Assembly (NCBI GenBank): GCA_950106755.1
Contig: OX467089.1
Coordinates: 28,625,345 to 28,689,344, forward strand
Direction: 5' to 3'
DNA length: 64,000 bases
Source: Climacium dendroides
Lineage: Eukaryota; Streptophyta; Bryopsida; Hypnales; Climaciaceae
The notes under the pieces were generated by a model. The model was not told where the DNA came from and made no database searches. It was given only the letters and a program-made list of their open reading frames with translations. Numbering within the stretch: position 1 is the first letter of the stretch; each line of letters opens with the position of its first letter. Positions 1 through 64,000 of the stretch are shown piece after piece. The position numbers and the translations under genes are program-made.

Positions 1-108
1 GGGGAACGGAACTGGAATCTAAATGAGGTCTTCGAGCAGTTGGAGAGACCTGATGAGAGCCCTACCATTGGATCCCGAGTGTATGAGACGGAACAAGAAG
101 GATTGTAA
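1..108 (+). pseudogene. C-terminal end of family A ORF
   Basis: The frame opens at base 1 and ends with TAA at 106-108. It encodes the conserved family A tail (GERN..NLNEVFEQLERP, then ETEQEGL). The same tail ends the ORFs at 17138-18817 and 32865-34548. Most of the gene lies to the left of the window, so intactness cannot be judged. No function is known; see the 17138-18817 entry for the full domain layout. Confidence 0.8.
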
Positions 109-1255
109 AAATAGGACTTATAGATAGGAACCGGAATAGAATTCGGTTAAAATAAGGTAGAACCAGATTGTCAGCGCCTTTAGAGGCGGAAATCATGTAT
201 TCACTTTTTGCTTTTTGCTTTTTGTATATAAAACAGTCTCTGAGCTGGAGACAAGAGGGAGTTCTTTTGGCATTTCCTTGTGTACTTTCCTTTAAACTAA
301 CTTTTGTGTATTTTTCCCGAGTATTGGCAAGAGTGCACGGAGTCGGAATAGGAAGGTGAGTACGGAGGTGTTGGTAGAGTTTCTCCCCTTGATGTATGTT
401 TCCTGTTCTAGGTACATGTGAGTAGGTTATGAAGAGTTAGGAGTGGATTCCAGTGCCTCAGCAGCTACAGAAGTTTAGCATTCCGGGTAAGAGATCCGTT
501 GATCAAGCTAGGCGGATAGGGAGGGATTCCTTAGCTGTACTAGAACTCCTGGGTGGGAAATCCGGTCGAGTATCCTGACTCCTGTGAGGTCTTGCCACCG
601 TTGTGGGTGAACGGAAGAACTTTCGTGGGTGTTGGAACGGACGGATGCACTTGTAGCTACCGAATTTCGTACGGAACGGATCAGTGTCAAGGTCGTTGTA
701 GTATGAGAGGATCGTACAGGGGGTCTTTGTGTGACCTGTGATTCGGATTGCCATCCGGATTACTGTAAAGGACCAAACCGGATCCGTGTTAGTTAGGAGA
801 TCAGTGGATAGGAAAGTGGGTCTTCAGCCACTATAAGTCACGGAAGGAGTGGTGGGCCTACCACTTTCAAAAGCAAGCGGCGAACCCTCTGATGGTAAAA
901 CAGAGGTAAAACTAAACCGGGTACGGAAGGGTGGACCGGATCGGATTCGCCCAGGAGGGTACATAGGACCGGAAGTTGCAGGGTCCAGAATTGAGAAGTC
1001 AGTCCAGAAATCGGGGAACTAGTAAAACCGGAAGTAGGATACAGTCCGATCGTAGTCTTCCGGTTGGTTTTGGATGTTCCGGTCGTCAGAGGTAGAATCG
1101 GAAAGGTAGAATAAAGGGGTTAATTGGGTTTATCTCCTTGTTAGAGTTAGCTACTTCACAGGATCTCGTGGGTTCGATCTTTAGGGTCATTTTGTTATGC
1201 TCTAGAGTGATTTTTGTGAGTATAATAGGGAAATTGCTTACTCTGTGCTGCGACA
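1..1255 (+). mobile_element. Family A unit, 3' part only
   Basis: This is the right-hand part of a family A unit cut by the window edge. It holds the last codons of the ORF, a TATA box (TATATAAAA at 225-233) and the conserved 3' segment ending in GTGCTGCGACA at 1255. The sequence after 1255 switches abruptly to the 3' portion of a family C unit, so this A copy sits inside C. The expected right TSD would be TCGAA (1256-1260), but the left flank is outside the window and cannot be compared. It is nearly identical to the 3' part of the A copy at 16535-19962. Confidence 0.85.
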
Positions 1256-1982
1256 TCGAACGTCATTGGATTGTTGGGGAGATCGGCCGGATTGTTCCGG
1301 AGGAAGTGTTAGTGTACTATCTGCCTGGATGCCAGTATAGCCTGAGAGGAAGATACTGCCTCGTGTATGAGAGTGTCTAAGAGTCTGCGAGCAGCTTTTG
1401 TGTATGGGAGTTTGTAAGACGTGACCCGAATTCCCCCATAGATGGAGTCAAAGCCTCGGTGTAATGCTCAAGAAAGTACAAGGATGTCCACTCGATCAAT
1501 GGGAGGCTCAGTGTTGGGTTAATGCTAGAGTGTCGTTGTAGTCCTTGACCATCCCTACGTGACCTAGTCCGGTAAGCATTCCGGATTTGTGAGGTGACGG
1601 AACAGTAGGATATTTCCGGTCCCTAAAGTTAAGTTAGCATTAGTAGTAGAGGACAAGTAAGAGAGAGAGAGAGTCATTGTTTCCGGACACGATAAATATC
1701 CAGATGGTGGATCTGGCCACTTGTCATCTAAACCCAGGGATCCCGGAAGGGGCCATTGAACTGTTTTCGGACTTTTCCAGAACCCGTCCAGCACTAGTAG
1801 CCAGACCGGACCTCTGGTCCGGATTAGAAAGTAAGAGAGAAAGGAAAAGCTTAGATTGAGTTAGCCTAGATCCGTGAGCCTCGAGTCCTCGTGGGAACGA
1901 TTCCGGAACGGTTTATCTTAAGTTGGTCTTTAGTGGGAATTGAGGGCTAACTGGAAGAATACTGATCCGACTAATTACTACA
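1256..1982 (+). mobile_element. Family C unit, 3' end, host of the A insertion
   Basis: This segment aligns with the 3' non-coding end of the complete C unit at 52259-55941. Shared landmarks are the GATGCC(A/G)GTATAGCCTG block, the CGTTGTAGT…GTGTGACC-type block and the terminal GACTAAT…CTACA. It ends at 1982 and is followed directly by family D sequence, so this C copy was inserted into D. The left part and left TSD lie outside the window. The base pairs after the end (CACTA, 1983-1987) are the candidate TSD. Confidence 0.75.
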
Positions 1983-2913
1983 CACTACTACCCCAGGATC
2001 TTACTAATTTCGGTCCTAGGTACCCATGTAGACCAATCCGTTTAGGACTATCTACGTGTATCTTTAATCCTATCCGGTTTAGTTTAGCCTCTCTTTCACC
2101 ATCACAAGGGTTGCCGCTTGATTTTAAGATTGGTAGGCCCACCACTCCTTCCAAAATTTATAGTGGCTGAAGACCCATTGACCTACTTCCTAATCTTCTA
2201 ACTACTACGGATTCGGTTTGGTCCTTCACAACAATCCAGATGATAATCTGGATTGCAAATCACACAAAGATCTCCCCCGTACGATTCTCTTATACTACAA
2301 CGACCTTGGAGGTCAATTCCTATCCGTACGAAGTTAGGTGGTTACAAGTAGACCCATCCATTCCAACATCTACTAAAAACTTTTCCGATTATTAGCTAGG
2401 GCAGTGAGACCTCACAAGAGATTGGACACTCAACTGGATTTCCCACCCGGGAATTCTAGCGCGACGAAGGAATCCCTCCCTATCTGTCTAGCCTAACAAC
2501 GGTTTTATCATCCGGAATCCTAAACTCTAGGCGTGCTGAGGAACTGAAGTTTACTCCCAACTCTTTGCTACCTACTCACATACACTTAGAATAAAAAAGG
2601 AAACACCAAAGGGAGAAGAAAATCACTCCCAATTCTATTTACACCCTCCTCACTCTTTATCATACAATGTTGCCTCATGCGGAAGAGACATACAATAAAA
2701 AAGTAAATAGAAAACTTCAAGAGATTGCAGAAGAAGATTTTTTCTCCCCTTACTCTTCTCAAGGACAAAACCCTAAAGTACAAAAAGGCAAAAAGCGCCA
2801 CGGAATCTCGCTGCATTTCAGGCCGGACTTCCAATCCTACCTACTACTCAGTTGGATCGGAATAGGATCCTGATCCATTCTAAGTCTCCCTAATGTGTAC
2901 AATCCTAACTAAT

Positions 2914-4596
2914 TTACAAATCTAATCCTAAGGTAGGACTCTTCGGATTGGCTTCCATCTGCTCAAAGACTTCACTCAGGTTCTGATTCCGTTCTCCATC
3001 CGTAGGTTTAGGGGTCGGGTCGCCTTGGTCGGAATCGGGCGTAGACTCCAAATCAATCGCGGACTTTGATGTGTTGGCCGCTATTGGTACTTGTTCAAAC
3101 TTTTTGGACTTAGGAGTCCTATCCTTTCCCTCCTCTGGAACTAACTCATCCGGAGACAACTTCGGTAGAGAGAGATTTGAGAGTTGGATTTCCTTGGAGC
3201 ATGTAGCCCCAATCAGTTTCCGGCTACTCTCTTCAATCCGGTCCGCAAATGTCTGCGCCTCCGTCATTATTGCCTTGATCCGCTCGGCATAATCTATGAG
3301 AATTCTCACTATCTTAGAACCAGATAGTTTCTTCTCCTTCTGTATCTCTTCGTTGAACAACTTAGCTTTAGTGGCGGCCATCCCGGATACTCCTAAAGTG
3401 TCCTTCACCTGCTCAGCTATCTTCCGAGTCTCCTCCACCATTTCCCAAGTGGCGGTCACATCCTCCTTCAAGGCGAAGGTTTCTACCTTCAAGGTATCCG
3501 CCTCCTTCTGCAAACGGATTATCTCTTTTTCCTGCTTTCGGGCCTCAACCAAATGGGTGATGCACTCTGCTACCTTCTTCGGCAGCGTGCTATCCGGTGG
3601 CACATCCACTAACCTTCTGATCACCGCCAAGGTCCGGTTCTTGATCTCCCAATCCGCTTGGACGCTGTAGAGGATGGCTATTAAGTTGTTAAATGGATCC
3701 TGGGGATCCATTTCTTCTTCAAGGACAGTCTTCATCTCTTCCATTCTTCCCTCCGGAGCTGACTTGTCGTGATTCGGTGGCGTCCCTTGCTTGTAGGGAG
3801 GCATCATCTTCTGTTGCTTGATGGGTGGCAACAGAGCCTCTTCCTCCTCTTCTTCCGTTTCCGGATTCGATTCGGGAATGGATTCCACTTCATCGTCTAT
3901 CTTTGACTCTTCGTATTTAAAGAGGACTTCTTGGGTCCTCTACTCTTTCTCTTCTGCACTAGTCAGGAGTTGGTAGTTATAGTACAAGTGGAAGAGGTAG
4001 GGGCATACCGGAGTAGCCCTACTCTTCCCCGTTCTCCTAATGAGTTGGGAGACCAAATTGAAAACAATCCGGATCCAGTCAATGTTCCGGATTCCACATA
4101 GGGAACCAAAAATAGTGTTACCAAGGGTAATCGTTACCCTAGTTGGCTTTTCCGGGTGGAGGACCGGAACTAGGAACTGAAGAAGGCGGCGGTGGCAGTC
4201 GTCTATGCAATCCTCGATTACATATCCGTCCTTTGGATTGGGGGCACCTTGGAATTTGCTTCAGATGAACTCATCCTTCCGGCCTACCATTCCTAGACCA
4301 CCTACCCGGAAGTTATACACCGCTCTCTATACTTCTTCAGTCCAAAGGGATGGATTCCCTTGCAAGGTGTTGTCGAACTCATTGGACAACTTGCCCAAGA
4401 GTTCTTTTACCATTCGTTTGTCTCTTTGTCCCTAGGGTTTCTCCACAAACCCTTGGCAACCCATGGAAGTTAAATTTTCCATGAGTTGGGCCTTTTCCAG
4501 TTCTTCGGAGGGAATAACCGGAATTACTTTCCAGAGCTTTACCTCAACCGGAACGGAGCCAGCTGATTCCGCTCTCTTCCTATGCAACAACATCAT
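2914..4596 (-). pseudogene. Family D transposon protein, stop-damaged
   Basis: The ORF starts at an ATG matching the MPLLHRKR-type start of the second D copy (here MMLLHRKR). It carries the conserved MGCQGF signature, the PF20167-like region (…VLHPEKPTRVTIT…), then an acidic stretch, a coiled coil and the KAKLF block. The C-terminus has AIDLES followed by acidic residues, then GERNQNLSEVFEQME. The last 324 codons (3888-2914) are open. Upstream there are in-frame stops, including KP-stop-G and KE-stop-R at positions where relatives have tryptophan. The family role is unknown. By layout it could be a nucleic-acid-binding or gag-like protein, which is inference. Confidence 0.75.
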
Positions 4597-4854
4597 GGAC
4601 ATAGATTGTTTCACTCCAATACCTTTCCGATTCTACCTTACTCTCTCCTAGATGCATGTCTTGTTCCTCACTTTCCCTCTCCGATCTCAACTAGAAGTAG
4701 TATCTATAACATACGCTATCAAGTTTTACGGGTACACTCTCACATACTACTATACAAATACTACACGGGAAAATAAGGTACTGGAAACAAAGGAGAAAAC
4801 AAAGAGCGCCTAAATCGCGAAAAAATGAAAAGAGGTGTGACTAGTAAGGCCAGT

Positions 4855-4863
4855 CCTTAAATA
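4855..4863 (-). promoter_or_regulatory. TATA box upstream of D1 ORF
   Basis: TATTTAAGG on the minus strand lies about 260 bp before the ORF start. It is identical in position and sequence to the box at 20341-20349 in the other D copy. Confidence 0.55.
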
Positions 4864-5140
4864 GTCTCAGGACCTCGTACTAGCCATTATGACCTTTTCC
4901 AGTTCTGATGGCTTGACATCCGGTCTTACCCTAATCTGGTTCATAGACCAAATTCGGATGGATTTCCGTTCCCGTCCAATTTGAACTTTGGGTTGGATGA
5001 GATCTGATTCACCTATTATTTTATTTTCCATGTATATTTCTGGTTTTCTTACAGCTCTTAATCAGATCCGGTTCCTTTCCACTAGTTTCTGCTTCAACCT
5101 TTAGATAAGCTAAGTAAAACAAAAAATTCACGTTGCGGCA

Positions 5141-6163
5141 AAAGACAAAGAGTGATGTTAGTATTTCTATAAAGCAAGCATTGGTTATTTGGTCGGTTGC
5201 CCTAACAAAAGTAAGCCCAAATGCAAAAAAAATTATATATCAGTAAATAGCTTTATGAGTTTATGACAAGATGTATGTATACTTTGTATGTCAACTTAAA
5301 TCATAGGTTTATATTTTTAGAACTACATTAACATCTCATTTCATATATTGGTTTTGAATATTTGAATTTTGATTTTTGAATAAAAAATACTATGAACCTC
5401 TAGCAAGTCTAAGCTGAAATTTTTGGATTTATAAAAGATTTATGATGTGATTAGGATTTTCTTAGACAATTATTGATGTAGTTGTGAATGCTAGAAGATT
5501 GCATGCTTACTTATAGAAAGTGTTGTAAGTGTTCAAAGAATCTTTTGTGACTATTTAACATTATAAGGAGCTCTTTATAAAAGTCTTGTGGATTGGCGCC
5601 TAACTCCTAGACAATACTATGAAGGCTAAGGAGAGTCATGCATATAGAATTTAAAGTTGTTATTTAGATGCTTTGTGATGATAACCATGAACTACAGTGG
5701 ATTCAATTTGAAAGGGATTGATTTTGAATGTAAACCGTGGTGTATTAATGTGTGTATGTACTTGTCACATGTATATTTTAAGAGGATTTCATAATTTTTG
5801 AGAATCTCTAGTGACATTTAATTAATAATATTTTATTTTTTGAGGCGAATGGAATTTTGCCTACATTTCAAAATAGTACATCTTTTAGTATCATTGGGAC
5901 CAAAGTGTATGTTTGATTTTTTAAGCTTTTCTTGGATTTGGAAATTAAAGGAAAAAAATGTTTATTGCTTCATACAACATGTTGAAATATAAGAGCTCTT
6001 GGTAGCATTTCATAATATGAGAACTAAATCTGAATTGCATACAATTTATTTGTGACTATAACTGCAAAGAGGTCTATTGTAGATACCATAGAACACATTG
6101 TGCTGCTGATTTGTTAGTGTTTGTTGGTTTAACAACCTTGTGTGAATCGATTCAATACTTGAA
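5141..6163. other. AT-rich DNA, nothing recognised
   Basis: Base composition changes sharply at 5141 from the CCGG-rich D element to AT-rich sequence. I see no ORF of note, repeat or promoter that I can support here. Confidence 0.5.
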
Positions 6164-6990
6164 ATGAATCCCAAAATTTGGGGTATGCAAATGATTGTCT
6201 CTTTGGAATTTAATTATATGAATTGTAGAGAAGACCTTCCAATTTGTCTAATTAAAAAAAATGGAAGGTCTAGTTCTCTTTTAAAGTGGAAGAACTTTGC
6301 AATGGAAACAATCCTTATAAAAATAGGTGAAGAGAAAAAAGAATTGCAACTAGTTTATATAGAGATAACATTTGATCAATTGGTTAGCTATCTAAATCCT
6401 AAATTTCAATTATTTGTGAAGCACACTATTGTAGCTAAATAAAAGGATGAACAACTTGAACAACTTAAATCATGTTAATTTTGCTACTTTTCCTAATGAT
6501 ACTATGGTGTCAATCATTGACTATGTAGAAAATTACTTGTTTGAAGTTCAAAATGATACAAGAAGAAAATAATTCATGTTTTTTTTTAATGCATTTTTTG
6601 TTACATCATTTAATGCAAGTTTTTATGTTATGTTTGACGTTACAATTAATGTCTTAATTATGTTACATTTGATGTAAGAGGCTATATAAGAATAGATGGA
6701 TGTCACCAAAAAATGCATAAAAAGACACAAGGTTTTTTTAGTGTGAAGTGCAATTGATGCATTGGCATAGTTTCCAAGTAACAATTCTTGTTCATATCAT
6801 GTGGATGAGGAATCTTAATCCCAACCCTCATGATGAGAATTGTACCAAGAATATTATGATTTATAACTTCTACATTTCTCATGACAAGCTCCATATAGCT
6901 ATAATTTTATCCACACATTGTCTATTGTTGCATTGGCATAGGGTTGTGGAGTCAAAGTGGTTTTACTCCTAAAAGTCATTGGATTTGTTA
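6164..6990 (+). pseudogene. Decayed ORF of an uncharacterised conserved family
   Basis: Three consecutive pieces read like one old coding region. The first is an open 92-codon piece (6164-6442). The second, around 6470-6570, includes DYVENYLFEVQND. The third (about 6745-6970) includes QLMHWHSFQVTI and FYISHDK, followed by a LLHWHR-type end. The pattern 'D(F/Y).ENY…Q….HW….QVT……ISDD..HD' resembles uncharacterised, apparently transposon-associated proteins I remember from plants and animals, but I cannot name the family. Stops and a roughly 170-bp AT-rich interruption after 6570 break it. A spliced intron there is possible but not shown. Confidence 0.35.
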
Positions 6991-7422
6991 TGATGTAGTA
7001 GTTAGTTTAATCCCTAAAGGACCAAGGCCTTATTTCTACCAAAAAACACTAAAAACTGCCATTTTTGGACTTCTAGTGCAAAGAGGAAAAAAAGTTGAAT
7101 TTTTTTCCACATCCAACTATAGGATCTTATACCTTAATAGTATGAGAATGTCTGGAAAAAATTTCAAAATTTTTGACCGCATAGATTAAAAGATATTTGT
7201 GTTTAAAGTGAAAAAAATAATTTTTTAGCACCTTGCAAAATTGGATTATTTGATTTTGAACTTTTTTAGCTTAAATTTTTTGCACTATAGAGTTTTGAAC
7301 TTTAAATCTTTATTGTGGAAAATTGAGTTGAGAGTCTAGGGAATTTTTTTTTTTCAAAACCCCCTTAATTTTCATGCTTAAAAAATTGTTAAGTAGAAGT
7401 AGGTATGGGTAAGAAGGAAAAT

Positions 7423-7961
7423 CACTACAAAAAAGTTCTAGCAAATGCAACTGCAAACAATGATTGCAGGGTAGTCATTCCAGACACAATGATTGGAAAT
7501 TGACTCCACACTCGCTAGTCATTGTGGACAAGTCACGTTTGAGTCACGGTGACAATAGGTTTATTTCTATCTTTTAAGGCAACGCATGGAGAAATGGATG
7601 AGAACCTAGAGGGTGTAGGTATAAGAAAGAAATTAGAGGTAAAAGAAAGGCCTATGGAGTTGCCATGTGTCGTAGATCCCAAAATTAATCTGACGTGGAC
7701 ATTTGGAGGCATTGTAAATTTGAAAATTGATTTTTAAAATCTAGGATTTAGAAACATTATTTATTGAAATCTAGGAAATTTGAAGATTGTTATATGAAAT
7801 CTAGGAAATTTGAGGATTATTTTTTGATATTTAAGAGTAGTCATTTTACAATTGCATATGAATACATTCAAAATGCTATAGCAATACGCCATATACCATA
7901 CATTATAGACAAATACATAATACACCATACACTTTATTTTGCATATATTTTACATGACTTC
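7423..7961 (+). mobile_element. CACTA-like terminal sequence, candidate
   Basis: CACTACAAAAAAG at 7423 matches the usual start of plant CACTA transposons. It is followed by short motifs (CAATGATTG, TCATTG) repeated in both orientations, as in CACTA subterminal regions. I found no convincing matching right end. This is therefore either a lone left end or chance. The rest of the stretch is AT-rich without a gene, apart from a short direct repeat (GAAATCTAGGAAATTTGA). Confidence 0.25.
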
Positions 7962-9268
7962 CCAAGCCAATTAGTATCATACCCCTAGCTTTTGGGGGTA
8001 CCCAATGAATCTTAGTGAGCAAAGGGGGGACCTTGGGGGTGACTTCCCAAGCCTTGCAATAGACTAGGTAGGGAGATTTGAGAGACTCGCAATCAAATAG
8101 GGCGCAATGACGCCTTGGTTTTGAAGTAGACGGTAAAGTGTTATACATGCTTAGAAAGCTCTTGACAAAACGTTCCGAATTGCACAAATAACATGAAATT
8201 TGGAGTTGTGAGTTTAAAGTTATGGCCGTTCAAAGTTGATTAGGTCCCGGTGGCGCCGGGACACTTGAAGGCTAGGTGTGAGGGGTTCTCAATGAATCCC
8301 ATAAGAAAGTATGGCATGTAACATATCATTGAAAAGCTATGAATATAAGAAACTTAGAATGACAAGCATTACGAGGTTCTAAGACAGAAGTCAAAAGTTA
8401 TGGTAAAAAAAAAAGCCGTGGTGAAGACATTACGCCTCCACCGTGAACCCGATTTTTTGGAGGGCCATAATTTTGCAACAACATGTCTAAATGACATAAG
8501 TGAGCAGCCCATTGACATCTACTCATTGCATAAATGTCTAAAATGGGCTTGCATATTGGATTTGGAGCTCTGAGCGCAAAATTACGCCGATTGGAAGTTT
8601 GGGTGTCCAAACGATGACGTAAACTTGACAATTTGAGTTGGAATTGGATGGTCTTCTACAACTCAAGTGTGTTTGGGGTTCTCCTTTGACTTAGGACGGG
8701 GGGATTTGCCAAATACCACAGAGGGTACTATAGAAGGGGTTGGTCTCCTTCCTCTCTCCCTCTTGAAGCCTTGGTAAGTCTCGGTGACTCTTAGTTGGTA
8801 GTGGTGACTTCATTACCACTTCAAGGCACCACGGGACACTTGTGTGTGTCCTGTGGCATCGGTTGGATGAAGTCTTATTCCTTGCTAGGCCTCCTTAGAT
8901 GTGTCTCGAGTTGTAAGTGTCAGTTACCTTTAGTGGATGAGTAGCAAATGCAAAAAGGATTGGCATGAAGTGGGGTGATACTCAAGGGTGATTAGGATCA
9001 TGGTGAGTAGTACCACCATGGATCCTTGCATATTAAGGTGGACGTTCCGTTCCATGTTATTAAGTGACATGCTTAGTGTCACGAAGGGAGTGAATGCTAA
9101 TAGTTCTGATGATTGGGACTTAGTAGAATGAGTTGAAAATGCGAACTAACGTTGTGTGTGCTTAGCATGTGCAATGTTAGACAGTTTGTGACCAAATGAT
9201 GATGTAAGCAGATAGTAGTGAACCTAGTGAGTTGTTGGAAGCTGTAAAGTGTCATTTGGATCGTGACA
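7962..9268 (+). mobile_element. Gypsy-like LTR remnant with PBS-like sequence
   Basis: This GC-richer block contains no ORF. It ends in GTGACA at 9268, followed after 2 bp by TGGTATT, which agrees with the first bases of the tRNA-iMet primer-binding site TGGTATCAGAGC before diverging. The stretch TTTAAAGTTATGGCCGTTC and the GTCCCGGTGGCGCCGGGAC palindrome (8246-8264 region) look LTR-like to me. The left boundary is a guess; the block starts near the repeated GACTTCCCAAGCC (7963 and 8041). A family E unit begins within the PBS-like site at about 9278. Confidence 0.3.
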
Positions 9269-9560
9269 CTTGGTATTTGTGGGAGCACGGAAACTCCATC
9301 TGGATAAATTTAGCTTAAAATAAGACTAGTTATTCTTACGTTTTTTAATTTTTTTGGTTACCCATAGGGATTTTGATTACCTTTAGACTATTTTTAAATA
9401 TAGTCACTTTTTGGATTGCTAAAAATGTTAGTTATCGTTAAGGAAACGGATCTGTTCTGAATCTAGAATCCGGATAGGCCGGATCATAGCCTAATCTGGC
9501 TAGGGAATGCTAGGAAACCAAGACGGCACGGGGGGGGGGGGGAACTTGGGACCCCGATAG

Positions 9561-9567
9561 TATTTAA
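9561..9567 (+). promoter_or_regulatory. TATA box of family E
   Basis: TATTTAA lies about 140 bp before the ATG at 9704, with a G-run (about 9530-9541) just upstream. The placement matches the upstream TATA of families A, B and D. Confidence 0.45.
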
Positions 9568-10020
9568 CCCCTACTGCCCAACTCATTTGTTTTTTTTTCT
9601 TCCGCACTTCCCATGCACTACTTACAGAGTAAAAGAATGGTCCGTGATAGGGAGAGAAAGTGAGACCGGAAGGAGTAGTGCTCCGGATACTACGGTGATA
9701 CTCATGGCGGCAGAAGCTAGTGAGCCCTGGAAGTATACGGTGGCTTCCCGGATGATAATTCCCGGCATCCCTTTCGACCCAATCTGCCTCAAACTATTAG
9801 AAGAGGACTTGACCACGATGGGCTGCCTAGGATTTTTACGCAGACCCTGGAATCTATGGAGTGAAGAGATGATAGATGAGTTGATTACCGAGATTCCCAA
9901 CCAGTATCAATTGACAGTGAGGGGTCGTTTGGTTTCTTGGACTCCGGAATTGTAGGTAGACATATATTTCGCCTCCTACAAGAGAGCCAGACTAGCTGAG
10001 TGGACGGATAGGTTTGCAGT

Positions 10021-10147
10021 CACTAGTTAAAAACGCAAGAATTTCAACAGAATTTTGTTGTTGCAACAGATTTCTGTTGTTCAGTGATCGAAACAACATG
10101 ACCGAAACAACAGAATTCAGTTGAAATTCCTGCATTTTCTACTAGTG
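10021..10147 (+). mobile_element. CACTA-type MITE, 127 bp
   Basis: The element starts CACTAGTTAAAAACGC and its reverse complement starts CACTAGTAGAAAATGC. The inverted repeats extend about 40 bp with few mismatches, and the centre is filled with GTTGTT/AACAAC repeats. It is flanked by the 3-bp duplication AGT (10018-10020 and 10148-10150), the TSD length of CACTA transposons. Removing it with one AGT restores the E reading frame across the site (DRFAV joined to DRFQNP). Confidence 0.85.
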
Positions 10148-10438
10148 AGTAGACAGGTTCCAAAATCCTGTTGTGACAACTCATATTTTTTATTTTTTTT
10201 CGTTTACCTTTTTGAGTACAACGGAAATTAGAAATAGGTATCTGGATCCAGCTAAAAGGAGGGAGATAAATAAAAAATAGTCACAAGAGAACCTTACGGA
10301 ACTAATCCGGTTCTAGGGAGAAGCGGACCGGATTGGATTTCCAACCGGATTCTCCTTGACCGGATTGGAGAGAACCGGATGACAAGGACCAGACCGGATG
10401 TCCGACCTGCCATAATGACCAGTCCAGGGCGTCAGGAC

Positions 10439-10447
10439 TATATAAGG
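10439..10447 (+). promoter_or_regulatory. Upstream TATA box of A2
   Basis: TATATAAGG lies about 320 bp before the ORF and is conserved in all A copies that retain the 5' end. Confidence 0.6.
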
Positions 10448-10765
10448 CCTGACCCTGTCCATTTTCAAGTCTTTGGATTTCACGTGTTGACGTTTCCTGT
10501 TTTAGCGCCTGATCCTTTCCGTTACAGCCGCGAGGAGCTGAAAGTGTGAAAGAGTCCGGTAGTAAGTGAGAGGGGTGATGGGTGAGACGGAGAGATCGCC
10601 TCTGGGCACGAGTGGGTGAGACTTGAGCGCGAGCGGATACGGAACAGCGAGAGGCTGAGAGTGTGAGCGCACAAGGAAGTTGTTTTGCAGGTGGAGCGGA
10701 AGACCAGAGTGTGAGCGCTCCCTCGATTAGGTCAGAAGAGAGTGAATCCGGGTAGGGCCGCCCTC

Positions 10766-12445
10766 ATGCCGCGGCTGAATCGGAAGAGACCAAGCTCTAG
10801 CACCCCACCCCCGAGTGAAGTAAAGTTAAGAAAAGTGGTTCCGGTCATGCCAACCAAGGAATCGGAACAGGGAGAACTCAGGGATGACTTAGCATCCATG
10901 GGTTGTCAGGGATTAGCCTTGAAACCTTGGGGTTTCAAGGATGAGAGGATGATTAGGGAGCTCCTAGGTGGCGTATCGAACGAGTTCGATAACACCCTGA
11001 GAGGGAATCCGGTCCAGTGGACCGAGGATTTGTGGCGAGCCGTCTACGGATTCCGAATGGGAGGACTCGTGCTTGCCAACCAGAAGGATGATTTCATCCA
11101 GGGCAAGTTCGGAAGTGTCGTGAATCCGAAGGATGGCTACGCGGTAGAGGACTGTATCGATGACCAGGAGCGTCGCTTGCTACAATTTCTTGTTCCGGTC
11201 TTGCATCTGGAAAAGCCCACCAGGGTGACCATCACCTTGGGTAACACAATCTTCGGAGCGCTGCACGGAAATCGGAGAGTAGACTGGGGCCGGATCTTCT
11301 TCGATCTGGTGTCCCAGCTCACTGCAAGAGTAGGAAAAAGTAGGGCCACCCCATTGTGCCCTTACGCATACCACCTCTACCAGCAACAAGAACTGCTGAC
11401 GGAAGTGGAGACGAAGGTTTGGAAGGCCTAGGAGCGGACCATGAAGTATGGTGAATCCGAGTCCGACCAGGAAGCGGATTCCGGGAACGAAACCGAGGAG
11501 GAGGAAGAAGAAGAAGAGGAAGAGGAAGAACCACAGTTCACCTCCAAGAGGCAGAAGACCACGTCGACCCGAAATCGAGGAACGCCTTCGGTTCAACCCC
11601 GGCCGCGCAAGATGGAGGCTCCAATCGGACCGGATATGCCATCCAGATCGGGAACCGGAGATCCGTTCAACGAGTTGGTTGGGATCCTCTACGGAATCCG
11701 GGCGGATTGGGAAATCAAGAAGCGGACGATTGGGGAGATCGTGAAATTGATTGGAGCGGAACCAAACAGTTAGCTGCCACTCCGGGTAGCTGAGAATATC
11801 ATCAATCCGGATGAGTTCCGGAAGATAAAGGCGAAAAGCAAGCGAATGCATGATGAGGTTGACACCTTCAAAGCCGAGCTTTTCGCCTTGCTCGAGAACG
11901 CCACCGCGACAAGGGAGATGGCGGAGGAAATGAAGAGGCTGGCCGCGGAGGTGAAGGATGTGCTCGGAGAACCCGGAGCCGCGATCACCAAGGCGCGCTT
12001 GTTCGAAGAGGAGGTGCACAAGGAAAAGAAGATATCCGGAACAAGGGTGGTGCACATCCTCACCGATTTTGAGGAGCAGATGGAGAAGCTCCTGTTCAAG
12101 GCACGGGAGTTAGTGGATCGGATCGTGGAGAGCAGCCAGAAGCTGACAGAGATTCCGGTTCGGCTCTCTGAACTTTCACTTCTGGGCTTGTTTCCGGAAG
12201 AGGCAGCTCAGGAACCAGGAAAGAACAAGACGGCCCAGTCAAGCAGGGTACATAAGAAGACGCCCTCGACCGGACTGCAGCCGATCGACTTAGACTCCCC
12301 AGAAACTGATGAAGATCACCCGGTTCCACCTCCGGATGGGGAACGGAATCGGAACCTAATTGAGGTGTTCGAGCAGTTGGAAAGACCTGCCGATAGTCCT
12401 ACCATCGGATTTCGAGTAGGCGAGGCAGAATAGGAAGTTTTGTAG
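10766..12445 (+). pseudogene. Family A transposon protein, copy A2
   Basis: The frame runs 560 codons from ATG (MPRLNRKR) with no frameshift but three in-frame TAG codons: 11429-11431, 11771-11773 and 12431-12433. Sister copies have glutamine codons (CAG or CAA) at these places. Layout: basic start, MGCQGLALKPWGF, PF20167-like region about residues 80-215, Glu run, Lys/Arg patch, DPFNELVGILYGIRADW block, coiled coil, TKARLF…SGTRVVHIL block, PIDLDSPET motif, GERNRNLIEVFEQLE. An antisense reading of the Glu-rich part gives a long spurious minus-strand ORF, which I left out. The function of the family is not established. Confidence 0.8.
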
Positions 12446-12560
12446 AAATGGGAGTTAGAAGTAGGAACCGGAATAGAATCCGGTTAGGATTAGGTAGGAC
12501 CGGATTGTCAGCGCCTTCAGAGGCGGAAATCGTGTATTCACTTTTTGCTTTTGCTTTTTG

Positions 12561-12569
12561 TATATAAAA
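12561..12569 (+). promoter_or_regulatory. Downstream TATA box of A2
   Basis: TATATAAAA follows a CTTTTTG repeat about 115 bp after the ORF. It is placed as an LTR promoter would be if the ORF lies in U3. Confidence 0.55.
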
Positions 12570-14853
12570 CAGTCTCTGAGCTGGAGACTGAGAGAGTTTT
12601 TTTGCATTTCTTTGCGTGCTTTCCATTGATCTGGCTTTGTGTGTTTTTCCCGAGTATTGGCAGGAGTGCACGGAGTTGGAGTCAGAGGGTATGTACGGGT
12701 GTGTTGGCAGAGTTCTCCCTTTGATGTGTCTTTCCAGTTCTAAGTACATGTGAGTAGGTTATGAAGAGTTAGGAGTGGATTCCAGATCCTTAGCATCTAC
12801 AGAAGTTTTGCATTTCGGATGAGAAAGCCGTTGATTAGGCTAGGCGGATAGGGAGGGATTCCTTAGCTGCGCTAGAACTCCTGGGTGGAAAATCCGGTTG
12901 AGTGCTTGACTCCTGTAAGTTCTTGCCACCATTGTTGGTAAACGGAAGAGCTTGGTAGAGGTTGGAATGGACGGGTGCACTTGTAGTCACTTAACTTTGT
13001 ACGGAACGGATTTACCATCAAGGTCGTTGTAGTATGAGAGGATTGTACGGGGGGTCTTTGTGTGACTTGTGATCCGGATTGCCATCCGGATTGCTGTGAA
13101 GGACCAAACCGGATCCGGGTTAATTAGGGGATTAGCGGGTAGGAGAGTGGGTCTTCAGCCACTATAAGTCACGGAAGGAATGGTGGGCCTACCACTTTCA
13201 AAAGCAAGCGGCGAACCTTCTGATGGTAAAACAGAGGCAAAACTAAACCGGGTACGGAAGGGTGGACCGGAACGGATCCGCCCAGGAGGACACTTAGGAC
13301 CGGAAGTTGTAGGGTCCTGAGTTGGGAAGTTAGTCAATAAACCGGAAAACTAGTGAAACCGGAATTAGGATAAAATCTGGTCGTAGTCTTCCGGTTGGTT
13401 TTGGGTGTTCCGGTTTTCAGAGGTAGAACCGGAAATTAGAATTTAAGGGTTAATTGGGTTTAGCTCTTTGTTAGAGTTAGCTACTTCACAGGATCTCGTG
13501 GGTTCGATCTTTAGGGTCATTTTGTTATGCTCTAGAGTGATTTTTGTGAATATAATAGGGAAATTGCTTACTCTGTGCTGCGACACCTACCGATCCAAAG
13601 GAGGGATGTAAGGCGAGTGATTGCCGGGATGGCCAAGACCAGCAACTGTTGGAATTCTTAGGTCCGATTTTGTATCTGAAAAAACCCATCCGAATCACAG
13701 TCATGGTGGCCAATACAATTTTGGGGACATTTGGAAATAGGGAGAATCTAGCTCTAAGACCTGTTAACTGAAGGAGGATTATTCACTCGATAGTTGACAA
13801 GTTAGCAAGTGTCACAGTACAAAGTAAGTAAATTCCCCGTTATACTCTCCAAAACCACTCTAGAGCATAACTAAGTGACTCTAAAAATTGAACCCATGAG
13901 ATCCTGTGAAGTATCTAGCTTCATTAAGCGATTTAAACTAAGTCAGTATACAAACTTACTTTCTGATCCTATGTCTAAAACCGGAAACACTATAATACCC
14001 GGAAAGCTGAGGAACGGCTTTTTCCCACCATTCCGGTCCTACTAACTATCTGGTCCATATAACACCACCACCCCAGAATCCTACAAAATCCGATCCTGGT
14101 TACCTCTATAGACCAATCCGTTTCAGTCTACCTACATATATCCTTAATCCTATCTAGTTTAATTTAGCCTCCGTTTTACCATTAGAGGGATCGTCGCTTG
14201 ATTTTAACAGTGGTAGGCCCACCACTCCTTCCGTAATTTATAGTGGCTGAAGACCCACTATCCTATATTCCTATCTCCTAATCTTCTAATTACTACGGAT
14301 CCGGTTTGGTCCTTCACAACAACCTAGATATTAATCCGGATTACAGGTCACACAAAGACCCCCCCATATGACCTTCTTATATTACAATGACTTCGGGTAT
14401 CTGTTCCTATCCGTGCGAAGTTAGGTGGTTACAAGTACACTCGTTCGTTCTAACATCTACCAGAGCTATTCCGTTTACCAAATATGGCAGCAAGACCTCA
14501 TAGGAGATCGGATACTCAACCGGATTTCCCACCCAGGAGTTCCAATGCAAGTAGGGAATCCCTCCCTATCCGCCTAGCCTAACAACGGTTTTCTCACCCG
14601 GAATCTCGAAACTCTAGATGTGCTGAGGAATTGAAGTGCACTCCCAACTCTTTACTATGTGCTCACATATACTTTAAAAGAAGAACGGAAACACCAGGGG
14701 AGGAAAGTCAGTTGTGTTTCTACTTCTACACTTCTTACTTCCTATAATACGACACTAACACATAGAAGAGGCATACAACAAGGAAGTGAATGGAAAAACA
14801 CAAGAGAATTTGCAAAAGAGGACTTTTCCCCCCTTTTCCTTTTCCAAGGACTG

Positions 14854-14862
14854 GTTTATATA
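14854..14862 (-). promoter_or_regulatory. Downstream TATA box of D2
   Basis: TATATAAAC on the minus strand lies about 145 bp beyond the ORF end, preceded by TTTTG as in family A. Confidence 0.5.
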
Positions 14863-16817
14863 CAAAACCCTAAAGTACAAAAAGGCAAAAAGTACTACGG
14901 AATCCTGCTGCATTTTCAGGCTGGACTTCTGGTCCTTTCTACTACTCTGCCGGATTGGAACATGATCCGGTTCTGTCCTAAATCCTCCTAGTAAACTTAA
15001 CTAATTTACAATCCTAAATCTAAGGTAGGACTCCTTGGATCGGCCTCCATCTGTTCAAAGACTTCACTTAGGTTTTGATTTCGTTCTCCATCGGTAGGTC
15101 TAGGGACTGAGTCACCTTGATCGGAATCTGGCGTAGACTCCAAATCAATTGCACACTTTGGCGTATTGGCCTGTATGGGCACTCGTTCGGACTTCTTGGA
15201 TTTAGGAGTCCTATCCTTTCCCTCCTCTGTAATTATCTCATTCGGAAAAGATTCCGGTAAGGAGAGGCCCGACAGGTGGAACTTCTTAAAACATGTACCC
15301 CCTGTCAGCTTCCGGCTACTCTCTTTAATCCAGTCCGCCGATATCCGTGCCTCCATCATCACCATCTCGACTCTCTTAGCATAATCTATGAAAATCCTTA
15401 CTATCCTAGAACCGGATAGTTTCTTCTTCTTCTGCACCTCCTCATCGAATAGCTTAGCCTTGGCGGCGGCCATCTTGGATACTCTTAAGGTGTCCTTCAC
15501 CTGCTCAGCTACCTTTTGAGTTTCTTCCACCATTTCCCGAGTGGCGGTTACATCTTCCTTTAAGGCGAAGATTTCCGCCTTCAAGGTATCTGCCTCTTTT
15601 TGCAGCCGGACAATCTCTTCTTCCTACTTTCAGAACTCGACCGAATTGGTGATACAGTCAGCTACCTTTCTTGGCAGTGTGCTGTCGGGTCTCGCTCCCA
15701 CTAGTTTCCCGATCGCATCCAAGATCTGGTTCTTGATCTCCAAGTCCGCTTGAATGTCGTAGAGGATGGCTATTAACTTATTGAATGGATCTCTGGGATC
15801 CAATTCTTCCTCAGTAATAGCCTTCTCCTTCTCTTTTGGAGTCGACTCGTCGTGACTTGATGGCGTTCCTCGTCCGTGGGGAGGCGTCGTCTTATGTCGT
15901 TTAATCGGCGGCAACAAACCCTCTTCCTCCTCCTCTTTCGTTACCAGATCCGATCCAGGAACGGATTCCACCTCTTCGTCTTCCTCTGACTCTCCGTATT
16001 TCAGGAGAGCTTCCTAGGTTTTCCACTCCTTTTCTTCCGTATTCGTCAAGAGCTGGTGATTATGGTATAGGTGGTAGAGGTAGGGGCATACCGGAGTAGC
16101 CCTACTCTTCCCTGTCCTCCCAATGAGCTGGGCAACCAGATCAAAAATAATGCGGGCCCAATCTACGCTCTGGGTTCCGCATAGGGAACCGAAAATTGTG
16201 TTACCAAGGGTGATCGTCACCCTTGTCGGCTTCTCCGGGTGAAGGACCGGAATCAGGAACTTAAGAAGACGATGGTGCCGGTCATCTATGCAATCTTCAA
16301 CTGCATATCCATCCTTTGAGTTGGGGACACTTTGGAATTTGCCCCGGATGAATTCATCCTTCCGGCTGGCCATTCCAAGACCCCCTACCCGGAAATCGTA
16401 CACCATCCTCCAGACTTCTTTGGTCTAAAGGGACGGATTCCCTTGCAAGGTGTTGTCGAACTCATTAGACAACTTGCCCAAGAGTTCCTTCACCATCCGT
16501 TCATCCTGGAATCCCTAGGGTTTCTCAGCAAACCTGTGACAACTCATATTTTTGATTTTTATTTGTTTACCTTTTTGAGCGAACTGGAAATTAGAAATAG
16601 GTATCCGGATTCATCTAGAGAGAAAGATAAATCCAAAAATAGTCACAAAAGGACCTTACGGAACTAATCCGGTTTTAGGTAGAAGCAGAACGGATTAGAT
16701 GTACAACCGGATAAGTATTTCCGACCGGAATCGTGTTGACCGGATTGGAATTAACCGGATGTCAAGAACCGGACCGGATATCCGACCGGTCATAAAGACA
16801 GTCTAGGGCGTCAGGAC

Positions 16818-16826
16818 TATATAAAG
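16818..16826 (+). promoter_or_regulatory. Upstream TATA box of A1
   Basis: TATATAAAG lies 312 bp before the ATG at 17138. The same sequence recurs at 32553 and, on the minus strand, at 57908. Confidence 0.65.
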
Positions 16827-17137
16827 CCTGGCCCTACCCATTTTCAGGTCTCTGGATTTCCACGTGTTGTCGTGTCCTGATTTAGCGCCTGACGTTTCTA
16901 TCGTTGATCACGGCAAGGAAGAAGAAGTACAAGAGGGTCCGGAAGTGAGAGAGGGGTGTGAGACGGAGAGATCCCCTCCGGACATGAGTGGGTGAGACCT
17001 TGAGTGCGAGCGGATACGTGAGAAACTAAGAGTGTAAGCACGCTAGTAGATTAGTTTACAGGCGGAGCGGAACATCTAAGTGTCGGCGCTCCCTTGTTAG
17101 GACTATAGAAGAGTGAAAACCGGGTAGAGCTACCCTC

Positions 17138-18817
17138 ATGCCGCGGTTGAACCGGAAGAGAGGTTCTAACACCCCGCCCCCAAGTGAAGTAAAGCTTAGA
17201 AAAGTGGTTCCGGTCATGCCGACCAAGGAACCGGAACAGGGAGAGCTCAGAGAGGATTTGTCGTTGATGGGTTGTCAGGGGTTAGCTTTGAAACCTTGGG
17301 GTTTCAAAGATGAGAGGATGGTTAGAGAAATCCTGAGTGGCGTATCGAATCAATTCGATAACACCCTGAGAGGGAATCCGGTCCAATGGACCGAGGCTTT
17401 GTGGCGGGACGTATATGGATTCTGGCCAGGAGGACTCGGGCTTGCCAACCGGAAGGATGATTTCGTCCAGGGCAAGTTCGGAAGCATAGTAAACCCGAAG
17501 GACGGCTACGCGGTCGAAGACTGCCTCGATGACCGGAAGCAACGCCTGCTCCAGTTTCTGGTTCCGGTTTTGCATCCGGAAAAGCCCACCAGGGTGACTA
17601 TCACCTTGGCTAACACGATTTTCGGAGCGCTGAGCGGAACCCGTAAAGTAGACTGGGGCTGGATCTTCTTTGACCTGGTGTCCCAGCTTACTACAAGAGT
17701 GGGGAGAAGTAGGGCTACCCCACTGTGCCCTTATGTGTACCACCTCTACCAGCAACAGGAACTGCTGACGGAGGTGGAGCTGAAGGTATGGAAGGCCCAG
17801 GAGCGGACCATGAAGTACGGAGAATCCGAGTCCGACCAAGAAGCGGATTCCGGAAACGAAACCGAGGAGGAGGAGGAAGAAGAAGAAGAGGAAGAGGAGG
17901 AACCGTATGTTCCCGCCAAGAGGCAGAAGACCACACCGGCTCGGAATCGAGGAACGCCCCCGAGACATCCGCGGCCGCGCAGAGGTGAGACTCCAACTGG
18001 ACCGGATGTGGCATCCGGATCGGGAACCGCAGATCCGTTTGACGAGTTGGTTGGGATCCTCTACGGAATCCGGGCGGATTGGGAAGTGAAGAAGCGGACG
18101 CTCGGGGAGATCGCGGAATTAATCGGAGCGGAACCGGACAGTCAATTGCCGCGGAAGGTGGCTGAGAGTGTTATCAATCCGGAAGAGCTCCGGAAGATGA
18201 AGGAGGACAGCAAGCGGCAGCACGATGAGGTGGACACCCTCAAGGCCGAACTATTCGCGTTGCTTGAGAACGCCACCGCGACAAAGGAGATGGCGGAAGA
18301 AATGAAAAAGTTGGCCGCGGAAGTAAAGGACGTGCTTGGAGGACCCGGAGCTGCAGTCACCAAGGCGCGCCTGTTCGAAGAGGAGGTGCACAAGGACAAG
18401 AAGATATCCGGAACCAGGGTGGTGCACATCCTCACCGATTTTGAGGAGCAGATGGAGAAGCTCCTATCCAAGGCACGGGAGTCAGCGGACCGAATCGTGG
18501 AGAGCAACCAGAAGTTGACAGAAGTTTCGGTCCGGCTCTCAAAAATTTCTCTTCCGGACTTGTTTCCGAAAGACGTAGCTTAGGAGCCGGGAAAGGACAA
18601 GACGCCCCAGTCAAGTAGGGCAAAGAAGGAGACGCCCTCGACCGGACATCAGCCGATAGATTTGGACTCCTTGGAAGCTGAGGAAGAACATCCGGTTCCA
18701 CCTATGGATGGGGAACGGAACCGGAATCTAAATGAGGTCTTAGAGCAGTTGGAGAGACCTGATGAGAGCCCTACCATTGGATCCCGAGTGTATGAGACGG
18801 AACAAGAAGGATTGTAA
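17138..18817 (+). pseudogene. Family A transposon protein, one in-frame TAG
   Basis: This is the least damaged family A gene: 559 residues with a single TAG at codon 482 (18581-18583), where sister copies have CAG. From the N-terminus it has a basic start (MPRLNRKR), the MGCQGLALKPWGF signature near residue 44 and a hydrophobic domain at about 80-215 (LLQFLVPVLHPEKP, TIFGALSG, DW, ATPLCPYVYHLY) resembling PF20167. These are followed by a Glu run encoded by GAG/GAA triplets (17863-17900), a KRQKTT basic patch, DPFDELVGILYGIRADW (about 298), a coiled coil (about 350-400), TKARLFEEEVHKDKKISGT (about 407), PIDLDS (about 506) and GERNRNLNEVLEQLE. There is no catalytic triad, zinc knuckle or RT motif. 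A gag-like or DNA-binding role is inference. Confidence 0.85.
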
Positions 18818-18933
18818 AAATAGGACTTATAGATAGGAACCGGAATAGAATCCGGTTAGGATAAGGTAGGACTGGATTGTCAGCGCCTTTAGAGGCGAAA
18901 ATCATGTATTCACTTTTTGCTTTTTGCTTTTTG

Positions 18934-18942
18934 TATATAAAA
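18934..18942 (+). promoter_or_regulatory. Downstream TATA box of A1
   Basis: TATATAAAA, just 3' of tandem CTTTTTG, lies 117 bp after the ORF and 1.0 kb before the end of the unit. It would be the LTR promoter if transcription of the parent element starts here. Confidence 0.6.
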
Positions 18943-19553
18943 CAGTCTCTGAGCTGGAGACAAGAGGGAGTTCTTTTGGTATTTCCTTGTGTACTTTCCT
19001 TTGACCTGACTTTTTGTGTAATTTTCCCGAGTGTTGACAAGAGTGCACAGAGTCAGAGTAGAAAGGTGAGTACGGAGGTGTTGGTAGAGTTTCTCCCCTT
19101 GATGTATATTTCCGGTTCTAGGTACATGTGAGTAGGTTATGAAGAGTTAGGAGTGGATTCCAGTGCCTCAGCAGCTACAGAAGTTTAGCATTCCGGGTAA
19201 AAGATCCGTTGATCAGGCTAGGCAGATAGGGAGGGATTCCTTAGCTGCGCTAGAACTCCTGGGTGGGAAATCCGGTCGAGTATCCTGACTCCTGTGAGGT
19301 CTTGCCACCGTTGTGAACGGAAGAACTTTTGTAGATGTTGGAACGGACGGATGCACTTGTAGCCACCGAACTTCGTACGGAACGGATCAGTGTCAAGGTC
19401 GTTGTAGTATGAGAGGATCGTATGGGGGGTCTTTGTGTGACCTGTGATTCGGGTTGCTATCCGGATTATTGTAAAGGACCAAACCGGATCCGTGTTAGTT
19501 AGGGGATCAGTGGATAGGAAAGTGGGTCTTTAGCCACTATAAGTCACGGAAGG

Positions 19554-19571
19554 AGTGGTGGGCCTACCACT
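19554..19571 (+). other. Conserved hairpin 1 in A1 3' segment
   Basis: AGTGGT and ACCACT form a 6-bp stem around the loop GGGCCT, which contains palindromic GGCC. The same 18 bases recur in other A copies and in family D (for example 14209-14226, reverse orientation); family B has a weakened version near 30289. Confidence 0.5.
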
Positions 19572-19591
19572 TTCAAAAGCAAGCGGCGAAC

Positions 19592-19612
19592 CCTCTGATG
19601 GTAAAACAGAGG
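19592..19612 (+). other. Conserved hairpin 2 in A1 3' segment
   Basis: CCTCT and AGAGG pair across the loop GATGGTAAAAC, 20 bases after hairpin 1. Family D keeps a pairable variant (CCTCT…GGAGG) and F keeps the GGTAAAACAGAGG half. Confidence 0.45.
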
Positions 19613-20340
19613 TGAAACTAAACCGGGTACGGAAGTAGGGACCAGACCGGATCCGCCCAGGGAGGTACATAGGACCGGAAGTTGCAGGGTCCAGAATCGA
19701 GAAGTCAGTCCAGAAATCGGGGAACTAGTAAAACCGGAAGTAGGAAACAGTCCGGTCGAAGCTTTCCGGTTGATTTTAGATGTTCCGGTCGTTAGAGGTA
19801 GAACCGGAAAAGTAGAATTGAGGGGTTTAATTGAGTTTATCTCCTTGTTAGAGTTAGCTACTTCACAGGATCTCGTGGGTTCGATCTTTAGGGTCATTTT
19901 GTTATGCTCTAGAGTGATTTTTGTGAGTATAATAGGAAAATTGCTTACTTTGTGCTGCGACAAAACCCTTGGCAACCCATAGAAGTTAAGTCTTCTATGA
20001 GTTGGGCCTTTTCCTATTCGTCAAAGGCACTCACTGGAACTACCTTCCGGAGCTTCACCTCAACCAAAATGGGTCCAAGCGATCCTGCTCTCTTCCTATG
20101 TAACAGTGGCATGGAAGTAGGTTGCCTCTCACGGATTCCTTACCGATTCTACCTTACCCACTCCTAGCCGCACAATTCGTTCCTTACTTCTCTCTCCGAT
20201 CTCAACCGGAAGTGGTGTCACACATTATCAAATTCTACAAGTACGTTCTCACACTACACGAAGGCACCAAGTGCTGAAAACAACACAAGGAGCGCCTAAA
20301 TCGTGAGGAAATGAAAAGAGGTAAGATTGGCAAGGTTAGT

Positions 20341-20349
20341 CCTTAAATA
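20341..20349 (-). promoter_or_regulatory. Upstream TATA box of D2
   Basis: TATTTAAGG on the minus strand lies about 230 bp before the ATG at 20112. Confidence 0.55.
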
Positions 20350-21798
20350 GTCTCAGGACCCCGCCCTGGTCAATATGACTATTTCCGATTCTGATGGCTT
20401 GACATCTAGTCTAACCCTAATTCGGTTCATAGGTTAATTTCGGATGGGTTTCCGGTTTCCACCAATTTGAACTTTTGAATTGCATTGGATTCGGTCTATC
20501 TACTATTTCATTTTCCATATATAATTCTTGTTTTTCCTATAGCTTTTAATCAGATCCGGTTCCTCTTCACTAGCTTTCGCTCCAAATTTTGGATAAACTA
20601 AACAAAACCAAAAATTCACGTTGCGACAGCAAGTATCATTGTTAACAAGAAGTTTAGTCCTATCTGCCCGTATTCCTTCCATGTATACTACTAGAAAGAG
20701 ATCCTAAACGCACTGGAGGCAATTTTGTACTGGAAGGGATAGAACTATCTAAAGTATGGGCTTGCATCGAATGTCGAGCCTACGCAATCTGATTCGAAGG
20801 ATGAGGAACACGACCAAGAGCAGAAGTAGGAACAAGTGTCCCTGATTCCTATTGGACACAACTGGAAGACCATTGACTCGAGTTCTCGAGGGAATCCGGA
20901 ACCGGCACTAGTAGAGCAGCCCCGGAATTCAATATCGAGGCTGAATTAATTCGAGGCAACCATCACCTAGCTCTGGAATGTTAAAGAGATCAACGAAAGG
21001 TTGGCGGCAATAATACGGATGATCTACATCAGATTGGGCCTTCCAAACGTGGCGAAAGAGGAGGAGATACTTGAAATGCTAAATCGGAGGCTGGATCCGG
21101 AAGTGGTGCAAGCATTGCAGAACCAACTCCTGACGGTGGAACAGGAACGGGACCACTTTCGGGAACACGCGAAGTGGGCGGAGAAAGAAGCGAGTGATGC
21201 CTAGTAGAAGACGGTGGAGGCAACAAATCTGGTCTGGAGCATGAAGGATCTAATTGGCCAACCAACGGACATGATGACAAGGGCCACGCTTTCGAACAAC
21301 AAATTAGCGACGGAAACTCCCGTTTCTGGAACCAAGATCGTCAACATCTTGGTGGACTTCGAGGCTCGGATCGAGACCATGTTAAAGGAGATGCGTGAAT
21401 TGGTAGGAAATTTTGATCCTCTAGGAGGGTTGGATCTGGAGTTCTTCAACAACCTAACAGGTGGGAGTTTTGCCGAGTAAAGAATGCAGCTGCATCCGTC
21501 CTCTTAATCAACCATTAAAGTTGGACTAGTAGTTGGAACTTCACGGAGGGGTTTTATCGTGACGGATGTTTTGCCTATTTTAAGACCGGATCTGTAGGCC
21601 TCTCCACAAACTACACTAGTGAAGGACATGATGCCGACTACATCTGCCCTCAGGCCAACAGTGGTAAACCTCTTCCCGGTTTCTTCCGGCTTGGTGTTAG
21701 TAGGATTGGTAGGAGGTGTAAGGAATTCGGCTTGGATCAACCTAGAAAGATTCGGTCACATGCAACAGAAGTCACCTCCATAGCCATCGGTATCCACC

Positions 21799-23767
21799 AG
21801 TAGCGATTAGTCGGACCAGTATTCCTCCAGTTAGCCCTTAATTTACACCAAAGGCCCACTTAGAATAAACCGCTCCGGAATCGTTCCCACAAGGACTTGA
21901 GGATTACAGATCTATAAGATAATCTAATCTAAGCATTCACTTTCTCTCCGTCAGACTACTCCGGACTATAGGTCCGGTCCGGCCACTAGTGCCGGATGGG
22001 TTCCAGAAGAATCCGGAAACCGTTCAGAGCCCCTTGTGAGATCCCTGGGTTTGGGTGACGAGTGGCCAGATCCACCGTCCGGATGCTTACCGTGTCCACA
22101 AACACGCTCTCTTTCCCTCTTCTCTCTCTCTTTGATACTAGCACTAACCTAACTTTTCAGGGACCGGAAGTGTCCTCTTGTTTCGTCGCCCTCACAAATC
22201 CAGAAGGCTTTCCGGATTAGGTCACGTAGGGATGGTCAAGGACTACAACGACATTCTAACCCTAACCGAGCACTGAGCCTCCTGTCGACCGGGTGGGTTT
22301 CCTTGTACTCTCTTGGACTTGCGCTAGGGCTTTGACTCTGTTCTATGGGGAATTTCGGCAATCCGGAATTCGGGCACGTCTTGCAATACTTTCGTATACG
22401 AAAGTTGCTAGCAGCCTCTCAGATACCCCTTTCACCTAAGGTTGTATCCTACACGCAGGCTATACTGGCATCCGAGCAGTACTACACTAACACTACTGCC
22501 AGAACCATCCGGTTGATCTCCCCATCAAGTTAGTACATCCGGAACCGCGCACGAAATCGACTCTTGCTACAGAAGGTAAGTTCTCAATCTCCGGAAAAGC
22601 AAGAATGGACCCACACCTCCCACAAACATGTACTGCCTACAAAAAGATAAGAGAATGGATACTCCAAACACTTAAAATTAAGCTCAAAAAGGTACAATGC
22701 TAGAACTATGGAATGGATGCAAATGACCAGAAAGGCCATCAAAACTTCTACTAAGACTAAGACTAACATCACCCTAAAAATCCTACAAAACATTCCTACT
22801 GGTCCGCTAGATATCCGATAAATCCCAAATCCTATTTTTCCGGCTTTTGACGGCCGGACTCCGGATCCATTCCGGAAATTCTGGATCTATTCCTAAAATT
22901 CCTAAAATTCCGGATCTGTTTCGGATCTTCCCTTTCCGGATCCGCCCTTTCCACTTCCAGCCGGGGTCGTCTTTGTTGCCGCCCGGTATGAAGCTTCTGT
23001 TCCGAATCATTTTCCGGATTCCGAATCTTCATCTGGATTTTCATCTAGATTCTATCCAGATCCTAGACCTTTACAGATTTTGGATCCATTAGTTTCGGAC
23101 TAGTTCTGGATTGATTCCGAACTTAGTTCTGATACTACAAAAAGTCTTTTGAAAATACTTTTTAGACAACTCTCCAGGCTCCGGTTTTCGGTTAGGACGG
23201 CAAGTGCAAATTTCCTCCTTAACCATTTTACCGCAATAAGAGCCCCTACAGTTGTTAATCCATAACTCTAATACTTTCTCTATTTCTACCCCACCAAATA
23301 AAGAAAATATACTATGAATGGATTTCTTACTTCAAATTCTATTTGAAATAAATAAAATCTACCAGAAATTTCTAAGAGCTGAAAAAGGTAGGAAAACAAA
23401 GATGCAAGAAAGTAAGAAAGCAACTTTGCCTTCCACCGGCTATAGTCTTCTTCTTATACTGGTCCGACGGATGGACGGTCGGACGAATGCACGGGATAGG
23501 TTTTGGCGACAAAAACCTAACCCTAATACGGATCCGGTTTCTGGCTTTTAGGGCCGGCGTCGTCATCCGATTTCCGGAACTTTCTAGGGTTCCGGAATTA
23601 GGTTTTTAGACCTAATGAAAATTTTCCGGATCCGGAAATCCGGTATTCCTAAGTTTCCCTAACTTCCTAGGAGAACTCAAAAACTTTCCTTTTTAAGGGA
23701 ACAATTTTTGAAATTTCCCGTCAAATGCTATTGTTCTAGGTCTAGCATGTGGGATCACATTCCCACA
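21799..23767 (-). mobile_element. Family C unit, copy C2, chimeric and ORF-less
   Basis: Both ends are family C. On the minus strand it runs from TGTGGGAATGTGATCCC (23767) to …CTAATCGCTACT (21799). The TSD is a perfect CCACC (21794-21798 and 23768-23772). It is only 1969 bp against 3683 bp for the complete C unit. The whole ORF is replaced by about 450 bp (roughly 22866-23310) homologous to the F element at 45655-46060. Because the TSD flanks the chimera, it moved as such, using proteins supplied by other copies. Confidence 0.85.
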
Positions 23768-25425
23768 CCACCCCTTCTAATTTGGTGGACCTCACATTGC
23801 AACAGTGACCAAATTGGAGGAGACTACTTCTAAACAAATCCAAGCACGAGGAGTTAGAAGAGGAGGTGCAGGAGGTAAACCCATAGTGCAAGCAGGAGGA
23901 AAACCTCCACCACCCTCAAACCCAGTCAACTACAAAGAACACACTAGTCCGGGTGTCGCAACCTGACTTTTTGATTTTTTTTCTTTATCGTGTTTTGAAA
24001 TACAGAAACCGGAAAAAGTATATCCGGATTGGTACCGGAAGGAGAAAAAAATTAGAAGTTAGAATAATTAGGGAAACAAGCAATCATCAACCGGAAAAGA
24101 GATAGAATGGATATCAGAAACAAATTTGGTCTAGATCTAAGCCGGAGGAACGGATCCAGGATCTGTGCTCAAAAAAGCGGAAAAAAATAATGACTAGGTT
24201 TCTAGTGTACAAAAAGCCTCCTTTAGGGTTTTAACCTCCCATTTGCTTCTGAGAGCTCTAGCCTTCCCACGCTCTCAGTTGTTTAAACCACTTCTATACG
24301 AGTATCTGCGTATATTTGTTTTCTTTGCTCTGATCGGAGGTAGAAGTGAGGGAAGAGTGGGTTTTGTGAATTTGAGTGTGGTTGGTTGTCGCAGCACAAG
24401 GTAAGTGAAATTCCCTATTATACTCACAAAAACCTCTTTAAAGCATAATAAAGTGACTCTAAAGATCGAACCCAAGAGACTCTATAAAGTGTTTTGTGTT
24501 ATTAGGTGATTTGAGGAAAGTTTTCTAATTCCATTATTCTTAGTTATGCCTCTCTCACCCTTTTTTCCCAAATACCGGATGATTTCATGATTCTCCTATA
24601 AACTAATCCGGTCCAAATTGACACTGACCCAACTCAAACTTAATTGACAACCTTCAAGAACCAACCCGGAATTCACACTTCCGACCGGATCTCATACTAC
24701 TTTAATCGAGGACTTCTTTCCTCAATTTCTATTCCGGTTCTATTTAACCTCTGTCGGAACTTCAGAGGGATCTGTCACTTATTTTCAGAGAGGTAGACAC
24801 TCCTCTCTTTCCGGTTTTTTTTTATAGTGATGGAAAATTCACTAACCCAATTTATTCTCCTATTCTAACAGGATCCAGTTTGATCTTCCACAGCAAACTG
24901 GAAGTAATCTCGGCTTGTAGGTCACACAAAGATCCCCCGTACGACCCTTACTTACTACAACGACCTTACTATCTTTTGTAATCCGTACGAAACTACGGTG
25001 GCTACAAGTGCGCCTGCTCGTACTAGCATAATCTAAAGTTCTTCCGTTTACTTTTTCAGATGGTGAGACCTCTCAAGTGTTCAGAGGCTAACCCAGACAT
25101 TCCATCTAGTAGCTCTAGTATAGTTTGAGAATCCTTTCTCTTACTGTCTAGCCTAGCACTGGTTATCTCACCCGGAATTATAAACTCTAAACCTACTGAG
25201 GTGTCATGACTCACTCCCAACACTTACAACTTGTTCACATACACCTGCAATCACAAGAAGACAACAAGGGGAGAAGATCCTCTCACACTCTGCTCATCTA
25301 TACTCAATCATTCTCTCCCTCCCTTATCCGGCCAATCTTTGGGAAGACAAGGAAAACAATAGACAATACACAAGAAACAGCATGTACAAGAAGGAAAAAC
25401 TCCTAGTCTCAGTCTTGAGACTTGA

Positions 25426-25433
25426 ATTATATA
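25426..25433 (-). promoter_or_regulatory. Downstream TATA box of B2
   Basis: TATATAAT on the minus strand lies about 130 bp after the ORF end. It is conserved in B1 and B3. Confidence 0.5.
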
Positions 25434-25563
25434 CAGAATTTACAAAAAGGTCTCCCCAGAAATCCGGCACTGATCCGGCCGAGATTTTCGGATTTGAACT
25501 TTTTCTAACTTTCCGGAATGAGATCCGGTCTAACAAAATTTCCTACTCCTAATTTCTAACTAC

Positions 25564-27311
25564 CTATCCCTCCTGAGGGGGTCCACCACTATTTGGAGTA
25601 GCCATGGGGGAGAGCTCACTCAAATTTCTACTTTTATCCCCTCCTTCCGGAACTCGCTCCGATTCTACAAGAGAAGTTACTTCTGTCCTCGTCCGTGGGG
25701 CTTCTGAAGTAGAAGTCCTTCCAGCCTCCTTCTCCTTCGATATTGGAGTTTCAAACTTCCCCTCCAATATCTCTAACTCATCGAACTCATCCGGGATTGA
25801 AATCCCAGATAAAGAGACTAATCCACTCTAGAATTTCCGGACGGTATCCTCTAATCCCTTTGCGTCCTTCCGAAATTCCTTCATCGCCTCTTCTAATTCC
25901 CCGGTGAAGTTAGCCAAGATGCGAGCGATATGGATACCTGAAGGTTTCAAATCCTTATGTATCCCCTCATCAAACAATTTGGCCTTCGCCATTACCTCAC
26001 CGGATGCCCCTACTACTGTCGTCATCCGGTTGATGGCAGTCTTGGTCTCTTCCTGCAAGGACATTGCGGCCTTCACTTGGTCGCGACAAGCATCCAAGTC
26101 CCTCCGGTAGTTTTGGATTTCTCCTCGCAACCGGACCACCTACTCATCTGTTTCCCGTTGGTTGATGTTCTGCTTCAGCAACCTATCCTCCAACTCTTTC
26201 ACTTCATCCGGATTGCTGATGCAATTCGCCACGGCTTCCGTCAGAGAACTGGTGGGAATACTTCCTACCAAATCTGCCACCTCACGCAACATCGTGGTCT
26301 TCACTTCCCAATCCGCTCTTACTGTACTGAGAATCCGGATTAGGTCGTTGTATGGACCTGTCAGGTCCATCAACTGGGACGATGGAACAGGTCTCGGTCT
26401 AACCGCTTCCACCGGCTCCTACTTCTTCGGAATGACCGGTTCCACCACTTCCGGTCCCTTATCCTTCCGAAGCCCTGAAGGGGACCCCCTCAAACTAGGC
26501 GTCCTCTTTCTTCTTCAGTGGAGAGGAATGTCCTCTTCCTCCTCTTCTTTTTCTTCCCAATTCCTCTTCTTAGGGTTCTCACCCTTCTCCTCCGGTTCCG
26601 TCTCGGATTCCTCATCCGATCCTCCACACGTCCGGAGAGCCATCTGCGCCCTCCACTCCTTGTTCTCTTCCGACGTCAGGAGACTCTGATTCTTGTATAG
26701 GTGGAAAAGGTAGGGACTTACCGGAGTAGCTCTATTCTTTCCTACATTTGAGACTAAGACATTCACCAACGTTTGAATGAATGTTGCCCAATTCATCCGC
26801 TTTTCTCCGCTCAGGGCCCCAAAATCGCATTTTCGAGTGTGGAAGTCACCCGAGTAGGTTTTTCCGAATGTAAAATCGGAACCACAAACTCCAGTAGTCA
26901 CTTGTGCCGCACATTGACGCAGTCCTCGATTGCGTACCCGTCCTTGGGGTTAGCCGCTCCCCGGAACTTCCCTCGCACGAAATCTCCCTTCCGGCTGGCC
27001 TGTTCCGCGCCGCCTTCCTCCAACTCGTATACTTTCCTCCAGACTTCCCTGGTCCACATGGGCGGAACCGGCCGAAGAGTGTTGTCGAATTGGTTAGGGG
27101 CTCCTTCGATGAACTCCCTTACTATCGCCTTGTTTCGAAACCCCTAGGGTTTCCCCAGGAACCCTGCACAACCCATGGCAGAGAGATCCTCCATCAATTC
27201 GACTTTCTTGTACTCAGTACTTGGCTCTAACGGAGCCACTTTCCTCACTCTAATTTCTATCCTCTAGGCGTTTGCTGGTCCCTGATTTCGTACGCGTTGT
27301 AGCTGCGGCAT
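25564..27311 (-). pseudogene. Family B transposon protein, copy B2
   Basis: It starts MPQLQRVRNQ, comparable to MPRLNRKR of family A. MGCAGFLGKP is followed by an in-frame TAG where tryptophan is expected. A frameshift near 26835 separates the N-terminal part from the well-kept remainder (LSGEKRMNW, CPYLFHLYKNQSLL, acidic linker, DLTGPYNDLIRILSTVRADWEV, coiled coil, KAKLFDEGIHKD, ILANFTGELEE). The tail is GGDKSRNLSELSPMATP. Several glutamine positions are TAG. Two of these TAG codons (after NA near the start and after VRKF) are shared with B1. Confidence 0.75.
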
Positions 27312-27654
27312 TTGTCTCTCTTTTAGCTCACTACCTCTCTTCTCTCCTAGCCGCACGTTCCGTTTCCTCACACGCTCTTCTCGACCTTGGCCGATTTCGC
27401 TCAATGCACAAGTGCTGCGGCGCTCCCTTTTCCTCTCTTTCTCTTTCTGACTTTCCGCCTTGCTCATGCACTCAGTTCTGTTCTAATCTCTGTGTCCGTG
27501 TAAAGAAAACAAACGCGCTCACTTACAACTCTCAGACTTTGCACAATTCACACAAAACACACGCAATTTGCAGACACACACTCGAAGCACTGAGAGCACG
27601 CCAAGTACGTTGGTGCTCCCAGGTGCAAATGACAGACAAATCCTAAAACAGTCT

Positions 27655-27663
27655 CTTTTATAC
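27655..27663 (-). promoter_or_regulatory. Upstream TATA box of B2
   Basis: GTATAAAAG on the minus strand lies about 345 bp before the ATG at 27311. It is identical to the B1 box. Confidence 0.6.
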
Positions 27664-28045
27664 CCTGAAAACCTCATCATTACTATTTTTTTCGATTTTC
27701 CGGATGCGAATCCTGGATCCGTTCCTCCGATTAGGGGACTAGACCGGATACGTTTCCGATATCCGTTCCGCTCCCTAATCTGGTTCATTCAGGGCTTATG
27801 TTTCTAGGCTTTCTAACCCTTGGCTTTTCTTTCTTCTTTCATGCTAATCCGGGTCTACTTAATCCGGATTCCGTGTTACAGAACACGATAGAGAGAAAAA
27901 TCAAAAAGTTAGGTTGCAACATTGGTTGAGATTGGGTGAGCATTGTGAGAGTCTGTGAGAGGATTGGCACAGGTGGTAATTCAGTTGAGACCGAGGAGAG
28001 ATTGTGAGGGCATCCGGTGAGGTAATGACAAAGGCCAAATTTATG

Positions 28046-29534
28046 AGTTTGAAGAAGGAAGCACGGCTCAGGCCTGTCGGAAGGGAGATTTTGTGAAGGG
28101 GAAGTTTAAGGGCGCAACCAACCCCAAGGACGGATTTGCCATTGAAGATGGTGTCAACGGGCGACATCACCGATTGTTGGAGTTTTTAGTATCAATCCTG
28201 CATCCGTAAAAACCCACACAAGTTACTTCCACAATTGGGAATGCCATCTTCGGAGCCTTGAGCGGGGAAAAGAAGATGGACTGGGCAGGCTACATTCACG
28301 CGCTGGTGAATGCCCTGATAGCCAACGTGGGAAAGAGTAGGGCTATTCTGGTATGCCCTTACCTTTTCCACTTGTACAAAAACCAGAGTCTCTTGACCAC
28401 AGAGGAGAACAAGGAGTGGAGAGACCAGATGGCTCTCCGGAGGTTTGGAGGATCGGACGAGGAGGGATCCAAAATCTAACAGGATAGCCCAAAGCCAGAG
28501 GACAAGGGTGGAAACCCGAAGAAGAGGGCCTGGGAGGACGAGGATGAGGAGGAAGAAGAAGAAGCTCCCCTCAGCAGAAGAAAGAGCAAGCGAACGCCTA
28601 ACTTATGGGGCTCCCCTTCCGGACCCAACAAGGACAAGGAACTAGAACCGGTGGTTAGAGCAGAACCGGCTGTTCCGAGGAAGGTGGAGTTAGTAGAGGT
28701 AGTCAAACCCAAGGCGGTTTTGTTGGCTCAATTGATGGACCTTACGGGTCCGTACAATGACCTAATCCAGATTCTCAACGCAGTGAGAGCGGATTGGGAA
28801 GTTTAAACCACCACGCTCCATGAAGTGGCGGACTTGGTGGGAGGGAAGGTTAACAATGCGCTGCTGAAAGCGGTGGCGAACTACATCAACGACCAGAATG
28901 TCATCCGTGAATTGGAAGACCGGGTGCTGAAGCAAAATATCAACCTGCGGGAGAGGGACGAGTTGGTACTCCGGTTGCGAGGGGAGATTCAAGGCTTCCG
29001 GAAGGATCTGGAGACCAACCCCGAGTAGGTGAGGATTGCAAAGTCGCTGTAGGAAGAGACCAGAGCAACGATTGAGCGGATGACTCTGGTGGTAGGAGCA
29101 TCCAGAGATGTGATGGCGAAGGCCAAGTTGTTTGACGAGGGAGTGTACAAGGATCAAAAGCTTTCCGGGACTCGGATTGCCTACATCCTCTCTGACTTCG
29201 CCGGGGAGATAGAGGATACGATGAAGGAGTTCTAGAAGGATACTAGAGGGATAGAAGAGAGCATCCGGAAGCTCCAGAGTGATCTAATCTCTTTATCCGA
29301 GATTTCAATCCTGGATGAATTGGATGACCTTGAGATTCTGGAGAGGAAGATTGAGATTCTGGTCTCAAAAGAGAAGGAAGAACTTCCACGTCCGAAGCTC
29401 TGAGGCCAATGACAGGGAAAGTCTTCCTTATGGAATTGGAACGCGTTTCGGGAGGGGGAGACAAGATTAAGAATCTAAGCGAGCTATCACCAATGGCTAC
29501 TCCAGATAGTGGTGGACCCCCATAGGATGAGTAG
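28046..29534 (+). pseudogene. Family B transposon protein, copy B3, N-terminus lost
   Basis: The frame enters at EFEEG…CRKGDFVKGKF. It lacks the start, the MGC signature and the PW region. It continues through the PF20167-like region (LLEFLVSILHP-stop-KPTQVTSTIGNAIFGALSG), the acidic linker, DLTGPYNDLIQILNAVRADWEV-stop, a coiled coil, MAKAKLFDEGVYKD, ILSDFAGEIED and NLSELSPMATPDSGGPP. Just upstream, 28010-28041 is a stray copy of the KA(K)LF-coding block, so the 5' deletion came with a rearrangement. Stops are TAG at most glutamine positions and TAA at two places; there is a frame change near 29400. Confidence 0.7.
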
Positions 29535-29666
29535 GTAGTTAGGAATTTAGAAGTAGAAAATTTTGGTTAGATCGGACCTTATTCCGGAAAATTAGGAAAA
29601 GTTCAGATCCAAAAATCCCGGCCGGATCTATGCCGGATTTCTGGGGATACTTGTTGTACAATTTTG

Positions 29667-29674
29667 TATATAAT
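29667..29674 (+). promoter_or_regulatory. Downstream TATA box of B3
   Basis: TATATAAT lies about 130 bp after the ORF end and is followed by TCAAGTCTCAAGACTGAG as in B1 and B2. Confidence 0.5.
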
Positions 29675-32552
29675 TCAAGTCTCAAGACTGAGAGGAGGAG
29701 TTTTTTTTCCTTGCAAAATTTTGCGTCTTCTTATATTTTCTATTGTTTTTGTACCTTCCCAAAGAGTGGTCAGGTGAGGGAATGAGAGATTGAGTACAGA
29801 TGAGTGAGTTGTAAGAGGAATTTCTCCCCTTAGTGTTTATTTTTTGATTGCATGTGCATGTGAACGGGTTGGAAGTGTTGGAAGTGAGTCATTGCACCTC
29901 AGTAGATTTAGAATTCATTATTTCGGGTGAGATAGCCAATGTTAGGCTAGGTAGTTAGGGAGGGGATTCTCAACTATGTTAGAGCTACGAGATGGGATAT
30001 CTGGGTTAGCATCCAATCGCTTGAGAGGTCTTGCCATCTGAAATAGTAAACGAAAGGACTCTAGATTGCATTGGTACAAGCGGATGCACTTGTAGCCACT
30101 TTAGTTTCGCACAGATCCAAAGAAGCATTAAGGTCCTTGTAGTTGGAGAGGACCGTATGGGGGATTTTTGTGTGACCCGCAGATCGAATTCATTTCTGGT
30201 TTGTTGTGAAAGATCAAACCGGATCCTGTTAGAATAGGGGATTAGATTAGTCAAGTGAGTCTTCCATCACTATAAGTTCCAGAAGGAGTGGTGGGCCTAC
30301 CTCTCTAAAACCAAGTGGCGGATCCCTCTGAAGTGCCAACAAAGGCTAAACAAAACAAGAACGGAAACCGAAGAAGAAAGAGATCCTTGGGTGGTTATAG
30401 AAAAATCCAGACAGATGTGTTAGTTCTGGCTAGTCTTGAATTGATTGAGTAACCGGATTTTGGTTCAGGTCAAGTAGAAGTATAGACTAGATCAGTGATC
30501 ATTGATTAAGAGAGTTATCCGGTTTTGGGGGAAAGGCGAACCGAAGAGAGAAAGAAAAGGATACGTATTGATATTCACCCTCAAACTACCTAGTAACACG
30601 AAACACTTCACAGAGTCTCTTGGATTCGATCTTTAGAGTTACTTTGTTATGCTTTAAAGTGGTTTTTGTGAGCATAGTAGGGAATTTCACTTACCCTATG
30701 TTGCGACACCAAAGAGCAATGGCTCCGGCATCGAAGGCCGGAAATCAATGAAGAAGTTCCAAAAGGGCAAGTGATTAGTGTGTATGGTAGTTGTAGTTTT
30801 AGCTTTTAGGGATTAGGTTAGGATTCACCGTAAATCTTGGGGTGGTTAGTAAATGGTCACCTTGATATTCGGGTGCCTTTTCGGCCGTTTAGGGTGTTGA
30901 CTTTGGTTTTGGTTTTTAAGGGCGGGCAAGTTAATTGCCCTCTATATTCCTCCAGTTAACCCTTAATTCTCACTAAAGGCCCACTTAGAGTAAACCGCTC
31001 CGGAATCGTTCCCACGAGGACTCGAGGCTCACGGATTCATAGGCTAACTCGATCTAAGCTTTCACTTTCTCTCCTACTTACTAATCCGGATCAGAGGTCC
31101 GGTCCGGCCGCTAGTACCGGATGGGTTTCGAAAAAGTCCGGAAACCGCTCAATTGCCCCTTCCGGGATCCCTGGGTTTAGGTGACGAGTGGCCAGATCCA
31201 CCGTCCAGATGTTTATTGTGTCCGGAAACACTCTTTCTCTCTCTCTTTCCCTCTTCAACCTCTACTACTAATGCTAACTTAACTCTCAGGGACCAGAAGT
31301 ATCCTACTATTCCGTCTCCTCACAAATCCAGAATGCTTACCAGACCAGGTCACGCAGGGACGATCAAGGACTACAACGACATTCTAGCATCAACCCAACA
31401 CTGAGCCTCCCATCGACCGGGTGAATATCCTCGCACTCTCTTGGACGTTGTGCCGGGGCTTTTGACTCTGTCTATGGGGAATTCCGGCATCCAGAATTCG
31501 GGCACGTCTTGCAAACTCCCGTCCACGAAAGCTGCTAGCAGCCTCTCAAATACCCTCACACCTAAGGCCGTATCCTACCCTCAGGCTATACCGACATCCA
31601 GACAGGTAGTACACTAACACTACTGTCGGAACAATCCGGCCGATCTCCCCATCAATCTAGTGACGTCCGGAAACTACTCACAAAGTCGACTCCTATCAGT
31701 CAAGGTAAGTTCTCAGCATCCGGAAAAGGCACGAATGGACCCACCCCCCCACAAGCATGCACCGAATACAAGTAAGAGAATGAAAAGCCTCCAAACACTT
31801 AAATTAAGCTCAAAAGGTACAAGCTGAAAATAATGGGACGGATGTGGATGACCACAAAGGTCCACCAAAACCAACTTATACTAAAACTAACATCATCCTA
31901 AAAATCCCACAAAACATTCCTACTGGTCTGCTAGATTTCCGGTAATCTACTAGATCCTATTTTTCCGGCTTTGACGGCCGGACTCCAGTACTGTCACAAG
32001 TATGTACAACACTGCCCTCTATTCCCCTGCATCCTTATCCGTGGGAGGAATAAGGTCCTTTAATGAGTCAAGGTTTATCTGCTTCTGGCTACTCCTTGGA
32101 GAAAACAAAGCAAGGCCCCTTGCTCCCCAACTTGGACCTCCCACGATATTGGTACCTCTGTCTACATTCCGGATTCCGACTATTGGAACTTCCGGACTTC
32201 CTCGAGAATCCTTCCGGGTCTGTTTGTGGCGGGAAGAAGACTGTACCGACCAAATTCCCCAAGTCTCCGGTGTGACAACTCATATTTTTTTTTTTTATTT
32301 GTTTACCTTTTTGAGCGAACCGGAAATTAGAAATAGGTATCCAGATTCATCTAAAGAGAGAAAGATAAATCCAAAAATAGTCACAAAAGGACCTTACGGA
32401 ACTAATCCGGTTTTAGGTAGAAGCGGAACGGATTAGATTTCCAACCGGATAGTATTTCCAACCGGAATCGTTGACCGGATTAGAGAGAACCGGATGTCAA
32501 GAACCGGACCGGATATCCGACCGGTCATAAAGACAGTCCAGGACGTCAGGAC

Positions 32553-32561
32553 TATATAAAG
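32553..32561 (+). promoter_or_regulatory. Upstream TATA box of A3
   Basis: TATATAAAG lies 312 bp before the ATG at 32865, the same spacing as in A1. Confidence 0.65.
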
Positions 32562-32864
32562 CCTGACCCTGCCCATTTTCAGGTCTTTGGTTTTCCACGT
32601 GTTGTCATTTCCTGACTTAGCGCCTGACATTTTTGTCGTTACCACGGCAAGGAGAGAAAGTACAAGAAGGACCGGAAGTGAGTGAGGGGTGTGAGACAGA
32701 GAGATCTCCTCCGGACATGAGTGGGTGCGACATTGAGTGCGAGCAGATACGGAACCGTGAGAGATTGAGAGTGTGAGCACGCTAGTAGGTTAGGCGGAAC
32801 ATCAGAGTATCAGCGCTCCCTTGTTAGGACTGTAGAAGAGTGAAAACCGAGTAGAGCTACCCTC

Positions 32865-34548
32865 ATGCCACGGCTGAACCGGAAGAGAGGTTCTAACACC
32901 CCACCCCGAACTGAAGTAAAGCTTAGAAAAGTGGTTCCGGTCATGCCGACCAAGGAACCGGAACAGGGAGAGCTTAGAGAAGATTTATCGTTGATGGGTT
33001 GTCAGGGGTTAGCTTTGAAACCTTGGGGTTTCAAAGATGAGAGGATGGTTAGAGAAATCCTGAGTGGCGTATCGAATCAGTTCGATAACACCCTGAGAGG
33101 GAATCCGGTCCAATGGACCGAGGCTTTGTGGCGGGACGTATACGGATTCCGGTCAGGAGGACTCGAGCTTGCCAACCGGAAGGATGATTTCGTCCAGGGC
33201 AAGTTCGAAAGCGTAGTGAATCCGAAGGACGGCTACGCAGTCGAAGACTACCTCGATGACCGGGAGCGTCGCCTGCTCCAGTTCCTGGTTCCGGTTCTGC
33301 ATCCGGAAAAGCCCACCAGGGTGACTATCACCCTAGCTAACACGATCTTCGGAGCGCTGAGCGGAAACCCGGAAAGTAGACTGGGGCCGGATCTTCTTTG
33401 ATCTGGTGTCCCAGCTTACTACAAAAGTGGGGAGAAGTAGGGCTACCCCACTGTGCCCTTATGTGTACCACCTCTACCAGCAACAGGAACTGTTGACGGA
33501 AGTGGAGCTGAAGGTGTGGAAGGCCCAGGAGCGAACTATGAAGTATGGAGAATCCGAGTCCGACCAGGAAGTAGATTCCGGAAACGAAACTGAGGAGGAG
33601 GAAGAAGAAGAAGAAGAAGAGGAAGAGGAGGAACCGTATGTCCCCGCCAAGAGGCAGAAGACCACGCCGACTCGGAATCAAGGAACGCCCTCGGGATATC
33701 CGCGGCCGCGCAAAGAGTGGACTCCAACCGGACCGGATGTGGCATCCAGATCGGGAACCGGAGATCCGTTTGACGAGTTGGTCGGGATCCTCTGCGGAAT
33801 TCGGGCGGATTGGGAAGTTAAGAAGCGGACGCTTGGGGAGATCGCGGAATTAATCAGAGCGGAACCGGACAGTCAATTGCCGCAGAAGGTAGCTGAGAGT
33901 GTTATCAATCCGGATGAGCTCCGGAAGATGAAGGAGGACAACAAGCGGCAGCATGATGAAGTGGACACCCTCAAGGCCGAACTTTTCGCGTTGCTTGAGA
34001 ACGCCACCGCGACAAAGGAGATGGCGGAAGAAATGAAGAAGTTGGCCGCAGAAGTGAAGGACGTGCTTGGAAGACCCGGAGCCGCAGTCACTAAGGCACG
34101 CCTATTCGAAGAGGAGGTGCACAAGGACAAGAAGATATCCGGAACCAAGGTGGTGCACATCCTCACCGATTTTGAGGAGTAGATGGAGAAGCTCCTATCC
34201 AAGGCACGGGAGTCAGCGGACCAGATCGTGGAGAGCAGCCAGAAGTTCACAGAAGTTCCAGTCCGGTTCTGTGAAATTTCTCTTCCGGACTTGTTTCCAG
34301 AAGACGTAGCTCAGGAGTCGGGAAAGGACAAGACGCCCCAGTCAAGTAGGGCACAGAAGAAGACACCCTCGACCGGACCGCAGCTGATCGATTTAGACTC
34401 CCCGGAAACTGAAGAAGATCACCCGGCTCCATCTCCGGATGGGGAAAGGAACCGGAATCTAAATGAGGTGTTCGAGCAGTTGGAGAGACCTGATGAGAGC
34501 CCTACCATTGGATCCCGAGTGTATGAGACAGAACAAGAAGGATTGTAA
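32865..34548 (+). pseudogene. Family A transposon protein, copy A3, frameshift and TAG
   Basis: It opens as in A1 up to LANTIFGALSG, where one extra base near 33365 shifts the frame. The correct frame resumes at 33406 (SQLTTKVGRSRATPLCPYVYHLY). The Glu run is one codon or so longer than in A1. A TAG at 34180-34182 replaces the CAG of DFEEQMEK. The remainder, including QLIDLDSPETEED and GERNRNLNEVFEQLE, is open to TAA at 34546-34548. Apart from these two lesions the gene is complete. Confidence 0.82.
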
Positions 34549-34664
34549 AAATAGGACTTATAGATAGGAATCGGAATAGAATCCGGTTAGGATAAGGTAG
34601 GACCGGATTGTCAGCGCCTTCAGAGGCGGAAATTATGTATTCACTTTTTGCTTTTTGCTTTTTG

Positions 34665-34673
34665 TATATAAAA
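34665..34673 (+). promoter_or_regulatory. Downstream TATA box of A3
   Basis: TATATAAAA lies 117 bp after the ORF, identical to A1. Confidence 0.6.
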
Positions 34674-36075
34674 CAGTCTCTGAGCTGGAGATAAGAGGGA
34701 GTTCTTTTGGTATTTCCTTGTGTATTTTCCTTTGACCTAACTTTTTGTGTAATTTTCCCGAGTGTTGGCAAGAGTGCACAGAGTTAGAGTAAGAGGGTGA
34801 GTACGGAGGTATTGGTAGAGTTCTCCCTTTGATGTATGTTTCCGGTTCTAGGTACATGTGAGTAGGTTATGAAGAGTTAGGAGTGGATTCCAGTGCCTCA
34901 GTAGCTACAGAAGTTCAGTATTCCGGGTAAGAGATCCGTTGATCAAGCTAGGCGGATAGGGAGGGATTCCTTAGCTGCGCTAAAACTCCTGGGTGGGAAA
35001 TCCAGTCGAGTATCCTGACTCCTGTGAGGTCTTGCCATCGTTGTGGGTGAACGGGAAAACTTTCGTAGGTGTTGGAATGGACGGATGCACTTGTAGCCAC
35101 CTAACTTCGTACGGACTAGACCAGCGTCAAAGTCGTTGTAGTATGAGAGGATCGTACGGGGGGTCTTTGTGTGACCTGTGATTCGGATTGCTATCCAGAT
35201 TGCTGTGAAGGACCAAACCGGATCCGTGTTAGTTAGGGGATCAGCGGATAAGCGAGTGTGTCTTTAGCCACTATAAGTCACGGAAGGAGTGGTGGGCCTA
35301 CCACTTTCAAAAGTAAGCGGCGAACCCTCTGATGGTAAAACAAAGGTAAAACTAAACCGGATACGGAAGGGTGGACCGGATCGGATCCGCCCAGGAGGGT
35401 ACATAGGACCGGAAGTTGTAGGGTCCAGAATTGAGAAGTCAGTCCAGAGACCAGGGAACTAGTAAAACCGGAAGTAGGACACAATCCGGTCGTAGTCTTC
35501 CGGGTGGTGTTTGACGTTCCGGTCGTCAGAGGTAGAACTGGAAGGTAGAATTGAAGTTTTTAATTGAGTTTATCTCCTTGTTAGAGCTAGTTACTTCACA
35601 AGATCTCGTGGGTTCGATCTTTAGGGTCATTTTGTTATGCTCTAGAGTGATTTTTGTAAGTATAATAGGGAAATTGTTTACTCTGTGCTGCGACATCCGG
35701 AGGGGTACCCGTAAAGTCAATGATCGGGGTCTCCGGAAGGAGGTCCTCACTGCCTTTAGATACCACGGCACCCCAATCCACTCCTTCTGGTCTCCCCGGC
35801 GGTGGTGAAAGTTCCGGAACTGGCGGTACCACCGGTAATACTTCTGTAACAAGTTCCAGAACCGTCAAGGCCTGTACGGGAGAGGAAGGAGGAGGAGTTA
35901 TCGGATTTGACTGTACGGGAGCCAAATACTCCATCATGTCCCGCATCCCGGCTCAAGATGCGTCCATCCGTCTTGCCTGCTCCAGTTGTGGGAGTCCTAA
36001 ATAGGGCCTTAGAAGTTTTTAGTAGAAATTGAGGACATAGTGGGTTCATCTAGATAAATTTTTTTGTCTTTTTGC

Positions 36076-36085
36076 TATAAAAATA
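36076..36085 (+). promoter_or_regulatory. Upstream TATA box of H
   Basis: TATAAAAATA lies about 500 bp before the ATG at 36579, a longer leader than in families A and B. Confidence 0.5.
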
Positions 36086-36578
36086 AAGCAGGGAGAGAGA
36101 AGAACCGGAACCGGAAAATCAGAAAACCTTAATTCCATAATAGAGTTAATGGGTACTACTGAAATCCGAAACCGGAAAATCAATAATCGGGAACGGAATT
36201 GATTTCAATTGGTATTCCAAAAGATATGGCTCAGTAGAAACCGGAAACCAGAAGTTAACGGTCATCCCTGGATAATGATGAGCAAAGTAGTGGATCAGAG
36301 GATTTCACAACGAAATTCCAATAGCCATTTTAACGGTCCAATGATTGGAAACGTCAAAACCAACGGTGGGAAATGGGAAGTAGGAAAAATTCAATGTCAG
36401 ACCTTTTTCTAGTTTCTCCGGCAAGTTATAACTTGAGAATTGTTTCCGTTAGGGTTCATAGTTGGTTGAAGAGTTTCCGGTTTTTGTTGACAATTTAAGT
36501 TTCCAAGTGAACCAGTGCTACAGTACGAGCGACTACTGCAAAGGTTAGTCAGAGAAATGAAGGAAGAGCACTGCAACC

Positions 36579-38043
36579 ATGTCTGGGAGTGAGGCTGAGG
36601 AAGAGACCCCCACCACAAAGATATCGCTTAGAAACATTGTTCCGGTTATTTCGGAAGATGCGGAAGAGAGAGTCGACCTGGTGGAGGATCTTAGTCAGAT
36701 GGGCTGTGCAGGGCTGATAGAAAGGCCCTGGAGTGATGGTACGAGAGATATTGCATCCGCAATCGAATGAATGGAAGAAGACCGTGAGGGCGCTTCCGGA
36801 CAAGTGGACCGCAGGAGTATGGCGGGAGGTTTACAGTTTTGCTTAGGGCGGAGAAGGGATGGCCTCCCGGACAGACAAGACCACGGTGGATAAGTTCCGA
36901 AATGCCCCTCATACAAAGGATGGATACACGGTGAGTGACTGCAAAGATGAGCAAGAGAAGAGGGTGCTAGAATTTCTACTTCTGATTCTCAATCCGGATA
37001 GAGGAAACCGAATGACCATCACTTTGGAAAATACAATCTTTGGTGCACTGTCCGGAGACAGGAAGGTAGATTGGGGGTTAGTCTTGAGAGATTATGTCGC
37101 CAAACTATGCAAGGGAGTGGGAAAGACTAAACCATCTAGCATTTCCCCATTTCTTTTTCATTTGTATCATGCCCAAAATTGTATGAGGGCGCAAGAGAGG
37201 TAGGAATACACAGTCCAGGAGGTCAAACTGGCCCATGGGATGAAACCTGACTCCGATGATGAGATAGAAGAGAGAGAGGTTAAGAGAGAGGCTTCTAGTT
37301 CATTGGGAAAACCGGAACTGAAAAAGAGGAAAGGAAAAGAGGTCCAGATAGAGGAAGAGAAGGACCCAATCTGGAATAGCAATCCCTTAGGGTCGATTAT
37401 AGGAGAGCTCAAGAAAGTCCAGGAAGATCATGAGAAAGAGAGAAGTACCTTGAAAAAGGTATGTAAGATGTTGGGAGATATTCCTAGGACAGAGTGTGTA
37501 GAGCAAATTCAGAACTTGATAGAGGATGCTGAGGGAAAATCCGGAAAGGCAAAGTATCAAGATTTAGTGGATGAATTGTTGTCCCTGAAAGAAGAATTGA
37601 ATAAACAGAAACAGGAGAGTGAGCGTAACCGGAAGTATTCAGTTCAAACTAAAGATACGATTGACCGGATTAGGGAGTTTATCACCCTTTCGGCAGAAAC
37701 ATTGAACAAGGCTAGGTTATTTGATGAGAAGGTCTTGGAAGGGGTAGAAAAGCTAGGGGACAAAGTCATTCATGTCCTAATATCCTTCAACTCCAAGATG
37801 GAACAGCTCCTTGTTCAATTGAGAGAGGTCATGGGAGAGGTCAGTCCACCTCCCCAACCGAAATCAAAACCGGAAATGGTTGGTACAACAGAGGCGACTC
37901 CATCCAAGCCACCACTGTCGGAGACCAAGAAGACATCCCCAATGACACGGGAGAAATCCGGACATTCATCCGAAGATGTGGTGATAGTCACTCCTGCTAA
38001 GAAATTCCAAATCATGAGTGACCAAATGAGCACTCACATATAG
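36579..38043 (+). pseudogene. Family H transposon protein, frameshift and stops
   Basis: It starts MSGSEAEEETPT and has the signature DLSQMGCAGLIERPW. A frameshift near 36740 then moves the frame to MVREIL…WTAGVWREVYSFA. A TAG precedes the second half (MASRTDKTT…FRNAPHTKDGYTVSDC). Another TAG at 37201-37203 sits where relatives have glutamine. The PF20167-like region is clear (RVLEFLLLILNPDRGNRMTI, TIFGALSGDRKVDW, FLFHLYHAQ). The 3' 267 codons are open: an acidic/Lys linker, a coiled coil, LNKARLFDEKV, VIHVLISFNSKMEQLL, a VVIVTP motif and the end KKFQIMSDQMSTH. That same tail reappears in F at 45622. Confidence 0.7.
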
Positions 38044-38120
38044 CGGCCTTCTGGGAATGATTCCTAATCATAGGACCTAGAACTCTCTTACTATCCATGG
38101 GCACACGGTCAATTTCTTTC

Positions 38121-38132
38121 TATTTATAAAGG
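38121..38132 (+). promoter_or_regulatory. Downstream TATA-like box of H
   Basis: TATTTATAAAGG lies about 80 bp after the ORF stop, in the place of the downstream TATA in families A and B. Confidence 0.4.
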
Positions 38133-38364
38133 CGATCATACTAGGGAACCAGACTAATATCTTGGATGGACTGATCTTTTGTTGTGGATTATCTTGTACG
38201 TCCCATTGACCTGGATATCTCTCAAGAGGGTCTACTATATACAAGTATATAAAACAAGAACTTGATTGGAACCAACCCTTAGACTGAAAGATTTTGAGAA
38301 ATTTTTACCGCACAATTTTTTGTTCATTTTCTATTTATCTAGTTTTTAATTTTCTTGTTTTATC

Positions 38365-38600
38365 CCATCCGCCTCAATCTGAGTTGACTTGGATCTATAG
38401 AGAAAAAATCATAAAACCCATCCTTTCGCCCTCATTGGAGTGAGTTTGGAACTAAAAAAGGAAAGATAGAATATAAGAGAGAGAACTCTGTCCGCCTTTG
38501 ATGGAACAAATTTGGACCTATAGCCAAAAAATATTTCAAACCCACCTTCCTCCCTCAACGGAGTGAGTTTGGACTAAAGATAGAAAAAGAAAAGCAATAT
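38365..38600 (+). repeat. Imperfect ~62/123-bp tandem repeat
   Basis: Units containing CGCC-TCAATGGAGTGAGTTTGGA-like cores start near 38370, 38427, 38493 and 38552. Two more units lie at 39581 and 39649 beyond an inserted block, so the array was probably split by the 38601-39580 insertion. Confidence 0.5.
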
Positions 38601-39580
38601 AAAGAAAAAAGAGGGAAGTAGTTCAAGACCTCAATGCTCTGAGCTTCAAAAGGGGGTGTCTCCAACCGCGGTTGTTGGTAACGTTTCTTGCCTTTCCACT
38701 AGCTCAAGGGTAGCGCCAACCGGCCTCAGAATCGAACCGTCGTCGCCGGGGAAATAAATCGGTAACTCGTAACCACCGTCACCACGTCCCGACGACTGGA
38801 GACGTCTGATGTGCCGGTTGGAAAGTATAAATACCCTTACTACGCCCCATTATATTTTGATTTTTTTTTTTTTTTTTTTTTTTTTTACATTTTTATGTAC
38901 ACTATGTACAAGACAAAGAACCAATTGTTGTCCTATTGAGGTAGTATGGAATACCATTATTGCCCATCAACGAACTGCACAAGAAATGAGAGGCTACCCA
39001 ATTCCAAAAAACGAGGTAAACTGTCCCATTACTTCTAGCACATAAACTAGTCATTGTTCCCTGCGGAGTGGCTGAAGTGAGTCACAAACTGTGAATATGT
39101 GGCCTTCATCCGTGGATCTCCGAGTAATGTTAATTACTTCGTTTAGATTTGCAAATTGGCCTTCCATCATGATGTTGTTGCCAGGCTGCAAAATCTCAAT
39201 GTTCTCTAAATAAATTAGTAACGATCTGGCTCTTGGTGGCCAGGGACCTTGATTCTCCAACATTAGAGGAATCCTCTCTAATGGAACTTCACGCCCGAGT
39301 TGCTCTTCCTCATCACATGGTTTTCTTCTTGCATTTAGTAGTGGTAAAAGAGGCAAAGATTCACTTGGAATTTGGGTGCCCAATGGTTCCGCTAGGGTCT
39401 CAATAGAGTCCACTAGAGTTTGGTGTAACTCTGGCCTCTCTGGGAACACTAGTTCAATCGGGGTCTGGATCAAGGTTGCTTCTTCTTGCTCAAGGGATGC
39501 CATAGTTGATGTAACACAACCATCAACCTCTTGGCTTAACATCTTGTCCTACTCTATACTAATCCTCTACTGCAAGTAAT
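38601..39580 (-). mobile_element. Possible retroposed sequence with poly(A), minus strand
   Basis: A run of about 28 T on the plus strand (about 38858-38886), reading as poly(A) on the minus strand, lies 165 bp downstream of a 163-codon minus-strand ORF (39542-39051). The block interrupts a repeat array (38365-38600 and 39581-39680). That arrangement fits a LINE, SINE or processed retrogene. I could not find a TSD. The plus-strand stretch 38700-38840 is GC-rich and carries GTATAAATACCC. Confidence 0.35.
39051..39542 (-). CDS. Hypothetical 163-residue ORF
   Basis: An ATG-to-stop frame encodes a leucine- and glutamate-rich protein with no motif I recognise. It has no clear signal peptide or membrane span. 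It lies upstream of a poly(A)-like tract on the same strand, which is the only hint that it was ever transcribed. It could equally be an open frame by chance or part of a LINE ORF. Confidence 0.3.
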   Translation of the reverse strand: MLSQEVDGCVTSTMASLEQEEATLIQTPIELVFPERPELHQTLVDSIETLAEPLGTQIPSESLPLLPLLNARRKPCDEEEQLGREVPLERIPLMLENQGPWPPRARSLLIYLENIEILQPGNNIMMEGQFANLNEVINITRRSTDEGHIFTVCDSLQPLRREQ

Positions 39581-40126
39581 GTCTGCCTCAATGGAATTAG
39601 TTTAGATCTATAGACTAAAAAGAAAGATTTCAAATCCAGCCTTCCGCCCTCAATGGAGTGAGTTTGGAACTAAAAGAGAGATAGAAATGAGAGACAATGG
39701 CACCTTGTGCTAGGACCCTTACAAAGCTCATACACTCAAACTAACACATAGATAGTATGCTCCCAACCATCACCATAATTGGAAACTGATAATAGCACAG
39801 GCCAAAGACTTTACAAGACTTGCCTAAGGAATTTGAATCCAAAATGAGTAAGAAGAAATTGCAAAAAGCTACGTTTTTCAACACAATGTACTCTAATAGT
39901 GATAATAGTTGGAAGGACCACCGAGGGTTGATACTAGTTGTGGTCTGTATACTAATCCTGCAACAACACAACCTTTAATACACAAAGACAAAGGTCTTCA
40001 CTTGTTTTATACTGAATAGGACATATAAGATTCAAGCTATCTACATTCTCACTCAAAGACGTAGACTCTTGTAATTAGGAAACGTGAATCAGAAGTCAGT
40101 AACTAGTAACTAGTTCCGATAGGGAT
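39581..40126. other. Repeat remnant and AT-rich DNA
   Basis: 39581-39680 contains two further units of the 38365 array. From 39680 to 40126 I see nothing that I can support. Confidence 0.4.
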
Positions 40127-40170
40127 TTATTTATTTATTTATTTATTTTTTATTTATTTATTTTTAAATT
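40127..40170 (+). repeat. (ATTT)n microsatellite
   Basis: ATTT is repeated about ten times with one slippage, ending in a T/A-rich stretch. Confidence 0.85.
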
Positions 40171-40300
40171 TTTTTACATGTCATGGCATATATTAAATCC
40201 ACTACTAGAGTCACAAAAGGTAAGAGAACCATAGTAACCAGTTCCACTAGTGTCTTTTCAGCTCGCAATAGCATATATTACGCCTACTAGTAGATTAAAG

Positions 40301-40740
40301 AGGTAAAGAACTATAAAAATGCTCCCATAGTTCCCATTAGCTGTCATATGACAATTTTGGTTGTCGGGGTTTAGTGTTCAAGAAGTTAGATCAAACTTCA
40401 ACAAGACAGAGGTGAAAAACTATAAAAAGTGCTCCCACAGTTCCCATTAGCTGTTTTATAACAGTCTTGGTTGTCGGGGTTTAGTGTTCAAGAAGTTAGA
40501 TTAAACTTCAACAAGACAGAGGTAAAAAAATATAAAAAGTGCTCCCACAGTTCCCATTAGCTGTCTTATGACAGTCCTGGTTGTCGGGGTTTAGTGTTCA
40601 AAAAGTTAGATCAAACTTCAACAAGACAGAGGTAAAAAATTATAAAAAGTGCTCCCACAGTTCCCATTAGCTGTCTTATGACAATCCTAGTTGTTGGGGT
40701 TTAGTGTTCAAGAAGTTAGATCAAACTTCAGCAAGATGCT
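40301..40740 (+). repeat. Tandem repeat, four units of 110 bp
   Basis: GCTCCCA(C/T)AGTTCCCATTAG recurs at 40321, 40431, 40541 and 40651, an exact 110-bp period. Each unit carries TTGTCGGGGTTTAGTGTTCA and a partly palindromic TTAGCTG…CAGTC-type segment. Units are about 95% alike. There is no ORF. Confidence 0.9.
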
Positions 40741-41411
40741 ACTTCTCAGACAAAGAAAAGTAAGGGATGCCACTCCCTTAGCCAACATGCCAAAGAGGTA
40801 GTGACAACTAGTTAAGCCATTTTAAGTGTTGGTTGACCCAAAGGCTTTTCTTTTTACGTCAGATGTGAATTATCTTTGTGAAAGACAACTCCGACCCAAA
40901 AACCAAGTGGCTTTGTTTGGTTGGGAGATCCTAAAAATGGTATCTCAAAATTTAAAATTGATGTTGTAACAAGTTAATTTAGTTTTTACGGATCAGAAAC
41001 GTTGAACATCCTTGACAGATGAATTTTACGTTAGTATTAGCTACCTCATGCAATAGCTAATCATTAACAACCTTCCGTATCTTTTTATAATTTAGACTAT
41101 TAGATGTCTTTGCCAGAAACTGTTTTACATTAATACTAACTATCTCGTGCAATAGTTAATAATTAATAACCAAGAGCTAATATTTTGTGTTTTTTCTAGA
41201 TTTTCTAGATGTTTAATTTCTACTTTTTAGTGGTTTTTTGTTGATTTTTTTTATGAGCTTTGATAGCTACATTTTTTTTTGTTCAGAGGGCTATCTATGC
41301 CTTTTACTTAATAAATTACAATCATGGCTATAGTTCAAATTATAATTATTACAATCGTCATTGGAAAGGCTTTAATAAAACTTGACTAGGTATGAGTTAG
41401 ACATTCATACC
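40741..41411. other. AT-rich DNA, nothing recognised
   Basis: This stretch holds no supported ORF. A direct repeat of roughly 45 bases (TACGTTAGTATTAGCTACCT-like at 41029, again at 41123) is the only structure noticed. Confidence 0.4.
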
Positions 41412-41630
41412 TTATAAGCAAAGATGCCATTGGAAAAGAGTGTTGAAAGCTGTAGTAGCTGAGATGTGAAAGTTTTTGATGCTCAATGGCTTAACTTTGG
41501 TCTGATTGACTATCAGATATACCATTGTTATCTCATCATCCACTTTTTCAATTGCGGTGATTTGATGCCTCAAGCTTGCTAGAGCATGGTATATCCTGTA
41601 TGGAGTGACCTCTTGTAATGACCTCGCCAC
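41412..41630 (-). pseudogene. Possible gag start of a minus-strand LTR retrotransposon
   Basis: A 72-codon ORF starts MARSLQEVTPYRIYHAL about 360 bp downstream (minus sense) of the primer-binding-like site at 41988-42007. That is where a gag would begin. I do not recognise the sequence, so the assignment rests on position only. Confidence 0.2.
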
Positions 41631-41987
41631 TTCCTCTATTGTTGATGGTACCCGGTTTGTTTCTTAATTTTCAACTTCTTTTGATTTGTGGATTTCTTTT
41701 GTCCACTTCCCATGTATACCTCGGATCAATCATGTAGGGGGATAGTAATCAATAGGAAAATCTCTGACAATGATGAGGACATATTCTTCACAATTGACTT
41801 GTTCAACTAATTTTCAATTAGCCAAGTGAACCAGTTATCTTCACAATTTTCAACAAATGTTAATTGAGACCACAATAATTTGACAAACTCCCGACAAGCG
41901 AACCATCATGTGGATGCCCGAGTAAAACCGAAAACCCGAAAAAGAGTATTAGTTTCTAACTAGAGAAATCTCTAATCAATAACTAAA

Positions 41988-42007
41988 CTCTCCCGGCAGA
42001 CGCACCA
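41988..42007 (-). other. Primer-binding-site-like sequence 1
   Basis: On the minus strand this reads TGGTGCGTCTGCCGGGAGAG, starting with the TGG required to pair with a tRNA CCA end. It is preceded by TTT and an LTR-like terminus …GTGCTCACA at 42011. The LTR would extend to higher coordinates. The donor tRNA is not determined. Confidence 0.4.
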
Positions 42008-42010
42008 AAA

Positions 42011-43678
42011 TGTGAGCACTTTTTTACCCACCCATGGTAAATTAGCGTTGCACAACCGGATTCTTAGTATTGTTTTGTAAGTTTTGTCCTAAGGGTGCCT
42101 AGCGTCAATCCATTGTACCTTCCAAACAATGGATCTTTTCTAACTCTTACATGTGGAAATAAACAAAACAACAAGAAATTCTAAATAACTATAAATTTTA
42201 CCCTTTTATCTCAACTAACTAAGCCAATGTGGTTTTTATTCAAAATGAATTCAGTCTAGATTTATCATTTTTAAGTGATAGAACATGTTATGCCATTTCT
42301 AAAAATATAAAACTCGTCCTCATCCGAGCTTTCTAACAATAGTTATGGAAGGATGAAGTTTGACCGCTAATTGGTTCATCAAACTTCATTCATTGATTTC
42401 TACTAATCTACCTTATAATTTGACTTGAGATTTGACTTTTGGTCTCTGAACTCTATTTACTATTTGATTTTCTAATATGGTTGACTTTGGATGATTTATC
42501 TAACTTTCATTCATTTTGACTCCTAAACTTCATTTGTCTCTATCTTTCTCATTTTTCGTTGGATTTCTAAGTGTGAGACATTTTTGGAAACCTCTAAACT
42601 AAAGGTATCACAATCTGAATCTAAAACTTGGAGAAAATCTAGTTTTAATATTCTGACTTGAAAGGTTAGTTCGGCTAAGGTATTTAAAACCATCTACTTT
42701 GCAATTTGATAGTAATTTGGGTATTTAGAATCTTACCTCACTTTGTGAGTCGTCTTGGACGTTGTAGATGAGTCTTCCAGGATCTCCATTTTTCTCCATG
42801 GTTCCGTCGCTCGGTAATTTATGCTCACCGCTTGAAAGTAGATTTTTAATACAAATTTGCAACTAAATTCTAGCTATTATTCCTCCTTTCTTCTATTTGG
42901 GATTTTATACTATACTTTTCTAATGGTTGGCTTAGAAAACTCTTGATCTCCTAACCACTACTTTTCCATTTTTCACTTGCCTAATGACACCTTGCGATAT
43001 TTCACATGGTCCACCCTTCATGTCTCAATCCTATTGGTTGTTCTAGATACTTGAGATTTCTCCTTCTTTTTCAACTTCAACTATAACAATCTAACAATTT
43101 GGTCTTCAATTCACAACTATCATTCCTATTGAGTTTTTGAACTCAAACTTAGTCTAAGCTAGAAGAGTTGAAAAGGTGGTGAGATAGAACTTTGTTTTGC
43201 ATTCTTCCTTGCTAATCACACCTCCCTAATCTATCCTTCTTCCCTTCTAATTTCCTTATCAAATGCCTTAGCTCTTGGTCTGACTTTTGACAGCTTACTA
43301 TTTTTAGACTTCTAATATGTTTTCCTTGTAGAGGCTAAAACTAGCTTTCTAAGTTGATGTGGAACTTGCAAATCGGACTTTTCTAGTAGAAGTTATGCAT
43401 GGATGAAGTTTTGAGTCCTAATTAGTATCTGAAACTTCATCCGCTTATATCTTATTCATTTTAGCTTGGATTTCTTTGTATTTTATGTTTCTGGAAAGCT
43501 CTTGACCTCTACTATGAGATTTTGAACTTCAATTTGTACTGACCCTTCTTCTTAGCGGCCTGACTACACCCTTGGTCTCGGCCCTAAAGAAAGACTAATA
43601 TTAAAAATGACAACTTGACCAAACTAAGGCCAAAAGGCCTAACTACATAGGAATGATAAAAAGAAAGGAGAGGTTCAA
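42011..43678 (-). mobile_element. LTR-like AT-rich sequence, boundaries uncertain
   Basis: The left boundary is TGTGAGCAC at 42011, next to the PBS-like site. No ORF is present. Motifs such as GGATGAAGTTT recur (42351, 43404), suggesting old duplication. The right boundary is not identified; it must lie before the repeat block at 43679 if the two PBS-like sites belong to different elements. Confidence 0.25.
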
Positions 43679-43935
43679 AGCTTCGCTGTCAAAATGAAAA
43701 TAACTAAGAGTTTAAATCCCACGAAGTCAAAGCTTCGCCGTCTCTTAGAAAATCACTAAAAATTCTATAACTTTCTTCTAATCAAAGTCAAAGCTTCGCT
43801 GTCTCTTGGGAAATCACTAAAAATTCTATAACTTTCTTTTAATCAAAGTCAAGGCTCCGCCGTGTTTTAACAAAATCCCTAAACAAAACTTCCGACTTTA
43901 AAACACACGAAGTTAAAGCTTCACCGTGATACAAG
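43679..43935 (+). repeat. Short tandem repeat, period about 61 bp
   Basis: AAGTCAAAGCTTCGCCGT-like starts are at 43724, 43785, 43846 and 43910, with CACTAAAAATTCTATAAC inside the units. The unit ends are increasingly diverged. The array lies in the leader region downstream (minus sense) of the PBS-like site at 44039. Confidence 0.75.
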
Positions 43936-44038
43936 AAACAAGGAGAATACGGACAACCACAAGGGAAATGATTTGTTAGTAAACAATAAGCTACCAAATG
44001 TTAGTGCTAAAATAACTTAAACGACGCTAGAGAGTTTT

Positions 44039-44056
44039 CCCCAAGCGGCATCGCCA
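44039..44056 (-). other. Primer-binding-site-like sequence 2
   Basis: The minus strand reads TGGCGATGCCGCTTGGGG, resembling the TGGCGACTCCGCTGGGGA type used by some plant Ty3/gypsy elements. A 5' LTR should lie to the right of it. Confidence 0.45.
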
Positions 44057-45528
44057 GTCATAGGGGAAGGAGACTCTAGGATTAGTACAAAGTTAGTTCA
44101 AAACACCTACAAAACGTCAACAAAATACAAGAACTCCACAAAACATCACCCAAACTTCAAATAACCCACAAGAAATGTCACAAGAAGATAGCTAAGCTTG
44201 AAGGGACCCCAAGTCCTTTAAAAGAGCTCCAAAAACAACAACAAAGAAGCTTGAAATGCTCCAAAAACAAGGAAACTTGGCAACGTGGCCTAAATGGCCA
44301 AAATCCAACTAAATGGACCCAAATGAAAACAAGGTGGTTCAAAATGAACCTAAGGGGTGTTTTGAGAGGAGAATGGGTGCCCTTATATACTCTTCCAAGG
44401 GCACCCCCCTCCTCTCTTTTTCTACAAGGTAATCTTATCAATTAAGATTTTCATCTAATTTGCCCAATTTCCACTTCTACATTGGTTCAAATTCCTAACT
44501 TTTGGAGAAATGCTCCAAATCACAAACGGATTGCGCCATTGGCTTCAGAAGGTCATTTTTAGTCTAATGGAATCCCCTCCCCTTTTTCCTACGTCAAAAT
44601 CACAAAGATTTCTAGCGCTAACTAGAAGACCAAAATTGGATTAAAACCCAACTTTTGGAGATCAACTTTTCTAAGAAAAGTAACTAGCCTAGGCTCTTTA
44701 GTAGGTGTAAGGGAGTAAGAAAAGACCCCGCTTTGACCTTAATCCGATTCCGTATGCTCCCCGTACGCCGGTCAACTCCACGATTAATCTTTAAATTTGC
44801 CAATTTTGGAGGATCTTGATGGTTTTGCATCTTCTGACTATCGGAATGCCATGAAACTTATTGGAGCTTGTTATTAACATAAAAGAAGCTACCCTAATTT
44901 TTAGTGAGATTTTACCGCTGCTTGGGTAATTTCTAGGAATTTTCCATCATTACTTTCAGTGGTTGACTACCCGGAAAAAGATCTTTTGAAGATAAAAAAA
45001 ACCCAAGAATTTTCATGGAACCTCTCATGGAGTTCCACAAGGGATGTGCAAACTCATATTCCCGTTTTGCACATCTAAGGAGGGAGAATCAAATCCTGCT
45101 ATCTCCTTTAACTTCCGATAAAAAAAGGGAATCTTCCAAATAGAAGGGAATCTTGGTGAGCCAATTGCTTCGTTGGACTCCTAGCATGATTTCCACTTTG
45201 AATTACTGTACTTAAGTTGTAGATGCCCTCCTATGATTTGTCTTGAGTTTTCTTCACCTACAAGCTAACAATTGGAGTTTCTACTATTTTGCCAATGGAA
45301 TGGGAAAATTGAAACCTCTCTTTGGGAATCTATACTAAGGTTTTTACATAGTTCCCTTGGACCAATTTGGTTAGGATCTGTCACTGAAAGGCAGATTTAG
45401 ACAAGTTGGGCAATTTCTACTAAACATGGTTATTTTGTACAATTTTTGGGTTTCTACCCTATCTACATGCAGAATTTGGTTACAAATAACAAGAAATGCC
45501 TCAATTAGGACCAATGGTCATATTGGTA
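44057..45528 (-). mobile_element. Candidate 5' LTR of a minus-strand retrotransposon
   Basis: The block has no convincing ORF and lies immediately upstream (minus sense) of PBS-like site 2. It carries a TATA box (TATATAAG, minus strand, 44382-44389) flanked by the inverted pair GGGTGCCCTT/AAGGGCACCC. The distal boundary is unknown because the F unit begins at 45529. No second LTR is seen. Confidence 0.35.
44382..44389 (-). promoter_or_regulatory. TATA box in candidate LTR
   Basis: TATATAAG on the minus strand lies about 330 bp upstream of PBS-like site 2, a reasonable distance for R plus U5. Confidence 0.4.
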
Positions 45529-47126
45529 TGTGACATCTCCGTTTTGGTTATTCACTCTTTTTTGGGCTTTTTGTATATAAAACTACACTCAAAACTTTAT
45601 AAAATTCAAAAAAAACAATTCCGAATCATGAGTGACCAAATGAGCACTCACAGGTAGAAATAGAGAAATTACTAGAGTTATATTGTAGGGGCTTTTAATT
45701 GAGGTAAAATGGTTAAGGAGGAAATTTGCACTTTCCGTCCTAACCGGAAATTGGAGCCTAGAGAGTTGTCCAAAACGAATTTTCAAAGACTTTTTGTAGT
45801 ATCGGAACTAAATCCGGAATCAATCTGGAACTACTCCGAACTAACGGATCTAGAATCCGGAAATGTCTAGATTCAGAATAGAAGCCTAATACCGGGCGGC
45901 AACAAAGACGACTCCGACTGGAAGCGGAAAGGGCGGATTCGGAATGGGCAGATCCAGAACGGATCCGGAATTTTAGGAATTTCCAGAAATTTAGGACGTT
46001 CCGGAAATTTAGGAAGATCTGAAATTTTAGGAAGTTCTAGATTTTTAGGATCTGACATTGATCTTTCCGGATATCTCGGAGGGGTTCAGCGATTGGTTGC
46101 CTAGATTTCCGGGTTTCTTTTTTAGGCTTTTAGGTGTTGACTTTGGATTTTTGGTTAGTATTTAATGGCAGACAAGTTAGTTGTCCTGCATTCCATTCCA
46201 ATTCCATCTTAGTGCTTTCACGTATGTTATTTCAATTTCTTTCTTAATCTAAGTGAGTTGAGGTTCTACTAGTTGCACTTTGCCAACGGAGTTTTAGTTG
46301 GTGTATGCGTCTGTGTCGTATCCAGGTGCTGGAATAAGAAAGGGACAGAAGAGGAGGAATCTGGATCTTGAGCGATAGATCTCTTGGGTGTTGAGATAGT
46401 CGGGAGGGGATGCAATCTGAATAGAGGAGTGTGAGAGTTACGTGCCTTCAAATTGCTGGAACGGCAATCCGGGTAGAGAGGTAGAGGTCCCTGCGAGTCC
46501 GGAACCAGGGAGGTTCCATGCGGAGATAAGCGACCGTCAGAGAAAGGATCTTCCGCTACTCTGGAAGGTCTACCAACCTCCGCATCAGTATGTTATCTTT
46601 TCCCTTGGAAATCTACTCCCTTGAGTCTAGAAATTTGGATCCGTCGTTGTAGTAAGAGAAGTGTGGGAGTTTCTTTGTGTGACTTGTTTCCGGATCGGCC
46701 AATCCGGAAGCTGTGAGAGAATACTCCTCCCTCCTCATACAACTGCGTTGTCTAGAGTATGTTGTTGATTAGATTTAGAGTGTAGAGAGGTTAGTTACAC
46801 AAGTGGTGAGTCCCCACCCCTTTCTAGACCAAGGGCGGACCCTTTGAGGGTAAAACAGAGGTAACAAAAACCGTAAACTTGGAGAGACAGAACTAGGTTC
46901 CGGATGTGGAGCAAAACCGGAACGAAATCCGGAATGTACCAAGTTTCCGAAAAAAGGTAGGAAAGTAAAACAAAGGGAATTAAGGGTGTAGTCACAATCC
47001 GGATACCTCTAATTCAAACGATATCATACTAGAGTTCCCTAGAATGATAATTCGTGTCATTTTATAATTCGTCGTTGTAAGGATACTTATGGCTAACTGC
47101 GCGTACAACAAGGAGCTCTTGCAACA
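45529..47126 (+). mobile_element. Family F unit, internally deleted
   Basis: It starts TGTGACATCTCC, like family A, and has a TATA box (45574-45582). The final codons of an H-type ORF follow directly (FRIMSDQMSTHR-stop, about 45621-45654). Next is a region homologous to the middle of C2 (45655-46060), then an E-like tail (TAGTATTTAATGG…CAAGTTAGTTG), then the shared 3' blocks (CGTTGTAGT…GTGTGACTTG near 46645, GGTAAAACAGAGG near 46847). The best candidate end is …CTTGCAACA at 47126. The flanks TGGTA and GTAAT do not match, so that end is uncertain. Confidence 0.6.
45574..45582 (+). promoter_or_regulatory. TATA box of F
   Basis: TATATAAAA is preceded by CTTTTTG, as in the downstream box of family A. 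Confidence 0.5.
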
Positions 47127-49230
47127 GTAATTGGGATTCCCTTGGGAACTTTAAGCTCACATGAAAACCTTCAAACAGTATCATAAGTCACTGACGTGGG
47201 AAAAATAAAAAATGTAACCAAGCCTTGGACCAAAAATATATATATTTTTTTTAAATAAAGATAGTAGCACTTGGTTATTCTGTTTCAATGTAATTTTGAT
47301 TATTAAGCTCTCAATTAATCAGCATATTGAAGTTAATCTCCTTTCAAATCCATCCCAACTGAATTAATCCAAATAGTGTGAATATTATGCTCGTAATAGA
47401 GTTACAAAGGAATTGCAAAATGATCATTTATAAATTTCAGAAATTAATATATGTGATAGCAGTCATTAATATAATAGCAGGAATGGAATAATCAAATGAA
47501 TTATCACTTTTTTTTAATTGTTTTTAATTATTTTCTGAAATAAAGGCATCCTTAGTGCTTTAGTGAACGTAATACAACAAGCTCACCATTCTGAGGAGTA
47601 CATTTTAACCCCTTAATGACCAAAGCATCCAAATGTACTGTTAGAAAAACTTTGAAGTTGAATACAATCTAATGAAGTTGCTATGTTTAAACCATCAATT
47701 TTTCCTAGGATTGTTCAAGAAGTAATTTTTTAACATCTAAAACCCAATATTGAAAATAAGTGGTACTAATTTTTCGATGAATTATGAAATTCTTTATCTT
47801 ATCTAATTTTGAATGTTTTTGAAAGAAAAATAAAATCATGGAATGTAGATTGTTTATTACAACATATGCACCATTGGGATTGGCATATTTGAATTCCATA
47901 ATTATATTGTTAACAATTTAGTAGTTTGATTACTTTTCTACTACTACGTACTTACTATTTTTTTCCTACATATTGTACAATTGCAAATGATCGGAAATTT
48001 TTCCAGCACCTAGCCAACTTGATTATGGAAAAAATTCCATAGAAGCACCACCATTTTGGACCATTTTCCATAGAAAAGTCAGCTACTGCAGTACTCCTGT
48101 CCTATTTTTAGCACGGGCCAAAAAATGATTATATGATAATATCTCGCAATCCACAATGTGGAATTTTCTGTAATTTTTACCTAATTCCCTAAAGTCATAA
48201 TAATACAAGATCCTAAAGTTACATGTGTCAAATATAGGGTTTTCCCCTCAGATTTGATACTTGTACTAAAAATGGCAATTTTTAGTAGTTTCAATGTTCA
48301 CATAGTCATAGAACTTTAGGGATTAACTTCATATACTTCTAGTCACCAGTTTTTTAATAATTGACTTTTGAAAACAGGATTTAAAGACTTCACATCACTT
48401 TTGCAATTTAAACACCCATATGGTCAACATTATAATCTTTTATTCCTTAAGTGATGTTGTTTTGTTTTGTTTTCCTATAAGATGTCTATCACCTATAGTT
48501 TGAATTTGTTTAGTTAGGGAGAAAAAAAATCACTATGTCATCATGTTCCAAAATTTTTTTAGGTACAACACTTTAGTTCATTTTTGAGCCCATTGCATTT
48601 GAACTTCAAACATTCATAACTTCTTCAATTAAACTCCCACATATATGAAAATGCTTGGGTTACATTGAAATATCTGTAGTCTACCATGGATAATAATTTG
48701 GATAAAATTTTAATATGTTTCATTTCCATGGTTAATTGATTGACCTCTGAAATGGTTGATTTCAGGACATGTGGCCTAATTAACATGTGAAGGGGCCGGA
48801 ATTAGGGGCTGAGCTCTCACCCAACTAAGGGAAGCCCACTTCTAAAGCTCACTGATGCATGGGGAGCAGTGACAGAATGAGGATCTTCTTAGCTTTAATT
48901 CTGCAGTACAAGTTCCCTATTGTCTTGAAAATTTCGACCATTATTTCAGGAAGTGTACTAATAATATATGAATAGTATTTTTATCAATAATTTTTTTTAT
49001 TAATAACAATATATTTTTCATATTTGACTGATGAAACTAACCACTACATGCCCAAAGCAACATATTCATGTGTTTCGAAAACATAGAAGTTCAATAATAT
49101 ATAGAGAAATCGCTATTTCTAATCATTCAGAGTTTATCCTTAAACGATACCGTTGGCAACTAGTACAAGTGGTTACCAACTATGGGGTTTTGCAATTCAT
49201 CATTTATAATCACCCGTTCGTAGAAGTCAT
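47127..49230. other. AT-rich DNA, nothing recognised
   Basis: No supported gene or repeat family is visible. CACTACATGCCC at 49042 could be the left terminus of the CACTA element that follows, 190 bp beyond the transposase stop. A matching right end is outside the window. Confidence 0.4.
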
Positions 49231-52200
49231 TCAATTCTGCCTTGGTGCTTCTACAAACACACCTGTATTTTCTGATGCTGCTATGTACGTACCACCCTCT
49301 GGTGCAGCTACTCTAACTAACTCTAAGTCTACAACTTCAGGTTGTAGACTAGCATAATCTACATCGTTCCCAAAATCAAAAATTGTTGGCATTGTCTCAG
49401 ATAATGGATGTTCTCCACGTCGACCTCGAACATCTGTTCGACACACTATTTTCCATCTATGTTTCATAGGGTCGTTCGAAAGAAACACTTGTTGACAGTG
49501 CATTAGAAAGGCAAAAGAATCAGTGTACACCTTACCATCCATGCGATTGAAATTTGCAATGGTGAAGCTATACTGATCCCTAACAATGTTTGGGTACCGA
49601 CTATCACTGCTTGCCTTTACCCAATCACATAAGAGTACCGTGGTGCAATGATTTCGGTAATCCAACTCAAGAATCTCTTCTATGTACCCCACATATTCAT
49701 CCACATTTTCAATAGGTCTTCCATCTTGTACTCCCCAACAAAGTTGACACGAAAAACTAGCTGCTACACATGAATCATGTGTTACCATTCCACTTTCGGA
49801 GCTGTAGACATGAAAGTGCATTCTGAATGAATGCATTTGACGATGAGGAATTGCATACCGTTCTGGTGGTTATGCATAATGTTTAATGTTGTCATCAATT
49901 TGTGCACCCCCATTTTTTTTTCTGTCACCTCCGTTCGTAGCCAATCTGCAAAGGGGGGTAGTTCCTTCAATTCCAACGGATACCTTGGCATCAATTGTGG
50001 AAAATGATGACGAGAATCCAATCGAAAAGACTCGTGTGCTTCCCATCTTTGTCCCTTTTCAAGTACGTAAATCTTGAATCAAAAATTGTGTCAACATTGA
50101 AAAAAAATTTAATTGTAACTTCATCATCATTAAGAAAAACTGCAAGAAATTACCAATATCCATAGGTACATAAAAAAACCCATAAATCTAGTTTATGTAG
50201 ATTGCGGCATTCACTAGAACTGGCATATGCTAAATATGTTAGCTTCTACAGAAAAATTATTCCACAATATAGCATAGAAGTTCGCTTACTCTTGCCATGG
50301 TTGTAAACAAGCCGCGTTGTCCAAAACAAAAGCATGTGCGTAACTTCGTACTTCATCTGACATTTTGCGTTTTCTGTGTTGCTGTCTTGTTGACAACTAA
50401 GAACCTCATCATTCATGCGGACATCTTCCATACCATCCCAGACACGATGTGTGGTGCCATGATATTGCTTCATGTACTCTGTGTGTCGCAGCACATGGTA
50501 AGTAAAATTCCCTATTATGCTCACAAAAACCTCTTTAAAGAATAATAAAGTGACTCTAAAGATCGAACCCAAGAGACTCTATGAAGTGTTTCGTGTTACT
50601 AGATGATTTGAGGAAAGTTTCCCAATTCCATTATTCTTCTTTATACCTCTCTTACCCTTTTTCCCAAATACCGGATGATTTCCTGATCCTCCTATAAACT
50701 GATCCGGTCCAGACTAACACTGACCCGAATCAAACTCGATCAACAACCTACAAGAACCAAACCGAAACTCACACTTCCGACCGGATCTCGTACTACTTTA
50801 ACCGAAGAATTCCTTTCCTCAGCTTTTGTTTTGGTTTTGTTTAGCCTCTGTTGGCACTTCAGAGGGATCTGCCACTTATTTTCAGAGAGGTAGACACACC
50901 TCTCTTTCCGGTCTTTATAGTGATGGAAAGTTCACTAAGCTAATATATCCTCCTATTCTAACAGGATCCGGTTTGATCTTTCACAGCAAACTAGAAGTAA
51001 TCCCAGCCTGTAGGTCACACAAAGATCCCTTGTACGACCCTTACTTACTACAACGACCTTACTACCTTTTGTAATCCGTGCGAAACTAAGGTGGATATAA
51101 GTGCGTCGGCCCATGTCGCAGCACAGAGTAAGCAATTTCCCTATTATACTTACAAAAATCACTCTAGAGCATAACAAAATGACCCTAAAGATCGAATCCA
51201 CGAAATCCTGTGAAATAGTTAACTCTAACAAGGAGCTAAACCCAACTAACCCTTAAATTCTAACTTCCGGTTCTACCTCTGAAACCGGAACATCCAAAAA
51301 CCCACCGAAAAACTACGACCAGCATTTATACAAATTTCGGTTTCACTAGTTTTCCGATTCATCGACTAACTTTCCAACTCAGGACCCTGCAACTTCCGTT
51401 CCTAAGTGTCCTCCTGGGCGGATCCGTTCCGGTCCACCCTTCTGTACCCGGTTTAGTTTTGCCTCTGTTTTACCATTAGAGGATTCGCCGCTTGCTTTTG
51501 AAAGTGGTAGGCCCACCACTCCTTCCGTGACTTATAGAGGCTGAAGACCCACTCTCCTATCCGCTAATCCCCTAACTAACCCGGATCCGGTTTGGTCTTT
51601 CACAGCAATCCGGATGGTAATCCGGATCACAGGTCACACAAAGACCCCCCGTACGATCCTCTCATACTACAACGACCTTGATGCTAAATCCGTTCCGTAC
51701 GAAGTTAGATGGCTACAAGTGCATCCGTCCGTTCCAACCTCTACCGAACTCTTCCGTTTACCAACAATGATGGCAAGACCTCATAGGAGTCAGGACACTC
51801 AACCGAATTTCCCACCCAGGAGTTCTAGCGCAGCTAAAGAATCCCTCCCTATCCGCCTAGCCTAATCAACGACTTTCTTACCCGGAATGTAAAGCTTCTG
51901 CAGATGCTGAGGAACTGGAATCCACTCCTAACTCTTCATAACCTACTCACATGTACTTAGAACCGGAAACATACATCAAAGGGAGAACTCTACCAACCCC
52001 TCCGTACATACCCTCTTACTCCAAATCCGTGCACTCCTGCCAACACTCGGGAAGAATACACAAATCCGGATCAATGGAAAGTACGCAAGGAAATGCCAAA
52101 AAGAACTCTCCTAGTCTCCAGCTTAGAGCAAAAAGAGAATACATGATTTCCGCCTTTGAAGGCGCTGACAATCCGGTCCTACCTTATCCTAACCGGATTC

Positions 52201-52546
52201 CATTCCGGTTCCTACTTTATAATTCCTATTTTTACAACACTTCCTATTCCGTCTCATATGTCGGAATGTGATCCCACATGCTAGACCCATAATACTAGCA
52301 TAGGACAGAAAAATTCAAAAATTGTCTCCTTCAAAAGGAAAGTTTTTGAGTTCTCCTAGGAAGTTAAGGCAAATTAGGAAAACCGGATTTCCGGATCCGG
52401 AAAAATTTCATTAGGGCTAAAAACCTAAAATCCGGAACCCTAGAAAGTTCCGGATATCGGATGACGGCGCCGGCCCTAAACCGGAAACCGGATCCGTACT
52501 AGGGATAGGGTTTTGCCGCCAAAACCTGTCCCGTACATCGGGTCCG

Positions 52547-52554
52547 TATAAGAG
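52547..52554 (+). promoter_or_regulatory. Upstream TATA box of C1
   Basis: TATAAGAG lies 203 bp before the ATG at 52750. An equivalent TATAAGAAG is kept in the chimeric copy C2. Confidence 0.5.
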
Positions 52555-52749
52555 GGGGACTATAGCCGGCCGTGGGCACACTTATCCTCTTTCTTTTGTT
52601 CTTCCGCCGGTGTATTCCGTTTTCCTCGCTTCGTTAGAATTCCGGTAGACTGAGGGACTGTGTGAGTTGCGATCGTGCAGGGGTTACCGGAGTGACAGTT
52701 GTGAGCAGAGATTTAGGGAGAGATTGTGTGAGGATTGATCGTGAGCACA

Positions 52750-54852
52750 ATGGCTTCTAGGGCAAGTCGGCGGAAGTTGAAGGACTTGCCTGAGGATTCA
52801 GAGGACGAGGCGCCAGCACCTGTACCTCGACTAAAGACCATCCCGGTGATGAAGGTGGTTCCGGAGGTTCCGACGGAGGAGGACCGGCTGGTGCGCCTAC
52901 GGGAGCATCTCCGCAACATGGGGTGTGACAGACTCCTAGAAGTGCCGTGGGGAATCCGAGAGGAGAGCCTGGTTTCGGACATATTTCGTCCGGAAATTGG
53001 TATCTTGGATACCACCATTCGGGCGAAACCAGACTAGTGGATAGTGAACACTTGGCGGGCCGTCTACAAGTTCCGAGAGGCGCCGGACAAGGTCATGGAG
53101 AAGAATCAAGAGGTGATGGAGGGAGAGTTCCGGGCGCCCGCCAATCCGAAGGAAGGTAACCAGGTTTCCGACCTGGTGAATCCGGAGTACCGGGATGTGA
53201 TAGCGTTTCTCAACCCTATCCTCCATCCCACCAAGCCGCGGCGAGTAGTAGCGAAGGTAGCCTCCACCATCTTGGGGAGCCTCTAGGGAAAGATGATGAT
53301 GGACTGGGCAGCCATCATCCATGAGCTAGTCGGAGACTTAGTGCGTGCCCTCTGGTCCGGAAAGAAGAACCAGAGTCCTCTTCCGGCATATTTGTCTCAT
53401 TTGTACGCCCACCACTCTCTGCTCAAGGTGAATGAGGAGAGTGCGTACCAGGACCTAGTCCAACTGCAGCAGTACGGAGGAGAGGAGCCCTCGCCTCAAG
53501 ACGGACCGGACGATGAGGACACTGAGGAAGAGGAGCCGGTCTCTCTGCTAAAAAAAAGGAAACGGCAGAATAGGACGCCATCGGTAAGTCCGTCAGAGGA
53601 GCCTCCTACACCGGAACCACAGGAAGAGGTTTAGGAGGTAAAGACGGAAACCGGACCTGTTCCGAAGGGAGTCCAACCATCCTTACAACTAGTTGGGCCA
53701 ATACGACCGCACACCGTCGCCACTCAGGCTGAGGCCGGACCATCCCGGACCCGGATGATAGAGGTGGAGGAGAGGGATCGGACAACCATGCGATTGGGAG
53801 GGTCGCCCCTAGAAGGCATCTAGGAGATGGCTCAGCATCTAGTGTGGCGGGCAGACGATCTCTTCCAGATCTGCGAAAACTATGATGGAGCCCTCAAACG
53901 AGTGTGCCGGAAGATGGCACTAACCGATCGGAATGCCATTTTTCGGAGGACGGATGCATTGGTGGCAACGGAGCAACAAAACAACCTCCTCATAGCAGAA
54001 CAGAAGAATTTGGTAACAGAGCTAGGGGTGTTGCGCGTAGAAAACCGGACGTTGCGAGACCAAGTCCGGAACTCGGAATCCCGTTGTGTGGATTTAGAGA
54101 GCACCATCCGCACCTCTAAGGAGACAGCCCAACTCATAGAAGAAGACCATCGCTGGCAGATAGCGGCCTTGTGCGAAAGTGTAGTTCAGCTCCGGAGCTC
54201 TCTAGAGGTTCCGGCAGACTATATCAACAAGGCCCGGCTGTTTGAAACTAACCTCGATGCAGCCGCCAGCTCAAGCCGGGTTCCTATCGTCAAATGCTTA
54301 CTGGAGTAGGCAAGACGAATGGATACATCCCGGGCCGCGATGAGGGAGATGCTGGAGTACATTATGTCCACAGAGTCGGATCCGGCACCTCAATCTTCCC
54401 CGTCAGCGCAGACTTTGGTGGTTCCGGAAAGCAGCGATCTGGAACCTATGGTTACGGAGGTCTCACCGATGGTCCCGGTAAATCCAGAACTTTCACCACC
54501 AGCCGGAAGACCAGAAGGAGTGGACTGGGGAGCAGTGGTACCTCCGGGAAGTGAAGACCTGCTGCCGGTGACTCCGACCATTGACTTGACGGGTGCTTCT
54601 CCGGAAGTTCACGCCGGACGGACGGTACAGTCTTCTCCTCGTCAAAAGAAGACTCAGAAGGATGCGAGAGGGAGTTCGGACACTCAAGTAGTCGGGACTA
54701 GGAGTGTAGATAGGGACACCAGTATTGTAGAAATCCCAAGATGGGGCCAAAGGGGTCTGAATCTGTTTTCTCCGGAGGGTAGCTGGAAAGAGGTAAAGTT
54801 GGATCTTCTGAAGGACTATGTTCCTCCTAAATATCCAGATTCAAAAGAATAG
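52750..54852 (+). pseudogene. Family C transposon protein, five in-frame TAG codons
   Basis: This frame of 701 codons has no frameshift, TAA or internal TGA, but five internal TAG codons (53035, 53284, 53632, 53821, 54307). The protein starts MASRASRRKL, then an acidic stretch, MGCDRLLEVPWGI, and a PF20167-like region (WRAVYKFRE, FLNPILHPTKPRRVVAKVASTILGSL, DWAAIIHELV, PAYLSHLYAHHSLL). An acidic linker with KKRKRQNR (NLS-like), a long coiled coil (about residues 360-490) and YINKARLFE follow. The C-terminal third is Ser/Pro-rich with PEGVDWGAV, TIDLTG (SUMO-interaction-like) and a KDYVPPKY end. The C3 copy has CAG at the 54307 site. Confidence 0.82.
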
Positions 54853-54981
54853 TATACAGTAGTGTAGTATAATACCGGAGTCTAGCCGTCAAAGTCGGAA
54901 AAATAGGATCTGGAATCTTCCGGAAATCTAGCGGACCAGTAGGAATGCTTTGTAGGATTTTTAGGATGACGTTAGTCTTAG

Positions 54982-54990
54982 TATAAGTAG
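54982..54990 (+). promoter_or_regulatory. Downstream TATA-like box of C1
   Basis: TATAAGTAG lies 130 bp after the ORF. C3 keeps TATAAGTTGG here, while C2 has lost it. Confidence 0.35.
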
Positions 54991-55946
54991 GACTTTTAAT
55001 GACCTTTCTGGTCATTCACAACCATCTCATAGTTTCAGCATTGTACCTTTTGCGGAGTTTAATTCTAAAGTGTGTTGGAGTATCCAATTTCTTATCTTTC
55101 TTGTGTACGGTATATGTTTGTGAGAGGTGTGAGTCCGTTCTTGCGTTTCCGGGACTGAGAACTTACCTTGTGTGGCAAGAGTCGATGTTGTGAGAGTATC
55201 CGGATGTATTAACTTGAGGGGGAGATCAATCGGATGGTTCCGGCAGTAAGGTTAGGGTAGTACTGCTCGGATGCCGGTATAGCCTGCGTGTAGGATATAG
55301 CCCTAGGGGAAAAGGGGTATCTGAGATGCTGCTAGCAAACTTCCGTGTACGGAGGTATTGCCGGACGTGCCCGAATTCCGGATTGCCGGAATTCCTCGTA
55401 GAACAGAATTAAGCCCCGGCACAAGCCCAAGAAAGTACAAGAGAAACCAGTCGGTCGACAGGAGGCTCAGTGTTCGGTTAAAAGTTAGAATGTCGTTGTA
55501 GTTCTTGACCGTCCCTGTGTGACCTAATTCGGAAGAGCTTCCGGATTTGTGAGGTGACGGAACAGGAGGACACTTCCGGTCCATGAAGAGTTAGGTTGCT
55601 GTTAGTATTAGAGAGAGAGAGTGAAAGAGAGCATGTTTCCGGACACGGTAAGCATCCGGACGGTGGATCTGGCCACTCGTCATCCAAACCCAGGGATCCC
55701 GGAAGGGACACTGAAACGGTTTCCGGATCCTTCTAGAACCCACCAGGCACTAGTGTCCGGACCAGACCGAAAGTTCGGAATAAGCCGACGGAGAGAAAAG
55801 TGAGTGCTTAGACCGGGATAGCCTATGAAACTGTAATCCACAAGTCCTCGTGGGAACGATTCCGGAGCGGTTTACTCTAAAAAGGCCTTTGGTGTGAATT
55901 AGGGGCTAATTGGAGGAATACTGGTCCGACTAATCGCTACATCATA

Positions 55947-57603
55947 TACTCGGGATCCAATGGTAGGGCTCTCGTCAGGTCTCTCCAACTGCTCGAACAC
56001 CTCAGCTAGATTTCGGTTCCGTTCTCCATCCGGAGGTGGAGCCGGGTGATCTTCCTCAGTTTCCGGGGAGTCTAAATTGATCGGCTGCGGTCCGGTCGAG
56101 GGCATCTTCTTTTGTGCCCTACTTGACTGGGGCATCTTGTCCTTTCCTGGTTCCTGAGCTGCCTCTTCCGGAAACAAGTCTGGAAGAGAAAGTTCAGAGA
56201 GCCGGACCGGAATCTTTGTCAACTTCTGGCTGCTCTCCACGATCCGGTCCGCTGACTTCCGTGCCTTAGATAAGAGCTTCTCCATCTGCTCCTCAAAATC
56301 GGTGAGGATGTGCACCACCCTTGTTCCGGATATCTTCTTGTCCTTGTGCACCTCCTCTTCGAATAGGCGCGCCTTGGTGACCGCGGCTCCGAGTCCTCCG
56401 AGCACGTCCTTCACCTCTACGGCCAACCTCTTCATTTCCTCCGCCATCTCCCTTGTCACGGTGGCGTTCTCGAGCAAGGCAAAAAGTTTGGCCTTGAGGG
56501 TGTCCAACTCATCGTGCTACCACTTGCTTTCCGCCTTTATCTTCCGGAGCTCATCCGGATTGATGACACTCTCAGCTACCCGCTGCGGTAACTGACTGTC
56601 CGGTTCCGCTCCAATTAATTGCGCGATCTCCCCTAGCATCCGCTTCTTAACTTCCCAATCCGCCCGGATTTCGCAGAGTATTCCGACCAACTCGTCGAAC
56701 GGATCTCCGGTTCCCGATCCGGACGGCACATCCGGTCCGATTGGAGCCTCCATCTTGCGCGGCCGCGGGTGACCCAGAGGCATTCCTCGATTCCGAGTCG
56801 GCGTGGTCTTCTGCTTCTTGGAGGGGAACATACGGTTCCTCCTCTTCCTCTTCTTCTTCTTCCTCCTCCTCCTCGGTTTCGTTTCCGGAATCCGCTTCTT
56901 GGTCGGACTCGGATTCTCCGTACTTCATGGTCCGCTCTTGGGCCTTCCATACCTTCAGCTCCACTTCCATCAGCAGTTCCTGTTGCTGGTAGAGGTGGTA
57001 CACATAAGGGCACAGTGGAGTAGCCCTACTTCTCCCCACTCTTGTAGTAAGTTGGGACACCAGATCGAAAAAGATCCGGGCCCAATCTACTCTCCGGTTT
57101 CCACTCAACGCTCCGAAGATTGTGTTACCCAGGGTGATGGTCAACCTGGTGGGCTTTTCTGGATGCAAAACCGGAACAAGGAACTGCAACAGGCGATGCT
57201 CCCGGTCATCGAGACAATCTTCCATCGCGTAGCCATCCTTCGGATTCACGACACTTCCGAACTTGCCCTGGATGAAATCATCCTTCCGGCCGACAAGCCC
57301 AAGTCCCCCCGTCCGGAATCCGTATACGTCTCGCCACAACTCCTCGGTCCACTGGACCGGATTCCCACTCAAGGTGTTATCGAATTGGTTCGATACGCCA
57401 CTCAGGATTTTCCTAATCATCCCCTCATCTTTGAACCCCCAAGGTTTCAAGGCTAATCCCTGACAACCCATGGACGCTAAGTCTTCTCTGAGTTCTCCCT
57501 GTTCCGGTTCCTTGGTCGGCATGAGCGGAACTACCTTCTTCAGCTTTACTTCACTCGGGGGCGGGGTGCTAGAGCCTGGTCTCTTCCGGTTCAACCGCGG
57601 CAT
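55947..57603 (-). pseudogene. Family A transposon protein, copy A4, cut by C1
   Basis: It starts MPRLNRKRPGSS at 57603 and follows the A layout (MGCQGLALKPWGF, LLQFLVPVLHPEKPTRLTI, CPYVYHLY, Glu run). One extra C near 56825 shifts the frame after EEPYVP; the true frame continues SKKQKTTPTRNRG. A TAG at 56514-56516 replaces CAG before HDELDTLKAKLF. The tail (PINLDSPETEED, GERNRNLAEVFEQLE) runs to the C1 insertion in the RVY codons. The last few codons lie beyond C1 at about 52258-52230. It groups with A2. Confidence 0.8.
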
Positions 57604-57907
57604 GAGGGCGGCTCTACCTGGTTTCACTCTCTACTGATCCAACAAGGGAGCACTCACACTTTTCCGCTCCACCTGCAAACCACCCTCCTCGCGTGCTCAC
57701 AATCTCAGTCTCTCACTGCTCCGTATCCGCTCGCGCTCAAGTCTCACCCTCTTACGCCCGGAGGCGATCTCTCCATCTCACACCTCTCACTCACTATCTG
57801 GCCCTCTTGTACTTTCCCTCCTAGCCGCTGTAAACGGAAAAATGTCAGGCGCTAAGACAGGAAACGACAACACGTGAAGCCAGAGACCTGAAAATAGGCA
57901 AACCAGG

Positions 57908-57916
57908 CTTTATATA
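57908..57916 (-). promoter_or_regulatory. Upstream TATA box of A4
   Basis: TATATAAAG on the minus strand lies 305 bp before the ATG at 57603. Confidence 0.62.
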
Positions 57917-58607
57917 GTCTTGACGCCCTGGACTGGTCATTATGACCGGTCGGGTATCCGGTCCGGTTCTTGACATCCGGTTCTCTCCAATCCGGTCGAG
58001 GAGGATCCGGTCAAAGATCCATTCCGGTTGAGATTCTAATCCGATCCGTTTCTCCCTAAAAACCGGATTAGTTTCGTAAGGTCCTCTTGTGACTATTTTT
58101 TATTTATTTCTCTCTTTTTAGATGGATCCAGATATTTATTTCTAGTTTCCGTTCTACTTAAAAAGGTAAACGAAGAAAATAAAAAATATGAGTTTGTCAC
58201 AGCCCATACCAACACAATCTAGCGTTCTTCCATTTACTTCTTCAGATGGTGAGACCTCTCAAGTGTTCAGAGGCTAATCCAAACATTCCATCTGGTAGCT
58301 CTAGCACAGTTTGAGAATCCTTTCTCTTACTGTCTAGCCTAGCACTGGTTATTTCACCCGGAATCATAAACTCTAAACCTACTGAGGTGTCTTGACTCAC
58401 TCCCAACACTTACAACTTGTTCACATACACCTGCAATCACAAGAAGACAACAAGGGGAGAAGATCCTTTCACACTCTGCTCATCTATATTCAATCTCTCC
58501 CTCCCTTATCCGGCCAATCTTTGAGAAGACAACGAAAACAATAGACAATACACAAGAGACAACATATGCAAGAAGGAAAAACTCCTAGTCTCAGTCTTGA
58601 GACTTGA

Positions 58608-58615
58608 ATTATATA
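58608..58615 (-). promoter_or_regulatory. Downstream TATA box of B1
   Basis: TATATAAT on the minus strand lies about 130 bp after the ORF end, as in B2 and B3. Confidence 0.5.
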
Positions 58616-58747
58616 CAGAATTTTACAAAAAGGTCTCCCCGGAAATTCGGCACTGATCCGGCCGAGATTTTTAGATCTGAACTTTTCCTAACTTTCCGAA
58701 ATGAGGTCCGGTCTAACAAAATTTCCTACTCTCTAATTTCTAACTAT

Positions 58748-60511
58748 CTATCCCTCTCAAGGGGGTCCACCACTATCTGGAGTAGCTATGGGGGAGAGCT
58801 CACTCAAATTTCTACTTTTATCTCCCCCTTCTGGAACTCGTTCCGGTTCTATAGGAGAAGTTATTCCTGTCCTCGTCCGTGGGTCTTCTGAAGTGGAAGT
58901 CCTTCCGGCCTCCTTCTCCTTCGACATTGGAGTTTCGAACTTCCCCTCCAATATCTCTACCTCATCGAACTCATTCGGGATCGAAATCCCGAATAAAGAG
59001 ACTAATCCACTCTAGAATTTCCGGACGGTATCCTCTAATCCCTTTGCATCCTTCCGAAATTCCTTCATTGCCTCTTCTAATTCCCCAGCAAAGTCAGCCA
59101 AGATGTGAGCGATGCGGGTACCCGAAGGTTTTGGATCCTTATGTATCCCCTCATCAAACAATTTGGCCTTTGTCATTACCTCACCGGATGCCCTTACTAC
59201 GGTCGTCATCCGGTTGATTGCAGTCTTGGTCTCCTCCTGCAAGGACATTGCGGCCTTCACTTGGTCGCGACTAGCATCCAAGTCCTTCCGGTAGCTTTGG
59301 ATTTCTCCTCGCAACCGGACCACCTGCTCGTCTGTCTCCCGTTGGTTGATATTCTGCTTCAGCAACCTATCCTCCAACTCTTTCACTTCATCCAGATTGC
59401 TGATGTAGTTCGCCACGGCTTCCGGCAGAGAATTGGTCGGAGCGCTTCCTACCAAATTTGCCACCTCACGAAGCGTCGTGGTCTTCACTTCTCAATCCGC
59501 TCTCACTACACTAAGAATCCGGATTAGATCGTTGTATAGACTCGTCAGGTCCAACAACTGGGACGATGGAACGAGTCTCAGCTTGACTACTTCCACCAGT
59601 TCCTGCTTCTTTGGGATGACCGGTTCCACCACTTCCGGTCCCTTATCCTTCCGAAGCCCTGAAGGGGACCCCCTCAAACTGGGCGTCCTCTTCCTTCTTT
59701 GGTGGAGAGGAATGTCCTCTTCCTCCTCTTCTTCTTCTTCCCAATTCCTCTTCTTAGGGTTCTCACCCTTCTCCTCCGGTTCCAGACTATCCGGTTCCGT
59801 CTCGGATTCCTCATCCGATCCTCCACACGTCTGGAGAGCCATCTACACCCTCCACTCCTTGTTCTCCTCCGACGTTAGGAGACTCTGATTCTTGTATAGG
59901 TGGAAAAGGTAGGGACTTACCGGAGTAGCCCTACTCTTTCCCACATTTGAGACTAGGACATTCACCATTGTTTGAATGAATGCCGCCCAATCCATCCGCT
60001 TCTCTCCGCTCAGGGTTCCAAAGATCGCGTTGCCGAGCGTGGAAGTCACCCGGGTGGGTTTTTTCAGATGTAGAATCGGGACCAGGAATTCCAACAGTCG
60101 TTTGTGCCGCACATTGACACAGTCCTCGATTGTGTACCCGTCCTTGGGGTTAGCTGCTCCCCGGAACTTCCCGCACACGAAGTTTCCCTTCCAGCTGGTC
60201 TATTCCGCGCCGCCTTCCTCCAAATTGTAAACTTTTCTCCAGATCTCCCTGGTCCACATGGGCGGAGCCGGTCAGATAGTGTTGTCAAACTGGTTAGGGG
60301 CTCCTTCGATGAGCTCCCTCACTATTGCCTCGTTCCGAAACCCCCAGGGTTTTCCCAGGAATCCTACGCAACCCATGGCGGAGAGATCCTCCATCAATTC
60401 GACTCTCTCTCGCTCACTACTGGGCTCTAAAGGAGCCACTTTCTTCACCCTAATTTCTATCCTCTAAGCACTCGTCTGTACCTGATTTCGTACGCGCTGT
60501 AGCTGCGGCAT
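58748..60511 (-). pseudogene. Family B transposon protein, copy B1
   Basis: The frame of 588 codons from MPQLQRVRNQ to TAG has no net frameshift but several internal stops. TAG appears after TSA, GAE, WRV and VRKF; TGA appears after NTI, at RAD-stop-EV and near GGPP. Layout: MGCVGFLGKPWGF, KGNFVCGKF, LLEFLVPILHLKKPTRVTSTLGNAIFGTLSG, CPYLFHLY-type segment, acidic linker, LYNDLIRILSVVRAD, coiled coil, KAKLFDEGIHKD, HILADFAGELEE, then a Ser/Thr/Glu-rich tail ending NLSELSPIATP. It is closest to B2, sharing two of its TAG codons. The family role is unknown. Confidence 0.78.
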
Positions 60512-60846
60512 TCATCTCTCTTTTAGATCGCTACCTTTCTTCTCTCCTAGCTGCACGTCCCGTTTCCTCACACACTCCTCAGTCTCAACCGAATCGCTCA
60601 ATGCACAAGTCCCGCGGTGCTCCCTTTCTCTCTCTCTCTCAATTTCCGCCTCGCTCACGCACTCAATTCTTCTCTAATCCCTGCGCCCGTGTAAAGAAAA
60701 CAAACGCGCTCACTCACAACTCTCAGACTTTGCACAATTCACACCCAAACACACTCAAATTGCATACACAAACTCAAAACACTGAGAGCGCGCCAAGTAC
60801 GCTGGTGCTCTCAGGTGCAAATGACAGCTAAACCCTAAAACAGTCT

Positions 60847-60855
60847 CTTTTATAC
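60847..60855 (-). promoter_or_regulatory. Upstream TATA box of B1
   Basis: GTATAAAAG on the minus strand lies about 340 bp before the ATG at 60511. Confidence 0.6.
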
Positions 60856-63800
60856 GCCAAAAACCTAATCATTATTTTTTTCCAATTTTCCGGACACGAA
60901 TCTTGGATCCGTTCCTCCGGTTATGGGACTAGACCGGATTCGTTTCCGATATCCGTTCCGCTCCATAATCCGGTTCATTCAGGGCTTATGTTTCTAGTCT
61001 TTCTAACTCTTGGCTTTTCTTTTCCCTTCCATGCTAATCCGGGTCTACTTAATCCGGATTCCGTGTTACAGAACACGATAGAGAGAAAAATCAAAAAGTT
61101 AGGTTGCGACACTGTGCAGAACCCAAGCGCATCTTCTATTCTATAAAATTTGGCTATGCTCCCTTCTGGATGTGCTAATGCCCTCACATGATCCTTCAAG
61201 GTCTTCATATATCTTTCAATGGGATACATCCATCGGTAGTGAACCGGACCATACACAAACAATTGTTGTACAAGATGTACGGGAAGATGTGTCATGATGT
61301 TTGAAAATGTTGTTGGAAACTCCTTGAGCATGCACGTTGCCATGACGACATCACACATCATATCTTCATGGTCTGATTGTCGTATCTGTTTTTCATAGAT
61401 TCTTTGGAAAACCCTACACATCTTTATGATTGCCAACCGAACATTCTTGTCTAATATATGTCGAACTACAATAGGAAGGATCTTCACAAGAACCAACCAT
61501 ACACATTTTCAAGAACTTGCATGTATTCACTCATTACAAGATAATAAATGTGTTATTCCATGATACGTTCCAATGTTTAGGGTATAAACTAAACTAGCAT
61601 CCTGTACAACATTATATAATACTTGTGTACAGGGAGTAGTTTGCATACACCTTATGCATATCTACATTCATAATGTGAATTACATGGACAACATGTAATA
61701 CTTCATCAAACTTTAGCACATGCTTTTTCTATTCAATGGAGATCTTCTTTACCACTTCATGTCAATATGGAATTTTGTTGTGTGAATGATCTTGTAATGT
61801 GTTGTCACTCATTAATTTTGATAATACATACCTACTGCATTAGAACATGGTAGTCATGCGTTTTCATGTACTGTAACTTTCCGTCTTGTAGACGCTTATG
61901 AATAGAACCCACATAATTTGTTGGTGTACGAATACTTGAAATAATTTCAACAAATTTTCGACGTTCATCTCCATTCAATATGTAAGGTGCATAAGGCATG
62001 TAGTATGCATCTTGTCTACGTCGTGGTGCTTGCAATCAAATTTCTTCGCAGATATGTAAGTCTTGCGCATCTAACCGACTTCCTGGAGTATCATTCATAC
62101 CTAGTAGTGTCTTCAACATGTTTTCACATAAGTTCTTCTTGCAGTGCATGACGTCCAATATATGCGGAGCCAATAAATGTTGTTTTATGAAACAGCCAAC
62201 TCAAATTAGTGAAGACAGTACACTATATGTGTACTGCATTTTGGTTAGGGGTAAGTTCTGAACATTGACTATGACAAATAATGAAGAATTTTATTGTGGC
62301 ATTTGAAACTCCTCTACAAATCTTGTTGCATGCCGTTCAATGAAAGCAAGTCTAACATTACTCCAACCTCTTCTATGTTTTTCAAAGGTTTAAAAATTAT
62401 ATCAACTAACTCTAGTAATGGTTTAATTAATTGATTTCTTTCTAAATATGCTCTAGTTTACTGAATTTTTTGTCATTCAACATTCTAGATTGAACAAACA
62501 ATTGTGAACACACCACTACAATGATGTTTTTACCTGCCAATAATCCAGTTCAAAATATGCATTCAAATGCTTCACGCCAGTTTGATGCACTGGATTGTCT
62601 TTTGCATTCTCCTTTCCACCTAAATCTAGATATGACTTACGCTAGGCTGCATATCAAATCATGTCAATCCCAGACATTACTTTCGGTGCTATGCGTTCTT
62701 CAATATTTCCATTGAACCTCTTGTTGCGACGATATGGATGATGACGAGATAAATAACGCCGTATTCTACCATATACAATCTTTGAACCTCGAGTACTTCT
62801 ATTTGATAAAATGTCCCCTGTCTTCACTATACGTGCCTCAGTGTCAGAACCACAAGGTGGACACCCCTTGTATCCTTTACAACAAACACCAGAGATTAAT
62901 CCGTAAGCCGGAAAATCTGAAATTGTCCACAACACCAATACACGTAGAATAAAACGTCGGTTGCCATCTGGTTGTGAAGAGTCTTGGGCTGGTATACCTA
63001 CCCACAAGGCCTTCAATTCTTTCAGCAAGAGTTGCATGAATACATCTATGTTTTTTCCTGTTGGTGAATGTTTCCCTGAAATGAGGATGTACAAATAAAT
63101 GAAGAATTTCTTTGTGACAAACCACAGCTCCAACTTGTAGATCAATACAAGCACTGGCCAAGTAGACTAGTTCGTATTGCTCAATTTGAAAGGATTCACT
63201 CCATCTAGCGCTACTATGAAATGCATGTTCCTAGGCTCTGCTCCAAAATTCCCAAAGGCCACATGAGTGTCGACATGTTTCCACGCTGGACTATCAACCA
63301 CTGATCTCATTATACCATCATCACTTACATGTTTTGTGTAACCCAAAAACATCTGTGATATGTCTTTCAATCTCCACATTCGCTTCAATCCAGGTATGAG
63401 TGGAAAGTGACGCATCACTTTTTTCGGAATCGTGCTGTTGCCTTTCAACCAGCGTGACTTCGTACATTTTGGACAATTGTTCAAATCAGCATATTCCTCT
63501 TCAAAAAGAATACATCCATCAGGACATACATGCACATTGTTGTAGTCCAACCCCAATCTCTGAATCATCTTCCGCGCTGTATAATGTGTTTTTGGCAATT
63601 TATTGCCGGATGGTAGTAAGTCCACTAATAAAAACTTGAATAACTCATTAGTGAACTTGTTACTAACCTTGAATACCACGCACATGTTCATCAGGACAAT
63701 TGTAGCTGAAACAATACTTGTATGACCTCCAGTATACAACGGCGTTGTCGCTTGTTCATACAATTCCTCCAAACCATCCATCGTGTCTATTCCCTTATCC

Positions 63801-64000
63801 TCATTCTCCGGTATTGCATCTTCCATGAATACCTCTTGATGGAGTACATCGCCTCTATCAAACGCCTCCATGACTTGTCTATACACATCGTGATACTCAT
63901 CCAAAGTTGGTGTAACATCAAGAATTGTACTTGTTTGTGCAACGTGAGGAATATCATTGTCTTGGGGATGCTATTGGACATTAACTTCTTCAGTGTCTAT

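Follow-up and report, generated by a model that had tools for sequence, protein, structure and literature searches.

Plant LTRs are usually regarded as non-coding, and recombination between the two LTRs of an element is commonly viewed as a route to its death. In mouse mammary tumour virus (MMTV), U3 encodes Sag/Naf and contains a U3 promoter, P2 (excerpt of PMC9412291). Ogre/Tat/Athila elements frequently carry extra ORFs up- or downstream of the polyprotein, with plant mobile domain, Transposase_28 or Athila ORF-1 domains, and LTRs reach ~5 kb in non-chromoviruses; the excerpted text describes these extra ORFs outside the LTR and none inside it (PMC6317226). Retrosat2 has an ORF0 upstream of its gag-pol ORF, which the sections consulted describe without placing it in U3 (PMC3485330). 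In Grande and Retand, an internal accessory gene in antisense follows pol and precedes the 3' LTR, and that of Grande has its own promoter (PMC7264820; excerpt of PMC11963269). The literature searched contained no plant precedent for a conserved gene inside an LTR.

The moss elements described here resemble Ogre/Tat/Athila elements in their 5-bp target-site duplications (TSDs), very large LTRs, an extra ORF and, as far as Pfam lists domains at E<=0.01, no chromodomain (PMC6317226, in part), and Retrosat2/RIRE8 in LTR length (about 3 kb upward), an extra ORF with no assigned function and many solo LTRs (PMC3485330, in part). Like Grande and Retand they have an accessory gene beyond pol; unlike the extra genes of these elements as far as the texts consulted describe them, the moss gene lies inside the LTR, and, in contrast to Grande and Retand, in sense. 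The closest analogue is the U3-encoded Sag of MMTV: the moss ORF, too, would lie in U3, and therefore at both ends of the element, with its own U3 promoter beside another LTR promoter, the moss promoters being predicted ones. The MMTV-like feature seen in the moss element is an ORF inside the LTR, in sense and under apparent selection. MMTV is an animal betaretrovirus with env, whereas in family A of the moss elements the polypurine tract comes only ~40 bp after the pol ORF, too close for an env-like ORF to fit in between.

Nested units in a 64,000-nt window

The window, that is the whole 64,000-nt stretch of DNA analysed, contains eight complete TGT...ACA units nested in one another, and seven of them are flanked by a perfect 5-bp TSD, both as an earlier sequence-only reading had described; the exception is 10172-13585. 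The chance of at least seven perfect TSDs among eight is ~1e-20, with borders treated as fixed despite a one-base freedom in their placement. That reading had also seen no second LTR inside the units. Indeed, comparing the first with the last 400 bases in all eight turned up nothing beyond short matches of 9-39 bases, of which the top one spans 23 bases (E 4e-4). Its claim of an ORF of 560-700 codons in each unit did not hold, as the frames in the window are all broken, the longest ATG frames comprising 481 codons (17138-18583) and, in other units, 318, 297, 221 and 214 codons. The units and their relatives, in families A to D, are as follows.

16535..19962, + strand: family A solo LTR, 3428 bp, TGTGACAACTCA...TGTGCTGCGACA, TSD AAACC (16530-16534/19963-19967)
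10172..13585, + strand: family A solo LTR, imperfect TSD CCTGT/CCTAC (3/5), ORF broken
32271..35695, + strand: family A solo LTR, TSD TCCGG; its host is a D-related unit, 30945-35986
51114..58201, - strand: family A solo LTR, TSD GCCCA, split by D 52259-55941
1..1257, + strand: 3' part of a family A LTR, 5' end left of the window at C38:28623172, TSD 4/5
13810..20628, - strand: family B solo LTR, TSD GCAAG, split by A 16535-19962
1982..5140, - strand: family B LTR, last ~250 bp of the 3' end missing at its left border
24387..27921, - strand: family C solo LTR, TSD TTGGT; its host is a diverged C unit, ~23954-30708 (+)
50484..61111, - strand: family C solo LTR, TSD CTGTG, split by A 51114-58201
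52259..55941, + strand: family D solo LTR, TSD TCATA, ORF pieces with 34% protein identity to family A
36609..37827, + strand: LTR-gene homologue, 33% identity, borders of the unit undefined

The 3428-bp family A unit thus sits within the family B LTR 13810-20628. In addition, ORF pieces at 9740-9967, 13592-13837 and 20638-21399 belong to an older homologous unit into which two of the listed units have apparently inserted.

Ty3/gypsy parents with paired LTRs

The sequence-only reading took the units for solo LTRs of giant-LTR retrotransposons and proposed a search for parents with paired LTRs. Such a parent was found at C37:2192960-2205629, where two family A LTRs (L036/L037; 56 of 3419 sites, or 1.6%, differ) share an outer TSD, TCCGC, and enclose a 5.8-kb interior with primer-binding site (PBS), gag, pol and polypurine tract. 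The PBS TGGCGCCGTTGCCGGGGA follows the LTR end CGCAAAAATC, and the polypurine tract reads GATGAGGAGGGGGTAA. The pol ORF (P0121) has 1227 open codons, with Pfam matches in the order RVT_1, RT_RNaseH, Integrase_H2C2 and rve, while gag, recognised by its Pfam match, occupies an interior ORF of its own (L037:192-1178); this gag and the pol order RT, RNase H, integrase are established for family A only. Pfam at E<=0.01, a threshold that weak domains could escape, listed neither a chromodomain nor a second RNase H in the interior. The possibility that the LTR ORF is itself the gag of a longer element was rejected, since gag has its own interior ORF and the LTR ORF has no Pfam gag match.

The polypurine tract of this parent also precedes four other A LTRs, at which the interior is 94, 94 and 93% identical over 1000 bp and 92% identical over 511 bp. 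Genome-wide, 74 junctions of polypurine tract and LTR start were counted versus 2 in a reversed control, ~41 of the 74 with an A-type start. PBS junctions numbered 11 versus 0 in the control; six have an AAAAATC spacer and five were left unassigned. The PBS sequence TGGCGCCGTTGCC was found at junctions. A PBS had been expected right after the LTR end; it is present, but begins, with TGGCGCC, 9-12 bp farther on. For family D, 13 LTR/spacer/TGGCGCC junctions versus 0 were found, on the PBS side only. For family C, a PBS junction (C40:1166309) and a tract/LTR junction (C40:1172226) lie 5.9 kb apart, and the start of the 5' LTR was not within the 101 bases inspected at the expected site. B-like PBS junctions occur at C38:28694794 and C41:821497, where the B match of the LTR end beats C or A by only 1-4 points over ~105-112 bases. 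The PBS may be of the tRNA-Asp type, which would be in common with Ogre/Tat/Athila elements. The A parent with its pol and the C, D and B-like junctions support the solo-LTR reading and identify the units as LTRs, for the most part solo ones, that belong to Ty3/gypsy elements, probably of Ogre/Tat/Athila type.

Gene and TATA boxes inside the LTR

The 3428-bp family A LTR contains the following features.

16818..16826, + strand: upstream TATA box TATATAAAG, 283 bp into the LTR and 5' of the ORF
17138..18817, + strand: LTR gene, a 560-codon frame, here cut to 481 open codons by an in-frame stop at 18581-18583
17183..17827, + strand: conserved N-terminal domain, ~residues 16-230, modeled as predominantly alpha-helical
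18818..19962, + strand: non-coding 3' part, putatively the end of U3, R and U5
18934..18941, + strand: downstream TATA box TATATAAA

Both TATA boxes rank among the best conserved LTR stretches in 41 A copies (the best-scoring ones, no random sample): the upstream box is kept in 39 and falls within the 14 windows of 20 bases selected for highest conservation, and the downstream box is kept in all 41. The family C LTR has TATA boxes at positions 261 and 2490. In family B, one copy has the downstream box, and the upstream one is represented only by a TATATAT at position 105 in the 5' piece; D (52259-55941) yielded no TATAWAW box. The pattern of one TATA before the ORF and a second after it, as first described, holds in A and C, partially in B and not in D. 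Similarly, the ~1 kb of conserved 3' sequence is borne out among A, B and C, with a ~540-bp block 75-78% alike between A and B, but not for D, for which sequence comparison found no match to A in this part.

We consider it likely, on the whole, that these are Ty3/gypsy LTRs with a gene in U3, two promoters and abundant solo copies. The two-promoter arrangement is suggested by TATA conservation: the upstream TATA would drive transcription of an LTR-gene mRNA in every LTR, even a solo one, while the downstream TATA is probably the start of the element's genomic RNA. The U3/R border would then fall ~30 bp past the downstream box, giving a U3 of ~2.4 kb and an R-U5 of ~1 kb. The LTRs measure 3.4-3.7 kb because they contain this gene, which comes after the polypurine tract and has the same orientation as gag-pol. 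The lack of a clear TATA pair in D, and of a fold or family match backing any function, are points against this explanation.

Alternatively, the upstream TATA could be the sole LTR promoter and the downstream one unused, so that the gene would lie in the 5' leader (R-U5) as first cistron of the genomic RNA, much like the ORF0 of Retrosat2; the ORF1 of Ogre is a comparable leader ORF. Indeed, 283 bp is an ordinary U3 length, the upstream box is well kept, and Retrosat2 combines an extra ORF upstream of gag-pol with LTRs of >3.2 kb (PMC3485330, in part). However, an unused downstream TATA need not be kept in every A copy, with counterparts in C and one B copy, and a ~3-kb leader with a 560-codon first ORF would impede gag translation. 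We thus regard this arrangement as unlikely, though worth weighing.

The proteins encoded by families A, B, C and D are homologous, and 198 database homologues were found at E<=0.01. The predicted architecture comprises a helical N-terminal domain, an acidic disordered linker and a coiled coil. No PDB match was found for the model of the N-terminal domain, and the protein matched no Pfam family at curated cut-offs. Plant mobile domain, Transposase_28 and Athila ORF-1 were not found in it by Pfam and are absent from the best 25 of 109 families listed for its relatives. More tentatively, we propose that the protein acts in trans, most likely in the nucleus, as an accessory factor of the element with a role in transcription, silencing or integration rather than a structural one.

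Among the 41 A copies (820 pairs), dN/dS is 0.197 for the LTR gene versus 0.61-0.71 for three non-coding control frames, and differences are distributed 23/19/58% over the codon positions versus about one third each in the controls. Between A and B or C, dN/dS is 0.16-0.20 in the four computable stretches, where dS is saturated (1.7-3.9). Judging by this pattern of purifying selection, the family A LTR gene is real. pN/pS is still low in the closest A pairs (0.27), and the mean ratio of the seven most open copies, also 0.27, is no lower than in the full set; under simple neutral decay after insertion the contrast should be clearer, so gene conversion or codon composition may add to the low ratio. 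We think it very unlikely that the ORF was captured from the host or a foreign source and hitch-hikes in the LTR, functionless for the element: the missing Pfam family and fold and the broken state of most copies would fit, but not a dN/dS of 0.20 within A and 0.16-0.20 between A and B or C (dS saturated), nor homologues in all four families and 198 in the database.

All 559 codons are open in three of the 41 A copies from the 412.6-Mb host genome, namely L011 and L020, both with adjoining interior, and L031, a solo LTR with a perfect TSD. The other 38 have at least one in-frame stop, so most solo copies would be unable to make the full protein. Domestication, in which host use of solo copies rather than a need of the element keeps the gene, could draw on L031 and on the low pN/pS in the closest pairs; with open frames this rare, two of the three beside an interior, and no single conserved locus standing out, we consider it very improbable.

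Solo copies and a candidate target motif

Solo LTRs with TSDs are the normal product of LTR-LTR recombination. Both ends were read for 38 A copies: a perfect TSD flanks 21 of them and a 4/5 match another 4, while 6 adjoin an interior (5 at the tract, 1 at the PBS) and 7 show neither. A LTR 5' ends number 761 in the host genome versus 18 in the control, and each interior-bearing A LTR is matched by between about 5 solo ones, going by the copies read, and 16, going by pattern counts. We give next to no credence to the other option of the sequence-only reading, a self-contained single-unit class that relies on integrase supplied in trans: single units with a TSD do make up most of the copies read (21 perfect and 4 near-perfect of 38), but recombination normally yields just these, and the paired-LTR A parent with pol and the LTR/interior junctions of C, D and B-like elements contradict it. 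In Retrosat2, 429 solo and 162 complete copies give 2.6:1, as against roughly 5-16:1 in family A (PMC3485330, in part).

With the gene in U3, each round of replication would copy it to both ends of the element, and long LTRs would favor LTR-LTR recombination, yielding hundreds of stand-alone copies that then decay. A conserved gene within the LTR makes element and solo LTR alike copies of the gene, so that recombination would leave the gene behind. The accessory gene may first have lain between pol and an ordinary ~1-kb LTR, and would have joined the LTR once plus-strand priming shifted to a polypurine tract just after pol. This suggests one possible route to giant LTRs, with a parallel in MMTV, and brings to light a protein family that has neither a known fold nor a known function, together with a motif that is its candidate target.

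This motif, (A/T)CCGGA(A/T), saturates the elements, coding regions included. By analogy with VANC of VANDAL transposons, the LTR protein might be a sequence-specific anti-silencing or chromatin factor with this target, a proposal that we regard as a long shot; if true, each solo LTR would unite the gene and an array of its targets in one self-contained unit. In LTR and interior, most motif variants exceed dinucleotide shuffles 4- to 17-fold. Relative to synonymous-codon shuffles, WCCGGW occurs 29 versus 7.9 times in pol (z 8.9) and 16 versus 5.2 times in the LTR ORF (z 5.6). Moreover, the LTR contains 9.0 ACCGGA sites per kb, compared with 0.6 per kb in unrelated flanks.

Nested LTR units and a paired-LTR parent

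Self-comparison of the window, which occupies C38:28625345–28689344, revealed nested LTR-like units of several families (A–D). Eight complete units start with TGT and end with ACA, and seven of them are flanked by perfect 5-bp target duplications (TSDs; the exception is 10172–13585), bearing out both counts of the sequence-only reading. Family A unit 16535–19962 is nested inside B unit 13810–20628, D unit 52259–55941 inside A unit 51114–58201, itself inside C unit 50484–61111, C unit 24387–27921 inside a diverged C unit, and A unit 32271–35695 inside a D-related unit. A unit 10172–13585 and B unit 13810–20628 both seem to lie inside one older unit, which has left ORF pieces at 9740–9967, 13592–13837 and 20638–21399. 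At least six units of the group sit within other units of the group, and the region is LTR-rich.

The genome (412.6 Mb, 123 contigs) was searched with the A unit; with 40 of 2228 candidates scored, at least 39 near-complete A copies were recovered, the query included. Both ends were read in the 38 other copies. Of these, 21 have a perfect TSD and four match at 4/5 bases; five are preceded by a shared purine-rich stretch whose end reads AGGAGGGGGTAA or AGGAAGGGGTAA, and one has CGCAAAAATC and TGGCGCCGTTGCCGGGGA after it, while seven have neither TSD nor adjoining interior sequence at their ends. One LTR preceded by this polypurine tract (3') and the LTR followed by the primer-binding site (PBS; 5') form one pair, bounding an element on contig C37 (2192960–2205629) with the outer TSD TCCGC and a 5819-bp interior. 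Paired-LTR parents with an interior encoding RT and integrase had been predicted, and the genome search proposed as a check thus found one for family A. Its gag ORF matches Retrotrans_gag and Ty3_capsid, with a stop ahead of the zinc-knuckle part; its pol ORF is open over 1227 codons and comprises RT, RNase H, and integrase zinc-binding and core domains. Since the pol ORF ends ~40 bp upstream of the LTR, there is no env-like gene between them. The two LTRs show 56 differences over 3419 sites, 53 of them transitions. Across this group of elements, the PBS starts 9–12 bases beyond the LTR end.

Genome-wide, the PBS-junction pattern (GACA, 4–20 bases, TGGCGCCGTTGCC) gave 11 exact matches versus none in the reversed control. 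An AAAAATC spacer is common to six, namely the C37 element and five junctions read by short fetches. The LTR end at the C40 junction fits family C best and the C2 one the diverged C unit, the end at C37:25626570 fits A best (86%), and those on C38 and C41 fit B best, only 1–4 points ahead of C and A; the 5' LTR start of the C40 element was absent from the 101 bases fetched. Family D LTR ends followed by TGGTACGATTTC and TGGCGCC were matched 13 times (≤3 mismatches; control, 0). The tract joined to an LTR start was matched 74 times (≤3 mismatches; control, 2), with 41 A-type (TGTGACA or TGTGGCA) and 22 C-type (TGTCGCA) starts by our own count of the listed letters. Just to the right of the window, C38:28694794–28710162 combines, in less than 16 kb, a PBS junction whose LTR end is closest to B, a tract/TGTCGCA junction and a match to pol at 79% identity, possibly a B/C-type parent with nested insertions.

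A LTR 5' ends numbered 761 (≤2 mismatches; control, 18). By these pattern counts, solo LTRs outnumber tract-bearing A elements roughly 16 to 1; among the 38 copies read the ratio is 5 to 1 (25 solo-like versus five tract-bearing). Both ratios are rough, since tracts are lost from decayed elements and the pattern misses diverged LTRs. An excerpt of PMC7251063 cites earlier work tying LTR length to the solo:complete ratio.

The gene within the LTR

In A unit 16535–19962, the gene frame runs from 17138 and would reach 18817 (560 codons including the stop), within the 560–700 codons claimed for these ORFs, but it is broken by an in-frame stop at 18581–18583. We aligned 41 A copies (the 38 plus three from the window), which are the best-scoring copies rather than a random sample. 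All 559 codons are open in three copies and 536–556 in four more, and 38 carry at least one in-frame stop. Over 820 pairs, mean dS was 0.200 and mean dN 0.039, and three non-coding control frames from the same LTRs gave ratios of 0.61–0.71. Differences split 23/19/58% among the three codon positions, versus roughly equal thirds in the control, and gap runs per copy number ~2 per kb in the ORF but 15 and 23 per kb in the two flanks (gaps common to several copies count more than once). pN/pS is near 0.27 in the closest pairs too, and the ratio averages 0.27 in the seven most open copies, so these data lack the contrast that neutral decay of old copies should produce.

Searching with the LTR protein yielded 198 homologues at E≤0.01 (7999 candidates scored), and searching with a profile yielded 307 at E≤0.001 (8000 scored); no Pfam domains appeared among the 120 matches listed for each. 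In the predicted structure, the N-terminal domain is mainly helical and modelled with confidence, an acidic stretch (residues 231–297) has low confidence, and long C-terminal helices may be read as a coiled coil. A structural search with this model gave no significant match.

Two TATA boxes and the position of the gene

A TATA box before the ORF and a second after it, as claimed earlier, were found in families A and C; B has the downstream box in one copy, with TATATAT at 105 of that copy's 5' piece, and D has no box matching TATAWAW. The box at 16818 is intact in 39 of 41 A copies and that at 18934 in all 41, and both belong to the set of 14 spaced 20-base windows with the highest conservation in the LTR; the boxes of family C lie at LTR positions 261 and 2490. 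We infer that the downstream box serves as genomic promoter of the element and the upstream box as promoter of the gene itself, which would place the gene in U3; the reverse assignment of the two boxes is kept as a rival. A ~540-bp non-coding block 3' of the second box (19091–19629; counterparts 12713–13254 and 2071–2617) is 75–78% alike between A and B, above most ORF DNA (64–70%). It has apparent hairpin-like stretches and is possibly leader or packaging RNA.

Plus-strand DNA starts at the polypurine tract, so any sequence from the tract to the genomic promoter becomes U3 and is duplicated at the two ends of the element. If a tract emerged immediately downstream of pol, a gene located there would therefore be incorporated into the LTR in a single step. 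A sense accessory gene of the usual kind, together with an LTR of ~1 kb, could in this way have become the 3.4-kb LTR.

The sole protein ORF inside an LTR that our literature search found is that of mouse mammary tumour virus (excerpt of PMC9412291), which the LTR gene of these plant elements resembles in position. In contrast, additional ORFs are placed in the internal region in PMC7264820 and in the part consulted of PMC11963269, and Retrosat2, with LTRs >3.2 kb, carries ORF0 upstream of gag-pol (PMC3485330, in part). An excerpt of PMC6317226 reports extra ORFs, as well as LTRs reaching about 5 kb in non-chromoviruses.

A CCGG-containing motif

The motif (A/T)CCGGA(A/T) saturates LTR, LTR gene and gag-pol (16535–19962, 24387–27921, 52259–55941 and positions 1–5819 of the C37 interior). 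Relative to dinucleotide shuffles, ACCGGA, CCGGAA and CCGGAT show excesses of mostly 4- to 17-fold in the LTR and interior of A, in C and D, and in the B piece (for example, 19 ACCGGA versus 1.2 in the non-coding LTR and 42 CCGGAA versus 4.7 in the interior), and WCCGGW in pol occurs 29 times versus 7.9 after synonymous-codon shuffling. The density of ACCGGA per kb is 9.0 for the LTR, 5.2 for the interior and 0.58 for unrelated flanks (51 of 76 flank stretches kept); CCGG accounts for 26% of the CpG of A LTR plus interior versus 7% in such flanks. Among aligned LTR copies, CpG was lost at CCGG in 9.9% of cells versus 14.0% at other CpG, with equally low loss in certain other contexts, TCGA (8.9%) among them. 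VANC binds short motifs in non-coding regions of VANDAL transposons and causes demethylation (PMC12844716, in part); by analogy, one possible reading is that the motif-filled elements represent a VANC-like system. Excess of CGGA (74 versus 29) and CCGGAA (16 versus 2.4) in 39000–50000, a stretch containing a CACTA-type gene remnant, where ACCGGA numbers only 3 versus 2.1, counts against the motif being exclusive to these elements. Other features of the window are:

63167–63871 and 49231–49836, minus strand, CACTA-type transposon remnants with Pfam matches to Transposase_21 (E 4e-7) and DUF4216 (E 6e-7, slightly below its cut-off)
40299–40736, tandem repeat of 110-bp units, about four copies, 91–93% alike
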